Source of the DNA: Sneathiella limimaris
GTDB lineage: Bacteria; Pseudomonadota; Alphaproteobacteria; Sneathiellales; Sneathiellaceae
NCBI RefSeq assembly: GCF_012932565.1
Contig: NZ_JABBYJ010000002.1
Coordinates: 62,001 to 126,000, forward strand
DNA: 64,000 nucleotides
Direction of reading: 5' to 3'
Of the stretch, positions 1-64,000 are shown piece by piece. The translations under genes and the position numbers were made by a program. How positions within the stretch are numbered: position 1 is the first letter of the stretch; each line of letters starts with the position of its first letter. The notes below the pieces were generated by a model, which ran no database searches, was not told the DNA's origin, and saw only the letters and a program-made list of their open reading frames with translations.

Positions 1-1674
1 CTGCTGCCGAGAATAGGCTAACAACTGATGAGTGAGATTGGCCCCCTTCTCGACACCAACCATTGCATCCTGCAAATACTGCTTCATCGGCGGAGAAAGA
101 TCTTTCTGTTCAAGTGCCAGCTCCAAATTCCCCATGACAATTGACAGTAGATTATTGAAATCGTGAGCAATCCCACCCGTCAACTGGCCTACCACCTCCA
201 GTTTCTGAGATTGACGTAATTGCTCTTCAATATGTTTGGTTTTTTGTTCTGCTTGCACTTCAGAGGTAATATCGGATGACACACCTCGATATCCTGCAAA
301 GTTACCGTCGGCATCAAATAGAGGCTTTCCACTTGTCGAAATGAAGCTTTCCTCATCATCCCCCAAGATCCACTTAAACCGGAGATTTCTGAAAAGCTCA
401 TGCTTATTCAACAGCTCTTCATATTCCTCCCAGGACATATCTACGATTTGTAAAACACCAACTTCCTGGCGTTTCTTTCCAATTAAATCTTCCGGATGAA
501 TACCCAACTTCTTCAAATTTGGACCCGTGGACATCAGTCGATAACGATGTTCAGAATCTGTCTCCCAGATGGAGTCTGAAATGACACTCAGAAAGTCTTC
601 AATACGTCGTTCACTTTCTTGCAGATCGGTAAGAATACCAGCCATCGTCTGACTGACTTCATTAAATTCCTTTACATTCGAGATGGGAACTTCTGGATTT
701 TCATCCCTTTGAATTAAGGCTCCCGCATAGCTGGTAAGACTATTCAACGGTGACAAAATCTGACGCCGAATGACAAAATTAGCCAAAAGAGATAGTCCAA
801 CAATCAACAGGACGGCAGCGACGCCTGCGAATAAATACAGTTCCTTGAGGTTTCTGGACGGATCTTGCTGAAGAAGAGTAAGCGTTTGAAGTTGACCATC
901 CGGGAATATGTTCATCAATGGCTTGGACTGGATCATCAAACCATCTTGAAAATCTCGGGTGGCATCTACATCGAATAATTCTTGGAACCTAGTGCGGGGC
1001 CAATCACCCACTGTAGACAACACAGTACCATCAAAAATGATTGCAACAGTGTTTGCCTCGCTTTGAGTCGCCAATTCCGACACAAGAGAAAGATTATCTC
1101 TCAAAAACATTCCGCTTATAAGCGTACCAGCCACACGCCCAGTATTTGCGTCCATAATGGGCGTATTGAAAAAAACCAAAACATTTTCAACTGCTTTATT
1201 TTGGTCAACTTCAATTAACCAATTCCAGGTTTGCGCTAAATATCTATTGCTCCTAAAAGCGCGAGCGATCTCTTCATACTCTTCCAGTTCGGTACTGATA
1301 TTGAATACAAACTCGTTGTTATTGTCTAGGACCGCAAGATAATCGACTTTATGCTCATGCTGCGTCAAAAAAGCCCTTTGGAACAAATCCTGTAGCTCAT
1401 CCACATTCCGCGCCTTCAAGTATGCGGCATCCTCAGAGAGCAGCTCTGTCCATTCCTCAATAATGTCCAGCTCTTTTTTGAAGACTAACTCACTTATAAC
1501 ACCCGTCTTCTGCTCCAGCTGTTTCGCACCCTGATCAACAACTAGGTTTGCTCCGTAAAAAGTTACAGCCAATACAACCAAACCGAACATAGTTAGCAAG
1601 AGTAATTGGCCGACCAGAATAAGAAGCGAAAATGACCAGCTTTTAGAACTTTTAGTTCGAGTATCTAAACGCAC
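1..1674 (-). CDS. luxQ: LuxQ-like autoinducer-2 sensor histidine kinase (partial, 3' end outside the window)
   Basis: Translated by hand on the minus strand; the frame is open to the window edge, so the C-terminal part is missing. Order seen: TM helix at about residues 15-40, a periplasmic domain of about 230 residues, a second TM helix (LFAGVAAVLLIVGLSLLANF), a HAMP-like linker, a PAS domain ending in GYRGVSSDIT, and a HisKA H-box GGIAHDFNNLL with the phospho-acceptor His. The periplasmic segment (NTPIMDANTGRVAGTLISG) resembles the LuxQ periplasmic domain as I remember it. It lies directly after a LuxP homologue, as in Vibrio luxPQ, so it probably senses AI-2 through LuxP. The start is uncertain: GTG at 1674 overlaps luxP by 23 bases, and a TTG lies 18 bases upstream. 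ATPase and any receiver domain would be beyond position 1. Confidence 0.78.
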   Translation of the reverse strand, partial: MRLDTRTKSSKSWSFSLLILVGQLLLLTMFGLVVLAVTFYGANLVVDQGAKQLEQKTGVISELVFKKELDIIEEWTELLSEDAAYLKARNVDELQDLFQRAFLTQHEHKVDYLAVLDNNNEFVFNISTELEEYEEIARAFRSNRYLAQTWNWLIEVDQNKAVENVLVFFNTPIMDANTGRVAGTLISGMFLRDNLSLVSELATQSEANTVAIIFDGTVLSTVGDWPRTRFQELFDVDATRDFQDGLMIQSKPLMNIFPDGQLQTLTLLQQDPSRNLKELYLFAGVAAVLLIVGLSLLANFVIRRQILSPLNSLTSYAGALIQRDENPEVPISNVKEFNEVSQTMAGILTDLQESERRIEDFLSVISDSIWETDSEHRYRLMSTGPNLKKLGIHPEDLIGKKRQEVGVLQIVDMSWEEYEELLNKHELFRNLRFKWILGDDEESFISTSGKPLFDADGNFAGYRGVSSDITSEVQAEQKTKHIEEQLRQSQKLEVVGQLTGGIAHDFNNLLSIVMGNLELALEQKDLSPPMKQYLQDAMVGVEKGANLTHQLLAYSRQQ

Positions 1675-2743
1675 GTTTTTGATAGCTTTCAATCTGTTCA
1701 GGCTGCATCTCCTTGGTTACGAGATACATTTCACCCGAAAAAATTCTTGGAACTTGTGCACCTTCACCATGTGTCTCCATTGCAATCGCATCTGCCATAG
1801 CAACGCCGTTATCATCATTCATACGCATAACTGTGAACGCTAATCCCCCTTTTGCAATTTCCTCCAACTCCGCTGCTCCGCCGCCCCAACCATTTGTGAT
1901 CACCTGGCCATTTAGTCCCATTTCTTTAACTGCTTCAGCAACTCCAATGGCAATATCTGTTGAGCAACTATAAATAAATTTCAGATTTGGATGAGCTTTC
2001 AACACTTCTTTGGCGGCCGCATATGCCTTTTCCCGATCAAATCCGACATAAAATCGTTCTTTTAATTTCATGCCAGGCTCTTTCTGCATCCTCGCAAGGA
2101 ACGTGTCGCCGCGCATATCACTCACATAACCTTGTGGCCCATAAAAAATGGCGTATTCAGCCCCCGACTTGAAACGCCTAAGATACTCCTCAGCTAGCAA
2201 TCCGGTGCCAATTTGGTGATCAAATCCGACATACAGAAAAGGGGGATTCTGGTCAAAAATCCTGAGAGGTGTTGTGATATTTTGAAGGATAAGTTTGGTC
2301 GACTTCTTTGCCAATAATTTGTAAACAAGATCAGTGTGCCGACTGATGTTCAAAGTAAAGATAAGAAAGTCAGGTTTCTGTTTGAGAAACTCCCGAATTT
2401 TTTCCCCTTGCTCAATCGCTGAGAGACCCGGCTTGGTAAAATGGGACAACAGTCGATACGGCTGCTTCAACTCAATCAAACGCTTTTCAAGAGAGACAAT
2501 ACTTCTTTTCCAATAATCTGAATATTGTAACCCTGGATAGACGACAGCAATGGTCACTAACTTGTTGTCGCTATAATTATCGGCTGCCGCTCCCTGAACC
2601 GCTTTATTGAAACTGGTAAATTTTTCAATTTGATCAGGATTATTCTTTAAGTATTGGTCGACAGTCCAGTACTCACCTAATGTTTCTGCTCTCGCAAATG
2701 TACACACTGATAAGGCCAGTAAGATCAATACTAATCGATACAT
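1652..2743 (-). CDS. luxP: LuxP-like periplasmic autoinducer-2 binding protein
   Basis: 363 aa, Sec signal peptide at residues 1-19 (ending ARA), then a type I periplasmic binding fold. It aligns end to end with Vibrio LuxP as I recall it: VVYPGLQYSDYW, KLILQNITTP, YVSDMRGDTF, CSTDIAIG, NGWGGG, TVMRMNDD and the C-terminal KRAFRYS. Residues equivalent to the AI-2 contacts of V. harveyi LuxP (Q77, S79, W82, N159, R215, S265, T266, W289, R310) are all present here as Q73, S75, W78, N155, R211, S261, T262, W286 and R307. That supports AI-2 binding rather than sugar import. No ABC permease or ATPase is adjacent; the next gene is a sensor kinase overlapping its 3' end. No luxS is in the window. Confidence 0.85.
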   Translation of the reverse strand: MYRLVLILLALSVCTFARAETLGEYWTVDQYLKNNPDQIEKFTSFNKAVQGAAADNYSDNKLVTIAVVYPGLQYSDYWKRSIVSLEKRLIELKQPYRLLSHFTKPGLSAIEQGEKIREFLKQKPDFLIFTLNISRHTDLVYKLLAKKSTKLILQNITTPLRIFDQNPPFLYVGFDHQIGTGLLAEEYLRRFKSGAEYAIFYGPQGYVSDMRGDTFLARMQKEPGMKLKERFYVGFDREKAYAAAKEVLKAHPNLKFIYSCSTDIAIGVAEAVKEMGLNGQVITNGWGGGAAELEEIAKGGLAFTVMRMNDDNGVAMADAIAMETHGEGAQVPRIFSGEMYLVTKEMQPEQIESYQKRAFRYSN

Positions 2744-2845
2744 TGAAATGACCCCTTGGTTTAAACTCCCAAGCTTAATTTAGCATCAAAAAATGAATAA
2801 AGTATACATAAACTAAATTTCTCCAGATTGATAAAGACACCCAAG

Positions 2846-2863
2846 TTGTTTGCTATTAAACAA
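2846..2863. promoter_or_regulatory. Inverted repeat between luxP and the divergent CoA-transferase gene
   Basis: TTGTTT-gctatt-AAACAA, 6-bp arms with a 6-base spacer, in the 190-base divergent gap 2744-2933. It could be an operator for either gene. In such A/T-rich sequence chance is possible, and I assign no regulator. Confidence 0.25.
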
Positions 2864-2933
2864 TATTAACAGTTGGTTAGTGCTCGAAAAAAAGATAGCC
2901 TAACGTCTATAGAAAATCAGAATAATTAGAATA

Positions 2934-4058
2934 ATGCCCCTACCACTCGAAGATATCCTTGTTGTTTCACTGGAGCAGGCTGTTGCCGCTCCTTACTTAT
3001 CCTCTCGCCTCGCTGATGCCGGTGCCCGCGTTATCAAAATCGAACGACCGGAAGGTGACTTTGCCCGCGCCTATGACAGCGTTGTCCATGGACAAAGTGC
3101 CTATTTTGTCTGGCTGAATAGAGGAAAAGAATCCATCCAACTCAACATCAAAGAAGACGATGACCTAGCACTTCTGAAACGCATGATTTCAAAAGCGGAT
3201 ATCTTTATCCAAAATCTTGCACCGGGAATTGTCGATAAATTTGGTCTGGATAGTGAAACTCTCAGGCGAAACCGTCCTGAACTTATCACTGTTGATATTT
3301 CAGGTTATGGCGAAACTGGCCCCTTCGCCAAGATGAAGGCCTATGACATGCTGGTTCAGTCAGAAACAGGCCTCGCTATGGTAACAGGTTCACCTTCAGA
3401 ACCAGGCCGTGTTGGTGTTTCAGTTTGTGACATCGCGGCAGGGATGCATGCCCTTGTTGCCGTTTTAGAAGCTCTCTATGAACGAGAAAAAACTGGCTTA
3501 GGGAAAGCTGTAAAATCGACTTTATTTGCCGGCATGGCAGATTGGATGACGGTCCCTCTCCTCCATCAGGAATACGGTGGAAAACCACCTGGACGCGGTG
3601 GGTTACGGCATCCTTCCATCGCCCCCTATGAAGCATTTGAGACAGGAGACGGAAATAAAATTGTCCTCTCAATCCAGAACCAAACGGAATGGAAAAATTT
3701 GTGCATAGATGCACTTAACGCTCCTGAGCTCATTGAAGATCCAAGGTATAAAACCAATGAGGACCGTGTTGAAAACCGTGAAATTCTCCATGATGCGATC
3801 GGCGCAATTTTTTCCCAAATGACACGTGCTGAAGCCGCTGAAAAACTCCTGAAAGCAAGAATTGCCTTTGGATCATTAAACAGCGTAGAGGACCTATCCT
3901 CTCATCCTCAGTTAGACCGGGTTCAAGTGAACAGCCCAGAAGGACCAGTCAATCTAGTCTCCTCTCCCATAAAGTTTGCAGGACAAGAAGAGAGCTATAA
4001 ACCTATTCCAGCACTTGGCGAGCATAACGAAAGTCTAAAAGCAGAGTTTAAGGAATAA
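2934..4058 (+). CDS. CaiB/BaiF family (class III) CoA-transferase
   Basis: 374 aa, typical family length. The N-terminus (VVSLEQAVAAPYLSSRLADAG, then RVIKIERPEGD) is the classic CoA-binding Rossmann start. AYDMLVQ holds Asp138, equivalent to the Asp nucleophile (Asp169 of formyl-CoA transferase) that forms the mixed anhydride with the acyl substrate. The enzyme moves CoA between carboxylic acids; the substrate cannot be read from sequence. It is followed after one base by an MFS transporter, so the two are probably co-transcribed. The nearby acyl-CoA ligase and FadJ-like genes suggest carboxylic acid catabolism. Confidence 0.85.
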   Translation: MPLPLEDILVVSLEQAVAAPYLSSRLADAGARVIKIERPEGDFARAYDSVVHGQSAYFVWLNRGKESIQLNIKEDDDLALLKRMISKADIFIQNLAPGIVDKFGLDSETLRRNRPELITVDISGYGETGPFAKMKAYDMLVQSETGLAMVTGSPSEPGRVGVSVCDIAAGMHALVAVLEALYEREKTGLGKAVKSTLFAGMADWMTVPLLHQEYGGKPPGRGGLRHPSIAPYEAFETGDGNKIVLSIQNQTEWKNLCIDALNAPELIEDPRYKTNEDRVENREILHDAIGAIFSQMTRAEAAEKLLKARIAFGSLNSVEDLSSHPQLDRVQVNSPEGPVNLVSSPIKFAGQEESYKPIPALGEHNESLKAEFKE

Positions 4059-4059
4059 G

Positions 4060-5532
4060 ATGTCTGCAGCCCGAAACGCCGCCCTACAGGATAAATATGG
4101 TGCTGCCTATAAATGGCTTGCCGGATTTGCCGTTGTGCTCGGCCTGCTGACGACCATTTTCTCATCAACGATGGTCAATGTGGCGCTGACCGACATCATG
4201 GAAACATTCCATATCAGTCAGGGCCTGGCACAATGGATGTCAACTGCGTTTCTCTGCGCATCAAGTGTGGCTATGCTGACAACAGCCTGGTTGATGCATA
4301 ATGTTGGATCTCGTGCTACCTTTCTGTTGGCTATCGCACTTTTTATCATCGGTAGTTTCCTCGGCTGGATCTCCCCAAACTACACAACATTAGTCATAGC
4401 ACGGTTACTGCAAGGTGTTGGTGCAGGTATTTTACAACCTTTATCCATGTCCCTGATTTTCCTACTCTTTCCGGCGGAAATGCGGGGTCGCGCTATGGGG
4501 ATGTTCGGGATGGGCGTCGTCATTGGCCCTGCAGTTGGCCCTGTTATCGGCGGTATTATTACGGATACTTTAGAATGGCATACTTCTTTTGCCGTGGTCA
4601 TTCCTCTGGCAATCATAGCCGGAATTATTGGAATGGTTTTACTGCCAGATAAATCCAGTGATAAACCTCTCTCCCGCTTCAACATGAAAAGCCTACTCCT
4701 AGTTAGTCTCGCAGTCGGATGTCTGTTGACAGGTCTATCAAATAGCCAGTTTTTTGAATTGAGAAGCCTTCAGGTTTTTCCCTACCTGTTGATTGCTCTC
4801 ATCGGCTTCATGCTCTTTTTTATCCGGGAAATGAAAAGCGCAACACCACTTGTAGAACTGCGCATGTTTGGCAATATGCGTCTTTTGTCTTCTGCAGTTA
4901 TCGGCGCTTTTACAAGTGCCGGAATGTTTTCAAGTTTTTATACGATCCCACTGTTTGCCCGAACCGTCCAATCTGCAACGGCAACAGACGCAGGTATGTT
5001 GCTTTTACCTGCTGGACTAATGCTCGCGGTTGTATTTCCGATTGTCGGCCGCTTGATTGACAGAATGCCGGCTTACAGACTGATCCTGGTTGGACAGGTC
5101 GGCTTTATTATCGCGACCATAATTCTTAGTTGGGCCGATCGAAATACTGGTTATCTGATGTTGGCTGGCTGGGTAATTTTTGGACGAATTGCAATTGGCT
5201 TTATCATGCCGTCTAACAGCACATTTGCCCTCTCCAACGTAGCGCCGCCGCAAGTACCACAAGCATCAGGTGCCCTCAATTTCCTGAGAATGCTGGGTGG
5301 TACGATCGGCGTTAATCTGACAGCTATCCTTATTACTAGCCGCACAGAGTTTCATCTGGGTGAAGAGGGAATTAAGCTCCACGAAATCACTGCGGAAAAT
5401 GCCCAAACATTGGAGGCCCTAACATCCATCTTCCATGATGTTTTCCTGGTCACAGGGATAGTGTTCTCTGTTTCGCTGATCCCTGGCATTTATTTAGCAC
5501 TCTCTCACCGAAAAGAACGCCTAAGCGTATAA
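4060..5532 (+). CDS. MFS transporter, DHA2 (EmrB/QacA) family
   Basis: 490 aa and strongly hydrophobic, with about 14 predicted TM helices, the DHA2 architecture. Seen: the N-terminal STMVNVALTDIMETF segment with the usual MVNVALP-like motif, the VIARLLQGVGAGILQPLS motif region and the helix-5 antiporter motif GMGVVIGPAVGPVIGG. The family exports drugs or organic anions by proton antiport in the inner membrane. It starts one base after the CoA-transferase stop, so the substrate may be the acid handled by that enzyme. A hairpin terminator follows directly. Confidence 0.85.
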   Translation: MSAARNAALQDKYGAAYKWLAGFAVVLGLLTTIFSSTMVNVALTDIMETFHISQGLAQWMSTAFLCASSVAMLTTAWLMHNVGSRATFLLAIALFIIGSFLGWISPNYTTLVIARLLQGVGAGILQPLSMSLIFLLFPAEMRGRAMGMFGMGVVIGPAVGPVIGGIITDTLEWHTSFAVVIPLAIIAGIIGMVLLPDKSSDKPLSRFNMKSLLLVSLAVGCLLTGLSNSQFFELRSLQVFPYLLIALIGFMLFFIREMKSATPLVELRMFGNMRLLSSAVIGAFTSAGMFSSFYTIPLFARTVQSATATDAGMLLLPAGLMLAVVFPIVGRLIDRMPAYRLILVGQVGFIIATIILSWADRNTGYLMLAGWVIFGRIAIGFIMPSNSTFALSNVAPPQVPQASGALNFLRMLGGTIGVNLTAILITSRTEFHLGEEGIKLHEITAENAQTLEALTSIFHDVFLVTGIVFSVSLIPGIYLALSHRKERLSV

Positions 5533-5533
5533 A

Positions 5534-5562
5534 AAAAGCCCCGCTTATTCGGCGAGGCTTTT
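5534..5562. terminator. Bidirectional hairpin terminator
   Basis: AAGCCCCGC / GCGAGGCTT stem (one mismatch) with a 7-base loop, flanked by A and T runs. It lies between the convergent MFS and FadJ-like genes and can serve both. Confidence 0.75.
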
Positions 5563-5589
5563 CTTCGATTGTTTTGACCTGCAGATCAA

Positions 5590-7674
5590 TCAGACATTTG
5601 TAAACGTCTGACCTTCTTTGACCATTTTTTCCAGCAAGGCAGACGGTTTGAAGAAATCGCCATGGCTTTCCTGATATTTCAAAAGCGTATTGTAAACTTT
5701 TTCAAGGCCCACAGCATCGGCATAGCGCATTGGTCCACCCCGATAGATTGGCCAGCCATAGCCATAGACCCAAATCACATCAATATCGCTTGCACGGGAG
5801 GCAATTCCCTCTTCAAGGATTTTGCACCCTTCATTGATCATTGGATAAATACAACGCTCAAGGATTTCCTCGTCGGAAATAGAACGACGCTCAATACCCG
5901 CCTCTTTTGAAGCTTTAACAATGATTTCCTCAACCACTGGATCAGGCGTTGGTGTCCGACCACCATCTTTATAGAGATAATATCCTGAACCGGTTTTCTG
6001 ACCAAAGCGGCCCAGTTCGCAGATTGCATCTGCAATCGGGCTTTTAACGCCTTTACCCTGGCGGATCCGCCAGCCAACGTCATTACCCGCAAGATCAGAC
6101 ATGGCAAATGGCCCCATAGGCAAACCGAAGTCAAAGAGAACCCGATCAACGTCTTGCGGCAATGCTCCTTCCATCAATAGAGCCGTTGCTTGTTCGGCGC
6201 GGCGGTGCAGGATCCGGTTCCCAACAAAGCCTTCGCAAACCCCAACCATAGCCGGAACTTTACCAATCCGTTTTGCAAGCGCCATACAGGTTGCCATAAC
6301 AGATTTGTTTGTTTTCTTAGTCCGCACTTCTTCCAGCAACTTCATAACGTTAGCTGGGCTAAAGAAATGAAGGCCGATCACATATTCAGGGCGCTTGGTT
6401 GCCTCCCCGATTTCATCGATATCCAACGTGGATGTGTTGGTCGCAAGAATTGCACCGTCTTTACAGATACCGTCCAATTTGGCGAACAGCTCTTTCTTTA
6501 CGTCCATATTCTCGAAGATAGCTTCAATGACGATATCCACGTCTTTCAGATCTTCAAGGTTGGTTGTACCTGTCAGTAGGCTCATACATTTGTCCATAGC
6601 CTCCTGCTTCATCCGACCTTTGGAAACTGTAGCCGCATAGTTTTTCCGGATAATCTCAATACCACGATCAAGAGCTTCTTGCGTAGTTTCAACGATCGTG
6701 ACGGGGATCCCAGCTTGCAAGAAGTTCATGGCAATGCCACCACCCATTGTACCGGCACCGACGATACCACAGGTATTTATGTCAATGAGTGGCGTATCCT
6801 TTGGAACATCAGGAATTTTAGCGGCTTGCCGCTCAGCAAAGAAGAAGTACCGTTGGCTTTTTGACTGCTCACCCTGCATCAACTCCATGAACAGTTCCCG
6901 TTCACGCTTGAGGCCTTCTGGGAAAGGAAGTTCAACTGCGGCCTGCACAGCCTTGATGCAATTAACAGGCGCCTGGAAACCCCGAATTTTCCGCGCTATG
7001 GATTTCTGGAATTCCTCAAAGATACCAGGATTATCCTTCGCAGATTGCAACATCTCTGTCTGATCACTGATCTTCACAAGAGGACGGCCTTCAGCGACAA
7101 CCTTTTTGGCAAAAGCAATTGCACCAGCTTTCAAGTCACCTTCAACAACTTCGCTGATCAGACCAACTTCAAGCGCTTTTGCAGCGGAAATTGGGACACC
7201 ACTTGTAATCATTTCTAGTGCCATCGGGACTCCGACAACCCTTGGCAGACGCTGCGTTCCGCCCGCCCCTGGAAGAATACCAAGCTTTACCTCTGGCAGC
7301 CCTAGTTTTGCACCCGCATTCGCGACACGATAATGGGCACCCAATGCTGTCTCCAATCCTCCCCCAAGGGCAGTACCATGAATGGCTGCGACAACGGGTT
7401 TGGATGACATTTCAATGGAGGCAATCACCTCGTTCAGTGCCGGGCCTTTCGGTGGCTTTCCAAATTCTGTGATATCCGCACCGGCAATAAATGTACGGCC
7501 CTCGCACCAGATGACAACAGCAGAAACACTGTCATCCTGTCCAGCCATTTCAATGCCACTTTTAATCCCTTCACGGACACCAGCGCTCAGCGCATTGACC
7601 GGGGGATTGTCAATTTTGATGATACCGACACCATTTTCGGTTTCGTAACTCACCATATCCGTAATCGCAGTCAT
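5590..7674 (-). CDS. Bifunctional enoyl-CoA hydratase / 3-hydroxyacyl-CoA dehydrogenase (FadJ/FadB alpha-subunit type)
   Basis: 694 aa. The N-terminal crotonase domain (about residues 1-190) has the oxyanion-hole segment GTALGGGLE and both catalytic Glu (in GGLETALG and LGLPEVKLGI). A linker leads to a Rossmann NAD-binding domain starting near residue 300 (GIVGAGTMGGGIAMNF) and two C-terminal 3HCDH domains (EGFVGNRIL; YGYGWPIYRGGPM). It performs the hydration and NAD-dependent dehydrogenation steps of beta-oxidation. It is shorter than E. coli FadB and resembles the peroxisomal-type enzyme common in alphaproteobacteria. No thiolase is adjacent, so the cycle must use one encoded elsewhere. Probably in one operon with the reductase and ligase upstream. 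Confidence 0.92.
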   Translation of the reverse strand: MTAITDMVSYETENGVGIIKIDNPPVNALSAGVREGIKSGIEMAGQDDSVSAVVIWCEGRTFIAGADITEFGKPPKGPALNEVIASIEMSSKPVVAAIHGTALGGGLETALGAHYRVANAGAKLGLPEVKLGILPGAGGTQRLPRVVGVPMALEMITSGVPISAAKALEVGLISEVVEGDLKAGAIAFAKKVVAEGRPLVKISDQTEMLQSAKDNPGIFEEFQKSIARKIRGFQAPVNCIKAVQAAVELPFPEGLKRERELFMELMQGEQSKSQRYFFFAERQAAKIPDVPKDTPLIDINTCGIVGAGTMGGGIAMNFLQAGIPVTIVETTQEALDRGIEIIRKNYAATVSKGRMKQEAMDKCMSLLTGTTNLEDLKDVDIVIEAIFENMDVKKELFAKLDGICKDGAILATNTSTLDIDEIGEATKRPEYVIGLHFFSPANVMKLLEEVRTKKTNKSVMATCMALAKRIGKVPAMVGVCEGFVGNRILHRRAEQATALLMEGALPQDVDRVLFDFGLPMGPFAMSDLAGNDVGWRIRQGKGVKSPIADAICELGRFGQKTGSGYYLYKDGGRTPTPDPVVEEIIVKASKEAGIERRSISDEEILERCIYPMINEGCKILEEGIASRASDIDVIWVYGYGWPIYRGGPMRYADAVGLEKVYNTLLKYQESHGDFFKPSALLEKMVKEGQTFTNV

Positions 7675-7724
7675 TTATTTTTCCTTCCGAGGTTTGACTG
7701 TTTTAAACGATCAAAAAATTGAAC

Positions 7725-8759
7725 CTAATTGCGGGTCGGATCTTCCGAGACCTGAACCAACAATTTGCCAAAGTTTTTACCCTTGAGAAGCCCAAGGAAG
7801 GCTTCCGGTGCATTTTCAATTCCCTGTACGATATCTTCTTTGTATTTCATTTCACCAGAGCGGATCCAGCCACCGATATCTTTGACTACTGTCGGGAAGC
7901 GGTCATAGTGATCAAAACTGATAAAGCCACGGATCATGATCCGCTTTACGAGAACCTGTCCAAAAAAAGCGGGCAATTTGTTCGGCCCCTCAGGATCACC
8001 TGTCATATTGTAATTGGCAATCCGACCACATACTGGGATACGGGAAAAATCATTCATTAAAGGAAAGACGGCATCAAAAACAGCGCCTCCTACGTTTTCG
8101 AAATATATATCCACACCTTTGTCACAGGCCTTACTCAGCTGCTCGACAAAATCTGGATCCTTATAATTGACGCAGATATCAAACCCTAACTCATCAACAA
8201 CATAAGCACATTTTTCTGGTGAGCCTGCTATTCCAACAACTTTACAGCCTTTGATCCTGGCCATCTGACCAACAATAGCACCCACAGCACCTGAGGCTGC
8301 GGAAACAACAACTGTCTCACCCGGCTTGGGTTGAGCGATATCAAGAAAACCTGCATAGGCAGTCAGTCCTGGCATGCCCAGGATACCCACACCTGTGGAA
8401 ATCGGAGCGTTGGCGGGATCAACTTTCATAACCCCTTGTCCATCAGAAATACTATGAGATTGCCAGCGGCTTTGGGAAACAACATATTCCCCTTCTTTAA
8501 AGCCATCTACGTTCGACTTAAGAACAACGGAAACACCCGTTCCGCTCATTGGTTCTCCAAGCTCAGCTTTTGCAGCGTAGCTTTTCGTATCATTCATCCG
8601 GCCCCGCATGTAGGGGTCGAGAGACATATAGATCGTTTTGAGCAGCATCTCACCAGGACCCGGTTCAGGGACAGGCGTTTCCGCATATTCAAAGTTGTCG
8701 AGCGTTGGCTCTCCCACAGGCCTTGATTTAAGAAGCCATTGTTTGTTCATTTCTGACAT
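7725..8759 (-). CDS. NADP-dependent MDR oxidoreductase (CurA / leukotriene B4 12-hydroxydehydrogenase type)
   Basis: About 344 aa from the preferred start. Zinc-less MDR enzyme: SLDPYMRGRM near the N-terminus, a GVGILGMPGLTAYAGF segment, and the nucleotide-binding turn VSAASGAVGAIVGQMA; C-terminal VKRIMIRGFI. The family reduces the C=C bond of alpha,beta-unsaturated ketones and aldehydes. I chose ATG at 8759 because AGGGAAG precedes it at good spacing and the next residues (WLLKSRPVGEPT) begin the conserved region. An upstream TTG at 8783 overlaps the stop of the preceding gene and is less likely. It sits between an acyl-CoA ligase and a FadJ-like gene, so it may saturate an enone intermediate. 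Confidence 0.85.
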   Translation of the reverse strand: MSEMNKQWLLKSRPVGEPTLDNFEYAETPVPEPGPGEMLLKTIYMSLDPYMRGRMNDTKSYAAKAELGEPMSGTGVSVVLKSNVDGFKEGEYVVSQSRWQSHSISDGQGVMKVDPANAPISTGVGILGMPGLTAYAGFLDIAQPKPGETVVVSAASGAVGAIVGQMARIKGCKVVGIAGSPEKCAYVVDELGFDICVNYKDPDFVEQLSKACDKGVDIYFENVGGAVFDAVFPLMNDFSRIPVCGRIANYNMTGDPEGPNKLPAFFGQVLVKRIMIRGFISFDHYDRFPTVVKDIGGWIRSGEMKYKEDIVQGIENAPEAFLGLLKGKNFGKLLVQVSEDPTRN

Positions 8760-8779
8760 GTTTTCTTCCCTATATCTTG

Positions 8780-10630
8780 TCAATCGAACTTCAGGATTGC
8801 GCCCATTGTCTCAGAGCTTAATAGCTGGTCCACTAACTTAGACCTATTTTCAAGCACTGCTTTTTGATTGATATACTGTTTATCCGTAATCTCGTTGCGA
8901 TCTGCTGACAAGGGACTTCCCATAACTAAAGCACGGCCAACAAATCGACTTCTGGCTGGATATTTTTGGTTATGCGCCTCCAGCTTAGTCTTTATCTTTT
9001 TTAAGATCTCAGGATCCTCGATAACACTCAAGTCTCCTTCAGCGTGAAACCCTCTGGCTTCTGCATCCTTCACAACAAATTCACTCGGAACAATCATGAT
9101 TACAAGAAACTCTTCATCATGCCCACCGATCACGACATCACGAGCAAAAGGATCCAAAGCATCAATCAACTGAAGCCTTAAGCTACCCGTCTCAACCCAT
9201 GTTCCGTTGGCAAGTTTGAAATCTTCTGACACGCGCCCCTTGAAAGCCAATCCTCGCTCTGGCCGTTCAGGATCCTGAAAGACCACTGCATCACCGATAC
9301 AGTAAAACCCTTCTTCGTCGAAATAGGTGGAGGTCAGGTCTGGTCGTTTGTAGTAACCCGTGTGAACCGCATCCCCCTTGATCCGGATTTCATACTTATC
9401 CTGAACAGGAACTAATTTCACGGTCATGCCCGAATAGGGAACCCCAATAATACCAACTTTGTCTTCGTTCCAGAAAAGAGAGGTCCCCATTGCTGTAGTT
9501 TCTGTCGCCCCCCATCCGGTTCCCACTGGAATTTTCATCCCGGTGTGCTTTATCGCCTGAACCTGCAAACGCTCATAAACTTCCTGGGATAACGCTGCAC
9601 CGCCATAGTTACACATTCGGAGACGATCAAAAAAAGCGAGTGCTAATTCTTCATCCTTTTCCAACTCATCAAGTAAAAAACTGAAAGCTGTCGGTACGCT
9701 GCTAAATCGGGTTGGACGGATCTTCTTGATGTTGGCAATGGTCCGATGGAAAAGACCTGGCACAGGCTTTCCATCATCCATGTAAAGGGTCCCCCCAATC
9801 CGCAAGCTTCCAAGGAAGTTAGCGTTCGCCCCAAAAGTATGATGCCAAGGTAACCAATCGAGAAAAATACTGGGATTATCGAATGGATCCCTGGGCTCCG
9901 AAATGAGCTCCACCATTTTCTGGGCAGAACACAGCATCCTCATGGTATTGGGAACGGCTTTAGGCATTCCTGTTGAGCCAGAGGTAAAAAGGATTTTCGC
10001 AAGTGTGTCTGGACCTACAGTTGCTCGCGCTTTGGCAACTGCATCAACATTCAAATCGGACAGAAGATCATCGAATACCAGACCTCCATGCAGAACGCCG
10101 GTGACCGTTACAATCTGATCTCTCCGATCACTTAGAGCATTAATTGCCTTTGAAAACAGATCACCATCCTCAGCAAAGATCATTTTTGGGTCAACTAGAT
10201 CCGCCGCGTATTTCAACCGTTCGAAATCACCGCTCATGAGAGAGAAAGAAGGCGATAAAGGCGCAATAGGAACTCCAATTTGCATAGCCCCCATCGTCAG
10301 AAGTGCGTGCGCAAAGCTGTTTGTCGATAGGATGAGAATGGGTGTTTCTTTTGAATAGCCGTTGTTGAGCAGCCATGTACTGATCCGATCCGCTTTATCA
10401 ACAGCGTCCCGATACGACAGTTCCGGCCAATCACCCTCTGCGCGGCACTGTACCAAACATGCCCGATCTGGCACCTCCTCAGCAGATTTCAGCCAATAAT
10501 TGGCAATGTTATCCTCGTATTCTCCGATTGCAATGTTACTCACAATAAGATAAGAGCCATCTTTCGTTTTTTGAACGGAGATGTCTGGCTTTGGTCTTTC
10601 GAGTGGCCGAAATAGGACTTGGCTATTCAT
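8780..10630 (-). CDS. Acyl-CoA/aryl-CoA synthetase, feruloyl-CoA synthase-like (ANL superfamily)
   Basis: 616 aa. ANL adenylation fold with the P-loop-like LFTSGSTGMPKAVPNT, the GTGWGATETT motif, the Asp motif in GFYCIGDAV and the hinge FKGRVSEDFKLANG. The GYKGRxxxxFKL-like hinge with a late GTWVETGSLR is typical of the feruloyl-CoA synthase subgroup. It activates a carboxylic acid to its CoA thioester with ATP. No feruloyl-CoA hydratase/lyase or vanillin dehydrogenase lies nearby, so ferulate itself is not certain; the FadJ-like enzyme suggests a beta-oxidative route. The divergent TetR gene probably controls it. Start ATG 10630. Confidence 0.85.
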   Translation of the reverse strand: MNSQVLFRPLERPKPDISVQKTKDGSYLIVSNIAIGEYEDNIANYWLKSAEEVPDRACLVQCRAEGDWPELSYRDAVDKADRISTWLLNNGYSKETPILILSTNSFAHALLTMGAMQIGVPIAPLSPSFSLMSGDFERLKYAADLVDPKMIFAEDGDLFSKAINALSDRRDQIVTVTGVLHGGLVFDDLLSDLNVDAVAKARATVGPDTLAKILFTSGSTGMPKAVPNTMRMLCSAQKMVELISEPRDPFDNPSIFLDWLPWHHTFGANANFLGSLRIGGTLYMDDGKPVPGLFHRTIANIKKIRPTRFSSVPTAFSFLLDELEKDEELALAFFDRLRMCNYGGAALSQEVYERLQVQAIKHTGMKIPVGTGWGATETTAMGTSLFWNEDKVGIIGVPYSGMTVKLVPVQDKYEIRIKGDAVHTGYYKRPDLTSTYFDEEGFYCIGDAVVFQDPERPERGLAFKGRVSEDFKLANGTWVETGSLRLQLIDALDPFARDVVIGGHDEEFLVIMIVPSEFVVKDAEARGFHAEGDLSVIEDPEILKKIKTKLEAHNQKYPARSRFVGRALVMGSPLSADRNEITDKQYINQKAVLENRSKLVDQLLSSETMGAILKFD

Positions 10631-10698
10631 ACCGGTCGCGTCTCCCCCAATTTTTTAGTTCAGTTTTTATAGGCTGACTGGTAGTCTTTTTGCGATAT

Positions 10699-10711
10699 TG
10701 ACAAAATGTCA
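10699..10711. promoter_or_regulatory. Candidate operator in the ligase/TetR divergent promoter region
   Basis: Perfect palindrome TGACA-AAA-TGTCA in the 133-base gap between the divergent ligase and TetR genes. Its position suits autoregulation plus control of the ligase operon. It is short for a TetR site, so the assignment is an inference. Confidence 0.35.
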
Positions 10712-10763
10712 CAAGAAATACCAGCGTCAGCTGTAAAAAAAAATAATAAGGGGTAAAAGCCAC

Positions 10764-11393
10764 ATGACGGATGCACTGGAGGGGAAGCCAGCAACCGATC
10801 GTGCGAGCAAGCGTAAGGCAGAAAAAAGAGGGAGACTGCTGGCAGCTGCTCGTAAACTGTTTATTCAGCGGGGTTATCATGAAACCCGCCCTCAGGACAT
10901 TGCAAAAGCTGCCGATGTCGCTCATGGCACCTTCTACAGTCATTTTCATGACAAGCGTGAGATTTTTCTCGCCTTCGCCAGTGAAGCTCAGGAAGATCTG
11001 CACGAGTTCGTCACAGCACGCATTCCCCAAGTTGATAGCTTTGAGGAATATATCCATTTCTCACTTAACGCCATTCAAGAGTTCGCGGAACAAAATCCGG
11101 GTTTACTGCGATCTGCGCTGGTTGATACCAAGGTTTTTGATCCGACTGATTCCACCAGTAAATTTGTGCGAAGCAAATTTGCATCAGGCTTTATCAAAAT
11201 CCTGATGCGGGCCAAAACCCAGGATGAGCTTTATGATGATGTCGACCCTGAGCTGATGGGACATGCGATGATGGGATTGATCCAGTCATCTGCCCCACAA
11301 GCCTACCGCATGGGCAAAAGCCGTGAAGAATTTGTAGAATTATTGGCAAATTTCCTTATTCGGGCAATGGTGAAAAACCCGAAGAAAGCTTAG
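10764..11393 (+). CDS. TetR/AcrR family transcriptional regulator
   Basis: 209 aa. N-terminal TetR helix-turn-helix: [39 protein letters not shown]. The C-terminal ligand domain is unassigned. Start ATG 10764 has AAGGGG about 10 bases upstream. It is divergent from the feruloyl-CoA-synthase-like operon; TetR genes in this position commonly repress acyl-CoA operons and respond to CoA thioesters, which is inference here. Its stop overlaps the htpX stop by three bases in convergent orientation. Confidence 0.88.
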
Positions 11394-12340
11394 TTGCTCC
11401 ACGGCGTATGCGGCCCCTGCCCCTTTCCACCCGATGGGTTTGAAGAAGGGACTGATGTCCGACCACTTGCTGGTTTTTGAGTACTTTTCCGGGCTCCACG
11501 CCTAAAAGATTTTGCCAACTCCATGAGACGGGCAACCCGATTTTCTGTTGAAGGATGGGTTGAAAAGAGATTATCGGCCCCTTTTCCATGAAGTGGATTG
11601 ATAATAAACAGACTAGCAGATGCAGGGTTTTGCTCAGCAGTCACATTTTCAATCCTTGAGGCTCCATTTTGAAGTTTTACAAGTGCACTCGCCAGCCATT
11701 CAGGGTTTCCACAAATTTCCCCGCCCGCTTTGTCAGCAGAGTACTCACGTGTTCGACTGATCGCCATTTGAACCAACATCGCAGCGATCGGCGCCAAAAT
11801 TACCATGGCCAGAGTTCCAATAATTCCAAGATTATTGTTCCGGTTTCCTCCGAAGAAGAGAGCAAAATTGGCCAACATACTAATGGCACCCGCAATGGTC
11901 GCTGTCACCGTCATGATCAAGGTATCCCGATTGCGCACATGAGCCAACTCATGCGCCATGACACCTGCCAACTCCTCCCGGCTCATCATATTTAGCAAAC
12001 CGGTTGTTGCTGCAACTGCAGCATTTTCGGGATTTCGCCCCGTTGCAAAAGCATTTGGTTGTGGGTTCTCCATAATATAGACCCGGGGCATTGGTAATTC
12101 TGCTCTCATGGCGAGTTGTCTAACCAAGCCGACAAATTCAGGGGCGTCGGCCTCGCTGACTTCCCGCGCGCCATACATTCGCAGAACCATCTTGTCGGAA
12201 TTCCAGTAGGCGAAACCGTTCATGGCGATTGCAATTACAAGCGCGATCAACATACCGCCTTCACCACCGACAGCAAAACCAACGCCTAGAAAAAGGGCGG
12301 TAATACCCGCAATTAAGATACCTGTTTTGAAGAAATTCAT
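11390..12340 (-). CDS. htpX: Protease HtpX homologue, zinc-dependent inner-membrane M48B peptidase
   Basis: 316 aa. Two N-terminal TM helices, then the conserved [15 protein letters not shown], the zinc motif [10 protein letters not shown] (HExxH), two further TM helices and the downstream Glu ligand in [13 protein letters not shown]. HtpX degrades misfolded membrane proteins and works with FtsH in membrane quality control. The C-terminal tail (about residues 285-316) is Ser/Gly/Pro-rich and probably disordered. Convergent overlap with the TetR gene at the stop codons. Confidence 0.95.
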
Positions 12341-12569
12341 TGAGCTCTAGCCCCGCCAAAAACCATGACTGAGAAATAAGAATTCTGCTATGGAGATTCA
12401 ATAGAGAGGCTCACGCGAAGCAGGTCCAACTAATCTCGGCCGCAAACATCTACCTAACCGGTTAAACTTAACTTGCCTTAATTTTTCCCAAAGTCGGTCT
12501 TAAGCCTGCCATTTATTAATTCTAAATGTAAAGTTCCCTTTGCAAAGCACTGACATATATAAATGTAAA
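12341..12569. other. Non-coding gap upstream of htpX; direct repeat seen
   Basis: No credible ORF. It must hold the htpX promoter. An 11-base direct repeat TAAATGTAAAG occurs at 12523-12533 and 12560-12570. The second copy overlaps a TATAAA-like -10 (12558-12563) that would drive plus-strand transcription toward the hairpin series described separately. Confidence 0.4.
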
Positions 12570-12655
12570 GGGAGTTCGAGTAGTCACTCGGAGGCGTTCT
12601 GTGCTCCCGCATTGCACAGAGGAAAACGGCAGGTCCCCCACCTGCCGTTTTCTAT
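12570..12655 (+). ncRNA. Candidate small RNA with three hairpins, ending in a strong terminator
   Basis: Three consecutive stem-loops: CGAGT-agtc-ACTCG (12577-12590), TCTGTGC-tcccgcatt-GCACAGA (12598-12620), and a 12-bp stem AAAACGGCAGGT with loop CCCCC (12623-12651) followed by TTTTCTATTT. A TATAAA box at 12558-12563 would give a start near 12570 and an RNA of about 85 nt. Two loops are C-rich, as in small RNAs that pair with Shine-Dalgarno regions. The last hairpin alone could simply be the alaS terminator, so the RNA is tentative. Confidence 0.4.
12623..12651. terminator. Rho-independent terminator downstream of alaS (probably bidirectional)
   Basis: Perfect 12-bp stem AAAACGGCAGGT / ACCTGCCGTTTT with a 5-base loop of C (plus) or G (minus), 20 bases past the alaS stop. 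The T run is longer on the plus strand (TTTTCTATTT). Confidence 0.8.
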
Positions 12656-12670
12656 TTCAAACAATTTTAT

Positions 12671-15325
12671 TTAGCTGCTCAGCTTGGCCTTGATCGCTTC
12701 AACGGCCTCATTGCCTTTGGAGGCATCCGGTCCACCTGCCTGAGCCATGTCAGGACGGCCACCGCCACCTTTACCGCCCAGTGCCTCAGAGCCCACACGG
12801 ACAAGATCAACCGCACTAACTTGCCCGGTCAAATCATCTGTCACACCAACAACAATTGAAGCCTTACCATCATTAGCTGCAATGAGAACAATAACACCGG
12901 ATTTAATCTGGGCTTTGATCTCATCTGCCATAGGCTTCAGATCTTTTGGCGGGACACCCTCAAGCACACGAGCAACAAATGTGTTACCACCCACAGTTTC
13001 AGTCGGTTGCTCAACAGCGCCCGCTCCACCGGTTGCCAGCTTTTTGCGAGTTTCCTTGAGTTCTTTTTCAAGCTTCTTACGCTCTTCCAGCAAACCACTG
13101 ACACGCGCTGTCAGCTCTTGAGGAGAAGACTTCAGAGCACCCGCAGCTTCAGTAAGCAGCTGTTCCCGCTCATTCACGTAATCGAGCGCAGCTGCACCAG
13201 CCACAGCTTCAATTCGACGCACGCCTGCAGCCAAGCCACCTTCGGATACAATTTTGAAAAACCCAATGTCACCCGTCCGGTTCACATGAGTTCCGCCGCA
13301 AAGTTCGGTGGAATAGTTTTTACCCTTACCCTTGGATGGCTCAGGTCCCCCCATGGAGACTACCCGGACCTCATCTCCATATTTTTCTCCAAAGAGCGCC
13401 ATAGCTCCTGCTTTGATTGCCTCTTCTGGTGTTGTCAGATGAACTTCAACATCCGCATTCAGACGAATGCGATCGTTGACATCTTTCTCGACCAGCCGCA
13501 ATTCTTCAAACGTGACCGGTTTTGGGTGAGCAATATCAAACCGCAACTTGTCTTCGGCAACCAAAGAGCCTTTCTGCGTTACATGATCTCCAAGATGTTG
13601 GCGCAGGGCTTCATGCAGCAAGTGTGTTGCTGAATGATGGGCTTTCAGACGAGCACGCCGGTCTTTTTTCACCTGCGTATCGACAACATCACCGACTTTA
13701 ACTGTACCACTCAAAACCTTACCAATATGCACAAACAGGTTTTCTTTTTTCTGAGTATCGGTGATATCGATTTTGAAGCCACTGTCATTCACCAGATCGC
13801 CGCAATCCCCTTCCTGACCACCGGACTCAGCATAGAATGCGGTTTGGTTCAGGATCACCATTACGTCATCCCCTTCAGTCACAGAAGGAACCTCTTTCCC
13901 ATCAACAATGAGAGCCTGCACCTGGCCTTCAGCAGATTCTGTCTGATATCCTAAGAATTCAGTCGCACTGAGTTTGTCACTGAGATCAAACCAAAGCTTG
14001 TCAGTAGCTGCATCACCAGATCCAGACCAAGCGGCACGAGCCGCTTCTTTCTGTTTGGTCATGGCCGCATCAAAACCGGCCTCATCCAGCTCACGCCCCT
14101 GCCCGCGAAGAATGTCTTTGGTAAGATCAAGCGGGAAGCCATAAGTATCATAAAGCTTGAAGGCTACATCACCGGAGAGAGCTTCACTGCTACCAAGCTT
14201 GTCCGTTGCATCTTCTAGCAACTTCAGACCACGGCCAAGAGTTTCCTTAAACCGGGTTTCTTCTGTTTTTAGTGTTTCTGTAATCAGAGATTGAGCCCGT
14301 TCCAGTTCTTGGAATGCGGCGCCCATTTCATCAACCAATGTTGGGACCAATTTCCAGATCATGGGATCCTTTGCACCCAGAAGGTGGGCATGGCGCATGG
14401 CCCGGCGCATGATCCGCCGAAGCACATATCCCCGGCCTTCGTTTGACGGAAGTACACCGTCGGCAATCAGAAACGAAGAAGATCGCAAGTGATCTGCTAT
14501 TACCCTATGGGACACGGCAAATTCACCATCTGCTGAAACGTTTGAGACATCGGCAGAGGCTTCAATGATATGACGCATCAGGTCGATGTCGTAGTTGTCA
14601 TGCTTACCCTGCAGAACAGCCGCAATCCGCTCAAGCCCCATACCTGTATCAATGGAAGGCCGAGGGAGGTTTATTCGATCACCGCCTGCCTGCTGTTCAA
14701 ATTGCATGAAAACGAGGTTCCAAATCTCAATAAACCGATCTCCATCCTCATCCGGTGAGCCGGGAGGGCCACCTGGGATGTCTTCACCGTGATCATAAAA
14801 GATTTCAGAACAGGGACCACAAGGCCCTGTGTCCCCCATTGACCAAAAGTTATCAGAAGTCGCAATTCGGATAATCCGATCATCCGTCAAACCAGCAACC
14901 TTTTTCCAGATATCAACGGCTTGATCATCATCATGATAAACAGTGACCAGTAGCTTGTCCTTGTTCAGGCCAAACTCCTTAGTCAGCAAATTCCAGGCAA
15001 GCTCAATTGCTCTATCCTTGAAATAGTCGCCGAAAGAGAAGTTCCCCAACATTTCAAAGAATGTGTGATGGCGTGCTGTATACCCTACATTTTCCAGGTC
15101 GTTGTGTTTGCCTCCGGCGCGAACGCATTTTTGGGTCGTAACGGCTCGGTCGTAAGGACGTTTTTCCTGTCCAGTGAAGACATTCTTGAACTGAACCATA
15201 CCCGCATTCGTAAACAGCAAAGTTGGATCATTTCGGGGGACCAAGGGCGAACTCTCGACTATCTCATGGTCGTTCTGACCGAAATAATTAAGGAACCCGG
15301 ATCGAATTTCTTTTGCTGTTGTCAT
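12671..15325 (-). CDS. alaS: Alanine--tRNA ligase
   Basis: 884 aa, full length. Class II catalytic core at the N-terminus ([50 protein letters not shown]), then the editing domain with zinc-site residues in [12 protein letters not shown] and [13 protein letters not shown], a coiled-coil segment (about residues 730-765) and the C-Ala domain ending [16 protein letters not shown]. It charges tRNA-Ala in the cytoplasm and hydrolyses mischarged seryl/glycyl-tRNA. Start ATG 15325 matches the family N-terminus ([10 protein letters not shown]). Often next to recA in proteobacteria; here a MoxR gene lies divergently upstream. Confidence 0.98.
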
Positions 15326-15559
15326 TTTTCACACTCTCCATCGCCAATCTTCTGGCAAGGGCTACTTTAAGCTCAGTCAAACTGTTGTCCAGCCTCGCCT
15401 TTTACAGTGCTGGCCGATCTATGTCCAGCACCATACCTGCATGTAAGTACGGCTAATACTGGATCAAACGACGTTTTCCTGTTAAGGAAGGAAAATCAAT
15501 CAATAATAATCAAGAATAGAGCGGTTCAAAGACCGGAAATCAACATATCGGAAATTCAA

Positions 15560-16507
15560 GTGACAGTAATTGATAAAGAGCCGCTTTCGGCCATTGAAGA
15601 AATCCAATCGCGGTTCGAAAAGTCCGGCTACATTTGCGACCGGCATATTGCAACATCCATCTACCTGTCTCAAAAGCTGGACAAGCCAATTTTGGTTGAA
15701 GGTCCTCCAGGTGTAGGCAAAACCGAACTTGCAAAAGCAACCGCTGATCTGATGGATGCAGACTTAATCCGGCTTCAGTGCTACGAGGGTCTGGATGAAA
15801 GCAAAGCCCTCTACGAATGGAAATATGGCAAGCAGCTACTCTACACCCAGATACTGAAGGAAAAACTGGGCGATTTGCTTGAGGACGCCGTCGGTTTGGA
15901 AGCCTCTATGGATAAACTCCATACTTTTGGTGATCATTTCTTTTCCGAGAAGTTCTTGGAAACCAGGCCGCTCCTCAAAGCTCTTCAATCTGAAAAGCAG
16001 TGCGTTTTGTTAATTGATGAAATTGATAAGTCCGATCACGAGTTCGAAGCCTATCTTCTTGAAATCCTGTCTGACTATCAAATTACTGTCCCTGAAATCG
16101 GCACCATTAAAGCCAGAACTAAGCCGATTGTCTTTCTGACGAGTAACAATAGCCGTGAAATGGGAGATGCGTTGAAACGACGTTGCCTGCATCTATATAT
16201 CCCCTTTCCAGATGCAGAACGGGAACGTCAGATTATCAAGGCCCGTGTCCCAGAAATCGACGAAAGCCTCAGAAACCAGCTGGTCGAATTTGTCCAGCAG
16301 CTCCGCACTCAGGATTTGAAGAAACTACCTGCAGTGAGTGAAACCATCGATTGGGCGAGAACCCTAATGCTATTACATGCAGAAAATCTGGACACTGAGC
16401 TTGTTCGAAATACCCTGAACATGCTGCTGAAGTTTGAAGACGATATCGATAGCATGGACCCAGAAGTTCCCAAGATGGTTGCCGCAGCACGGAAGGTAAA
16501 CCGCTGA
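15560..16507 (+). CDS. MoxR-family AAA+ ATPase (CoxD-like)
   Basis: About 316 aa from GTG 15560. Walker A GPPGVGKTELAKA, Walker B CVLLIDEIDKSD, sensor-1 FLTSNNSRE and arginine-finger region KRRCLHLYIPFPD. The frame is open back to a GTG at 15407, but that stretch has no family similarity; GGAA precedes GTG 15560 and the conserved part begins just after it. MoxR ATPases act as chaperones that remodel or load metal centres of partner enzymes together with a VWA protein. That partner is the next gene, overlapping by one base (TGATG). The pair resembles CoxD/CoxE, but no CO-dehydrogenase structural genes are present. Confidence 0.85.
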   Translation: MTVIDKEPLSAIEEIQSRFEKSGYICDRHIATSIYLSQKLDKPILVEGPPGVGKTELAKATADLMDADLIRLQCYEGLDESKALYEWKYGKQLLYTQILKEKLGDLLEDAVGLEASMDKLHTFGDHFFSEKFLETRPLLKALQSEKQCVLLIDEIDKSDHEFEAYLLEILSDYQITVPEIGTIKARTKPIVFLTSNNSREMGDALKRRCLHLYIPFPDAERERQIIKARVPEIDESLRNQLVEFVQQLRTQDLKKLPAVSETIDWARTLMLLHAENLDTELVRNTLNMLLKFEDDIDSMDPEVPKMVAAARKVNR

Positions 16508-17973
16508 TGAACCGTCCTCTCGCAGAATTTGTGGATATGCTCCGCTATTCAAATGTACCGGTCTCGATCGGAGAAGCTGTTGATGCTGCGAGAACAATTG
16601 ATCTGATCGGCTATAGTGACAAGGCACTTTTAAAATCAGCCTTGTCGCAAGTCATGGCGAAAACCACTGATGAAATGGTCAACTTTGACCAATGTTTTGA
16701 CGAATTTTTCTCGATCAATACGGAATTGGATCTCGGAGAGGATCTGGAAAACAATCTTCAAGAAGAAGAAAACATAGATCCAGCAGAACAAGTTTCAGAG
16801 AGCTTGAACGCGTTGGATGAAAACTCATCTCCTTCGGGCGCACCTATGGGCGGCGGCGCAGGCGGCGGAAGTGGTGATACAGATCAATCGGGTACGGGAA
16901 ACGGAAGTACCAGCGCAGAAAATGATGGCTCACTCCTTTCCATGTTGGAGAGAGCGGACAGAACAGCACTTACACTTTCTATGACGCAGGCCGCAGATGC
17001 TGTTGGCCTTTCTAACATTGTTCTTTCAACCCAGCGCGGACTCTTCACACGGCGAATTGTAGAAGAGATGGGTCTCTCTGAGGTTACTAGAGAAATCTCA
17101 AACCGGCGAAAAGCTGATGATGAAACTGGCGCGGAAGAACTGGACCGACGACTGGGGATCCTGTTCGATGCGGTACGGGATATGGTGGAGCGTCAACTTG
17201 CCCTTACCAGTGCCGGAAAGAGCCTGGAGTTTCGGCAAGATTTTCTTAAAAAGGTAAGTCTTTCAAATATTGAACATCGGGATTTCAAGGTCATGCGGGA
17301 CATGGTCAGAAAAATGGCCAAACGTCTTACTGATATGAACTCCCGGGTCAAAAAAGTCAAAAATCGGGGACATTTGGACATCCGAAAAACCATGCGGCGG
17401 AATGTTGCGTATGATGGTTTGCTCTTTGAAACACATTGGAAGCAAAAAGAAAAAGACAGACCAAAAGTCTATGCTGTCTGCGATGTCAGTGGATCCGTTG
17501 CGGCTGTTGCCCGCTTCTTACTTCTCTTTCTCTATAGCATGAATGAAGTACTGCCCAATGTCCGGTCATTTGCCTTTTCAGGCACACTTGGAGAGGTTAC
17601 AGACCTTTTCGACCGATATGGCCCTGAACAGGCCGTTCCAGAAGCTATCGAACGCTTTGGTGGTCGGTCTACCGACTATGGCCGAGCAATGGAAGATTTC
17701 CGTGATCTTGTGATGAACGAAATTGATAACCGGACGACTGTAATTTTCCTAGGAGATGGTCGCTCCAACGGAACTGACCCTCGTGTCGATATCCTGCGGG
17801 AAATCAAAAACAAATCGAAGCGCGTGATCTGGCTCAATCCAGAGCGGAAAAATATTTGGGGTTCCGGTGATAGTGAAATGAACAGGATCACACCAAATTG
17901 TACGGTTGCCGAAGTGTGTAATTCATTGAACAAACTGGAACTGGTCATTCGGAACTTGCTTAAAACCAACTGA
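16507..17973 (+). CDS. CoxE-like VWA domain protein, partner of the MoxR ATPase
   Basis: 488 aa. Helical N-terminal region (residues 1-85), an acidic then Gly/Ser-rich linker (about 85-140), a second helical segment, and a C-terminal VWA domain from about residue 315 with the MIDAS motif CDVSGSVAA (DxSxS) and later FLGDGRSN. It is COG3552/CoxE-like. With MoxR, such proteins assist insertion of metal cofactors or assembly of large enzymes. The client is unknown. Translationally coupled to the ATPase gene. Confidence 0.85.
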   Translation: MNRPLAEFVDMLRYSNVPVSIGEAVDAARTIDLIGYSDKALLKSALSQVMAKTTDEMVNFDQCFDEFFSINTELDLGEDLENNLQEEENIDPAEQVSESLNALDENSSPSGAPMGGGAGGGSGDTDQSGTGNGSTSAENDGSLLSMLERADRTALTLSMTQAADAVGLSNIVLSTQRGLFTRRIVEEMGLSEVTREISNRRKADDETGAEELDRRLGILFDAVRDMVERQLALTSAGKSLEFRQDFLKKVSLSNIEHRDFKVMRDMVRKMAKRLTDMNSRVKKVKNRGHLDIRKTMRRNVAYDGLLFETHWKQKEKDRPKVYAVCDVSGSVAAVARFLLLFLYSMNEVLPNVRSFAFSGTLGEVTDLFDRYGPEQAVPEAIERFGGRSTDYGRAMEDFRDLVMNEIDNRTTVIFLGDGRSNGTDPRVDILREIKNKSKRVIWLNPERKNIWGSGDSEMNRITPNCTVAEVCNSLNKLELVIRNLLKTN

Positions 17974-18052
17974 ACGTTCTAATTAGAGGGCTCTTTTCCC
18001 ATTACGGCCATTAGCCTGTAAAAAAATTTTGTACGATGTATGTGGATTTCAA

Positions 18053-18883
18053 ATGTCAGACCAATTTAGTAATATTCCTCTCCTCGTCGGTATGATCGCC
18101 ACCCTTGCCGCGACTGGTGTTGTAGGCGGAATTCTTGCTGGCCTTCTGGGTGTAGGCGGCGGAATTGTTATTGTGCCTGTTCTTTTTCATCTTCTTCCAT
18201 TTTTTGGGGTTGAAGATGATATTCGCATGCATATCGCTGTTGGAACTTCTCTTGCCACAATCATCCTGACCTCAATCTCGTCGGCAAGATCCCACTATAA
18301 AAAAGGGGCAATCGATACTCAGCTTCTAAAAAGTTGGGGTATTGTTATTTTCCTTGGCGTACTTGGCGGGACCTGGATGGCAAATATGGTCAATGCCACC
18401 ATCCTGACAGCTGTTTTCGCAGTTTTAGCCCTTGTTGTCGCCGCAAACATGGCGTTTCGACCTGAAGGCGCTCATTTAGCGGAAAAGCTCCCTCCATCAC
18501 CAATCAAGGAAGGCCTAGCCCTTTTTATTGGTTGGTTCTCTGCCATGATGGGAATTGGCGGGGGAACGTTTACAGTACCTATTCTCACTCTGTTTAGTTA
18601 TCCAATCCGTAAGGCTGTTGGAACTGCGTCAGCAATTGGTTTGATTATTGCGATACCAGGAACTGTTGGATTTCTGTATTCCGGCCTTTCCGTAGATAAC
18701 CTGCCACCTGGAAATATTGGCTACGTCAACATAATTGGCTTTCTTGCCATTGTTCCGATGACTATGCTTTTCGCGCCTGTGGGCGCAAAAATAGCGCATA
18801 GCATCAATACAGGTCTCCTGAAAAAAGCTTTTGCGTTCTTCCTCTTTTTAACCTCGCTACGGATGTTTTATAGCCTACTCTAA
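18053..18883 (+). CDS. TauE/SafE (TSUP) family sulfite/organosulfonate-type permease
   Basis: About 276 aa, roughly 8 TM helices, internal duplication of the family signature: GILAGLLGVGGGIVIVPVL (first half) and GWFSAMMGIGGGTFTVPIL (second half). TSUP proteins move sulfite, sulfonates or other sulfur and C2 anions across the inner membrane; substrate unknown. ATG 18053 preferred over the upstream TTG at 18029. It follows the CoxE-like gene by about 80 bases on the same strand. Confidence 0.85.
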   Translation: MSDQFSNIPLLVGMIATLAATGVVGGILAGLLGVGGGIVIVPVLFHLLPFFGVEDDIRMHIAVGTSLATIILTSISSARSHYKKGAIDTQLLKSWGIVIFLGVLGGTWMANMVNATILTAVFAVLALVVAANMAFRPEGAHLAEKLPPSPIKEGLALFIGWFSAMMGIGGGTFTVPILTLFSYPIRKAVGTASAIGLIIAIPGTVGFLYSGLSVDNLPPGNIGYVNIIGFLAIVPMTMLFAPVGAKIAHSINTGLLKKAFAFFLFLTSLRMFYSLL

Positions 18884-18895
18884 AGGATCTATTGA

Positions 18896-19822
18896 AGGGA
18901 TATAGCCATTCCCCATCGCGACTGGAAATCACATCTGGACCGGGTTGCGGATGACTTGGAATGGGTCATCCGCTCGCCCTTTCTGACCATCGATGCGCCA
19001 AAACCAAACCTAGTCGATCTGCCCATTAATGACATAATTATCGCTGAGCTTCGTAAATCTCCGGAGCAGATCTTGCCGCTACTCGAGGCCATGAAACGAG
19101 TTAATCTCGGCGGTTATTTTGAAACCCTTGTCTATTTTTGGCTCCAGAAAATACCAGAAGTAGATCTTATTGAGCATAACCTGCAGATATGGGAAGGAAA
19201 AAGAACCGTTGGTGAGCTCGACCTTCTTTTCCAGTATCAAGGGGTCGTTTTTCATTGGGAACTTTCAATAAAACTATACGCCAATCTTGGCGACCCGCTG
19301 AAAGAAGCTAATTGGATTGGACCCATGAAGAAGGATACACTGGCCCGCAAATTTGCCCGACTATTCGATCATCAGCTTCAACTTCCAAATTCAGCAGCCG
19401 GATCACAAGCACTGTCGAAACTTGGGATAAATACCGACACCACCCACTCCTACCCCTTTGTTAAAGGATGTCTTTTCCATGAAAACGAAGTTCAGCTTAA
19501 GCATCCCTCATTACCGAAAACCATTAACCCAGATTGCCTTCAACAAACCTGGTACGATCTCAATAATTTGCAGTTACCACATGGAACGACCCATTTAAGG
19601 CCTTTAAAAAAACTGCACTGGATGGGGAAGGTTCATCCCGCAGAATGGGAAGAAACCTCATCTGACTTCATAGGCCCCAGACTTGAATCTATTGTGACCA
19701 AGAATGATCGTCCAATCCTGGTAGCCTTCGGTGAATTAGATCGACAAAACAAAATCATTCGGGAACTTGCCCGCAACTTCATTATGCCGGAACACTGGCG
19801 ATATGATCCTGTTCAAGTTTAA
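18896..19822 (+). CDS. DUF1853 family protein (start unclear)
   Basis: Family hallmarks: GELDLLFQYQGVVFHWELSIK and NWIGPMKKDTLARKFARLFDHQL; nuclease-like character has been suggested for such D/E-x-K arrangements but function is unknown. The conserved N-terminus (RDWKSHLDRVADDLEWVIRSP) lies upstream of the only conventional start, a TTG at 18956. The frame is open from 18896 with no ATG, GTG or TTG before it; AAGGGA at 18895-18900 is ideally placed for an ATT start at 18908. I list the whole open frame. The 3' end overlaps the convergent pilin-fusion gene by 87 bases. Confidence 0.7.
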   Translation, partial: RDIAIPHRDWKSHLDRVADDLEWVIRSPFLTIDAPKPNLVDLPINDIIIAELRKSPEQILPLLEAMKRVNLGGYFETLVYFWLQKIPEVDLIEHNLQIWEGKRTVGELDLLFQYQGVVFHWELSIKLYANLGDPLKEANWIGPMKKDTLARKFARLFDHQLQLPNSAAGSQALSKLGINTDTTHSYPFVKGCLFHENEVQLKHPSLPKTINPDCLQQTWYDLNNLQLPHGTTHLRPLKKLHWMGKVHPAEWEETSSDFIGPRLESIVTKNDRPILVAFGELDRQNKIIRELARNFIMPEHWRYDPVQV

Positions 19823-20341
19823 AGCCACCACACGAATTTCAAGCAATGTCTTGAAAAAATCGGCCAAAGCCGAGTTGTACTCAGCCACTGTTTGAACATG
19901 TTTATAGTGCCCATCAGACAAGCAGGCGGAGAGTAAATCGGGCCAAGAATTGTCTTCACTCCAATTGATCAATGTTAGGCGTATCCCTTCATCGGCCAAC
20001 TTGGAACAGCTATCTATCAGGTCAGATGTTTCTTCAGCAGATAATTGGGGAGAACTTCCCAAAATCACGAGGATGATTTTTTGCGGGTCATTTTGAATGT
20101 CTTGGTGAAATCCCATCTCAAACTGCCATCTGTCATCTAATAGACGCCGTGCCCAAATTAGACCCCGGTTGAATTTTAGATCACCACGGGCCACGCTCCC
20201 CTCTAGTGTTTGTTTGATATTATCGTAAAAGTTGTTTCCAACAGCCGTAAGGACACCCGCAGCGCCTGCCGCCAAAAGGGCATATTCAACAGCTGTAACT
20301 CCACTTACATCTTTAACCAACCTCATAATAAAATTTTTCAT
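19736..20341 (-). CDS. Flp-type prepilin N-terminus joined to a partial TadG-like VWA domain
   Basis: 201 aa. Residues 1-48 look like a Flp/Fap pilin: short basic leader, processing site SG-VTAVEYALLAA with the +5 Glu, then a hydrophobic helix. Residues about 56-170 resemble the C-terminal half of TadG-type pilus-associated VWA proteins (GLIWARRLLDDRW; KIILVILGSSPQ; LADEGIRLTLINW; LLSACLSDGHY), but the MIDAS half is absent. It could be a true short pilin-like protein or an in-frame deletion relic of flp and tadG. The last 29 codons run antisense into the DUF1853 gene, suggesting loss of the ancestral stop. No other tad genes are in the window. Confidence 0.6.
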   Translation of the reverse strand: MKNFIMRLVKDVSGVTAVEYALLAAGAAGVLTAVGNNFYDNIKQTLEGSVARGDLKFNRGLIWARRLLDDRWQFEMGFHQDIQNDPQKIILVILGSSPQLSAEETSDLIDSCSKLADEGIRLTLINWSEDNSWPDLLSACLSDGHYKHVQTVAEYNSALADFFKTLLEIRVVALNLNRIISPVFRHNEVAGKFPNDFVLSI

Positions 20342-20709
20342 TTATAGCCTCCGCAATAGGTCGTCGTTATTTACTAAACAATTTTTAAGCACCGAAACAT
20401 ACGGCTCTCAACTAATTGTTTTTTATGGATCTTATAACAAGCAACTGACTAATTCGCTCGTTCCAGATCACTTAATAAAGACTAAGCAAGGAATTTTGAG
20501 AAAGTCATATCATTTAGAAAAATTTTAGCAAAATGGTTTCTCAATAATAATACGAATGATGGTGGAATTTTTTTATATCACTGTATTAATTAGCATAATT
20601 TAATAAATATAATTTTATTTACCATAATTCTTATTTTTATTATTAATATTACTTATGGGTGTTTTATCGTTAATAATATATTATTATCAAGAGACTTATC
20701 CGCGAATCT

Positions 20710-20739
20710 CATTTTTTTTCACCCTTTCGAAAAAAAATG
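20710..20739. repeat. A/T inverted repeat
   Basis: CATTTTTTTTC / GAAAAAAAATG, 11-bp arms with an 8-base loop (ACCCTTTC). It could be a hairpin, a terminator for leftward transcription or a bent-DNA site; undecided. Confidence 0.5.
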
Positions 20740-20777
20740 ACAACCTGTATACACAAGCCTTTATGATCGTTAGAATG

Positions 20778-20791
20778 CAGACTTAGGTCTG
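20778..20791. promoter_or_regulatory. Short palindrome upstream of the glycosyltransferase gene
   Basis: CAGAC-TTAG-GTCTG, 30 bases before the start codon and just after a TATGAT-like -10 (20762-20767); candidate operator or 5'-UTR hairpin. A run of G (20809-20815) follows as the probable ribosome binding site. Confidence 0.3.
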
Positions 20792-20820
20792 ATCTTAGAG
20801 TTTATCCCGGGGGGGTCTTT

Positions 20821-22053
20821 ATGTCCCTAAAGTCCAAGGCGCGCCGCATCCTTATCTACAGTCATGATTCATTTGGCCTCGGACACCTGAGAAGATGCCG
20901 AACCCTTGCCCATGCATTGGTTGAACAAAATCAAAACCTTTCAGTTCTCATTCTGTCCGGCTCACCGATTATTGGGAGCTTTGACTTCAAGGCACGTGTC
21001 GACTTTGTCCGCATTCCCGGTATCATCAAACTGAGAAATGGAGAGTATACTTCCCTTAGCCTCCATATCGATACAGAACAAACTTTGGCAATGAGAGCTT
21101 CTATCATTCGCCACACGGCTGAGACCTTTGATCCGGATATATTTATTGTGGACAAAGAACCTTATGGACTGAAGGGAGAAGTTGAAGAAACCCTAGAGGT
21201 TCTAAAGGAAAGAGGAACACAATTAGTTCTGGGGCTTCGCGATGTTCTTGATGACCCCTCTTTGCTAGGCCCGGAATGGGAACGCAAAAATGTTCTTCCA
21301 GCCCTTTCAAAATACTATGATGACATTTGGGTATTCGGTGTTGAGCAACTCTACAATCCTCTAAAAGGGATAGAACTGCCTGCAGATATCCAACGCAAGG
21401 TGACCTACACCGGTTATCTTCCGCGGAATGTGCAACCGGCTACGGATCCAGCCATTTTGGATGAAATTGACGAACCTTACATTTTAATCACAGTCGGTGG
21501 CGGCGGAGATGGTGAAGTCCTCACAGACTGGGTTCTTCGTGCCTACGAAGCCGATCCGAACATGCCGATGAATGCCTTGTTTGTTCTGGGTCCTTTCATG
21601 CCACCAGACCTGAGATCCAGTTTCCGCGAGCGCATCGCCAAGCTTAATCACGCAAAATCGGTGACATTTAACAACAAGATGGAAAGTTTGATGGATCGAG
21701 CGTCGGCTGTTGTCGCCATGGGCGGGTACAATACGTTCTGTGAAGTCCTCTCCATGGATAAGCGGGCACTCATTATTCCAAGAACTGTGCCAAGACTTGA
21801 GCAATATATCCGCGCAACTCGGGCTGCAGAACTTGGACTAATCAGTGTATTGGTCGACGATGATGTTCGCGCAACGGAAACCATGCAAACTGCATTGAAA
21901 CAACTCAGCCAGCAAAACAAACCTTCGGATATTGTTATTCCGGGCCTACTTGATGGATTAACCAATGTTAATCGGTTGGCTCAACTCCGTTTCAAAGACC
22001 GCGACTTATTTAATACAGACGTTGGCGGAACTGTTAGCTTCAAGAACTACTAG
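20821..22053 (+). CDS. Predicted glycosyltransferase, MurG-like (COG4671 type)
   Basis: 410 aa. GT-B fold: N-terminal ILIYSHDSFGLGHLRRCRTL (glycine/His nucleotide-sugar fold start), C-terminal GGGGDGEVLTDW and VVAMGGYNTFCEVL, the last resembling the MurG UDP-sugar site. Cytoplasmic or peripheral membrane enzyme; acceptor unknown. The gene faces a GT4-family transferase convergently, and the two may build the same glycan, though they are not one operon. A G-run ribosome binding site precedes ATG 20821. Confidence 0.75.
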   Translation: MSLKSKARRILIYSHDSFGLGHLRRCRTLAHALVEQNQNLSVLILSGSPIIGSFDFKARVDFVRIPGIIKLRNGEYTSLSLHIDTEQTLAMRASIIRHTAETFDPDIFIVDKEPYGLKGEVEETLEVLKERGTQLVLGLRDVLDDPSLLGPEWERKNVLPALSKYYDDIWVFGVEQLYNPLKGIELPADIQRKVTYTGYLPRNVQPATDPAILDEIDEPYILITVGGGGDGEVLTDWVLRAYEADPNMPMNALFVLGPFMPPDLRSSFRERIAKLNHAKSVTFNNKMESLMDRASAVVAMGGYNTFCEVLSMDKRALIIPRTVPRLEQYIRATRAAELGLISVLVDDDVRATETMQTALKQLSQQNKPSDIVIPGLLDGLTNVNRLAQLRFKDRDLFNTDVGGTVSFKNY

Positions 22054-22073
22054 ACAAGTGGGCAACTGAAAAT

Positions 22074-23750
22074 CTAACCCTTTGCGTTAGCGATCGTAAC
22101 GAGGTCCATTTTTGCAAGCCATGCAGCATATAAAATCATGCTGTTTGGCTTAACTTTGAAGAGTCTTGCAAGCTCACCAATTGCTATCGGCCCTTCTTGC
22201 CCAATACATCTCAACATTTCCTGGAGCTTCTCAAGAGCAGGCAGAAGGTGACGAACCCCACTTCCTAAGGGGTCATTCAACATGATGGAAAGTCGCTCTT
22301 GCGCATCACTTACGAGTGACAGATGCGTCAAAGTCGTAATGTGCTCTGTCGGATAGTGTTCAAAAGAAACAAAGGGATCATCCATAAGAGGCATGTAAGG
22401 CATACTCTTATCGGCATCTATTGAAGCGGCCAATCTGCGTGTCTTCAGTTCTGCCCATAAATCCTGATACTTTGGAATGAGACTTTGCCAGTCAAAACTC
22501 TCTCGAGCCCGCTTTTGACCAGTTGTCCCCATTTGGCGACGCAGGGTAGCGTTCTCAATTAACTTTAAGTACAACTCTGCGCAATGTTGACTATCAACGT
22601 GAGTAAATAAACTAACTTGACCAACATAACGATCATAATGGTCAACCCCAGTATGATATCGATAGGAAAGCGGTAAACCAGTTTGCGCAGACGGCATGGT
22701 TGTTCTAACAAGATACCCATCGATACCGTCCCTTACCGTTTCACGGTAACCGTCCCAATCCGTTACAACGACTGGAAGTCCTGCAGCCATTGCCTCTACT
22801 GGGGTAATTCCAAACGTCTCCTGAATATTGTCAGAAAGGCTTGTAAAGACGTCCGCAACAGACCAGATGTGGCGACGAACCTCGGGGTCACGACCATCAA
22901 CAAAATGACATGATACAGAAGGGCAAAATTTTGCCGCTCCCTTCGTAAATTGTTGCTCAATCGCTTTACTCGCAAACCACCCAGCCTGAACAAGATGAAC
23001 TTTTTTGTCTGTTCTCTCTGCAGCTTTTTGAAGGGCTTGATACATCGGAAGTGGATGCGCTTTCGCATGAGATGCCAGTCGACCGACATAAAGAAAAACA
23101 ATATCAGTCTCTGAAATTCCATATTGATCACGAAATGCTTTGGCAAAGGCTGCTCCGTCATCCGTTTCTTTAAAATCATCGCAATTGATACCGAGCGGGA
23201 TCACCGGTAATTGAATGCGAGATTTAAAATCACCACCAAAACGCTGCTTTAAATACTCCCCGTAGTTTTCAAGAGTTCGCTCAACGGTTTTTTTGGCAGA
23301 ATGCGAGGTACAAATAAGCGCATCCCATGCCTCCAATGGACCTGTAAGCAGACCGCCAAAAGCCGCCATGGCTTCTTTCGAGCAGGTCGTATGTGTCAAG
23401 CCACATAAACTGAAGTGAGCCGGGGATATAAACCTGCGCTGCCAAGCAAAATCTTCAATACCGGGGCCCGAATAAAAAAGGCAACCAGGCTCTGACATTT
23501 TTTGAAGGTTAAGCGGGTTTATCCATTCGGTCGCAATAGATTGACCCGCATATTCCGAAACCTGTTGTTTAAAAGTTTCATACTTCTGGGGATGATCAGC
23601 ATAACAATAGAGCGTCTGAGCAGTCATAGCACGGGCAAACCCTTTTAAGAAGCTTTCTCCCGCTGCCTGTCGACCTAACAGGCGCTGCCCTGTCGTCTTA
23701 AAGCCATCGACCTCATAGAAAATTGCAGCATTCGCTAGCTCAATTGCCAC
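22074..23750 (-). CDS. GT4-family glycosyltransferase with a C-terminal winged-helix-like extension
   Basis: 558 aa. Central GT4 signature: VFLYVGRLASHAKAHP and ETFGITPVEAMAAGLPVV (EX7E) near residues 310-335, followed by TDWDGYRETV. The catalytic region ends near residue 420. The last 60 residues (PIAIGELARLFKVKPNSMIL...) look like a small helix-turn-helix or winged-helix domain, unusual in GT4 enzymes. Retaining transferase using a nucleotide sugar; product unknown. Convergent with the COG4671 transferase. Confidence 0.8.
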   Translation of the reverse strand: MAIELANAAIFYEVDGFKTTGQRLLGRQAAGESFLKGFARAMTAQTLYCYADHPQKYETFKQQVSEYAGQSIATEWINPLNLQKMSEPGCLFYSGPGIEDFAWQRRFISPAHFSLCGLTHTTCSKEAMAAFGGLLTGPLEAWDALICTSHSAKKTVERTLENYGEYLKQRFGGDFKSRIQLPVIPLGINCDDFKETDDGAAFAKAFRDQYGISETDIVFLYVGRLASHAKAHPLPMYQALQKAAERTDKKVHLVQAGWFASKAIEQQFTKGAAKFCPSVSCHFVDGRDPEVRRHIWSVADVFTSLSDNIQETFGITPVEAMAAGLPVVVTDWDGYRETVRDGIDGYLVRTTMPSAQTGLPLSYRYHTGVDHYDRYVGQVSLFTHVDSQHCAELYLKLIENATLRRQMGTTGQKRARESFDWQSLIPKYQDLWAELKTRRLAASIDADKSMPYMPLMDDPFVSFEHYPTEHITTLTHLSLVSDAQERLSIMLNDPLGSGVRHLLPALEKLQEMLRCIGQEGPIAIGELARLFKVKPNSMILYAAWLAKMDLVTIANAKG

Positions 23751-23836
23751 GATATCCCCCTTCGCTGATTTAAGACGATATCTTAAGGGTGCAAATGAGA
23801 CTTGTAACTAACTGATCTTAACTTTCTTAATTTCGT

Positions 23837-24916
23837 TTATTGCTGATCAAAATCCACAATAACGTCGTCAGAAAGAGGATGAGATTGGCAGGTTAGGACA
23901 TAACCGTCTTCAACTTCGTCATCTTCCAGAGCATAGTTGATATCCATACGAACTTCACCTTGCAGGACTTTTGCTCGGCAAGTACAGCAAACCCCGCCTT
24001 TACAGGCAAAGGGAACATCCATGTTTGCTGCAAGGGCAGCATCCAGAATGGACACCCCTTCTTCAGGAATTTTAATTTCAGTTGTCCGTCCGTCCATAAT
24101 AACTTGAACAGAATGCTCAGGGCCTTTAGCAACTGACGTTTTTGCCTGACTTGATTTTTCCGCTGCAATAGCTGCGTCGGTGATAAACAGCTCAAAATGA
24201 ATATTCGAGGCATCAAGACCCGAGGATTTCAAAAAATCCCGGCAAGACATAATCATCTCTTCAGGCCCACATAGAAACGCTTCATCAAACTTGGAATTAC
24301 TCAAGGGTCCCTTGAACAATTCGTCGCACTTCTCAGCGGTAATACGACCATTAAAGATCTCGCTGTCTTGCGGCTCCCGACTGAGGATATAGATTAGACT
24401 TAGCCGTTCTTTGTATCGATTTTTAAGATCCTCAAGTTCCTCCAGAAATAGAATGCTCGAGACTGATCGATTACCGTATATCAGCGTTACAGTGCTTTCC
24501 GGCTCTGCCTCTAAGGCAGATTTCAAAATAGAAATTATGGGCGTAATTCCGCTACCAGCCGCAATGAGTAGGTAGCTTTTCTCGTTAGCACTATCAAGGT
24601 CCGTGAAAAAACGCCCCTGCGGCACCATAACGTCAATCGTATCACCGGCTTTAAGCATTGTATTTGCGAATGAAGAAAACTTCCCACCATCAATCTGCTT
24701 AATAGCAACTTTCAGCTTCTTTTCACCGACAGAACTGCAGATGGAATAGGAACGGCGCACCTCTTCCCCGTCAATATCTGCTTTTAGGGTAAGATGCTGC
24801 CCTTGTGTATAGGCATAGTCTGGCTTAAGGCTTTCAGGAACCTGAAACTCAACGGAAATGGCGTCTGATGTCTCCCTAATTACATCAGAAACTGTCAGGC
24901 TGTTAAATACAGTCAT
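23837..24916 (-). CDS. paaE: Phenylacetyl-CoA epoxidase, reductase subunit PaaE
   Basis: 359 aa. N-terminal FAD domain with RRSYSICS, NAD(P)H-binding AAGSGITPIISIL, and a C-terminal plant-type [2Fe-2S] ferredoxin with CKGGVCCTC and a final Cys in VLTCQSHP. It passes electrons from NADPH to the PaaAC di-iron oxygenase that converts phenylacetyl-CoA to the 1,2-epoxide. Last gene of paaABCDE, 14 bases after paaD. Confidence 0.96.
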   Translation of the reverse strand: MTVFNSLTVSDVIRETSDAISVEFQVPESLKPDYAYTQGQHLTLKADIDGEEVRRSYSICSSVGEKKLKVAIKQIDGGKFSSFANTMLKAGDTIDVMVPQGRFFTDLDSANEKSYLLIAAGSGITPIISILKSALEAEPESTVTLIYGNRSVSSILFLEELEDLKNRYKERLSLIYILSREPQDSEIFNGRITAEKCDELFKGPLSNSKFDEAFLCGPEEMIMSCRDFLKSSGLDASNIHFELFITDAAIAAEKSSQAKTSVAKGPEHSVQVIMDGRTTEIKIPEEGVSILDAALAANMDVPFACKGGVCCTCRAKVLQGEVRMDINYALEDDEVEDGYVLTCQSHPLSDDVIVDFDQQ

Positions 24917-24930
24917 GGTTATTTTTTATC

Positions 24931-25431
24931 CTATACACACTTGAAATAATCGAACGGCTCTGCACAACTTTTACATCTGTAAAGGGCTTTGCAAGCCGTG
25001 GATCCAAACTGACTAACCTGTTCGGTATCTGTTGATCCACACTGCGGACACTTGATTTCATCCTCTCCCAACAAAGAGGCTTTTCCAGCGCCTTTAAGCG
25101 GAGGAGCAATTCCATATTCAAAAAGCTGTTGCCGCCCTTTTTCAGAGATAAAATCTGTCGTCCAGGCTGGCGATAAAACCGTTTCAACTTCTATCTGGTC
25201 ATAACCGTGAAGTTTCAGGGTTGTCTTAATATCCGAGGATATTTGGTCCATTGCAGGACATCCAGAATAGGTAGGCGTGATGCGGACTGTAACAGCACCC
25301 TCTGTCGTATCAATGGAGTTAATGATCCCCATATCCGCAATTGACAGTACCGGAATTTCAGGATCCTTAACCAGCTCCAAAACCTGCCCTACGGCGTCCG
25401 CTGTATATGTCGGCTCTGGCACTCCTGCCAT
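24931..25431 (-). CDS. paaD: Phenylacetyl-CoA epoxidase accessory protein PaaD (DUF59/FeS-assembly type)
   Basis: About 166 aa. N-terminal MIP18/DUF59 domain (VLELVKDPEIPVLSIADMGI; TPTYSGCPAMDQI) and a C-terminal zinc-ribbon-like part with CPQCGSTD and CKSCAEPFDYFKC. Needed in vivo for phenylacetate oxidation, probably for Fe-S or di-iron maturation. ATG 25431 has AGGAG seven bases upstream (25439-25443). The alternative ATG 25455 would overlap paaC and is less likely. Confidence 0.95.
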   Translation of the reverse strand: MAGVPEPTYTADAVGQVLELVKDPEIPVLSIADMGIINSIDTTEGAVTVRITPTYSGCPAMDQISSDIKTTLKLHGYDQIEVETVLSPAWTTDFISEKGRQQLFEYGIAPPLKGAGKASLLGEDEIKCPQCGSTDTEQVSQFGSTACKALYRCKSCAEPFDYFKCV

Positions 25432-25441
25432 TCTACAGCTC

Positions 25442-26203
25442 CTACCAGTTGGCATCCGGATAGGCTCGTGGCAGAAACTGCATCTCTGCCAACAGATATC
25501 CTAAATGTTCAGAGTGTTTACCAACACGGCTGCCTCTCACCGCCCATGTATCTTCAGGACGCTTGAGGGTCGCCTCTGCCAAAATATCATTCATCATGGC
25601 ATCCCACTTGGGTTTCAAGGAAGACAGATCAACTCCTACCCCTGCTGCAACCATTGCCTCTTCAACTTCATCCATATCAAACATCTCAGGGACATATCCC
25701 CAAAGGCTCTCAAGTGCATCTTGCATCCTCTGATGACTTTCCTCTGTTCCATCACCAAGACGGATCACCCAATCAGCGCTATGACGTTTGTGGTAGGCAA
25801 TCTCTTTCACAGATTTTGCTGCAATTTCTGCCAAAGTCTTATCAGAAGATTCAAGTAGAGCTTCGAACTGTAGAGATTGGAAACAATCAAACATCAACTG
25901 ACGCGCCATGGTTTTCGCAAAATCGCCGTTCGGCTGCTCGACAAGCAACAAGTTCCGCCATTCCTGCGCATCACGAAAGAAAGCAAGCTTGTCTTCATCA
26001 CGACCTTTGCCTTCAACCTTTCCAGCATAATCTAAAATAAGACGCGCCTGCCCCAGCAGGTCCAGGCCAACATTCATCAAAGCGAGCTCTTCCTCTAGGA
26101 CTGGAGAGCGTCCACACCATTCCGCCAGTCTTTGAGAAAGAATGACGCAGTTATCGCCCAGCCGTAAAAGGTACTGGAACAGGTAATCCTGATCTTGTGT
26201 CAT
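25442..26203 (-). CDS. paaC: Phenylacetyl-CoA epoxidase subunit PaaC
   Basis: 253 aa, ferritin-like helical fold. Seen: YLLRLGDNCVILSQRLAEWCG, NVGLDLLGQARLILDY, KEIAYHKRHSADWVIRLGDG, all typical PaaC. It is the structural partner of the catalytic PaaA in the PaaAC heterodimer. Spaced 10 bases from paaD and 17 from paaB. Confidence 0.96.
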   Translation of the reverse strand: MTQDQDYLFQYLLRLGDNCVILSQRLAEWCGRSPVLEEELALMNVGLDLLGQARLILDYAGKVEGKGRDEDKLAFFRDAQEWRNLLLVEQPNGDFAKTMARQLMFDCFQSLQFEALLESSDKTLAEIAAKSVKEIAYHKRHSADWVIRLGDGTEESHQRMQDALESLWGYVPEMFDMDEVEEAMVAAGVGVDLSSLKPKWDAMMNDILAEATLKRPEDTWAVRGSRVGKHSEHLGYLLAEMQFLPRAYPDANW

Positions 26204-26220
26204 TGATATGAACCCTTACC

Positions 26221-26520
26221 TTACATATGGCCGACTTCTTCGGGGATTTCATAGAATGTGGGGTGACGATACATTTTATTATCGTTCGGCTCATAGAATG
26301 AGCCTTTGTCGTCTGGACTAGAGGCAACTATGTCAGACGTTTTAACCACCCAAATACTAACCCCCTCACTCCGGCGGGTATAAACATCACGGGCGTTGGT
26401 CAAGGCCATTTCATCGTCCGATGCATGCAAGCTCCCGACATGTTTGTGATGCAATCCATTTTTACTCCGCACAAACACTTCGTACAGCGGCAGTTCATTC
26501 TTAGCAGTCGTATCGCTCAT
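26221..26520 (-). CDS. paaB: Phenylacetyl-CoA epoxidase subunit PaaB
   Basis: 99 aa, full length. Typical PaaB: LYEVFVRSKNGLHHKHVGSLHA, ARDVYTRRSEGVSIWVV. A small subunit that bridges PaaAC heterodimers. Third-order position between paaA and paaC is conserved across proteobacteria. Confidence 0.96.
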   Translation of the reverse strand: MSDTTAKNELPLYEVFVRSKNGLHHKHVGSLHASDDEMALTNARDVYTRRSEGVSIWVVKTSDIVASSPDDKGSFYEPNDNKMYRHPTFYEIPEEVGHM

Positions 26521-26535
26521 AATTTTTTCCTCAAC

Positions 26536-27498
26536 TTAAGCGGCCTGCTGAGCGGCCTGCTGACGTTTACGTTTCTTTTCTGCATAGGCTAAAGCGGCAT
26601 CCCTTACCCATCTACCGCCATCATGTGCGTCACGACGTGTTTGAAGCCGTTCCCGGTTGCACAGACCATTACCTGCAACAACGTTTCTAAACTCATCCCA
26701 GTCGATCTCACCCCAATCATAGCTTTGCTTTTCCTCATTCCACGCGAGTTTGTCATCGGGAATTGTCAGACCAAGATATTCTGCCTGAGGAACAGTTGCA
26801 TCAATGAACCGCTGACGAAGCTCATCGTTAGAAGACCGCTTGATCTTCCAAGTCATACTCTGGCTGCTATGATCACTGTTTTTGTCATGCGGCCCAAACA
26901 TCATGAGCGCTGGCCACCACCATCTATTCAGCGCATCCTGAGCCATTTCTTTCTGCTCTTTAGTGCCCTGAGCCATGACCATCATGATTTCATAACCCTG
27001 ACGCTGATGAAAACTTTCTTCTTTACAGATTTTCACCATGGCCCGGGCATATGGACCATAAGAACACCGGCAAAGTGCAATCTGGTTTGTGATTGCCGCA
27101 CCGTCAACGAGCCAGCCAATGGCCCCAATATCAGCCCAATTGAGTGTTGGGTAATTAAAGATAGATGAATATTTCGCTTTGCCGCTGTGCAGCTGTTCAT
27201 ACATTTCGTCCCTGGATATCCCCAAGGTTTCAGTAGCACTATACAAATATAGACCGTGCCCACCCTCGTCCTGAATTTTGGCCATCAGAACTGCTTTTCT
27301 TTTCAGCGAAGGCGCACGGGTGAGCCAATTCCCTTCGGGCAACATACCGACAACTTCCGAATGAGCATGTTGTGACATCTGCCGGATCAGTGTTTTTCGG
27401 TACCCTTCAGGCATCCAGTCCTTTGGCTCGATTCTGATTTCTGCATCGACTTTTTTCTGAAAGGCTTCTTCAAGTTCTGCCAGTGATTGCTCAGTCAT
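26536..27498 (-). CDS. paaA: Phenylacetyl-CoA epoxidase catalytic subunit PaaA
   Basis: About 320 aa. Di-iron ligand motifs [11 protein letters not shown] and [12 protein letters not shown] (ExxH twice) and [13 protein letters not shown]. It epoxidises phenylacetyl-CoA. ATG 27498 begins the conserved region ([13 protein letters not shown]); the open frame continues to 27609 but that part covers the promoter. No paaK, paaG, paaZ or paaX/paaR lies in the window, so the rest of the pathway is elsewhere. Confidence 0.96.
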
Positions 27499-27543
27499 CT
27501 TTTCACCCAGTCTCCACACACTTTGCTTATCTATTATGCCTTT

Positions 27544-27584
27544 ATGATACATTATTTTTAGAAAATCAATACATTTTGTATCAT
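27544..27584. promoter_or_regulatory. Paired inverted repeat upstream of paaA, candidate operator
   Basis: ATGATACA (27544-27551) and its complement TGTATCAT (27577-27584), centres 33 bases apart (three helical turns), 46-86 bases upstream of the paaA start. A smaller ATACA-TTT-TGTAT palindrome overlaps the second arm. Possible site for a Paa repressor or for the neighbouring GntR protein. Confidence 0.45.
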
Positions 27585-27680
27585 TTATGACAGGGTGCAC
27601 TAAGCCCAATACTGCTTGAATATTTTTAGGAGCATAGTAAGAAGGTCAAAAGCACGCTGCTTTGCAATAAAGAATGAGGA

Positions 27681-28457
27681 TCAAAATGAAACCAACCCCA
27701 AAGATGGCCCCTTCTTTTGAGTTCCATTCTTACTCCGACCAAAAAGAAGCTCTATATCCCTTTGGATGAGCGACCTAACACCATTTGAAGCCCCTTCTCC
27801 ATCGCCGGCTTTGATTTTATCAACAATCATACAGTACCAGCGCCCGCTGCCTTTAATACTCTCTGAATATTCCTGCCGTTTTTCCTGGCAATGGCGAATG
27901 GATAATTTGATTGGCTCTTTAGCTCTGGAAATAAACTCGTTCCCACAGCTTTCTAGCAAATAACAATGAAATGCCAACTCTGCCTCCCAGGCCCGCAACA
28001 AGTTGCCTTCCTCCCAAGCTCGTTCCATCAGAATAAAGGACTTTTCTACAGGGTTGTAGCCGATTGTTTCCTGCTCTGATGCCGCAACCATTCGAGCTGC
28101 CTCAGGTTCAACAATTAATCTGAGTTGCATCAGTTGCTTCACATGCCCCTGACTGAGACTTCTCGGCTGATGCCACATTAATATATCTGGATCCCAAAGG
28201 TTCCAGAACTGCCTGGATCTTACGATTGTACCTGATCGTTGCTTAGCTTCTAACAGGCCTTTAGCTGTGAGCACACGAAATGCTTCGCGAATAGCCGTAC
28301 GGCTGCCGTTAAAGCGCCGTAAAAATTCATCTTCTGAGGGCAACCTCTGCCCTTGCTGATAAACTCCCGTTACAATCTCCCGACCCAACTCATGAACGAC
28401 ACGTCCATGAATTCCCGATCTGGGATAAGTTCTATCTACATGACCAAAAACAAACAT
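27681..28457 (-). CDS. GntR-family regulator, FadR/FCD subfamily
   Basis: 258 aa. N-terminal winged helix: GQRLPSEDEFLRRFNGSRTAIREAFRVLTAKGLLEA; C-terminal all-helical FCD domain with the metal/effector-site residues in LRLIVEPEAARM and the later ELAFHCYLLESCGN. FCD regulators usually sense sugar acids or organic acids. It lies between the paa operon and a kinase/ABC operon, all on the minus strand. The carbohydrate operon is the more likely target. Confidence 0.88.
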   Translation of the reverse strand: MFVFGHVDRTYPRSGIHGRVVHELGREIVTGVYQQGQRLPSEDEFLRRFNGSRTAIREAFRVLTAKGLLEAKQRSGTIVRSRQFWNLWDPDILMWHQPRSLSQGHVKQLMQLRLIVEPEAARMVAASEQETIGYNPVEKSFILMERAWEEGNLLRAWEAELAFHCYLLESCGNEFISRAKEPIKLSIRHCQEKRQEYSESIKGSGRWYCMIVDKIKAGDGEGASNGVRSLIQRDIELLFGRSKNGTQKKGPSLGLVSF

Positions 28458-28526
28458 ATTGTCCCCCGACTTAGTCTGTACCCCGAAGTCGGTTTTATAA
28501 TATTTTCTTAATATTCAAATATATAC

Positions 28527-28559
28527 TGATAATTATGGTTTTATATAAAATAGTTATCA
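28527..28559. promoter_or_regulatory. Inverted repeat upstream of the GntR gene
   Basis: TGATAATTA / TAGTTATCA, 8 of 9 bases matching, 15-base spacer, 70-100 bases before the GntR start in an A/T-rich gap. Candidate autoregulatory operator. Confidence 0.35.
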
Positions 28560-28666
28560 ATAGGGGCAAAAAACCGCATTAAATATGATTATAAATCAAT
28601 TTTTTTTATGAATTTGACTAATCCGAGAATGAATATCTGGTCAATGAACCAAAAACTAGAACTGAA

Positions 28667-29569
28667 TCAAGAAAAGTTTTCAGAGGAGAGAATATCAAAT
28701 TTATAAGGAATACTACTTTGCGCCCCATTTCGGGAGCAGGTTTCACTGGCGAAATTTACCGCATAGGCAAGCGCTTCCAGAAAAGAAGTTCCAAAACTCA
28801 ATTCCGCGAACAAAGCTCCAATGAAGCTGTCTCCCGCCGCCGTCGTATCTCTAACTTTAATTTGCTTGGCGGGAAGTTCAAAAACCTCGTTATTGTACGA
28901 GGCTATTACCCCGTCAGCACCCAAAGTGAGGATCGTGTTCAGATTAAAACGAGCAGAGAGTTGCATCAAAAACTGACGATGATCAGAAAACTCCATACCA
29001 ATCATTTGGGCCAATGCCTCTGCTTCCCCTTCATTAACTACCAAATAATCCAGACTTTTGAGAATACTCTCCGGCACCTTACCAACCGGAGCGAGGTTAA
29101 GAACCGTCTGAACAGCTAAAGACTTGGCACGTTCAATAAGCTTCAAATTCTCCTCAACTGGCACTTCCATTTGCATCAGGAGATATGCTGAATTAGCGAT
29201 ACTCTCATCCGCAACCAACTCTGCCTTAATTAGAGCATTTGCCCCTGGGTTCACGATTATGCTGTTTTCGCCTTGGTCACTAACCCATATAGAGGCTGAG
29301 CCTGTTGGACTTTCAACCTTCTGTAGAGCGTCTAGATTGACGTCATCCGAAATAAGGTATTTGAGCGCACTATTTGGCATGCCGGAGCTTTCAACGCATC
29401 CAATCATACGCACCACAGCTCCGGACCGACGTGCCGCGACAGCCTGATTGGCACCCTTCCCCCCTGGCACCTCCAAATAGCCTTTTCCAATGATCGTCTC
29501 ACCTGGTTTCGGAAAATCCTGGACCTGATATACCTGATCGATATTGATTGAGCCAAAAACTGTAATCAT
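28667..29569 (-). CDS. PfkB-family sugar kinase (ribokinase-like)
   Basis: About 300 aa. N-terminal GSINIDQVYQVQDFPKPGET and EVPGGKGANQAVAAR (sugar-binding GG motif), C-terminal anion hole and catalytic Asp in RDTTAAGDSFIGAL. Closest to ribokinases among PfkB kinases; it phosphorylates a free sugar or nucleoside with ATP. ATG 29569 preferred; a GTG at 29581 is possible. Downstream of an ABC importer on the same strand (33-base gap), so it probably phosphorylates the imported compound. Confidence 0.85.
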   Translation of the reverse strand: MITVFGSINIDQVYQVQDFPKPGETIIGKGYLEVPGGKGANQAVAARRSGAVVRMIGCVESSGMPNSALKYLISDDVNLDALQKVESPTGSASIWVSDQGENSIIVNPGANALIKAELVADESIANSAYLLMQMEVPVEENLKLIERAKSLAVQTVLNLAPVGKVPESILKSLDYLVVNEGEAEALAQMIGMEFSDHRQFLMQLSARFNLNTILTLGADGVIASYNNEVFELPAKQIKVRDTTAAGDSFIGALFAELSFGTSFLEALAYAVNFASETCSRNGAQSSIPYKFDILSSENFS

Positions 29570-29602
29570 GAAATTTGCCACTATATGTGTCGGTAACTAA
29601 GT

Positions 29603-30433
29603 CTATTTATACCCTGAAGATTGGCCAACAAAGCCTTTTTTCCGATAGCGGCTCTGGATGAAAAACAGGCAAACAAGTCCTGGTAAGGTTATAAGTAGCG
29701 TTAAACCTGCTGCCACAGCGTCAAGACTGCCACCGCCTGCCAGTTTGGAAAACAACAAGGTCGCCAGAGTATCGATTTGACCTTTCCCCATGTAAAAGGT
29801 TAGCAGAAAAATGTTGCTGGATATCAATACAGAAAACAAAGCACTGGCGAACAGACCGGGCGCAATCAACGGAAGTTCGACATACCAATAAACTTGCCAT
29901 TTATTTTGCGACAACAGGCCGGCTTGCTCCAACACACCTCTGTCCATTTCTCCGTAAATCGTAATCAAAATTCGAGTCATATAGGGAATGACCGGGATCA
30001 TATGAGCAATCGCAACAGCAACAAGAGAGCCATGCAAACCCAGCTGCAGGAAAATAACCAACATCCCAATGCCAAGCGCAATCTCCGGTACGATCAAAGG
30101 AGTTAGAAGATACACTTCAATCACTTTTTTTCCGCGAAATGTATGTCGCGCAATCAATCTGGCAGCCGGCAAAGAAACAAGCAACGAGAGCGCGGTCACC
30201 ATAATCGCAATCAGGATGGTATTCCCGATTGCCGGTAGAACCCTGGAAACCGGGTCCAGAATATAGTCCCAGGCGATTGGAAACGAAACCTGATCTCGCC
30301 TTTCCCACCACCAAATAGAGGGCATCAGATCTGGCCATCCCCAGCGAAAGGCCAAAGAAGACAGTAAAACCGGCAAGAAAGGGCCAAGAATTATAAGAAG
30401 AATTATTGCGTATAAAGTCTTTTGCTTTTTCAT
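29603..30433 (-). CDS. ABC transporter permease (PotC/YnjC-half type)
   Basis: 276 aa, six TM helices, with the EAA-like coupling loop LEQAGLLSQNKWQVYWYVELPLIAPG. Part of a four-gene importer with the upstream permease, with which it overlaps by 4 bases (ATGA). Confidence 0.88.
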   Translation of the reverse strand: MKKQKTLYAIILLIILGPFLPVLLSSLAFRWGWPDLMPSIWWWERRDQVSFPIAWDYILDPVSRVLPAIGNTILIAIMVTALSLLVSLPAARLIARHTFRGKKVIEVYLLTPLIVPEIALGIGMLVIFLQLGLHGSLVAVAIAHMIPVIPYMTRILITIYGEMDRGVLEQAGLLSQNKWQVYWYVELPLIAPGLFASALFSVLISSNIFLLTFYMGKGQIDTLATLLFSKLAGGGSLDAVAAGLTLLITLPGLVCLFFIQSRYRKKGFVGQSSGYK

Positions 30434-31329
30434 TTACGACCCCGGCTTACCTCATACCGTCTATAAGCATAGAGGGCGACATAAAGGCATGAAGCTGAAA
30501 TAAGACTGACAAGCACAACAATCGCCATTGCCTTGGGTCGGTCATTCAGATCGGGACTATCAAAGTATCGCCAGGCTTCTACTGGCAAAGTATTGGGAAA
30601 TCCCGCTCCTAATAGATATGGGACTTCAAAAGAGCCAAAATTAAAGGCAAAAACAATAAGTGAGGCAGATACCAGAGACGGTACGAGTTTCGGTAACGTG
30701 ATATGTTGAAAAACTTGCCACCTGTCTGCCCCTAGCAGATATGCTCCCTCTTCTTCACGATTTCCCAGCACCAACAGGTTCGAATAGAGGATTAAAGTCA
30801 TGAACGGAACCTGCTTCCAAAGGTACACAATCATTATCCCAACCCCATTGCTGGTATTAATGAGCCGAGGAAAATCAGATGGACTCCCAATTGCCCCTAT
30901 CTGATAGAGCAACCGTGCAAATAAACCCCCGTTTGAGAACAGCAGAATAGCTAGACTAACCCCAACTAGATAAGGCAGAACCATAGGGATTTGATAGAAA
31001 AGCAGCGCTATACTATTCGATCTAAAGGTACGAGCCAAATAAAGGGCGAACCCAATACTCAATCCTACCCCGATCAAAGTCGGAACCAAAGCGTAGTAAA
31101 AGGTAAGCCCCAAACTTCCCCAAAAAGCAGTGTCCGAAAACAGCGTCTGATAATAGTTCAGCGTAGGAAATAGCTGAATTCCGTATTGAGGGGCGTATCC
31201 AAAACTTTGCGCTAGGGCCATAGCAAAAGCCCCAAAGAAGAAAACCGTCAAGACCAAAAGAATGGGGAACAAGCTGACGAATGCCTGTCCCCTCATTAGT
31301 GAGCCTATCTGGTTTTCTGACCCTTTCAC
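30430..31329 (-). CDS. ABC transporter permease (PotB type)
   Basis: 299 aa, six TM helices. The EAA loop reads EEGAYLLGADRWQVFQHITLPKLVPS. It overlaps both the binding-protein gene upstream and the second permease downstream by 4 bases, indicating translational coupling. Confidence 0.88.
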   Translation of the reverse strand: MKGSENQIGSLMRGQAFVSLFPILLVLTVFFFGAFAMALAQSFGYAPQYGIQLFPTLNYYQTLFSDTAFWGSLGLTFYYALVPTLIGVGLSIGFALYLARTFRSNSIALLFYQIPMVLPYLVGVSLAILLFSNGGLFARLLYQIGAIGSPSDFPRLINTSNGVGIMIVYLWKQVPFMTLILYSNLLVLGNREEEGAYLLGADRWQVFQHITLPKLVPSLVSASLIVFAFNFGSFEVPYLLGAGFPNTLPVEAWRYFDSPDLNDRPKAMAIVVLVSLISASCLYVALYAYRRYEVSRGRK

Positions 31330-32669
31330 TTTGCTTTTTCCATCGACATTCTGACAATCTCAGGGAAAGGTGTTTCGGAGTCCCGTTCGATATATTCAAT
31401 CCAGATAGATTGAATAACCTTAACCAGAGATGCATTTGTGTCCGGGACAGCAACTTTGGAAAGTTCATCTGCAGTGACACCAAAATGATCTGGCGCGGCA
31501 TTAGCAACTAAAGTTTTTTCGTCAAAATTCAATTTACCCATATCCACTCCGAGTGGATAACCAATTTCCTTCAATTTTGAAATCTGTAACTCCAACGAGG
31601 AAAGAACGTTTGCCAACACCAAGGCAGCGGCTGGATGCGGTGCATTTCCGGGGATAGCAATAAAGTTCTTATTTTTGATCATGCCACTTTTGGGAAAAAT
31701 GATGGTCTCTGTTGTTTCAGAAAATGCCCCCGTTTTTCGCATATTGGCAACGAGGTATAAGCCAAACTCACACCCCATATCCACTTCGCCATTATTGAAG
31801 AGCGTTTGATTTGCAGCCTGATTTTGCGGATAGATTGGTTCCCCATCCCCAAGAAGCAGCGGCTCTAGCCGTTTTAAATACTCAAAACCGGGCTGAACAA
31901 TTTTTGTAAATTCATCTTCAGAAAAACTATCGATGGAACGCTGGAATTCCTGATAGCCATTCCCCCTTGGATTAAAAGCATACAAAACTGATTGAACGAA
32001 TGTATTTCCAATGTAATGAGGTGGTTTCACATATGTAAAACGGCCCGGATTTTTCTGAAGCCATACGTATAACTCCTCAAACGTGGATGGAGCATCCTGG
32101 CGGCTCAAACGATTTGTTTCCACGTAGCAGACATACTGTTCTCCCGACCATGGCATCTCCCGCGCTTCAGTCGGTGTTCCAAAGTCAGAAAGGTTTAACT
32201 CTGAAGCAGCATCCGCCGGATCAAAGAAAAAGTATTTTGAATTTGGCAATTTGGCTGCAAATGAGCCAAACAGTGCATCCTGTTTTGATAGTGTCAGAAA
32301 GTTATCCCCGTTTAGCCATATCGCATCAACACTCCCCTCTCCAAGGCCGCGTCCTGTCTGCTTTTCGGACAAAACCAAATCAACAGCTTCGCGGGTACCT
32401 GCAATACGGGTTGTCTTTAATTCAATTCCCAACTTCTCAAGTTCCGGTGCGACTTTTGCTGCAATCCAGCCATTCAGTTGTTCACTGCCTCCCCAATGGA
32501 ACCAATTAACTTCCCCTTCTTCTTTTGCCCGTTCCAATATGGCCTGCCATTCAAGCTCGCCGCTCAAAAAGGCCTTCTGGAATTTTTCCGCACCCTCATC
32601 CTTTGCGAAAGCACTGGCTGTCAAAAGGCTGATCCCAAGCGTTATCCCTGCGACTAAAGTTTTTTTCAT
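31326..32669 (-). CDS. ABC transporter periplasmic binding protein, YnjB-like
   Basis: About 447 aa with signal peptide MKKTLVAGITLG...ASAFA (cleavage near residue 22). Segments WFHWGGSEQLNGWIAAKVAP, DAIWLNGDNF and FDPADAASEL suggest the YnjB group of class II binding proteins, whose ligand is not established. ATG 32669 chosen over the upstream open frame to 32690, which would run into the ATPase gene. Linked to a ribokinase-like gene. Confidence 0.8.
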   Translation of the reverse strand: MKKTLVAGITLGISLLTASAFAKDEGAEKFQKAFLSGELEWQAILERAKEEGEVNWFHWGGSEQLNGWIAAKVAPELEKLGIELKTTRIAGTREAVDLVLSEKQTGRGLGEGSVDAIWLNGDNFLTLSKQDALFGSFAAKLPNSKYFFFDPADAASELNLSDFGTPTEAREMPWSGEQYVCYVETNRLSRQDAPSTFEELYVWLQKNPGRFTYVKPPHYIGNTFVQSVLYAFNPRGNGYQEFQRSIDSFSEDEFTKIVQPGFEYLKRLEPLLLGDGEPIYPQNQAANQTLFNNGEVDMGCEFGLYLVANMRKTGAFSETTETIIFPKSGMIKNKNFIAIPGNAPHPAAALVLANVLSSLELQISKLKEIGYPLGVDMGKLNFDEKTLVANAAPDHFGVTADELSKVAVPDTNASLVKVIQSIWIEYIERDSETPFPEIVRMSMEKAK

Positions 32670-32679
32670 CCTACTTGCC

Positions 32680-33744
32680 TCATCTCTCATCTTCTATCGG
32701 CCATAAGGTCTCAGGGTTGAGCATCACCCCTACTCTCTGACCCGTTTTAAATATTCGATCTTTTGCTGATCTTGCGGTCAAAACTTCATTGTTGACGCGA
32801 ATTTTGTAGGTCATAAAACCAGATAAGTATCGCGCATCGGAAATCTCACCTACATAGCTATTCATCAGTGTTTGGGTAGCATCTTCCGAAATGTCAGAGA
32901 GGACAATTTGCTCTGATCTGACCATTAAAAACTTTGGAATATTTGAGAGGTTGGATTGGCCGTTTTGCAATTGGACTTCCCCAATGGGTGTTTCAAATCC
33001 AAACTCCGATTTACCCAAAACCGGTATAAGGTTCTCTACTCCCATAAACTTTGCCACTGATAAGCAATTCGGTTTTTCTGAAATCTCTCTGGGGGAGGCA
33101 ACCTGTAAAACTGCACCTTGATCTATAACAGCCACTTCATCTGCAAGGAGAAGGGCCTCTTCCTGATCATGGGTTACAAAAACCGTTGTAATTCCAAACT
33201 CGCGCTGAAGATTGGAAATAAAGGCCGCGGTTTCTTTTCGAAGATTAGCATCCAGATTAGAGAGTGGCTCATCCAACAAAAGAATGTCTGGATCGAGAAT
33301 TAACGTTCTTGCAAGTGCGACCCTTTGCTGTTGCCCACCGGACAATTGATGGGGAAATCGCCCTTCCAAACCGCCCAGTTTCATCGCTGCAATCATATCC
33401 TTTGTCCGCTTGGATATTTCTGAGTTGCCAGCCTTCTTCATGCGAAGGCCAAAATTGATGTTGTTCTCCACCGTCATATGCGGGAAAAGGCCAAAATTTT
33501 GGAACACCATTCCAACTTTTCGCTTCTTTGAGGAGAGCGTTAATAATGAATGATCACTAAAGAGGATATCCCCAGACAAAGGCTCATGTAGTCCGGCAAT
33601 CAATCTCAAAGTTGTCGTTTTACCAGATCCTGAGGCTCCCAGCAGAGCTAGCATCGCGCCTTTTTTAACTGAGAGATTTATAGGGCCCAACTCTCCCCCA
33701 TTCTCGAACCCCGCTACGACGTCTCTAAGCTCAAGCTTGGACAA
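32680..33744 (-). CDS. ABC transporter ATP-binding protein (PotA/YnjD type)
   Basis: 354 aa. Walker A LLGASGSGKTTTLRLIAG, signature LSGGQQQRVALARTL, Walker B DILLLDEPLSNLD, H-loop VFVTHDQEEAL, and a C-terminal TOBE-like domain (about residues 250-354). First gene of the importer operon: ATPase, binding protein, two permeases, sugar kinase. Confidence 0.9.
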   Translation of the reverse strand: MSKLELRDVVAGFENGGELGPINLSVKKGAMLALLGASGSGKTTTLRLIAGLHEPLSGDILFSDHSLLTLSSKKRKVGMVFQNFGLFPHMTVENNINFGLRMKKAGNSEISKRTKDMIAAMKLGGLEGRFPHQLSGGQQQRVALARTLILDPDILLLDEPLSNLDANLRKETAAFISNLQREFGITTVFVTHDQEEALLLADEVAVIDQGAVLQVASPREISEKPNCLSVAKFMGVENLIPVLGKSEFGFETPIGEVQLQNGQSNLSNIPKFLMVRSEQIVLSDISEDATQTLMNSYVGEISDARYLSGFMTYKIRVNNEVLTARSAKDRIFKTGQRVGVMLNPETLWPIEDER

Positions 33745-33770
33745 ACTTCAATTCTCCCAAGTTCCGGGCA

Positions 33771-33805
33771 CCCCAAAAAACCGCTTCACCATACTGGTTT
33801 TGGGG
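33771..33805. promoter_or_regulatory. Inverted repeat upstream of the YnjBCD-like operon
   Basis: CCCCAAAA (33771-33778) and TTTTGGGG (33798-33805), 19-base spacer, 27-61 bases before the ATPase start. Candidate operator or leader hairpin. Confidence 0.35.
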
Positions 33806-33837
33806 AAAATTACTGATCAAATAGATGTGAACATAAA

Positions 33838-33868
33838 AAAAACCGCATCGCAAGGCGATGCGGTTTTT
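33838..33868. terminator. Strong rho-independent terminator after phnY
   Basis: Perfect 14-bp stem AAAAACCGCATCGC / GCGATGCGGTTTTT with a 3-base loop, 20 bases beyond the phnY stop on the minus strand. Confidence 0.9.
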
Positions 33869-33887
33869 AAGATTTCGAGTGATCAAT

Positions 33888-35315
33888 TTACCAGGGCAAT
33901 GAGTAAGTTTTTACATTTGTGAAGCTTTTCATCGCTTCGAGAACACCTTCTTTATAGCCAAGGCCAGAATCCTTAATACCACCGAACGGAGACATCTCAA
34001 TTCGATAACCCGGAACTTCCCAAATATTTACCGTCCCAACATTCAATTCCTCAATAAATCGCTTTATATGAGGCCAGCTATCTGTACAAACACCAGATGA
34101 CAATCCAAATGCTGTTGAGTTTGAAATTCGGATGGCATCATCGATATCCTTAAAACGGATGACTGGTGCAACTGGTCCGAAAGTTTCCTCTTTTACAAGT
34201 TCGCAATCAAATGGCACGTGATCTACAACGGTCGGAGAATAAAGTGCCCCTTCCCGTTTGTTGCCTAGGATCAGCTTCGCTCCTTTGGAAACAGCGTCTT
34301 CAACTCGCGCCTCAAAGAGCTTGGCAGAGGCTTCATTAATGACCGTGCCCATATCAACTGATGGATCGAACGGATCACCATATTTCAACTTAGCAGTCTT
34401 TTCTGCCAACAACTCAACAAACCGATCAGCAACGCTGTCATCGACCAAGATCCGTTTAACAGCAGTACAACGTTGACCGGAATTTTTATAGGCACCGGCT
34501 ACCGCAAGATCTGTTGCCTTTTCAAGATCCGCATCTTTGAGGACGATAAGAGGATCATTACCTCCGAGCTCCAAAATTTTACGTTTATAGCCTGCTTTTT
34601 CCGCAATATATTTGCCAATAGGAACACCACCAGTGAAAGTCACCAACTCTGCGTGTTCATTGAGAAGCATTTCGTCAGCAATGTCCTCTGGTCGGCCAGT
34701 CACTACAGAAAACATTTCGGGAGGCAACCCTGCCTCATAAAGCACATCTGCTAAAAGCAAGGCAGTCAGTGGTGTTTTCTCAGTAGGCTTCAAGACCATG
34801 CAGTTATTTGTGGCAATAGAGGGGGCCACTTTATGCGCAACCTGGTTCAAAGGATGATTGAACGGTGTAATTGCACTAATAGCCTGAAGGGGTTCGCGCA
34901 AGGTGAAGATCTTTCGCTCCTTGCCATGCGGCGTGATATCACAAGAGAAAATCTCGCCGTCATCCATCATGCATAAGCGCGCAGAAAGGCTAAAAACATC
35001 GTAGGCACGACCAACCTCGTAAAGGCTGTCTTTTTTACAGAGACCAGCTTCTGCCGTTATGGTGTCCGAAATATCCTCTTTTCGTTCTACCAAAAGATCG
35101 GCAGTCTTTTGTAAAATGGCGTAGCGATCATGACGGGAAAGTGTGGACTTGTAGTCTGCTGCCTTTTGAAAGGCTGAGCGAACATGTTCAACCTGGCCTG
35201 CAGGAATTGAACCAATTTCTTCACCATTAAAAGGGTGAAAAACGCCAATATGTTCAGGCGTATCAACCTTTTCACCTGCGATGCGCATCTGCTCTTTTCG
35301 AAATGCAAATTTCAT
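33888..35315 (-). CDS. phnY: Phosphonoacetaldehyde dehydrogenase PhnY
   Basis: 475 aa. ALDH family; aligns over its length with Sinorhizobium PhnY as I remember it (EIFSCDLTPHGK-like [54 protein letters not shown], the catalytic Cys in [33 protein letters not shown]). It oxidises phosphonoacetaldehyde to phosphonoacetate with NAD. Co-transcribed 12 bases after phnA. An internal ATG (MRIAGEKV) is an alternative start. Confidence 0.95.
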
Positions 35316-35327
35316 AGTTGAGTATCC

Positions 35328-36566
35328 TTATTGCGCATAGTTTAGAGCCATATCGAATATATCGAAATTGCGAAGTCGGCGCCCATCATCTATTCCCTGA
35401 ACAGGTTTGTTGCACAACAGAGGAACACGCTGCTCTGAAACTCCACCGTGTGAGCGAAGTGGCTCTTTCAGCGCAGTGAGATCATGCTTACTAACGCTGG
35501 TGCCCAAAACTTTATTCGTTGTGGACACCAAAATCACGTCACCTGTTCGATCTTCCGGAAGTTCGAATTTCGCACAGCCTTCCGCACGGGAAAGGCTTTC
35601 TTCGATGCCATCCAGCGCCTTCAAACGCTCAATGATTTCTGAGCGATTTTCCTCTGGCAGGTAGGCTGTTGCAAAAGATCCGAGAGCGCCATGATGGACG
35701 ACATAAGGATCTGTGATCGGCAGGATAACCCGCGCTTTTCCATCCCCTAACCATTCATCCAAGACATCCTGCAGATATATGACATCCGGTTGGCCATCTT
35801 CTCCAAATTTTGGTTTCATACCATGATCGGCAGTCAATGCGATTACGGCACCACGTGCGTCCAACTCAGCCATGTATTTATCAAGCATCGCGTAGAATTC
35901 ATTTGCCACTGGCGTTCCAGGGGCATGCTTATGTTGAATATAGTCAGTGGTGGAGAGATACATGAGGTCTGGCTTAAACTCATCCATCAATTTAACGCCA
36001 CAGGCAAAGATGAACTCACTCAATTCTGCAGAATAAACTGATGGAACTTCCCGGCCGATCCAACTAGCCGCATCATCAATACCATTTTCTGCCATCGTCG
36101 CATCTGCAGATTTTTCCGAGGAAAAACAGATCGCCCGCCCGCTTGTCACGTCCAACCCATGGCCGAGCAATTTCCGGAGCTTATCCTTTGCTGTGACAAC
36201 GGCAATCTTCGCGCCTTCATCAAAAAAGGCTTTAAAAATAGTTGGGACCCGAAGGAATTTAGGGTCATTCATCATAACCTCTGCATCAGCATCAACATCG
36301 TAAAAGTAGTTACCACAAATTCCATGGACCTTGGGTGGCTGACCTGTAACGATGGACAGGTTATTGGGGTTGGTAAAGCTCGGCACCACACAATCAGCTC
36401 TTAGATCCGCGCCGTTTGCTAAAGCCTTCTCCATGTAAGGCATGACACCGTCTTTGATGGCCTGTTCAATATATGCGGGCTCACTACCATCGATGCAGAC
36501 CACGACAACCGGTTGCTTCGGCCAGGCATAGCTGCGTCCATTAACAGCGATTTCAGCTTTCGACAT
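35328..36566 (-). CDS. phnA: Phosphonoacetate hydrolase PhnA
   Basis: 412 aa, alkaline-phosphatase superfamily. Metal/nucleophile residues visible: Asp26 (VCIDGSEP), Thr65 nucleophile (PSFTNPNN), the pair in STTDYIQHKHAPG, TADHGMK and His in RSHGGVSEQ. It hydrolyses the C-P bond of phosphonoacetate to acetate and phosphate, the last step of the PhnW-PhnY-PhnA route. Promoter-proximal in phnA-phnY. Confidence 0.95.
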   Translation of the reverse strand: MSKAEIAVNGRSYAWPKQPVVVVCIDGSEPAYIEQAIKDGVMPYMEKALANGADLRADCVVPSFTNPNNLSIVTGQPPKVHGICGNYFYDVDADAEVMMNDPKFLRVPTIFKAFFDEGAKIAVVTAKDKLRKLLGHGLDVTSGRAICFSSEKSADATMAENGIDDAASWIGREVPSVYSAELSEFIFACGVKLMDEFKPDLMYLSTTDYIQHKHAPGTPVANEFYAMLDKYMAELDARGAVIALTADHGMKPKFGEDGQPDVIYLQDVLDEWLGDGKARVILPITDPYVVHHGALGSFATAYLPEENRSEIIERLKALDGIEESLSRAEGCAKFELPEDRTGDVILVSTTNKVLGTSVSKHDLTALKEPLRSHGGVSEQRVPLLCNKPVQGIDDGRRLRNFDIFDMALNYAQ

Positions 36567-36601
36567 TTTTGGATCCTTTACTCCAGTTCATTCTGCAACT
36601 C

Positions 36602-36618
36602 CTTGAATTCACTTCAAG
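36602..36618. promoter_or_regulatory. Inverted repeat CTTGAA-N5-TTCAAG upstream of phnA
   Basis: 6-bp perfect arms, containing TGAATTCACTTCA (T-N11-A, the LysR box form), 36-52 bases before the phnA start. A similar element lies at 38793-38813. Candidate activator/repressor site. Confidence 0.45.
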
Positions 36619-36734
36619 ATAGCTCTTCAGAATGCCATAACTCTATTGCAGATTTATGGGGAGTATAGGAATGAATTATAAATAAATAAAATCGATATTC
36701 TTAATCAAACTTATAAATCGAATTTATGCATTAT

Positions 36735-37463
36735 TTAGGCGACACTTCCGACCAGATTAGCACCTCGAGAGGCCATAAAATATAGCCCCATATAATGGGT
36801 AACATCCTGTGGATGTGCTGCCTGATCCGGCAAACCAGCCTCACGCGCCACCTCTAACGGCAAATTAAAAGTGGAGCATCCCTTGTCATAGACATGAATG
36901 TTTTCAAGCCCCGGCATCATGTCATGATTTCTGGCACTCAGGCTGGTCAGCACAAAATCCATCACGCAAATATCAGTACAAATTCCGACCACAAGAATAT
37001 CAGTGAGTTGATGGGCTTTTACCCATTCGACAACAGCGTTTTCGCCTGTTTTGGCAATTGCACCAATAAATCCATTGATACAGTCTTTGCGCACTAGTGT
37101 GGTGTTGGAGTCTGTTTCTAGCCACTTCAATTCAGGCACTAATTCTTCTTCACCTGTGCCTGCCTCACAATGAGGTGGATAGGGTGGCTCAGGTTTTCCC
37201 GGAACGTGGGTATCCAAAAAGGCCAAAATAGGCCAACCTTGCTCAGTAAACTGCTTGGCTAGCCGATCTGTCTCGCTGACCATTGTGGAAACCTGCTCGT
37301 TAGGAACAGGCGGGGCCAAATTTCCAGCCCCAACCGTCGCAAAGCCATTCACTTCGTCAACAATGATCAAACCGACCCGCTTACAATCTTTTTCAAGATC
37401 CAGTTTGCCGATCGCAATTGGCATCGCCTCGGTAAGTGCTGTAGTAATCTGATCGGTTTGCAT
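36735..37463 (-). CDS. Isochorismatase-like hydrolase, nicotinamidase type
   Basis: 242 aa. Catalytic triad Asp36 (IIVDEVNGF), Lys126 (LVRKDC) and Cys166 (VGICTDICV). A nicotinamidase-like metal site is suggested by FLDTHVPG and YPPHCEAGTGE (Asp84, His86, His98). It hydrolyses an amide such as nicotinamide, an N-carbamoyl compound or a heterocyclic amide. It sits 26 bases after the binding-protein gene of a branched-chain-type importer, inside a hydantoinase/6-hydroxynicotinate-reductase locus. Confidence 0.85.
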   Translation of the reverse strand: MQTDQITTALTEAMPIAIGKLDLEKDCKRVGLIIVDEVNGFATVGAGNLAPPVPNEQVSTMVSETDRLAKQFTEQGWPILAFLDTHVPGKPEPPYPPHCEAGTGEEELVPELKWLETDSNTTLVRKDCINGFIGAIAKTGENAVVEWVKAHQLTDILVVGICTDICVMDFVLTSLSARNHDMMPGLENIHVYDKGCSTFNLPLEVAREAGLPDQAAHPQDVTHYMGLYFMASRGANLVGSVA

Positions 37464-37489
37464 CGCTAGTTCCCGTTATCTTCTATAAA

Positions 37490-38659
37490 TTAGCCACACT
37501 GCTTCGCAGGCTCAATCACTCCAAGTGCCTTTTCAACATTCAGAGTTCCGCCGCCCGTTTTACCAATATACATGTTCATGGCGACATGGTGATCGGCTTC
37601 CGTGATCATGGCTTTACCCGTTGGTATATCAAAGGTAAGACCCGCCATGCCGTCAATCAACGCTTCTTTATCAACCTTACCGGCTTTTTCAAGACCACCC
37701 TTAACTGCCATCAAGGAATTGTAATGGGTCATGACATAGAAGGATACTACAGCGTCATCACCCTCACGCTTGCGAATTTTGGAGACAAATTCCTGAACAC
37801 CTGGCTCTTCTGAATTGGCAACCATTGGAAGACCGGCATACATGCCCTCCCCTTTACCCACACCGAACGCGCCTAGATAGGTTTCTGCGAAACCGAGGAA
37901 GGCAACAGTTACTTTTTGCATCAAGCCAAATTCTTCAGCCTGCTTGATGAAGGTGATACCGTCAGCACCCGGCAACGCGAACAGTAGAATTTTTGCACCT
38001 GAGTCCGCAATTTTACGGATAACCGATGAAAAGTCCTTAACGCCAAACGGCGTATATTCTTCGCCCAAAGACGTTCCGCCAATTTGCTTGATCATGGCAT
38101 TGGCCGCCTTGAACATATTCCGTGGCCAGACATAATCTGCACCGAACATATAGTAGCTATCTCCAACACCCGCCTCTTTCAGATAAGGGATGAGAGGTGC
38201 CGTATCCTGGTTTGGAACTGTATTGAATGAGAATAGATATCTGTCACAAATACCGCCCTCATAGTTGGTGGCATATAAGAGCGGGGTTTTCATTCGTTTC
38301 ATGGTGCCAGCCATAGCATCGCGAGCAGCGGATGTAATCGGTCCAGAGACAGCTATTGCCTCATCCCGCTGAATGACTTTCCGAGCTCGCTCAACAGAAG
38401 TTTTGGGGTCTGTCTTGTTATCTTCATAGAGAACTTCTACCTGATGGCCCATAATCCCACCAGCGGCATTAATTTCAGAAGCGGCCAACTCCAATCCCAT
38501 TTGAGCCTGCTTACCAAATAGCTCAAGCCCGCCGGAAAATGGTTGCACGGCACCAATTTTAATCGTCTTTCCAGCCGCGATGGAAGGCATTGGAAAACCC
38601 GCGGCAGCCACTGCCGCAGAAGTTGTCAGGAGCAAATTTCTTCGTGAGATAAGTGTCAT
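37490..38659 (-). CDS. Branched-chain-type ABC importer substrate-binding protein
   Basis: 389 aa, Peripla_BP_6 type. Leader has a twin-arginine-like SRRNLLLTTSAAVAAAG, cleavage near SIAAG. Typical core: IKIGAVQPFSGGLELFGKQA, EINAAGGIMGHQVEVLYEDNK. This group binds amides, urea or amino acids. It is divergent from livGFHM-type genes that lack their own binding protein, so it is their partner. Confidence 0.88.
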   Translation of the reverse strand: MTLISRRNLLLTTSAAVAAAGFPMPSIAAGKTIKIGAVQPFSGGLELFGKQAQMGLELAASEINAAGGIMGHQVEVLYEDNKTDPKTSVERARKVIQRDEAIAVSGPITSAARDAMAGTMKRMKTPLLYATNYEGGICDRYLFSFNTVPNQDTAPLIPYLKEAGVGDSYYMFGADYVWPRNMFKAANAMIKQIGGTSLGEEYTPFGVKDFSSVIRKIADSGAKILLFALPGADGITFIKQAEEFGLMQKVTVAFLGFAETYLGAFGVGKGEGMYAGLPMVANSEEPGVQEFVSKIRKREGDDAVVSFYVMTHYNSLMAVKGGLEKAGKVDKEALIDGMAGLTFDIPTGKAMITEADHHVAMNMYIGKTGGGTLNVEKALGVIEPAKQCG

Positions 38660-38792
38660 GGCCAGTCCCCAAAATTATTCGTTTACAAACAATATTATTT
38701 CATAAAATATGAAAAATATCTAGAGTTCTATTGGGGTGTTTATGGCTCATTCGAATAATTCCGCAAGTATAGAAGGTTGTTTTTTAGCCATT

Positions 38793-38813
38793 TTTTTGAA
38801 TTTTGTTCAAAAA
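38793..38813. promoter_or_regulatory. Inverted repeat TTTTTGAA-N5-TTCAAAAA in the importer divergent promoter region
   Basis: 8-bp perfect arms around TTTTG, containing TGAATTTTGTTCA (T-N11-A). Centred in the 253-base gap between the binding-protein gene and livG, able to control both. Same core TTGAA-N5-TTCAA as upstream of phnA. Confidence 0.5.
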
Positions 38814-38912
38814 TTGAGCAAACTCTTTTGCACACCAACAAATAAGTTTATTTGAGTACTGACAAATAGAGACTGTTTTCTGTTTGTCTACTTATAGTAT
38901 CGGGAAAGAAGA

Positions 38913-39647
38913 ATGTCTTTTCTTGAAATAGAATCGCTCACGAAAAGATTCGGCGGAGTAACTGCCGTTGATAATTTCTCCCTATCCATTGAAGAAGGGA
39001 GCCTGACAGCTATCATCGGCCCCAATGGCTGTGGCAAGTCAACGCTGTTCAATCTGATTAGTGGAACTTTTTCTGCAGATAGCGGCCATATCATCCTTGA
39101 CGGAGTGAATATGACACCGCTGGGCGTTCAACAAATTGCCGATTTGGGAGTTGGGCGGAAATTCCAAGTGCCCTCAATCTTTCCAGATTTAACTGTCAGA
39201 CAGAATTTGCGATTACCAAGTTTAGCGCCACATCATTCCGAGTCTGATAGCCCCGGCAAGAAGTTAGAGGAAATCTTGGAACTGACAAACCTGTCCAATA
39301 AATTAGAGATCACCGCAAGCCATCTCTCACACGGGGAAAAGCAGTGGCTGGAAATTGGAATGGTCCTGATGCAATCGCCGAAACTTTTTCTATTGGATGA
39401 GCCAACTGCCGGAATGACTGTTGGGGAGACTGCTGCGACAGCTAATCTCATAAAGACGCTCACACATAAGCAGGACCTGACGGTTATCGTGATTGAGCAT
39501 GATATTGCCTTCATTGAAAAACTGGGGTGCCCCCTCACAGTTATGAGTAAAGGCCATGTTCTGAAATCCGGCCCCTTTGAAACTATTCGCAATGACCCAG
39601 AAGTTCAGGAACTCTATTTCGGAACAGGAGGTGGTCATGTTGCTTGA
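38913..39647 (+). CDS. livG: Branched-chain-type ABC importer ATPase (LivG type)
   Basis: 244 aa. Walker A GPNGCGKSTLFNLISG, LivG-typical GRKFQVPSIFPDLTVRQN, signature LSHGEKQWLEIGM, Walker B LFLLDEPTAGM. The signature and QVP segment recall the urea/amide-type UrtD subgroup. First gene of a plus-strand set of four. Confidence 0.9.
   Translation: MSFLEIESLTKRFGGVTAVDNFSLSIEEGSLTAIIGPNGCGKSTLFNLISGTFSADSGHIILDGVNMTPLGVQQIADLGVGRKFQVPSIFPDLTVRQNLRLPSLAPHHSESDSPGKKLEEILELTNLSNKLEITASHLSHGEKQWLEIGMVLMQSPKLFLLDEPTAGMTVGETAATANLIKTLTHKQDLTVIVIEHDIAFIEKLGCPLTVMSKGHVLKSGPFETIRNDPEVQELYFGTGGGHVA
39626..39631 (+). promoter_or_regulatory. Ribosome binding site that fixes the livF start
   Basis: AGGAGG with a 5-base spacer before ATG 39637. 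It decides against the longer open frame starting at 39577. Confidence 0.8.
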
Positions 39648-40341
39648 AACGCGGGATCTTATTTCAGGCTATGGAGAGGCTATAATCCTGAAAGGTCTTT
39701 CTACACAGATCGAAAAAGGCAAGATCACAGCGATCATGGGTCGAAATGGGATGGGCAAAACCACATTCGTCAAAACTGTTATGGGGTTATTACCAGTTTC
39801 AAGCGGTTCAATCTCTTTTCGAAACACTCAGTTGCATAAATTAAAAACCAACCAGATTGCAAAACTGGGAATTGGATATGTCCCACAAGGTAGAGAAGTT
39901 TTTGAGCAGTTCACCGTAGCAGAAAACTTACGTCTAGCCGCTTTAGGTTCCAGTCTTAATAATCTTGATATGCTGGACCAAATTTATAATTGGTTTCCAA
40001 TCCTGAAAGAGCGATTGCGCCAAAAAGCAGGAACTTTTTCCGGTGGCCAGCAACAGATCCTTGCAATCGCCCGCGCCCTGATCACTGATCCCGAAATTCT
40101 GTTATTGGATGAGCCATCCGAGGGGATCCAGCCAAGTATTGTTCATGAAATTGCAGAAACACTGAAAATGATTGCGACCGAAACTGGCCTTACCATTGTT
40201 ATGGTGGAGCAGAATCTGGATATGGTCAGAACCATGGCGGATGAAATACAGTTTATGGAAAATGGGGAAATTCAGAAGACCGTAAGCTCGGAAGTCTTCG
40301 CTTCCACTCCAGAACTGACCCATCGGTATTTGGGGATCTGA
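39637..40341 (+). CDS. livF: Branched-chain-type ABC importer ATPase (LivF type)
   Basis: 234 aa. Walker A GRNGMGKTTFVKTVMGL, GYVPQGREVFEQFTVAENL, signature FSGGQQQILAIARAL, Walker B ILLLDEPSEGIQP. The SEGIQP variant is usual for UrtE/FmdF-like members. Overlaps livG by 11 bases; livH follows after one base. Confidence 0.92.
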   Translation: MLLETRDLISGYGEAIILKGLSTQIEKGKITAIMGRNGMGKTTFVKTVMGLLPVSSGSISFRNTQLHKLKTNQIAKLGIGYVPQGREVFEQFTVAENLRLAALGSSLNNLDMLDQIYNWFPILKERLRQKAGTFSGGQQQILAIARALITDPEILLLDEPSEGIQPSIVHEIAETLKMIATETGLTIVMVEQNLDMVRTMADEIQFMENGEIQKTVSSEVFASTPELTHRYLGI

Positions 40342-40342
40342 T

Positions 40343-41200
40343 ATGGATATTCTTATTCCTCTCGTCGATGCGTCGTCTTACATCCTGATCCTCGTTCTTA
40401 TTGCGCTCGGGCTAATGATTATTTTTGGCATGATGGGCGTCATCAACATGGCACATGGTGAGCTCTTTATGTTGGGCGCTTATGTCATGGTCATGGCCCA
40501 AAGCCTGAGCCTCCCTTTCTGGCTTGGTATCGTACTGGCGCCTATAGTCGTTGGCGCCATTGGTCTTGTCATTGAGTACTGCCTAATTCGACATATTTAT
40601 CTGCGGCCGATAGATACAATCCTCGCCACTTGGGGCCTCTCAATTGCCTTAAAGCAGGCTATTGTTTTGCTTTTTGGGCCGGAAGCACAGAGTGTCGTAA
40701 CACCAATCAGCTCCACCCTGACGGTGGGTGAATTTAGCTATCCGCTATACCGTTTACTTGTTATGGGAATTTCACTGTTCCTTATCGGCGGAACATTCTG
40801 GCTGTTCCTGAAAACCGACTTCGGCCTCATGGCGAGAGCCGTAATTGCCCGCCCAGACACCGCAGCCACTCTTGGGATTAATACTCGGCGCATGTATCGA
40901 TGGAGCTTTGTTATAGGCACAGCGTTAGCAGGACTTGCGGGCGCACTTATCGCACCCACCATCAGTGTTGACCCTCAAATGGGTCTTGGATATCTCGTTC
41001 CAGGCTTTCTCTCCATCTTGGTGGGCGGTGCCGGTCCACTAGCAGGGGTTTTGGTCGGCGGCACTGCCGTTGGCGGAACGAATAGCTTACTGACAGTTTG
41101 GATTTCGCCAGTTGCCGCTCAAATAGCTGTTTTTATACTGGCCATCCTCATCATACGCCTCCGACCCGAAGGAATTTTGGGAGGACGCCGTGAGAAATAA
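40343..41200 (+). CDS. livH: Branched-chain-type ABC importer permease (LivH type)
   Basis: 285 aa, about eight TM helices. LivH signatures: FGMMGVINMAHGELFMLGAYV and LAGLAGALIAPTISVDPQMG, then PGFLSILVGGAGPLAG. Inner-membrane channel half. Overlaps livM by 11 bases. Confidence 0.92.
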   Translation: MDILIPLVDASSYILILVLIALGLMIIFGMMGVINMAHGELFMLGAYVMVMAQSLSLPFWLGIVLAPIVVGAIGLVIEYCLIRHIYLRPIDTILATWGLSIALKQAIVLLFGPEAQSVVTPISSTLTVGEFSYPLYRLLVMGISLFLIGGTFWLFLKTDFGLMARAVIARPDTAATLGINTRRMYRWSFVIGTALAGLAGALIAPTISVDPQMGLGYLVPGFLSILVGGAGPLAGVLVGGTAVGGTNSLLTVWISPVAAQIAVFILAILIIRLRPEGILGGRREK

Positions 41201-42158
41201 TCTTCCGACCCTCATTGTCTTCGTAGCGATGGGGCTCCTGCCGCTTGTTACTTCCGACTATTGGACAAGTCAGCTCAACTATTACTTAATATACGGGCTA
41301 TTTGCCATGTCCCTATCGCTAACCTGGGGATATGGAGGCATCCTATGCCTGGGACAAGCAATTTTCTTCGGGATCGGAGCCTATGTCATGGCGGTTACCA
41401 CCAAAGGGATGCTGGATCCCATACCCACCAGTTTTTACCTGGGGCTTCTCCTTGCCATGATGGCAGGCGCGGCATTTGCTGCACTGCTCGGCTATTTCCT
41501 TTTTGCTGGCAGAGGCATCCACGGGGCCTATCTCGCGATCATAACACTTGCCATTGCAATGGTACTGGAACGGTTGATGAGCAATTGGTATGAGCTGGGA
41601 GGCTACAACGGACTACTGGATATACCGCCTATCAATCTTGCCCTATTTGGCGATCCAATAGATATATGGGACCCTCTACCGACCTTCTATATTCTATGGG
41701 GCATTGTTTTTACGATTGCATTATGGCTGAGCTGGCTAACTCAGTCTGATGTTGGTTTGAAACTCATTGCCCTCAGAACAAATCCCGACCGACTGCCTTA
41801 TTTTGGATTTCGCCCCCTCACCATCAGGCTACAGGTTTTTTGCCTAAGCGCTGCAATAGCTGCACTTGCTGGGGCACTTTTTGTCACGATAGACGGGTTT
41901 GCCTCCCCCACGTTAATCGGATTTGGTCTTTCCACTGAGGTCCTAATCTGGGTTGCCATAGGTGGGAAAGAAGTCTTGATTGCTGCCTTTCTCGGGGCTG
42001 TCCTGACGCGCCTCACCGAAAGCTGGCTATCGGAAATCTTTGGAGATTACTGGATACTGATCCTTGGAACCCTTTTTATGATCAGTGTCGTTCTTCTGCC
42101 CAAGGGATTAATCGCAAGCCTAATCGACTGGCTCCAAAAACCCCGTAAATCAACTTAA
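41190..42158 (+). CDS. livM: Branched-chain-type ABC importer permease (LivM type)
   Basis: 322 aa starting at GTG 41190. LivM signatures: YYLIYGLFAMSLSLTWGYGGILCLGQAIFF-like region, GRGIHGAYLAIITLA, and the C-terminal ALAGALFVTIDGFASP. Ends in a 4-base convergent overlap (TTAA) with hyuB. Confidence 0.92.
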   Translation: MRNNLPTLIVFVAMGLLPLVTSDYWTSQLNYYLIYGLFAMSLSLTWGYGGILCLGQAIFFGIGAYVMAVTTKGMLDPIPTSFYLGLLLAMMAGAAFAALLGYFLFAGRGIHGAYLAIITLAIAMVLERLMSNWYELGGYNGLLDIPPINLALFGDPIDIWDPLPTFYILWGIVFTIALWLSWLTQSDVGLKLIALRTNPDRLPYFGFRPLTIRLQVFCLSAAIAALAGALFVTIDGFASPTLIGFGLSTEVLIWVAIGGKEVLIAAFLGAVLTRLTESWLSEIFGDYWILILGTLFMISVVLLPKGLIASLIDWLQKPRKST

Positions 42159-43885
42159 GGCTCAGCTCTTAAAGCGGCGGTTGCACCCTCATCGACTTTT
42201 CCCGTTTGAGGATCCAGCGCGACCCTGAATAGGTCAAGAGCCTGTTTCGGCGTGTAATAACCCTGATCCACATCCTCAGCCACTTTGGCTGGGTTTCTAG
42301 CATAGGGATTTCCGTAGCCACCGCCACCTGGCGTCGAGATAAATATTTTATCGCCTGCAGAAATCCGGATGTTTTGATCTTTGGATAAATGAGGCGGAAT
42401 ATAATCTTCATCACCAGCGTGAACCCGAACTTTGTTGGTTCCGCCGTCTTTGCCGCCGAGTGCTCCCTTAGGACCGTATCGACCGTGGTCCATCACCATG
42501 GATGCTCTCGCCTCTCCCCTCTTCAAGGACAAAGTGTAATTAATCCCGAAACCACCCCTAAATTCGCCGGCACCGCCGGAGCCTTCGTGCAAGGAATATT
42601 CTTCAAACAAAACCGGATAATATTGCTCCATAACTTCGATTGGCGTTGTCTTGGAAATCCCGATGGTTGAGCAACCGTTCGTCAATCCATCGCTATCCAA
42701 ATAACCGCCATAACCACCGCCGGAGATGACATACATGACGTAGGACTTATCTTTTTCCGTATCATACCCCCCAACCGCTAGGTTACCAGAGGTTCCGGCT
42801 GGCGCAGCAAACAATTCTGTTGGCATAACGTCCACGAGAGCATTGAAAACGGCTTCCGCAATTCGTTGGCTAACTTCGGCAGCACACCCAGAAACTGGTC
42901 TTGGATATTTTGCATATAAGAACGTTCCGTCTGGATCATGAACGATCAATGGGGCAAACGTCCCGGAATTAATGGGGATATCTGGAAAAATATGTTTTAC
43001 TGCCAGATAAATAGATGATTTTGTTGTTGCTAGAACCGAATTCATTGGCCCCATACAAGGCGGACTTGAACGGGAGAGATCAAAGATCATCTCTTCACCC
43101 TTCACTTCAATATCGAGATTTATCTCGAGCGGCGCATCCACAACGCCATCAGAGTCGACAAAAGATTGCCCTTGATATTGACCATCAGGGATCTGCCGAA
43201 TTTTAGCACGCATCTGTTCTTCGGCACGGTCTTTCAATTCTGCGATCGATTGGCGGACAGTTTCCTCACCGTATTTATCAAGAAGCGCGGTGAGCCTATC
43301 TTCTCCAACTTTCAGTGCCGCAGCCTGAGCTTTGATATCACCGATCCGTTGATCTGAAATCCGGATATTGGAAAGGATGATGGAGAGAATTTCAGGATCC
43401 AATTCCCCTTCTTTGAACAGCTTCACCGGGGGAAGGCGAAGTCCCTCCTGTTCAACCTCTGTCGCGTTTGCAGAAAACCCACCCGGCACGGATCCACCGA
43501 GATCCGGCCAATGCCCCGTATTGGCAAGCCATGACCAAAGTTTACCGTTGTAATAAAAGGGCTTCACGAACTTGACATCCATCAGATGCGTACCCCCAAG
43601 ATAGGGATCATTGACGATATAGATATCGCCAGGGCGCACATTCTTCGCCCTCTCGATGACGGCCTGGGTTGAAAACTGCATGGTGCCAACAAATACGGGT
43701 AATCCCAGCTCCCCCTGCGCAATCAATTCCCCTGTCTCAGCACCATAAATTCCATCTGATCGATCCAGCGCCTCTGATATGACCGGGCTAAAAGCAGCCC
43801 GAACAAAAGCAAGATCCATTTCATTGCACACCTGGATTAATCCGTTTTGGATAACGGACAAGGTAATTGGATCAATTTGCGTCAT
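42155..43885 (-). CDS. hyuB: Hydantoinase B / oxoprolinase family protein (HyuB)
   Basis: 576 aa. Typical HyuB: LSVIQNGLIQVCNEMDLAFVRAAFSP, VNDPYLGGTHLMDVKFVKP, HEGSGGAGEFRGGFG and the C-terminal STPGGGGYGNP. With HyuA it forms an ATP-dependent enzyme that opens cyclic amides (hydantoin, 5-oxoproline) or carboxylates ketones. Overlaps hyuA by 14 bases, so the two are coupled. Substrate inferred from neighbours only. Confidence 0.92.
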   Translation of the reverse strand: MTQIDPITLSVIQNGLIQVCNEMDLAFVRAAFSPVISEALDRSDGIYGAETGELIAQGELGLPVFVGTMQFSTQAVIERAKNVRPGDIYIVNDPYLGGTHLMDVKFVKPFYYNGKLWSWLANTGHWPDLGGSVPGGFSANATEVEQEGLRLPPVKLFKEGELDPEILSIILSNIRISDQRIGDIKAQAAALKVGEDRLTALLDKYGEETVRQSIAELKDRAEEQMRAKIRQIPDGQYQGQSFVDSDGVVDAPLEINLDIEVKGEEMIFDLSRSSPPCMGPMNSVLATTKSSIYLAVKHIFPDIPINSGTFAPLIVHDPDGTFLYAKYPRPVSGCAAEVSQRIAEAVFNALVDVMPTELFAAPAGTSGNLAVGGYDTEKDKSYVMYVISGGGYGGYLDSDGLTNGCSTIGISKTTPIEVMEQYYPVLFEEYSLHEGSGGAGEFRGGFGINYTLSLKRGEARASMVMDHGRYGPKGALGGKDGGTNKVRVHAGDEDYIPPHLSKDQNIRISAGDKIFISTPGGGGYGNPYARNPAKVAEDVDQGYYTPKQALDLFRVALDPQTGKVDEGATAALRAEP

Positions 43886-45920
43886 TAGTCACCTCCACCA
43901 CCAGGTTTCCAATTTCATCTGCTGTCACGCGCCATCCCGGTTCAATCACGATTGTTGTATCCAGCTGATTGATAATTGCAGGCCCTGAAAACTCCAAGTC
44001 TTCGGGAAGTAGATTACGAGAATATATAGGCGTCTCCAGCCATTCCCCCGCAAAATAAACCGGCCGAACCCCCACTTGAGCGTCGATCAAGTTTGATCGA
44101 GCCTCATCAGATTTTAAGGAATGGAATGAAATTCCTTCTCTCTTTCCAATGATGGCCGTGTGAACGTTTACCAAAACGGCCCTGATTTCCGGTAATTCCA
44201 CTCCGAAACGGGACCAATAAACCTCATCAAATCGCTTTTGCAGCTCTTCAATTGTCACCTCTGGTCCACTAATACTAACGGGCAGCATATGGCTCTGCCC
44301 CTGAAACTGCATATCCGCTGTAAAAATCAAATTGATCTCACTCACTGGAATATTATCCCGCTTGATCATTTCGTGACCGGCCTCAATCTGCCCCTGAATA
44401 ACGGACCGAACCTCTTCTTGATCCAACGTTGCAAGTGGCTTGTTGATCGTATTTACAAAATCATGGCGAAGGTCAGAAACCACACAACCAAGCGCGTTTG
44501 TAATGCCAGGGCGAACCGGTAATAAAAGCTTTGGAATACCGAGCTCTCTTGCAAGCGCACCACCGTGAAGTGGCCCGGCGCCGCCAAACGCAAAAAGCGC
44601 AAAATCTCTGGGGTCATGCCCTCGGGACAAGCTAACCATTCGGATGGCGCCTGCCATTTTGTCATTTGCAATCCGAATAATGGCCTCCGCCACCTCAATG
44701 GCAGTCAACCCAAGACGGTTACCAATTTTTTCTTTGAATATATTTTCCAGGCTTTCACGGGAGACGGTACCATCCACGGACAGAAGCGCATCTGGATCCA
44801 AACGGCCAAGAAGAAGATTTGCATCCGTAATTGTCGGCAACGCACCCCCACGACCATAACAAATTGGACCCGGCATCGCGCCAGCACTTTGGGGGCCGAC
44901 CTCTAATAGTCCGGCTTCATTTATCCATGCAATAGAACCACCACCAGCTCCAATCGTATGAACATCCACCATTGGTACATGCAGAGGCATGCCATATTCC
45001 AGATCCAGCTCAGAGGTCACTTGAGGAACACCTTCCTGAACAATTCCAACATCTGAACTGGTTCCACCCATATCGTAGGTGATAACACCGGCCACTCCCG
45101 CGGCACGCGCCGTAGCAGCAGCAGCCATCACACCTGATGCCGGACCAGACATGACTGTATTTACAGCACTTTCAGCAACTATGGGGGCCGCCACGCTACC
45201 TCCATTTCCTTGCATCACCAAGAGATCATGCTGAAAGCCAGAGCTTGTCAGTTCAGTTTGCAAGCGAGAAATATACCGGTCTAAAACAGGTTGGATCGCC
45301 GCATTAATAGAAGCCGTCGTTCCCCGTTCATACTCTCGGTATTCCGACAGGATCTGGTGCCCGGCGGTGATGTAATTATTGTGCCAATGCTGCTTGGCAA
45401 TTTCCAAAGCCCGCTGTTCATGCGAAGAGTTTTTATAGGAATGTAGGAAATGGATGACCAGGCTTTCCACGCCGGCATCCTTCAGTTGAGTAAGAGCATC
45501 CAAAAACCCCTCCTCATCCAAAGGAATGACAACATTTCCATCAGCATCCATCCTTTCAGCAACTTCCAGACGGAGTTTTCGGGGAATAAGGGGAGAAAAG
45601 CTTCCCTTCAAACCATATGGTTTTGGACGGGTTCGACGCCCCAGTTCAAGAACGTCGCGGAAACCTTTTGTCGTTATCAAACCAACTTTGGCGATTTTTC
45701 GTTCCAGCAGCGCATTGGTTGTTGTAGTCGTGCCGTGGTTAATAGCGGCCACAGTTGTCAAATCAACCTTTGCACTTTCAAGGGCTGAGAGCACACCAAA
45801 AGCCTGATTATCAACAGTTGTTGGCACCTTGGCGATCTCCAGTGCACCCGAAATAGGGTCCACAGAAATCAAATCCGTAAAAGTACCCCCAACATCAACG
45901 CCGATAAGTTTCCCCGTCAT
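43872..45920 (-). CDS. hyuA: Hydantoinase A / oxoprolinase family protein (HyuA)
   Basis: 682 aa. ASKHA-fold ATPase: GVDVGGTFTDLISVD and NHGTTTTTNALLERK (N-terminal phosphate-binding), TYDMGGTSSDVGIV, FAFGGAGPLHGGALARELG. It provides ATP-driven activation for HyuB. Acetone/acetophenone carboxylase subunits share the fold, but no third carboxylase subunit is here, which favours lactam/hydantoin hydrolysis. Confidence 0.92.
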   Translation of the reverse strand: MTGKLIGVDVGGTFTDLISVDPISGALEIAKVPTTVDNQAFGVLSALESAKVDLTTVAAINHGTTTTTNALLERKIAKVGLITTKGFRDVLELGRRTRPKPYGLKGSFSPLIPRKLRLEVAERMDADGNVVIPLDEEGFLDALTQLKDAGVESLVIHFLHSYKNSSHEQRALEIAKQHWHNNYITAGHQILSEYREYERGTTASINAAIQPVLDRYISRLQTELTSSGFQHDLLVMQGNGGSVAAPIVAESAVNTVMSGPASGVMAAAATARAAGVAGVITYDMGGTSSDVGIVQEGVPQVTSELDLEYGMPLHVPMVDVHTIGAGGGSIAWINEAGLLEVGPQSAGAMPGPICYGRGGALPTITDANLLLGRLDPDALLSVDGTVSRESLENIFKEKIGNRLGLTAIEVAEAIIRIANDKMAGAIRMVSLSRGHDPRDFALFAFGGAGPLHGGALARELGIPKLLLPVRPGITNALGCVVSDLRHDFVNTINKPLATLDQEEVRSVIQGQIEAGHEMIKRDNIPVSEINLIFTADMQFQGQSHMLPVSISGPEVTIEELQKRFDEVYWSRFGVELPEIRAVLVNVHTAIIGKREGISFHSLKSDEARSNLIDAQVGVRPVYFAGEWLETPIYSRNLLPEDLEFSGPAIINQLDTTIVIEPGWRVTADEIGNLVVEVTNDAN

Positions 45921-45955
45921 ACTGCCCCCACATTACGCGACTTAAACTAGTTGGC

Positions 45956-46543
45956 TTATCTTAAGCCATTGAACTCTGAAATATCCTCTGCGGCTAGGCC
46001 GCCAAGCCGGGCATGAACACGGCCACCTGTTGCCATGACCAGCGCAAATAGAATTTCCCCGCGACGCGGTGCATCCCCTATCCCCACTTCCAAAGCATCA
46101 AAATGACTTCGAACATAGGAGGCATCTTTATGGGTCAGCGGAATATCAAGACGACCACCGACATGAGAGACTTTCTTGCTGGAAGGCACTATGGCATGAG
46201 CAGTTCCAAGGGCTTCGCGCATGGCATAGCCACCCGCAACATGCCATGTAGCGCCATGTTCCATTTCACCGTCTTCCCCAACAATGGCACCTTTGCCATA
46301 ACTGCAAATCTTCGTTGCATCCCCGCCCAAGGCATCAATCAAACGATTTGCAAGCTTAAGCCCCAACGGCTTTAAGGCATCCATGAAAGGCGTAATATCT
46401 TCCACATATTTTCCAGCGTACGGGTTTTCGACAACGGCCGAAATCGAGCCTTTTAAAATCGGTGCTTCTAAAACTGGACCACCTTCATGCCAGACCTCTT
46501 CAACTTCGGTAATAATTTTGCGTACCTTTACCAGATCACTCAT
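45956..46543 (-). CDS. AA_synth (DUF1185) family protein
   Basis: 195 aa. Matches the small 'amino acid synthesis' family: KGSISAVVENPYAGKYVEDI, ICSYGKGAIVGEDGEMEHG, GATWHVAGGYAMREALG. The biochemical role is unknown. The family is often found with hydantoinase, UPF0280 and 6-hydroxynicotinate-reductase-like genes. Overlaps the UPF0280 gene by 4 bases (ATGA). Confidence 0.85.
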   Translation of the reverse strand: MSDLVKVRKIITEVEEVWHEGGPVLEAPILKGSISAVVENPYAGKYVEDITPFMDALKPLGLKLANRLIDALGGDATKICSYGKGAIVGEDGEMEHGATWHVAGGYAMREALGTAHAIVPSSKKVSHVGGRLDIPLTHKDASYVRSHFDALEVGIGDAPRRGEILFALVMATGGRVHARLGGLAAEDISEFNGLR

Positions 46544-47409
46544 GCCACTCTCTCCCTTATTATTGTTCGCTGTTGTGAGAATTGCCGAACCTCACCCTTT
46601 AGGGATATGTATACCCCGCCGATTAATCCAGCAGACTGAAACAGTTTGGCCGTCTTTTCACCTTCCGACAATGCTTTGTTTATTTCTCGGTCAGTCAGTT
46701 CCCCGACATCAGTTGTAACCAACCGATCCCCAAGATCACTATCAGGATCCAACTCAAAGACTGGGGTCTGTTTGATGGCGCTGCTCTTAACAAAAACGTC
46801 CCCCGCAATCAGGGTCGCAGCCACGTCAGCCAAGACGGCATTAGATGCCAACACAGTCACAGCGTCAGCAATACCAGAGGAAAAAGATCTTCCTTGCCAT
46901 CCGGAGGTTGCAATTCCACCAATCTGATCTGTAGCTTTAATATGAACTGTGCCATTCCAACTTGGATCATCATGATTATTAACGATGGCAGCTTTAAACT
47001 CCTGATCCGGTTTTAAATAAACAGCAATATCTCCACCGTTATTCACATAGGCTTTCTCAATACCTTTTATGGCACTTATCTTCCTCAGAACGGCATCTGC
47101 GATGGCACCAGCCACACCTGCCATGGGCGTCACATAATGATAATCTGAAAACAGATTAGCCGCCTCAATCATTCGCTTTGAAATTGGGCTCCTAATGGAA
47201 ACTGGAACAATTGGTGCTGGCTGTCTTAACGTTGCTAGATCTGCCACTAATCCCTCTAAAACCGTTTCAAAAAACCGGGAGACTTCGTTATATGCAGCTG
47301 CAACAGCTTCTGGCGTTCCCCAGGCTTCACAGATCAGATCAGACGGACCATGCTGTAAATGCAGCCGCTTTCCATCTTTCATCAACCGAGCTATTGCAGG
47401 CGCATACAT
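46540..47409 (-). CDS. UPF0280 family protein (ApbE-like fold)
   Basis: 289 aa. VTPMAGVAGAIADAVL and AYVNNGGDIAVYL are the family signatures and resemble the ApbE flavin-transferase fold. Function unproven; neighbours encode an FAD-binding subunit and an Fe-S reductase-like protein, so a flavin-related role in maturing them is an inference. Starts 3 bases after the reductase-like gene's stop. Confidence 0.85.
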   Translation of the reverse strand: MYAPAIARLMKDGKRLHLQHGPSDLICEAWGTPEAVAAAYNEVSRFFETVLEGLVADLATLRQPAPIVPVSIRSPISKRMIEAANLFSDYHYVTPMAGVAGAIADAVLRKISAIKGIEKAYVNNGGDIAVYLKPDQEFKAAIVNNHDDPSWNGTVHIKATDQIGGIATSGWQGRSFSSGIADAVTVLASNAVLADVAATLIAGDVFVKSSAIKQTPVFELDPDSDLGDRLVTTDVGELTDREINKALSEGEKTAKLFQSAGLIGGVYISLKGEVRQFSQQRTIIRERVA

Positions 47410-47412
47410 CGT

Positions 47413-48822
47413 TCAAGTCTCACGCTTCTCAAGTCTGCCGGCTTCTCGGCTCAGGACTTCATCAACCGTTACGATCCGGTTCGAATACCCCCCTAAAGCT
47501 TGAAAATTCAGCTTGGTCATTGTGAATTCGATGGGGGCGACAATGGCCGGGGTCGGTACATAGCCAAATGAGTTCTCAGGCATTTTCAAGACATCCACCA
47601 TGAAGGTTATTCCGCCGCCCGGCCAAATAAATGTCTCAGCCCCACCGCAAGTGACATTCGTCAAATGATCTTTCACTGATCTGGTCAATCGAACCGGGTT
47701 CTCGGTGACCCCAGCCCTGAGTGACCCACCTGCGCCGGCCATAAACAACACAGAACAAAGCGCTGGCTCACAGTTCTCAGCAATCCTCTCAACGGCCAGA
47801 GAAATTTCCTCAGGCATCTCTTGTTGAACAGGATTCAAATTTTCATCAAGGACAAACCAAGCACTATCTTGGCCCGTTGTTGAAACCATGAGTAATCGCA
47901 TACCTGGAAAGGCTTTGTCCGGTTCAATCCGATCGATAATATCAAGCGGATTGGTTACATTCGTCCCGCCCCACCCTGCACCGTGGTCAGCAACCTGAAA
48001 ATACCGACCAGGTGTGGAACGACGGCCACGAACCCGAATGCCAGAAACCGGCATTTCTAAAAACTGCCCTGCCTGATGCTCACTCAAAACACCGGTGATA
48101 TGGTCATCGACAACGATCACCTCATCTACCTTTCCATGCCATTGGGGGGCAAAAATCCCGATCGTAGCAGACCCGCAGCCAACCCTCATCCGCTCTTCAC
48201 GGGTACCATCAATTACAGGTGGCTCTCCAGCTTGGACAACAAGCTCCGCTCCTCCCTCAACAGTGAGCTCCACTGCCTCCCGGTTACAAAGGCTGAGAAG
48301 CGTATCGCAGGTGATACGCCCCTCTTTCTTCGATCCCCCGGTTAGATGGCGCACCCCGCCAATAGACAGCATCTGACTGCCATATTCAGCTGTTGTGACA
48401 TGACCTACCTGCTCTCCCTTCGCATAAACGGGAGCTGTTTCCGGCCCCACATACCGGTCGGTATCGATCTTGACTTTAGCGCCGCAATAACTGAATACCC
48501 CCTCAGATACGACAGTCACTGTATCCGCACCATTAATCTCGGCACCGACAATAAATGGGGCAGGTTTATAATCTGGATAGGTTGTACCAGAGCCGACACC
48601 CGTTACCATGATAGACGATGCCAGCAATTCACCGTCCCACTGATCTGGAGACTCTGGAAGCGGCACAGCTGCGCCACCACGCTCCATCACGACAAGCGGA
48701 TCCAATCGTGTCAATTTGCCTTCAATATTCCCATAACGATCACAGGCTCCACTTTTGCCTTTGCGAATGCGACAAAGAACGGGGCAGGCATCGCAGCGAA
48801 CAATTTCCTGATCATCAAGGAT
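47413..48822 (-). CDS. 6-hydroxynicotinate reductase-like Fe-S protein (start unresolved)
   Basis: The body (TYPDYKPAPFIVGAE, SEGVFSYCGAKVKIDTDRY, GGVRHLTGGSKKEGRITCD, VGCGSATIGIFAPQWHG, RRSTPGRYFQVA) matches proteins annotated as 6-hydroxynicotinate reductase. A start at TTG 48714 gives 433 aa but loses the family N-terminus. Reading the DNA upstream in frame shows VRCDACPVLCRIRKGKSG then ACDRYGN, a C-X2-C-X3-C-X9-C motif (codons 48742-48795) that suggests an Fe-S cluster. The frame is open to a stop at 48859-48861 with no ATG, GTG, TTG or CTG. I give ATC 48822 as a provisional boundary. Homologues would reduce an N-heteroaromatic ring. Confidence 0.75.
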   Translation of the reverse strand: MLDDQEIVRCDACPVLCRIRKGKSGACDRYGNIEGKLTRLDPLVVMERGGAAVPLPESPDQWDGELLASSIMVTGVGSGTTYPDYKPAPFIVGAEINGADTVTVVSEGVFSYCGAKVKIDTDRYVGPETAPVYAKGEQVGHVTTAEYGSQMLSIGGVRHLTGGSKKEGRITCDTLLSLCNREAVELTVEGGAELVVQAGEPPVIDGTREERMRVGCGSATIGIFAPQWHGKVDEVIVVDDHITGVLSEHQAGQFLEMPVSGIRVRGRRSTPGRYFQVADHGAGWGGTNVTNPLDIIDRIEPDKAFPGMRLLMVSTTGQDSAWFVLDENLNPVQQEMPEEISLAVERIAENCEPALCSVLFMAGAGGSLRAGVTENPVRLTRSVKDHLTNVTCGGAETFIWPGGGITFMVDVLKMPENSFGYVPTPAIVAPIEFTMTKLNFQALGGYSNRIVTVDEVLSREAGRLEKRET

Positions 48823-49649
48823 CCCGACAACAGTCTTTTCACCAGTATCTGGGCTGCCTCAATGCGATATTCTGCAGACGCACGAACATCATCTATCGGG
48901 TGAAGCTCATTGAAGTGGTGATCCTCAACTTTTTGTGCAAGATCAGAAGTCAGCTGATTTCCGAGTAAAGATTGCTCCAGTTTGTGGAGACGAGTGGCAA
49001 CCGGGGAGCATGCACCCAGGCAGATGCGAATATCTGTAATTGTTCCATCAGATGTCCAACCTACGACGCCAGAAACCATGACAAGCGAGATGACCAAATA
49101 TTTGCGAGAACCCAGTTTTAAAAATGAACTGGATAGATTTTCAGATTTAATTTCTGGGATCCAAATTCCCTTTAAAAGTTCGTTGGCGGCCAACGCGGTT
49201 TTCCGATTGCCCAAAACAAAATCTTTTAAAGGAAGTTTCCGCTCACTGTTAGGGCCAATAATTTTAACCTCAGCATCTAGAGCAATAAGCGCCGCTACAC
49301 CATCTGCAGCAGGGGATGCATTGCAAATATTTCCGCCGACGGTTCCACTGTTTTGAATCTGGATACCCCCAACCTCTCTTGCCGCACTTTTCAGTCCATC
49401 AAATAAGGTTGGCAGATTGGTGCGAACAACATCTGTCCACGTGGTTGTAGCCCCTATCAACCATCCGTTATTCTGCTTTGAGATGCCTCTGAGACTCTCA
49501 AGGGCCGTAAGATCTAGAATATTATCGTCGAGATTAAGATTAACTTTGGCCGGATAATAATCCGTGCCCCCCGCAAGGACTTTCCATCCGCCTTTTGACA
49601 AGACGGACAAAGCATTTTCAAGCTCCGTTGGCCGAATATAGTCCCCCAT
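48711..49649 (-). CDS. FAD-binding subunit of a molybdenum-hydroxylase type (CoxM/XDH-B like)
   Basis: About 312 aa from ATG 49649, which has AAAGGGA upstream; the frame is open further but unlike the family. FAD motifs: KVLAGGTDYYPAKV and GGIQIQNSGTVGGNICN, then ASPAADG. The C-terminal CO_deh_flav_C domain ends near DNA position 48830 (RIEAAQILVKRLLSG). The last 35 or so codons overlap the Cys-motif coding region of the next gene in another frame and look non-native. No Mo-subunit or 2Fe-2S subunit is present, unusual for this family. Confidence 0.8.
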   Translation of the reverse strand: MGDYIRPTELENALSVLSKGGWKVLAGGTDYYPAKVNLNLDDNILDLTALESLRGISKQNNGWLIGATTTWTDVVRTNLPTLFDGLKSAAREVGGIQIQNSGTVGGNICNASPAADGVAALIALDAEVKIIGPNSERKLPLKDFVLGNRKTALAANELLKGIWIPEIKSENLSSSFLKLGSRKYLVISLVMVSGVVGWTSDGTITDIRICLGACSPVATRLHKLEQSLLGNQLTSDLAQKVEDHHFNELHPIDDVRASAEYRIEAAQILVKRLLSGSLMIRKLFAAMPAPFFVAFAKAKVEPVIVMGILKAN

Positions 49650-49869
49650 GCTCAGTCCCTTTATATGTACACAAACAATGATGCGATAATTTAGAAACAA
49701 GTCAAGTCTAACTTTAAAAGGCAAACTTAATTGAAACCCAATTTTTCTATACGAAAGATAATCAACTTGGCATCCATCTTTCGCAGCAGTAGTTTGGTTC
49801 GAATGAAATACCAGAATGACTTAAGAACGTTAATTAAGCCATTCAAAAAACGATGATTTTACTAATAAG

Positions 49870-50571
49870 ATGATGCAGTTTACGACAATTGAACCGACAT
49901 GGGATAAGCATCTCACTTCGACTTTTCAAAGTGAGCCTATGCAAAATCTTGAGAAGTTTCTTGAACAGGAATATTTGTCTGGAAAGGTCATTCTACCGCC
50001 CAAGGCTGAAATTTTTACTGCTCTGAAATCCACCCCCTTACCCGATGTTAAAGTCGTTATTCTTGGACAAGACCCATACCATGGGATTGGTCAAGCTCAT
50101 GGGCTCGCCTTCTCGGTTAAGCGAGGAGTTCCAACCCCACCGTCTCTAAAAAATATCTTTAAAGAAATATCGAGAGATCTTGGACTTCCAATTCCAACAC
50201 ATGGAAACCTACAGAGCTGGGCTAACCAGGGGGTACTTCTGCTCAATACGGTTCTAACAGTTGAGCAAGGAAAAGCCGCTTCCCACCAAAAGAAGGGCTG
50301 GGAAAGGCTGACCGATGAAGTCATCCAAACACTGAACAGGGAGCGCCAGAACCTGGTCTTCTTCTTGTGGGGAAATCATGCTATCGCCAAGGCAAAATTA
50401 ATTGACCCTACCAAGCATTTGGTCCTCACAAGTGTTCATCCCTCCCCTTTATCTGCCAATCGGGGTTTTCTCGGAAATGGACATTTTTCTGCAACAAATA
50501 ACTATTTGAAGGAGCATGGTATTTCTCCTATAAATTGGGCGATAACAGACGAACAACAAACCCTATTTTGA
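49870..50571 (+). CDS. ung: Uracil-DNA glycosylase
   Basis: 233 aa. Family 1 motifs: water-activating GQDPYH, uracil-binding [20 protein letters not shown], and the DNA-intercalating HPSPLSA. It removes uracil from DNA in base-excision repair. The start may be either of two adjacent ATG codons (49870 or 49873). Housekeeping gene between two catabolic clusters. Confidence 0.97.
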
Positions 50572-50600
50572 TACCCACTCGACCCGTTCAGGAGCAATCC

Positions 50601-51344
50601 ATGTCCAATCAGTTTTTTAAAGTAATGCCGAGAATTATCGGCCATAGAGGTGCGTGTGGACATGCTCCGGAAAATACAATTGCCTCAATGGAAAAGGCAT
50701 TAGAGCTTGGAACCAATTCTGTTGAAATTGACGTCATGCTCACACGTGATGACCAATGCGTCATCTGTCACGACCATAATGTTCGGCGCTGCACCAACGG
50801 AGAAGGTAAGGTTCGCCTAAAAACACTTTCTGAAATACAATCCCTGGATGCCGGAAGCTGGTTTGCACCAGAGTTTGCAGATGCCCGTATTCCAACTCTG
50901 ACGGAAGCTTTCAAGCGATTGGTTGAACTCGGAATGAGTGTTAATCTAGAAATCAAACCTCTTGAAGGCTGGCAAGTTCCAACGGCACGCAAAGTCCTCG
51001 AGGAACTCAATACCCTGGGTGAGAAGTCACCCCCAACACTGATTTCCTCATTTGATATCGAAGCCCTTGAAGTTGTCCAGGAAATTTCCCCTGAAATTCC
51101 CAGAGGCTATTTGACAGACGTCTTACCCGATGAATGGGAACGACGACTTAAAGCCGTTGGCGCCGTCAGTCTTCATATGGACAAAGACTTTGTCACGCCA
51201 GAGATCGTGAAGTCAGTTCAAGGAGCAGGTATCAAATTGTTGATTTATACAGTTAATGATGCTGAAACAGCCAAGCCACTCCTGGATTGGGGTGTTGACG
51301 CAATTATCACAGATTATCCAGACCGGCTTCTCCCTCTTCTTTGA
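50601..51344 (+). CDS. Glycerophosphodiester phosphodiesterase
   Basis: 247 aa from ATG 50601, which has AGGAG six bases upstream; the longer frame starting inside ung is rejected. GDPD motifs IIGHRGACGHAPENTIASM, VEIDVMLTRDDQCVICHDHN, NLEIKP and YTVNDAETA. It hydrolyses deacylated phospholipids to glycerol-3-phosphate and an alcohol. No signal peptide, so cytoplasmic. Follows ung by 29 bases. Confidence 0.92.
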   Translation: MSNQFFKVMPRIIGHRGACGHAPENTIASMEKALELGTNSVEIDVMLTRDDQCVICHDHNVRRCTNGEGKVRLKTLSEIQSLDAGSWFAPEFADARIPTLTEAFKRLVELGMSVNLEIKPLEGWQVPTARKVLEELNTLGEKSPPTLISSFDIEALEVVQEISPEIPRGYLTDVLPDEWERRLKAVGAVSLHMDKDFVTPEIVKSVQGAGIKLLIYTVNDAETAKPLLDWGVDAIITDYPDRLLPLL

Positions 51345-51355
51345 GAGGCCAAAAG

Positions 51356-52225
51356 CTACCCGATAGCCTGAGTGACTATTCCAAAGACTTGCTCTCGCGC
51401 CTGATGAAACCCTGTCTGGCTACGCAACATCATTGGGGATGTTTGATCTTGCTTAAAACCCAAGTCGCTTAGGCGGCTTCGGAAGGACGCTTTATCAGAT
51501 AAGCTGTCCGTACGAATAGCTCTGGACTGACCATAAATCATCATTTGAATAAGTGCGATCGCAAGATTTTCCGTTTCTGCCACTAATGGCCCGATACAAA
51601 GATGTTCGAAACGATCGATCATCATAGCAAAGCCGAGCACCCTTTCTGATGCTTTGTCTAAGGCGACTATGCCTGGATATTCAGCTTGCTGCAGTGCGCT
51701 TAAGACATGGGTGCGATCCCCCCCAAAAAATTGCGCATCAAACTCTTGTATCTTTCCCCTAAGCTCTGCAGTTATGGGACGGAATGTCACTCCCGGCAGT
51801 TCAGGCAAAGCGGGCTTCTCCTGACTTTCTTCAATGACCATTTTCGTACAATGATCCACGACTTCATAGCCAAGCTTTTGATAGAGCGGAAACCCCTCTT
51901 CTGTCGCAATCAATTTTGCTGGTAACCCGAGTTTATCAATCCGGCGATGAAGTTCCGCCATCAATGATTTACCAATACCCTGACCCTGCATATGTTCGGC
52001 TACAATCACGGCGCCGACAAAACAATATTGATCTGAATAACAAATGAAAGACGCCGTCCCGACAAGCTCTCCATTCTCATCACAACATCCAACAACCTGT
52101 CCCAGCGTTAAAAGTACCTGCCAGTATTTTAGAGTAAAGTCCCAGTCCAATGAGAGCGACAATGCCAAAAGTCGATCTGCATCTGAAACTGTCAGCGACT
52201 TTACCTCCAATTCAGGTGAGCGCAT
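51356..52225 (-). CDS. GNAT family N-acetyltransferase (two-domain)
   Basis: 289 aa. N-terminal GNAT domain with the acetyl-CoA motif GAVIVAEHMQGQGIGKSLMAEL and LIATEEGFPLYQKLGYEVVD; the C-terminal part (about 140-289) looks like a second, divergent YitH/Eis-like acyltransferase domain. Substrate unknown. It is the last gene of the AEP operon (10 bases after the Na/Pi transporter). PhnO-type GNATs acetylate aminophosphonates, but this protein is much longer, so a link is only suggested. Confidence 0.8.
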   Translation of the reverse strand: MRSPELEVKSLTVSDADRLLALSLSLDWDFTLKYWQVLLTLGQVVGCCDENGELVGTASFICYSDQYCFVGAVIVAEHMQGQGIGKSLMAELHRRIDKLGLPAKLIATEEGFPLYQKLGYEVVDHCTKMVIEESQEKPALPELPGVTFRPITAELRGKIQEFDAQFFGGDRTHVLSALQQAEYPGIVALDKASERVLGFAMMIDRFEHLCIGPLVAETENLAIALIQMMIYGQSRAIRTDSLSDKASFRSRLSDLGFKQDQTSPMMLRSQTGFHQAREQVFGIVTQAIG

Positions 52226-52235
52226 TCCTCACTCC

Positions 52236-53942
52236 TTAAAGCTTGTGTTCCGGTTTCAGCTTCTTCTTCGACTTGTCCTTCTTTTTTGTTTCATTTTTTT
52301 GAAGAGCTGACTTCTTTTTCTTCTCCTCTTTCGCAAGTACCGGATAGGCAACCGCCGTAATCATGGAATTAATCCGACGAAGATCACTTAACAAACCAAG
52401 ATGCAGGCCACTGGACATTTCATCCATACCGGGACCCTGACGAAGCCTTTGAAGGTGTGAATTAACGGCTTTACGCTCCTTGTCTCTCAAAGCTTGCTTC
52501 CCAGACAGCAAATTTGTGGCTTGCCCGACTTCTTGAGTGAGGAAAACCGTGAAAGATAGCTTGAGATTGTTCAATAACATTTCAAAGAGTTTATGATGAT
52601 CATCAATATCTTCTTTTGAGAAAACCACCTGATCGACCCGACTTCTCTCAAGAAGCTCGGCCATGTTCAAGACTACGATATTTCCAATATTTTCCATATT
52701 GGTCGTGAACGTCATGATCTCTGTACAGCGGGCTTCATCTTCCTCTTCCAGACTTTCCCGCCCAAGTTCAGTTAGATAGCTTTTGATGCCAGCGTTAAAC
52801 TCTTTGATGCTCTCGTCCGCATCCCTAACCTTCTCTAGAAGCTGAGGGTCATTCTTCTCAAATGCCACCTGATAATTACGAAACATTTGTTCAACGACAT
52901 CCCCAAGCCGCAAAGTATCACGGATTGCATTTGCAATCGCCAACTGAGGACTTTCAAGAGCTGCGCGGTCAAGGTGAATGGGTCCAGGCGCATTACTGTC
53001 AGTCAATGCCCGCTCAGGGGCGAGAATTTCAGTTAAACGGCCCATTGGTCCCGTAAAGAAAATAAAGAAGGCAGCTAAACCTAAATTAAAGAAGGTATGA
53101 AAATTCACTACCTGACGGGTGATATCTGGCGTGAGACGAGCCATCTCTGCCTGCACCAGAGTCAGGAAAGGAAGCACGACAATCACGGCAGTCAACCGGC
53201 AAATCAAATTGCCGAGTGGAGGACGTCTTGACGCAGCATCTGCATTCAACGTCGCAAGTAGCGGTGGAAGTGCTCCCCCAAGGTTTGCCCCCAAAATCAT
53301 AGCAAACGCCACATCAAGCGGAATCCCGCCAGTTTTAACGAGAGTTAAAATGAACAAAACTGTCGCAAGACTGGAATGCGCCACGAAAGTCAGAAGTCCA
53401 CCGATCAGTACCGTCATGACCGGCTCTCCACTTAAAGAGCTGAAGACAAACTGAGCGACCTCAGAGTCCCGAATTGGCTCAGAAGCGGCGACAAGCAGCT
53501 TTAACGCTGTCAGCATCATCCCCAGGCCGAGCATAATACGGCCCAAGTTCTTTGCACGCGTCGATTTTGCGGTTGAGTGGCGTATAAATCCAAGGAACAA
53601 AAGAACTGGAGCAAGCCAGGAAAGGTCAAAACTCAAAACCTGCGCAACCAGTGTTGTACCAACATCGGCGCCAAGCATGACAGCAATACCGGCCGAAGCC
53701 GCGACCATTCCGCGCCCTGCGAACGAAGCAGTCAGCAATGCTGTGGCGGTACTGCTTTGCAACAACATGGTGACCCCAAGGCCGCCAAGAAAAGAGTTAA
53801 ACCGGTTCTTTAAACTGAAATTGAGAATTTTACCAAGTTCTCGCCCATAAGCTCTGGTGACGCCAGTATTTACCATTCTCAGGCCCCACAAAAGTAGGGC
53901 GACGCCACCAAACAGGCTTATCAGTACTGTTGTTGCATGCAA
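52236..53942 (-). CDS. Na/Pi cotransporter (NptA/YjbB type) with C-terminal PhoU-like domain
   Basis: 568 aa. Two inverted Na_Pi_cotrans repeats with QSSTATALLTASFAG and the second-half HSSLATVLFILTLV; C-terminal helical PhoU-like domain (about residues 340-530) and a Lys-rich tail. The YjbB branch exports phosphate in E. coli. It lies 7 bases after phnW, so it is probably co-expressed with AEP catabolism, which releases phosphate. Confidence 0.88.
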   Translation of the reverse strand: MHATTVLISLFGGVALLLWGLRMVNTGVTRAYGRELGKILNFSLKNRFNSFLGGLGVTMLLQSSTATALLTASFAGRGMVAASAGIAVMLGADVGTTLVAQVLSFDLSWLAPVLLFLGFIRHSTAKSTRAKNLGRIMLGLGMMLTALKLLVAASEPIRDSEVAQFVFSSLSGEPVMTVLIGGLLTFVAHSSLATVLFILTLVKTGGIPLDVAFAMILGANLGGALPPLLATLNADAASRRPPLGNLICRLTAVIVVLPFLTLVQAEMARLTPDITRQVVNFHTFFNLGLAAFFIFFTGPMGRLTEILAPERALTDSNAPGPIHLDRAALESPQLAIANAIRDTLRLGDVVEQMFRNYQVAFEKNDPQLLEKVRDADESIKEFNAGIKSYLTELGRESLEEEDEARCTEIMTFTTNMENIGNIVVLNMAELLERSRVDQVVFSKEDIDDHHKLFEMLLNNLKLSFTVFLTQEVGQATNLLSGKQALRDKERKAVNSHLQRLRQGPGMDEMSSGLHLGLLSDLRRINSMITAVAYPVLAKEEKKKKSALQKNETKKKDKSKKKLKPEHKL

Positions 53943-53949
53943 TTTCGTT

Positions 53950-55134
53950 CTATTTCACTCCATCGGGAGGCCCAAATTCGGTTACTCCCATCACTGCACA
54001 GCTTTCTTCAACGGCTTTTAGCACGCCCTTCATAACAGTTGCGTCCAATGCACCGATGCACCCTACACGAAAGCTGTCAGCTACTGTCAGTTTGCCAGGG
54101 TATATGATAAACCCACGTGACTTGATTTCATTGTAAAACCGATTGAAGTCGAATTTGTGATCACGTGGACTAAAGAATGTCGTGATAATAGGCGATAACC
54201 ATTCATCTTCCAAGAGGGTTTCGAAACCAATTCGACGCATACCCGAAACCAATATATCTCTATTCGAAACATAACGCGCGTTTCGCCCAGCGACACCTCC
54301 TTCTGCCTCATGCAGACGAAGAGCTTCCAAAAACGCGACAACAGTGTGGGTAGGTGGTGTAAAACGCCACTGTCCAGTTTTATTCATATAAGACCACTGA
54401 TCATAAAGATCGAGGCTCAACGAATGACTGTTGCCTTCAGCCGCTTCAAGAGCAGCCTTCTTGGCAAGCACAAACCCAAATCCTGGAACACCTTCGATGC
54501 ATTTGTTAGCAGAGGAGACCAGGGCTTCGAAGGGAATATCAGAGACATCAATAGGCAAAGCGCCAAAAGCACTCATGCTATCAACAATCAATTTGCGGCC
54601 CGCAGCCTGAACCACATCGGAAATGCCTTTTAAAGGGTTCAGAATACCGGAACTGGTTTCGCAATGGATGGCAACAACATGCGTTACGTCCTGATTTTCG
54701 CTCAGGATTGCTTCCACCTCTTCAGGCATTGGCGGTAGATAATCGCCCTTATCAAGCGCGATATAGTCCCGACCAATATATTCTAACGTCTTGGCAGCAC
54801 GCCCGCCGTAAGCGCCATTCATCAGAACAAGAGCTTTTCCGTCTCTAGGAATGAACGATGCCAAGGCTGCCTCAACCGAGAAGGTCCCACTCCCTTGCAT
54901 GGGAACACAATCGTATGTTCCCTCCCCCCCACACATCGCAATAAGACGACTACGAATTTCGGCAGTAACGGCCTTGAAATCATCATCCCAGGACCCCCAG
55001 TCTTTCAACATCGCAGCTTTAGTGGAGATTGCTGTTGTCAAAGGACCTGGTGTCAGCAGATAAGGCTCTTCCCCAACCTGAAAAGTCCCTTCAGATGTAT
55101 GATATTCCATTTTCGTGATAGAATGACTGCTCAT
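53950..55134 (-). CDS. phnW: 2-aminoethylphosphonate--pyruvate transaminase PhnW
   Basis: 394 aa, class V aminotransferase. LLTPGPLTTAISTKAAML, QGSGTFSVEA, the HCETSSGILNP stretch, DSMSAFGALP and the PLP-lysine in SSANKCIEGVPGFGF match PhnW. It converts AEP plus pyruvate to phosphonoacetaldehyde plus alanine. Follows pbfA on the same strand after 109 bases. Confidence 0.95.
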   Translation of the reverse strand: MSSHSITKMEYHTSEGTFQVGEEPYLLTPGPLTTAISTKAAMLKDWGSWDDDFKAVTAEIRSRLIAMCGGEGTYDCVPMQGSGTFSVEAALASFIPRDGKALVLMNGAYGGRAAKTLEYIGRDYIALDKGDYLPPMPEEVEAILSENQDVTHVVAIHCETSSGILNPLKGISDVVQAAGRKLIVDSMSAFGALPIDVSDIPFEALVSSANKCIEGVPGFGFVLAKKAALEAAEGNSHSLSLDLYDQWSYMNKTGQWRFTPPTHTVVAFLEALRLHEAEGGVAGRNARYVSNRDILVSGMRRIGFETLLEDEWLSPIITTFFSPRDHKFDFNRFYNEIKSRGFIIYPGKLTVADSFRVGCIGALDATVMKGVLKAVEESCAVMGVTEFGPPDGVK

Positions 55135-55243
55135 CCTACTGCTCCTTATTGCAGGCTATTTCTATAATCTGAAGCTATAAGGCGCCCATCCAACAAATAA
55201 GTCAAATTGCTATTTACGATCGATTTTATAAGTTTTGATGATA

Positions 55244-56629
55244 TTAATAAGTGAGATCTCGAAGTCCATTTTCAATGACGTCCATGGCAAATTCCATCTC
55301 TTTCAAAGACGTCACCAAGGATGGGGTAAACGTCAGCACGTTACCCATTGTTGTCTTGAAACTAAGTCCAGCATCAAATGACTTATAAAGAATTTCTTCA
55401 GCTGTATCAGTTGCCGGATTTTTCGTTTCTTGATCAGTGACCAGTTCCATGCCCAACAGAAAACCGCGACCTCTTACATCCCCAACCACTGGAAATCTAG
55501 CCTTCATATCTTGCATCCGCTCAAGTGCATACACACCAACGGTTGCAGCATTCTCAACCAACCCTTCTTCTTCGATAATTTCAATAGTCGTTAAAGCTGC
55601 TCGGGTCGTAACCGGGTTTTTCTCGTGGGTATAATGTCCAATGGCATATTCACCTAAAACATCCAAATCTGGGTGGCACAAGGTTGCGGCGATTGGCAAG
55701 ATCCCGCCGCCAAGAGCCTTCCCCATAACAAGAATATCAGGCACGACTTCATCATGATCACAGGCGAAGAAGCGTCCTGTTTTTCCAAGCCCTGTGGGGA
55801 TCTCGTCAAAAATTAGGAGTGCACCTGCTTCATTACAGGCCTGCCGGACTTCCTTCCAAAAACCTGGCGGCGGTGTATAGGGTACAGCACGCGCCGGTTC
55901 CGCAATCACAGCAGCAACATTCCCTTCTTTTTCGAGCACGTAGCGAACCATGTTGGCGCAGGTCATTTTACATGTTGGCAGATCGGGCTCTCCCTGCGCA
56001 TTGACTTCATATCCATAGGGGCAACGATAGCAGGCATATGGCGCAACATGTTCTGTTCCCGGAAGTAGTGGTCCGATCGCCTGCCCCCTAAAGAGCTGTT
56101 CCCCACCGATACTAGAAGCCCCAAAACCGGCTCCGTGAAACGCATCCCAAAAAGAGATTGTTTTAAAGCGCCCAGTCTTGGCCCGAGCTACTTTTAAAGC
56201 CATCTCAATCGCATCGGATCCACCCGTTGCATAAAGTACCTTGGATAGATCACCTGGAGATACCGCCGCCAGTTTTTCTGCCAACTCCACAGCAGGTTCA
56301 CAAGTGAAACGCCGAGGCGCGAAAGGAAGGTCGTTCATTTGCCGGGTAATCGCCTCCTTCAACTTAGGATGGCCATATCCGATATGATGAACATTGTTAC
56401 CATGAAAATCGAGAAGCTTACGTCCCTGACCATCATAGATGTAGGGACCTTCTGCTTTTGAAATCGTATTCAAACACGGGGTCGAAACGGACTGATGGAG
56501 AAAAGATTTGGCATCTCTTTCTAGCAGGGATTTAGAGGTTTCATCAATATTCTGTTCAGCCCACTCCCGACGTCGGGGAGATAAATTGACGTCCCCCTCT
56601 GATTGATGAGGACGCAAGGTTGAGGACAT
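55244..56629 (-). CDS. pbfA: (R)-1-hydroxy-2-aminoethylphosphonate ammonia-lyase (PbfA), class III PLP enzyme
   Basis: 461 aa from ATG 56629, which overlaps the phnU2 stop as TAATG; the longer frame to 56728 is rejected. PLP fold with ATGGSDAIEMALKVAR, WDAFHGAGFG, LIFDEIPTGLGKTGR and the catalytic Lys in VMGKALGGG. Class III enzymes in phnW/phnA/phnY loci of this type were characterised as PbfA, which releases ammonia from hydroxy-AEP to give phosphonoacetaldehyde. An ordinary transaminase role cannot be fully excluded. Confidence 0.82.
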   Translation of the reverse strand: MSSTLRPHQSEGDVNLSPRRREWAEQNIDETSKSLLERDAKSFLHQSVSTPCLNTISKAEGPYIYDGQGRKLLDFHGNNVHHIGYGHPKLKEAITRQMNDLPFAPRRFTCEPAVELAEKLAAVSPGDLSKVLYATGGSDAIEMALKVARAKTGRFKTISFWDAFHGAGFGASSIGGEQLFRGQAIGPLLPGTEHVAPYACYRCPYGYEVNAQGEPDLPTCKMTCANMVRYVLEKEGNVAAVIAEPARAVPYTPPPGFWKEVRQACNEAGALLIFDEIPTGLGKTGRFFACDHDEVVPDILVMGKALGGGILPIAATLCHPDLDVLGEYAIGHYTHEKNPVTTRAALTTIEIIEEEGLVENAATVGVYALERMQDMKARFPVVGDVRGRGFLLGMELVTDQETKNPATDTAEEILYKSFDAGLSFKTTMGNVLTFTPSLVTSLKEMEFAMDVIENGLRDLTY

Positions 56630-58329
56630 TACCGCTTCCTCCAAGCCTGTGTTCTCATCTGCAAGCCTCTCGACAAAATGGCGTGAAGGACTCGCACAGT
56701 CGCAGATGTGGCTACAATGACCATACACATGGCCGCAGCAGGTGCCACATCTCCTGCATCATCCATATTCAAGGCAGCGATTGAGGCCAGTGACGTATCA
56801 GATGAATAAAGGAAAATAACTGCGGAAACGGTCGTCATTGCGTTCACAAACAGATAAATCGACACATCAAGAACAGCTGGCAGACATACAGGGACCGTAA
56901 CTCGAATAAAGGTTTTATAGAATGGCACCTTTAAAGAAGCGGAAACCGTCTCGAATTCCGGATCCATCTGTTTTAATGCCGTCATCGAAGTCAGATGACT
57001 AACTGTGTAAAAGTGAGCAATAGTCACAATTACCAGGATCGGCATCGTCCCGTAGATAAACCCGAGCGGATTATCCGGGTGATTGAAGAAGAAGATATAT
57101 GCCAGGCCCAAAACCATCCCCGGAACCGCCATCGGGATCATGCACAGAAACTGGATTACTGACCGCATCAGGCTAAAACCTTTTGCTTTCTCAACCATAT
57201 ACGCGCCGGTAAAGATGATCACAGTTCCGAATATCGCACTATATGCGGCCATTTTCAGGGAATTATAAAAGGAGTCCCACCCTCCTCCATCCATGATGTC
57301 GAAGTTATAGTTATTGAGCGATAGCTCCAGATTATAAGGCCAGAAGGTGACAAAGGACGCGTAGCCTGCCATGCCAATAATCCCGATGATCATCACGCCA
57401 ATGACACAACAATAGATAAAGAAAGCCGTATTCAACCAAAAATGTGGTTTCGGCTCATACGGAACGGCCCGCGCCGTCAGCATCGCCACCTGTTTTCGCT
57501 GAACGAAGCGATCCACCATAAACGCAACAATGGCTGGGATCAGCAACACAACACTTACAACTGCGCCCATTTCAAAATTCTGCTGACCGATAACCTGTTT
57601 ATAGATGTCGGTCGCCAAAACGTTGAACTGCCCACCAATAACCTTCGGAATACCAAAATCAGTAATGACCAGTGTGAAGACAACAAAAATGGCACTAATT
57701 AGCCCATACTTGATCCCTGGAAGCGTAACCGTAAAAAAGGTCCGAATTCTTCCTGTTCGAAGAACGTCAGCTGCTTCATATAGACGGGCATCAGCAATTG
57801 AAAATGCTGCGATCAGGATCATCAATGCGTGCGGGAACGTGTAAAAGACCTCTCCCATCACGATACCGATTGGGCCGTAGATGCTGTAATCACCCAGTAA
57901 ATCTTTCAAGACGCCTTGCCGGCCAAACAGATATACAAAGGATATGCCAGGAAGAAGTGATGGCGCTAGCAAGGGTAGCAACGCAATTCCCTTGAACATT
58001 CCTTTGAAGGGAATTGTTGATCTGGCTAATACAAAGGCAAAAACTGACGCCAGAGAGATCGTGATAATGGTGGATACGATAGCAATAAAGAAGCTATTCT
58101 CAATGCTGTTAAAAAGCGCAGGTGTAGAAAAATATTCAACATAGTTACTCAGCCCAATATAGCCGCCATCTTTGTTTTGAAAGCTTTTGGACAGCATGGC
58201 ATAGAGCGGAAGTAACAAGGTGATAACCAGCCACACACCTATCCCAAGAATGAAAGCTCTCATCACCCAATCGTCGCGACTGAGCTTTGGCTTCACCTCT
58301 TCCGCTGAATATAAGGCTTGATCAGTCAT
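56629..58329 (-). CDS. phnU2: AEP ABC importer, double-length permease (PhnU2 type)
   Basis: 566 aa, about 12 TM helices, two fused permease halves each with an EAA-type loop (YEAADVLRTGRIRTFFTVTLP near residue 190 and FETVSASLKVPFYKTFIRVTVP near 470). This fused permease is characteristic of the PhnS2T2U2 group. Overlaps phnT2 by 4 bases (ATGA). Confidence 0.88.
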   Translation of the reverse strand: MTDQALYSAEEVKPKLSRDDWVMRAFILGIGVWLVITLLLPLYAMLSKSFQNKDGGYIGLSNYVEYFSTPALFNSIENSFFIAIVSTIITISLASVFAFVLARSTIPFKGMFKGIALLPLLAPSLLPGISFVYLFGRQGVLKDLLGDYSIYGPIGIVMGEVFYTFPHALMILIAAFSIADARLYEAADVLRTGRIRTFFTVTLPGIKYGLISAIFVVFTLVITDFGIPKVIGGQFNVLATDIYKQVIGQQNFEMGAVVSVVLLIPAIVAFMVDRFVQRKQVAMLTARAVPYEPKPHFWLNTAFFIYCCVIGVMIIGIIGMAGYASFVTFWPYNLELSLNNYNFDIMDGGGWDSFYNSLKMAAYSAIFGTVIIFTGAYMVEKAKGFSLMRSVIQFLCMIPMAVPGMVLGLAYIFFFNHPDNPLGFIYGTMPILVIVTIAHFYTVSHLTSMTALKQMDPEFETVSASLKVPFYKTFIRVTVPVCLPAVLDVSIYLFVNAMTTVSAVIFLYSSDTSLASIAALNMDDAGDVAPAAAMCMVIVATSATVRVLHAILSRGLQMRTQAWRKR

Positions 58330-59435
58330 GAGTTCGCCTCAGCCGGGAAAATATGAATACAATCTGACGGCACCGATATATAGGCCTCACCGCCTCGCTG
58401 AATATTATGATCCCTGACCAGATTGATGGAAAAATCAGCTAGAATTTCGGACGCACCATCACCATAGTCCAGTGTCGCCCGCCAGAAAGAGCCCAAGAAC
58501 TCCATATCCTTAACTTCTACCCGCAGCGAGTTTTCAGTTTCTTCGCCAACGCCACGAACTACGATATCTTCCGGTCGAATACAGACGAGGATTTCAGAAC
58601 CGTTTAATTTCTGACGCTCCTCCTCATTCAGGCTGAGTGTATAATCCCCCAGCTTGATATTTCTGTCTGGTCCCTTCGTTGCATTTAGGAAATTCATTGT
58701 ACCGACAAATTCGGCAACGAACGCACTAGCCGGGTTTCTGTATATTTCTTCTGGCGTTCCAACTTGCTCAATAACGCCGTTATTCATAACAACAATTCGG
58801 TCGGCCATTGTCAGGGCCTCTTCCTGATCATGGGTCACCATAACTGTTGTAACCCCAAGGCGACGCTGCAATTCTTTCATTTCATGGCGCAAGTGTACCC
58901 GCACTTTCGCATCCAGCGCAGAAAGCGGTTCATCTAGCAGGAGAAGACCCGGTGACATCGCCAAAGCGCGCGCCAGCGCAACCCTCTGCTGCTGGCCACC
59001 TGAAAGCTGAGAAGGATATTTATCTCCCTGCTCAGGTAGACCCACGAGTTCAAGGAGCTCGGCTACTCTCTCCTTAATTTTCGATTTTCCGGTTTTGATA
59101 TTAACCAGCCCATACCCCACATTGTCATTAACAGTTAGGTTGGGAAACAGGGCATAGGACTGAAACACGATCCCAAAATCCCGTTCTGATGCTGGTAAAT
59201 TCGAAATTTCCTTACCAGCCTGAAAAACGGCCCCATGAGTCTGAATATCCAAACCGGCGATTGCCCTGAGCAATGTTGTTTTACCGCAACCGGAAGGTCC
59301 TAGGAAACAGACAAACTCACCCTCGTTCACATCCAGTGAAATATCTTTTAATGCCGTAAAACTGCCAAATTTTTTGGTGACATTGCGAACCTCAAGATAG
59401 GATCCGCCAACTGTGCCGGAATTTTCATTCATCAT
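58326..59435 (-). CDS. phnT2: AEP ABC importer ATPase (PhnT2 type)
   Basis: 369 aa. Walker A LGPSGCGKTTLLRAIAG, signature LSGGQQQRVALARAL, Walker B LLLLDEPLSALD, H-loop VMVTHDQEEAL, and a C-terminal TOBE domain. Expressed with phnU2, but separated from phnS2 by a hairpin that could lower its expression relative to the binding protein. Confidence 0.9.
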   Translation of the reverse strand: MMNENSGTVGGSYLEVRNVTKKFGSFTALKDISLDVNEGEFVCFLGPSGCGKTTLLRAIAGLDIQTHGAVFQAGKEISNLPASERDFGIVFQSYALFPNLTVNDNVGYGLVNIKTGKSKIKERVAELLELVGLPEQGDKYPSQLSGGQQQRVALARALAMSPGLLLLDEPLSALDAKVRVHLRHEMKELQRRLGVTTVMVTHDQEEALTMADRIVVMNNGVIEQVGTPEEIYRNPASAFVAEFVGTMNFLNATKGPDRNIKLGDYTLSLNEEERQKLNGSEILVCIRPEDIVVRGVGEETENSLRVEVKDMEFLGSFWRATLDYGDGASEILADFSINLVRDHNIQRGGEAYISVPSDCIHIFPAEANS

Positions 59436-59485
59436 AAAACATGCTCTTTACTAAACGGCTGGGGAACCGCGATAAACATCTAAAA

Positions 59486-59518
59486 AAGGCCTTCGCCTGA
59501 CACTCAAGCGAAGGCCTT
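59486..59518 (-). terminator. Intra-operon hairpin between phnS2 and phnT2 (partial terminator)
   Basis: Perfect 11-bp stem AAGGCCTTCGC / GCGAAGGCCTT with an 11-base loop, followed on the minus strand by a T run (59482-59487). It would attenuate transcription after the binding-protein gene or protect its mRNA. Confidence 0.8.
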
Positions 59519-59536
59519 GACCCTTTAAACCAAATC

Positions 59537-60571
59537 TTATTTGGCTTCAGATTTGGAATCGTAACGTTTCTGCCACTCAGCAAGGATCTGCTTCCGATTA
59601 GATGCAGCCCATTCAAAGTTATTGTCAATCATGGCTGACGCGATGTTTTCAGGGAAGAATTTCACTGGTTTCGCAACACCTGGATAAGCAACTACAGCAT
59701 AACCTTCGTTATACATTTCGTTGGCTTTCTTGGTTACTGACCAGTCAGCAAGCTTCTTGGCTGCTTCCAGTTTCTTTGTGCCTTTAATGATAGCAGTTGC
59801 TTCCATGTCCCAACCGACACCTTCTGTAGGAACGATAATCTCCAAAGGCGCACCTTTAGCTTTGGATTTTGCACCACGGAATGCAAAGGAAACACCGATT
59901 GGAATTTCACCAGCAGCAGCCAGCTTACAAGGCTTGGAGCCGGAATGCGTGTAACGAGCGATGTTTTCATGCAGGGCATCCATATATGCCCAACCGTCTT
60001 TCTCACCGAAAAGTTGGAGCCAGGAAGACACATCCAGGAAACCTGTTCCTGAAGAGTTTGGATTAGGCATGATCACCTGGTTTTTATAAACAGGCTTTGT
60101 CAAATCCTTCCAGGACTTTGGCATCGGCAGGCCAGCCTTTTCCGCCTCTACTGTGTTGAAGCAGACAGATGCAACCCAAGCATCCATACCAGTCCATGTT
60201 GTTGGGTTTGCTTTATCCTTAAATTTAGGATCCAGCTTATCAACACCTGCAGGAGAATAACCTTCAAGCATGCCTTCCTGTTTAAGAAGCATCAGGCTTG
60301 TTGCTGCCAGGCCCCAAACGATATCAGCCTGTGGATTTTCTTTTTCGGCTAGAAGCTTTGCCGTGATAATTCCAGTAGAATCACGAACCCAGTTGATTTT
60401 AATATCCGGGTAGTCTTCGTTGAAGCGTTTCGCATATTTCTTAAGATCTTCTGCCTCAACCGCCGTGTAAACGGTCAATTCTTCAGCAGAAACTGCTGTT
60501 GCCATTGCAACTGTCCCAACTACTGCGCCAACGGCGCCCGCAATGATGGACTTCAAACGACTAGATCTCAT
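59537..60571 (-). CDS. phnS2: AEP ABC importer periplasmic binding protein (PhnS2 type)
   Basis: 344 aa from ATG 60571 (AAAGGGGAT upstream). Signal peptide about residues 1-29 (ending AVSA), then a FutA-like class II fold: ELTVYTAVEAEDLKKYAKRF, INWVRDSTGIITAKLLAEKE, VIMPNPNSSGTGFLDVSSW. The longer frame to 60598 is unlikely. Leads the AEP operon; divergent from a LysR gene. Confidence 0.9.
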   Translation of the reverse strand: MRSSRLKSIIAGAVGAVVGTVAMATAVSAEELTVYTAVEAEDLKKYAKRFNEDYPDIKINWVRDSTGIITAKLLAEKENPQADIVWGLAATSLMLLKQEGMLEGYSPAGVDKLDPKFKDKANPTTWTGMDAWVASVCFNTVEAEKAGLPMPKSWKDLTKPVYKNQVIMPNPNSSGTGFLDVSSWLQLFGEKDGWAYMDALHENIARYTHSGSKPCKLAAAGEIPIGVSFAFRGAKSKAKGAPLEIIVPTEGVGWDMEATAIIKGTKKLEAAKKLADWSVTKKANEMYNEGYAVVAYPGVAKPVKFFPENIASAMIDNNFEWAASNRKQILAEWQKRYDSKSEAK

Positions 60572-60856
60572 GTGTGCATCCCCTTTGTATTGGCACATTT
60601 AAATCATCCAAACATAAATAAGCTTTGCGTTGCATTTACTCACAACCCGCTTTGTTGCTTGCCGGCTTATTCATGCTCGCAAACTGTTATGGTTTTATGA
60701 CGACCTCCCAATTTTCAACTCCAAATCCGCTTATTTTTTGGGATTTTTTGGAATTGAAAAAGCATTTTACCAAAAAACTGCACAAAATCCACATCATAGC
60801 GAAATTAATTCACAAACTGCCGCATATGATCAGAAAACCTGGAATAATGCTTGACC
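60572..60856. other. Divergent promoter region between phnS2 and the LysR gene
   Basis: No credible gene; small open frames on the plus strand have no family features. ATTTAAAT (60598-60605 region) and a CTTGA-N13-TCAAG element (60850-60872) are candidate regulatory sites. Confidence 0.5.
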
Positions 60857-60884
60857 CTGACGGTAACTCAAGAAATAGTATAAT
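60857..60884 (+). promoter_or_regulatory. Probable promoter of the LysR gene
   Basis: CTGACG (60857-60862), 16-base spacer, perfect TATAAT (60879-60884). It would start near 60891, leaving about 33 bases of leader. CTTGA-N13-TCAAG overlaps the -35, consistent with autoregulation. Confidence 0.5.
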
Positions 60885-60923
60885 TCAAAGCTTTTTATTT
60901 TATGTCATATATAAGTTCTAGAT

Positions 60924-61781
60924 ATGTACTACTCCCAATTCAGGGCCTTTCATGCCGTTGCAACCCAAGGCGGCTTCTCAAAGGCAGCTGATCATCTTGG
61001 CCTTACTCAGCCGGCTGTCTCCGATCAAGTCAAGAAACTGGAAGAGCGCTTTAACGTCCTCCTATTTAACCGGCACAAAAGGACCGTCCAACTAACACCG
61101 CTAGGTCATCAACTGTTGGAAATCACCCAAAAATCCTTTCAGCTGGAAACACAAGCCATTGATCTTTTGAATGCCCATCAAAGTCTGGAAAAAGGTCACA
61201 TCAATGTGGCTGCCGACACGCCTCTTCACATCATACCCCTAATTGGCAAATTTAAGAAAAGTTTTGGTGGTATTTCTGTCAGCCTTAGGATGGGTGTTGC
61301 TGATCAAATCATCGCCGGCCTCTTGGATTTTTCTTATGACATCGGGATCGTTGCAGACATGCCAAATGATCCAAGATTTCACGCCATAACACTGTGCGAA
61401 GATCCATTGGTCGCTTTTGTCGCTAAATCTCATCCGCTCGCGAAAACTGATACAATCACCTTAAAAGAGCTATCCGATTACCCGTTGATCATTCGTGAGC
61501 CTGGGTCTCGAACCCGCGATCACACAGAGGAAGAATTTAGGAATGCGGATCTGCACATGAACATCGTCATGGAAGTTCAAGGGCGGGAAGCTGCTCGCGA
61601 AGCTGTCGCGGCAGAAATCGGTGTTGGTATTGTGAGCGAGCCAGAGTTCGGACATGACAATCGTCTTAAAGCCCTCAAATTGACCGATTGCAAAGCCACT
61701 ATGACGGAATCGCTTGTCTGCCTGAAAGAGAAAAAACCTCTAAAGCCAATAACTGCATTCTTTAATGTTCACAGCTCCTAG
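60924..61781 (+). CDS. LysR-family regulator of AEP catabolism (phnR-like)
   Basis: 285 aa. N-terminal HTH: FHAVATQGGFSKAADHLGLT and QPAVSDQVKKLEERF; C-terminal periplasmic-binding-like effector domain. LysR proteins next to phnS2T2U2 and phnW are the usual AEP-responsive activators. Divergent from phnS2. Confidence 0.88.
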   Translation: MYYSQFRAFHAVATQGGFSKAADHLGLTQPAVSDQVKKLEERFNVLLFNRHKRTVQLTPLGHQLLEITQKSFQLETQAIDLLNAHQSLEKGHINVAADTPLHIIPLIGKFKKSFGGISVSLRMGVADQIIAGLLDFSYDIGIVADMPNDPRFHAITLCEDPLVAFVAKSHPLAKTDTITLKELSDYPLIIREPGSRTRDHTEEEFRNADLHMNIVMEVQGREAAREAVAAEIGVGIVSEPEFGHDNRLKALKLTDCKATMTESLVCLKEKKPLKPITAFFNVHSS

Positions 61782-61810
61782 CTTCCTTCCCTCCATGAAA
61801 AGATCCTAAC

Positions 61811-62677
61811 TTGCCTCTCTCTATCGCCATCCTTGTTCTTCTATCCGCTGGCTTGCATCCTTTATGGAATTTATTGATCAAAAAAGATCCAGAGCCAGAA
61901 GCCGCCTTTCTGACGCTAAGCCTTTTAGCTGCATTTGTTGGGCTTCTACATGGCTTGATTACAGGGGCTGACTTCTTTCTGACAGCGGACCAGTTTTTCT
62001 TTATCGCCATTTCAGTCACCGGGCAGTTGCTTTATAGCCTTTCACTTGTGGCAACACTCAAGCGGGGCGACCTCTCCGCCTATTACCCCATCATTCGGGC
62101 TTCACCTGTGTTTATTGTGGGCTTTAGCTTTTTCGTTTTAGGCAAAGTTTATGACTGGGAAGTCTTGGTCGGGATCGCTCTTGTTCTTTTTGGTGCGGTT
62201 CTTCTGCTATACCGGCGCGGTGTAAATATCTTCGCAGATTGGCGAATTTTTTTGCTAGCAGTTTTAGCCATGTGCGGAACGGGCATCTACTCGCTTTCCG
62301 ATGCCCGCCTTATGAAGGAGATCGAACCGGCAGTTCTATTCTTCTGGGTACAAATACTCGTTTGGCCGTTTCTAGCAATTACTTACCGTTTGAACGGATA
62401 CACGCTTCCTCAGTATTTTGGGGTAACCCGCATCATAAGAGCCCCAATGCTGCATCTCAAACTGATCTGTTGCCTTTATGGATCCTACTTACTCATTCTG
62501 ATGGCTTATGAACAGGGTGGCGATGTCGCAGCGGTCACAACCGTGCGCCAAGCATCAATACCTCTTTCCGTCATTATTGGAGGATACTTTCTAAATGAAG
62601 GTGCAATTGCAAGGCGGCTTATTGCCTCTTTTGTCCTCAGCGTTGGGATTATTATCGTCATCTTCACCAGCACCTAA
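61811..62677 (+). CDS. DMT-superfamily (EamA-type) membrane protein of the phosphonate-associated group
   Basis: 288 aa starting at TTG 61811, about ten TM helices in two halves (ILVLLSAGLHPLWNLLIKKD; SLVATLKRGDLSAYYPIIRASPVF). DMT proteins with this position are annotated as phosphonate-utilisation-associated membrane proteins; the transported substrate is unknown. Follows the LysR gene after 29 bases. A strong terminator follows. Confidence 0.78.
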   Translation: MPLSIAILVLLSAGLHPLWNLLIKKDPEPEAAFLTLSLLAAFVGLLHGLITGADFFLTADQFFFIAISVTGQLLYSLSLVATLKRGDLSAYYPIIRASPVFIVGFSFFVLGKVYDWEVLVGIALVLFGAVLLLYRRGVNIFADWRIFLLAVLAMCGTGIYSLSDARLMKEIEPAVLFFWVQILVWPFLAITYRLNGYTLPQYFGVTRIIRAPMLHLKLICCLYGSYLLILMAYEQGGDVAAVTTVRQASIPLSVIIGGYFLNEGAIARRLIASFVLSVGIIIVIFTST

Positions 62678-62679
62678 AA

Positions 62680-62704
62680 AAAGGGCCGGCAAAACCGGCC
62701 CTTT
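62680..62704. terminator. Bidirectional terminator between the DMT and Fe-ADH genes
   Basis: AAAGGGCCGG / CCGGCCCTTT perfect 10-bp stem with loop CAAAA, flanked by A and T runs, between convergent genes. Confidence 0.9.
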
Positions 62705-62730
62705 CAAGTTCATTCAATTATGAACAAATA

Positions 62731-63909
62731 TTAGTCTAGCTTGCCACTAACAGCATTCAAGAAAACCTCTGTGTATTCTGCTGCTGTCAGCTGGATAGGA
62801 TTGCCACCCGATGACGGATCTTCAACAGCCATTTTACCAACCAGTTCCGCTTTTTCATCCGAGATATTCAAAGCACTCAAATCATGAGGAATTCCAAGTT
62901 CTTTGCGAAGTTCAAGAATCCAGCCGAGGAAGCCATAAAAACTTGCATCAGCCAGGCCGAGATATGCGGCCAATCGGCTTAAGCGATCAGAAACGGCATC
63001 TTTATTTCGAACCAGAACATATGGCATCAGGATCGCATTCAACATTCCATGATGCGCATCATATAATGCCCCCAAAGGATGCGCGAGTGCGTGCATGCCT
63101 CCCAGTCCCCGTTGGAAAGCTGTTGCGCCCATTGTAGACGCTGCCATCATCTGGCTTCTGGCAACAAGATCAGTTCCATCCTTTGTCGCGGCAGGCAAAT
63201 ATTCCTTCACCAATCGGATACCCTCAATCGCTATCCCTTCCGCCATTGGATGGTAGAAAGGCGAGCAGTATGCCTCAAGATTATGTGAAAGAGCATCCAT
63301 GCCCGTGGCAGCCGTAATATGAGGCGGGAGACCTACGGTTAATCCTGGATCAGCAACCACAATGCTTGGTAGCATCTTGGGATGAAAAATAATCTTCTTC
63401 ACATGGTTTGCCATGTCAGTAATTACCGAAGCTCGGCCCACTTCTGATCCGGTTCCTGAGGTTGTTGGTACCGCAACAATCGGCGCGACACCTTCTGGCT
63501 TCACACGTGTCCAATTATCTCCAACATCCTCAAAATCAAATACAGAGCCATCCTGCCCCACCATCAGCGCAACGGCTTTGGCCGCATCCAGACCAGATCC
63601 ACCGCCAAATGCGATAACGCCATCATGCCCACCGTCATGATAGACCTTTACACCTGCATCCACATTTTCACCAACCGGGTTGGGCTTCACCTCACTAAAG
63701 ACCGCACATTTCAACCCTTCCGCTTCGCAAGATGCAACAGCATCCTGAACCATTGGCAATGAAGCCAATCCTGGATCAGTAATCAAGAGAGGGTTAGTCA
63801 TCCCCAGTTCTTTACAAGCGGCCCCGATTTCTTTGGCGCGCCCAGCACCAAATCGAACCGCAGTTGGGTAGTTCCAGTTTCCGGTCAATTGGTTGATCGT
63901 CTCAGACAT
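62731..63909 (-). CDS. Iron-containing alcohol dehydrogenase
   Basis: 392 aa. Group III ADH: VRFGAGRAKEIG, IAFGGGSGLDAAKAVAL (NAD site), PTTSGTGSEVGRASVI, and metal ligands in GMDALSHNLEAYCSP and MHALAHPLGALYDAHHG. It oxidises or reduces an alcohol/aldehyde. Some members belong to phosphonate loci, but this gene is convergent to the DMT gene behind a terminator, so I do not assign it to AEP catabolism. Confidence 0.9.
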   Translation of the reverse strand: MSETINQLTGNWNYPTAVRFGAGRAKEIGAACKELGMTNPLLITDPGLASLPMVQDAVASCEAEGLKCAVFSEVKPNPVGENVDAGVKVYHDGGHDGVIAFGGGSGLDAAKAVALMVGQDGSVFDFEDVGDNWTRVKPEGVAPIVAVPTTSGTGSEVGRASVITDMANHVKKIIFHPKMLPSIVVADPGLTVGLPPHITAATGMDALSHNLEAYCSPFYHPMAEGIAIEGIRLVKEYLPAATKDGTDLVARSQMMAASTMGATAFQRGLGGMHALAHPLGALYDAHHGMLNAILMPYVLVRNKDAVSDRLSRLAAYLGLADASFYGFLGWILELRKELGIPHDLSALNISDEKAELVGKMAVEDPSSGGNPIQLTAAEYTEVFLNAVSGKLD

Positions 63910-64000
63910 ATAATTCAGACCCTTAAATAGTGTGTCGTAAGTGATAGGATTTTGGACGTGTCAGGCTTTCATAGCCGACGGAAGACAATGTACAACCTCG

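Follow-up and report, generated by a model that had tools for sequence, protein, structure and literature searches.

The operon at positions 49724-42155 on the minus strand of the window (the whole 64,000-nucleotide stretch of Sneathiella limimaris DNA analyzed here) likely encodes the reductive nicotinate pathway in a HyuAB-type form and is broken in this genome. In intact relatives, an FAD subunit and a fused 2Fe-2S/molybdenum hydroxylase would convert nicotinate to 6-hydroxynicotinate, as their relatedness to nicotinate dehydrogenase suggests. UPF0280 would make the iron-sulfur reductase a covalent flavoprotein, the reductase would convert 6-hydroxynicotinate to 1,4,5,6-tetrahydro-6-oxonicotinate (THON), and HyuAB would open the THON lactam with ATP in the role of enamidase, judging from the mutually exclusive occurrence of the two. 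The PF06684 protein may, at a guess, handle the ring-opened enamine or 2-formyl-dicarboxylate en route to glutarate. In the window, the hydroxylase gene and the reductase start codon are gone; therefore, the pathway cannot start from nicotinate and perhaps no full reductase is made. This damaged copy alone could make growth tests on the strain fail. The gene set is common: one scan picked up at least 582 stretches, and the best 80 were nearly all from Proteobacteria. A widespread gene set thus likely receives a named pathway, in which an ATP-consuming lactamase is predicted to substitute for enamidase.

Open reading frames and Pfam/NCBIfam matches confirmed the genes listed in an earlier note on this DNA, namely those for the amidase, the binding protein, two ATPases, two permeases, HyuB, HyuA, the PF06684 and UPF0280 proteins, and the FAD_binding_5 protein. 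The catabolic operon, with all genes on the minus strand, begins with the FAD subunit of the lost hydroxylase (48711..49724; PF00941, E = 6e-39; PF03450, E = 2.3e-16) and the 6-hydroxynicotinate-reductase-like frame (47413..48858; 481 open codons). These are followed by the UPF0280 protein with a predicted ApbE fold (46540..47409; NF003322, 323.8 bits vs a cut-off of 290), the PF06684 (AA_synth, DUF1185) protein (45956..46543; E = 2.9e-69), the ATPase subunit HyuA (43872..45920), and HyuB, the other subunit of the putative ATP-dependent hydantoinase/lactamase (42155..43885; PF02538, E = 1.8e-160).

A 2Fe-2S/molybdenum hydroxylase gene separates the FAD and Fe-S genes in all ten related loci fetched (gap ~2.8-2.9 kb). 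This gene is absent from the window, where the FAD frame continues into the reductase gene. Compared with the loci L017, L020 and L022, the junction (48805..48835, minus strand) fuses the 3' end of the FAD gene to N-terminal codons of the reductase. The homologous start of the FAD subunit lies at ~49649, and its tail past ~48815 is the reductase region read in another frame. From the FAD, 2Fe-2S and molybdenum subunits of a xanthine dehydrogenase (XDH)-family molybdenum hydroxylase, the window has thus retained the FAD subunit alone. As a THON pathway cluster, the window lacks the nicotinate hydroxylase gene, and no relocated copy was found. Own-genome searches with the fused hydroxylase returned distant paralogues only (26% over the molybdenum part, 24-46% over shorter pieces), and those with NicB returned no close NicB (27-30% over the molybdenum part and one cytochrome piece at 39%). 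A move of the hydroxylase elsewhere in the genome was therefore rejected. The earlier note had combined the FAD and Fe-S proteins into a two-part reductase, and the two genes do abut in the window. This reading is hardly credible, because the hydroxylase gene lies between them in every relative fetched, the FAD protein carries xanthine-dehydrogenase-family domains, and it was not found in loci with NicB-like hydroxylases. The apparent pair comes from the missing gene in between, probably through a deletion or, less likely, an assembly error. N-heterocycle catabolism with reductive dearomatization was right in outline, but the first step, a molybdenum hydroxylase, had been overlooked because its gene is gone.

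The identity of the lost enzyme was approached through the relatives. For the C-terminal half of the L017 hydroxylase, the nearest match was the nicotinate dehydrogenase medium subunit (3hrd_B, 236.7 bits; next match, 157.0). Tyr13 of this subunit, which the accessible text of PMC5746545 describes as modelled to bind the pyridine nitrogen, was found in all 53 loci where the scan located the stretch, out of 79 scanned. In 21 of 106 labelled loci, the place of the fused hydroxylase (counted only at ≥45% identity) is taken by NicB-like hydroxylases that carry cytochrome c domains. All four pairings of hydroxylase and ring opener were found in these loci (fused with HyuA, 34; fused with enamidase, 14; NicB-like with enamidase, 15; NicB-like with HyuA, 4).

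The open reductase frame (48858-47413) contains the motif CDACPVLCRIRKGKSGACDRY with no ATG, GTG or TTG ahead of it, and the TTG at 48714 chosen as start by the ORF tool falls behind this motif. The rare codons ATC and ATT are present in frame. All eight Cys residues that are invariant in an alignment of 41 proteins (the L026 row is short due to a split frame) are kept, including the four of the N-terminal motif CDACPVLCRIRKGKSGAC (48742..48795, minus strand). The designation as 6-hydroxynicotinate-reductase-like comes from homologues annotated with this name, and identity to the Bradyrhizobium loci is 66-68%, but the protein matched no Pfam or NCBIfam family above cut-off and lacks an ordinary start. 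Its structural model (mean pLDDT 74) gave nothing in Foldseek at E ≤ 1e-3. In a second look, the best hit (Z = 4.8) was the C-terminal part of the glycine-cleavage T-protein over 65 residues only, in agreement with weak Pfam GCV_T_C matches in 33 of the 41 proteins; this predicted likeness is too weak to use.

The HyuA and HyuB domains (PF01968, PF05378, PF19278 and PF02538) occur in adjacent genes of the window, and the nearest PDB chain to HyuA is the N-methylhydantoinase 7hk5 (E = 1.4e-132). Among the 106 labelled loci, 41 carried HyuA, 29 carried enamidase (identified via 2vun, E = 1.7e-110), none carried both, and 36 had neither within view, some of the latter with full flanks. The named loci comprise the 80 best out of at least 582, which gives near relatives more weight in these counts, and many of these loci end at contig edges. 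The same exclusion was observed at the genome level: of 37 reductase-containing genomes among 240 sampled, 23 had a HyuA orthologue, 13 an enamidase, none both, and one, 70% complete, neither; with at most four HyuA and seven enamidase candidates scored per genome, an overlooked opener copy is possible. The HyuA orthologue cut-off of 55% identity was set once the loci had been viewed but ahead of the genome-level test, in which matches split into ≥59% and ≤54%. Copies below 55% (the second copy in L124 and the copy in L129) and enamidase-like proteins at 41-43% (G083, G224) were left out of the respective counts. At least nine opener switches were mapped on the reductase tree, a quick tree in which 38 of the 103 inner branches are starred and 28 are open. 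Among the reductase-less genomes, three carry HyuA at >55% and one carries enamidase. HyuB lies apart from HyuA in Reyranella-type loci; a HyuB orthologue was found in three of the four genomes queried, and none was found in the fourth. The S. limimaris genome had no enamidase at E ≤ 1e-90, and HyuAB stands in its place. These patterns suggest that HyuAB replaces enamidase, which looks new: in the open-licence literature searched, neither tetrahydro-6-oxonicotinate nor enamidase was found together with hydantoinase. The ATP-driven lactam opening proposed in the earlier note thus holds in outline, as HyuA displaces enamidase genome by genome, with the activity of HyuAB being a prediction.

A co-occurrence analysis of part of the families found UPF0280 in exactly the same 37 of 240 genomes (an even sample of the class) as the reductase, which is not due to chance; Fisher values here take no account of kinship. 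The UPF0280 model (pLDDT 93) matched 19 ApbE/Ftp entries with Z = 14.4-17.3 (next group, 8.2), so that the predicted chain has the ApbE fold over its whole length (202-220 residues, rmsd 3.0-3.7). Its invariant motifs N-x-G-G-D and A-D-x-x-A-T are ApbE motifs. It differs from the ApbE/Ftp FMN transferases in a Pfam PF02424 (ApbE) score below the gathering cut-off (23.2 vs 25.6 bits), and 7 of 31 UPF0280 members matched PF02424 at E ≤ 0.01. The nearest solved relative is the uncharacterized DVU1097 (2o34), and no paper on UPF0280 was found in the open-licence literature searched. Based on the shared genomes and the ApbE-like model, UPF0280 probably attaches flavin to the reductase. The E. barkeri reductase reportedly contains covalent flavin; no attachment site could be picked in the reductase studied here.

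PF06684 was absent from 4 of the 37 reductase genomes, all of them HyuA-type. Members also occur in clusters with luciferase-like monooxygenases that resemble the trigonelline path, in which such a monooxygenase opens the ring without reduction and hydrolysis. The family has a chorismate-mutase-like fold, described for two members (PMC2954203), and in the accessible text of PMC7913881 TgnF is named as a PF06684 homologue. Tentatively, we propose that a second, ATP-driven route of THON opening exists and was swapped with enamidase many times, that UPF0280 is a dedicated reductase flavin transferase, and that PF06684 processes a 2-formyl-dicarboxylate or enamine (formylglutarate here, formylsuccinate in Tgn-like clusters). 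If true, UPF0280 and PF06684, both families without function, would each gain one.

Upstream in window coordinates lie the isochorismatase-fold, nicotinamidase-like amidase (36735..37463, minus strand; PF00857, E = 1.8e-19) and a UrtA/Liv-type binding protein (37490..38659, minus strand; Peripla_BP_6, E = 2.7e-82; TIGR03407, 205 bits vs a cut-off of 493). On the plus strand follow ABC ATPases 1 (38913..39647) and 2 (39577..40341, true start probably near 39637), both identified as ORFs whose order is kept in congeners, and UrtB-like (40343..41200; TIGR03409, 236 vs 250 bits) and UrtC-like (41190..42158; TIGR03408, 206 vs 296 bits) permeases. The amidase has the PF00857 fold match and scored 22.2 against the NF008623 cut-off of 174. 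Of the catalytic and metal residues, the His..PPHC, Lys and Cys stretches lie within the part aligned to PncA (3pl1, residues 86-169), and the N-terminal Asp lies outside it. The earlier note had counted a dedicated importer and the amidase in the catabolic system. However, of 10 reductase-less congeners fetched, 9 have the two together, and the amidase was found in 23 of 24 genus members, reductase-less ones included. They are a separate unit, which may supply nicotinate.

Decay of the remnant was assessed from changes unique to one genome at columns otherwise invariant among congeners. The reductase (7 unique changes; others, 1-10) and the FAD gene (5; others, 1-6) were ordinary, and values were raised for HyuB (23 vs 2-8, without L022, in which the gene is split) and UPF0280 (13 vs 1-5). 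The lack of visible decay in the reductase and FAD genes is odd for a dead operon and may indicate either a young deletion or an assembly error hiding the hydroxylase gene of a whole operon. The latter is unlikely, even though the evidence comes from one genome with no second strain: the assembly is rated 100% complete in three contigs, it holds distant hydroxylase paralogues only, and further incomplete versions occur within the genus, with G014 carrying the hydroxylase only, as does G023 within the limits of its contig. A deletion thus remains the preferred explanation and an assembly error the less likely one. These hydroxylase-only congeners, together with the intact reductase frame and its conserved Cys residues, could also point to a remnant that uses 6-hydroxynicotinate made by G014-like bacteria, with the reductase starting at ATT or ATC. 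We regard this as somewhat less probable still, given the missing ordinary start codon, no sign of export or exchange, and the somewhat elevated unique changes in HyuB and UPF0280.

A further reading concerns the substrate. HyuAB-type operons might use enzymes of the same kinds on another pyridine, be it trigonelline, a carboxylate isomer, or a methyl- or hydroxynicotinate; HyuAB would then follow the substrate and not mark a changed choice of enzyme. An annotated aromatic ring-hydroxylating dioxygenase adjoins the block in some roseobacter loci, as an N-demethylase would, and the trigonelline-like PF06684 clusters would fit as well. Against this, loci with enamidase can carry that dioxygenase gene too (L116, L129), HyuAB also adjoins NicA/NicB-type nicotinate hydroxylases (L118, L124, L126, L127), and the ring openers swap repeatedly on one reductase tree. 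A different substrate is therefore about as improbable as the assembly error, and we favor nicotinate.

The block corresponds to reductive nicotinate degradation as known from Eubacterium barkeri, Azorhizobium and Bradyrhizobium, and the system is not undescribed, as had been supposed: the accessible text of PMC3511419 already assigns this cluster type to nicotinate degradation via 1,4,5,6-tetrahydro-6-oxonicotinate in Azorhizobium and Bradyrhizobiaceae, and that of PMC9304392 was counted as further support. With the nicotinate cluster of Azorhizobium caulinodans/Bradyrhizobium and with E. barkeri nicotinate fermentation, the locus shares the reductase, UPF0280, PF06684, an ABC importer and the THON chemistry, although in E. 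barkeri, where formylglutarate is reduced, UPF0280 would be expected and PF06684 would not. With the trigonelline degradation (Tgn) cluster, it has a PF06684 member in common. N-methylhydantoinase and caprolactamase (HyuAB, CapAB) belong to the same HyuA and HyuB families, and caprolactamase is the nearest NCBIfam entry, but the window proteins score 506 and 346 bits against a cut-off of 1000 and fall into a separate, reductase-linked orthologue group. In contrast to Azorhizobium and Bradyrhizobium, the window type has HyuAB instead of enamidase and, in place of a NicB-like hydroxylase with cytochrome c domains, belongs to the type with an FAD subunit and a fused 2Fe-2S/molybdenum hydroxylase, the gene that the window has lost.

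The catabolic operon of the window occupies the minus strand from 49724 to 42155 and, based on open reading frames (ORFs) and profile matches, comprises, in this order, the genes for an FAD subunit, a 6-hydroxynicotinate-reductase-like Fe-S protein (hereafter reductase), UPF0280, PF06684 (AA_synth), HyuA and HyuB. Downstream of it, the ORFs delineate a second unit with an amidase of the isochorismatase fold and a binding protein on the minus strand and two ABC ATPases and two permeases on the plus strand, the latter genes meeting HyuB tail to tail.

The earlier note had treated the Fe-S and FAD genes as a pair, a reading that did not survive comparison with related loci, where a 2Fe-2S/molybdenum hydroxylase gene separates the two in ten of ten cases. 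Matches to the FAD and reductase genes were spaced ~2.8–2.9 kb apart in all ten loci (six from congeners, i.e. other genomes of the genus, and four others); the 3.5 kb listed for locus L026 results from a split in its reductase frame. A tblastn search with the hydroxylase gene of locus L017 found 2Fe-2S and molybdenum parts in every gap, L017 itself being the source of the query; there the hydroxylase is a single gene of 917 codons. At the window junction, where this hydroxylase gene is missing, the final FAD codons run directly into those for the N terminus of the reductase. Within the open reductase frame (48858 to 47413) lies the motif CDACPVLCRIRKGKSGACDRY; no ATG, GTG or TTG was found upstream of the motif in this frame, and the start picked by the ORF tool falls downstream of it. 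Searches for a relocated hydroxylase in the window's own genome gave distant paralogues only. With one strain to go by, the gene may have been lost by natural deletion or, less probably, through faulty assembly.

The C-terminal half of the L017 gene matched nicotinate dehydrogenase best (3hrd_B, 236.7 bits; next structure, 157.0 bits). For the whole gene, an aldehyde oxidoreductase ranked first with 417.7 bits, a score that includes the Fe-S part; nicotinate dehydrogenase, whose two Mo subunits are separate chains, reached 275.8 and 233.7 bits with these. Tyr13 of the medium subunit, to which PMC5746545 assigns contact with the ring nitrogen on the basis of modelling, is retained in the alignment of the L017 gene with nicotinate dehydrogenase. 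The corresponding stretch was located in 53 of 79 scanned loci, all with Tyr, and was not located in 26. Bradyrhizobium loci instead encode a hydroxylase with cytochrome c domains, similar to proteins that other records annotate as the nicotinate dehydrogenase NicA/NicB.

The proposed dedication of the importer to the catabolic genes is not supported, since amidase, binding protein, ATPases and permeases occur together in nine of the ten fetched congeners without reductase; in the exception (L147 of congener G022), the amidase lies beside ung and the importer is absent. The amidase is nearly genus-wide (23 of 24 genomes). In all seven congeners with no hydroxylase left and both ends visible, permease and ung matches were only 67–167 bases apart, and the catabolic block (FAD gene to HyuB) is therefore a unit sitting between permease and ung. 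Congener G014 (L146:832-4435) retains an intact FAD gene (293 codons) and fused hydroxylase (915 codons), while reductase, UPF0280, PF06684 and HyuAB were not found at this locus. In G023 (L155) the hydroxylase is visible up to the contig end and the rest of the block was not found that far, so that both congeners, G023 to its contig end, retain the opposite half of the block compared with the window. Elsewhere in the window, 29603–36566 encodes an ABC importer, an aldehyde dehydrogenase and a phosphodiesterase-family protein resembling phosphonoacetate hydrolase, and matches to the last three genes of this region also adjoin the amidase in G014 and G023. As judged by eye, the genes at 23837–27609 resemble those for the subunits of phenylacetyl-CoA epoxidase and the reductase that serves them.

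The reductase has at least 582 relatives in the named genomes scanned, and the 80 best of them were used as loci. UPF0280 turned up in 79 of these 80 loci and PF06684 in 56. Molybdenum-hydroxylase genes, counted at any identity, were present in 77 and the FAD gene in 54, compared with 24 loci for HyuA, 11 for HyuB and none for the amidase. A MarR regulator, an amidohydrolase and a ferredoxin-NADP reductase-like protein also recur at reductase loci. In four loci (L035, L037, L042, L067) the block adjoins genes for a 2-oxoacid:ferredoxin oxidoreductase, which probably supplies reduced ferredoxin, in keeping with a reductase fed by ferredoxin; the ferredoxin-NADP reductase-like gene is from other loci. 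Some roseobacter clusters (L116, L117, L123, L129) contain a gene annotated as aromatic ring-hydroxylating dioxygenase alpha subunit, whose product might demethylate trigonelline to nicotinate.

The recurring amidohydrolase is enamidase (match to 2vun, E = 1.7e-110). In E. barkeri, as described in part of PMC9304392, this bifunctional enzyme hydrolytically opens 1,4,5,6-tetrahydro-6-oxonicotinate (THON) and deaminates it. Across 106 loci (the 80 named loci, 15 plasmid loci, 10 relatives and the window), HyuA occurred in 41, enamidase in 29, both in none and neither in view in 36. HyuA was accompanied by the fused hydroxylase in 34 loci, by a NicB-like one in four and by none in view in three; for enamidase, the numbers were 14 fused and 15 NicB-like. 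On the reductase tree, built by a quick method and with many weak branches, the opener type switches at least nine times (70 labelled loci) and the hydroxylase type at least five times. The same exclusivity appeared independently of linkage: among the 37 of 240 genomes of the class with the reductase, 23 had a HyuA orthologue, 13 enamidase, none both and one neither (G248, 70% complete), and among the reductase-free genomes HyuA occurred in three and enamidase in one. The orthologue cut for HyuA (55% identity) was fixed on the 106 loci ahead of this test, the searches scored at most four (HyuA) and seven (enamidase) candidates per genome, and the Fisher values for co-occurrence ignore kinship. 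As judged from these sequence comparisons, HyuAB appears to take the place of enamidase. In Reyranella-type loci (L053, L046, L063, L083) no HyuB adjoins HyuA, a mandelate-racemase-like gene follows in five loci, and a HyuB orthologue (75–77%) was found in three of four such genomes searched.

The genomes with UPF0280 were exactly the 37 reductase genomes among the 240. Thirty-one aligned UPF0280 proteins share the invariant motifs N-x-G-G-D, T-S-G and A-D-x-x-A-T. The structure predicted for the UPF0280 protein of the window (pLDDT 93) had an uncharacterised UPF0280 relative as top match (2o34, Z 20.5), followed by 19 entries of ApbE/Ftp flavin transferases (Z 14.4–17.3 over 202–220 residues; next group, 8.2), in agreement with Foldseek (E 1.4e-5 and weaker). 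The E. barkeri reductase reportedly carries a covalent flavin. Taken together, the co-occurrence, the motifs, the modelled fold and this flavin point to UPF0280 as the likely flavin transferase of the reductase. The sole match in a control search of 14 genomes, below the cut-off, was in Methanosarcina acetivorans, and UPF0280 relatives may therefore have another job in methanogens.

PF06684 was detected in 33 of 37 reductase genomes versus 15 of 203 others, and in all 14 genomes with enamidase among the 240. From the 15 reductase-free genomes, 16 stretches were fetched and their neighbours scanned in part. PF06684 adjoins enamidase-like proteins (40–43%) in two stretches (L130, L131), and a luciferase-like monooxygenase, alpha/beta hydrolase or aldehyde dehydrogenase in several genomes (L132, L134, L141, L143), neighbourhoods that resemble trigonelline-degradation clusters. 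According to part of PMC7913881, TgnF of trigonelline degradation is a PF06684 homologue, and the PF06684 protein of 7-hydroxycoumarin breakdown had no effect upon testing. Our guess, drawn from the common features of nicotinate and trigonelline degradation, is that PF06684 could act on 2-formyl-dicarboxylates or their enamines, a role with which the 7-hydroxycoumarin case does not obviously fit.

The chemistry envisaged by the earlier note, reductive dearomatisation followed by ATP-driven lactam opening by HyuAB, was a good guess, but the system is not an undescribed one. PMC3511419 attributes clusters of this type in Azorhizobium and Bradyrhizobiaceae to the reductive degradation of nicotinate via THON, and the window cluster is probably a HyuAB-type variant of this pathway, present here as a damaged copy.
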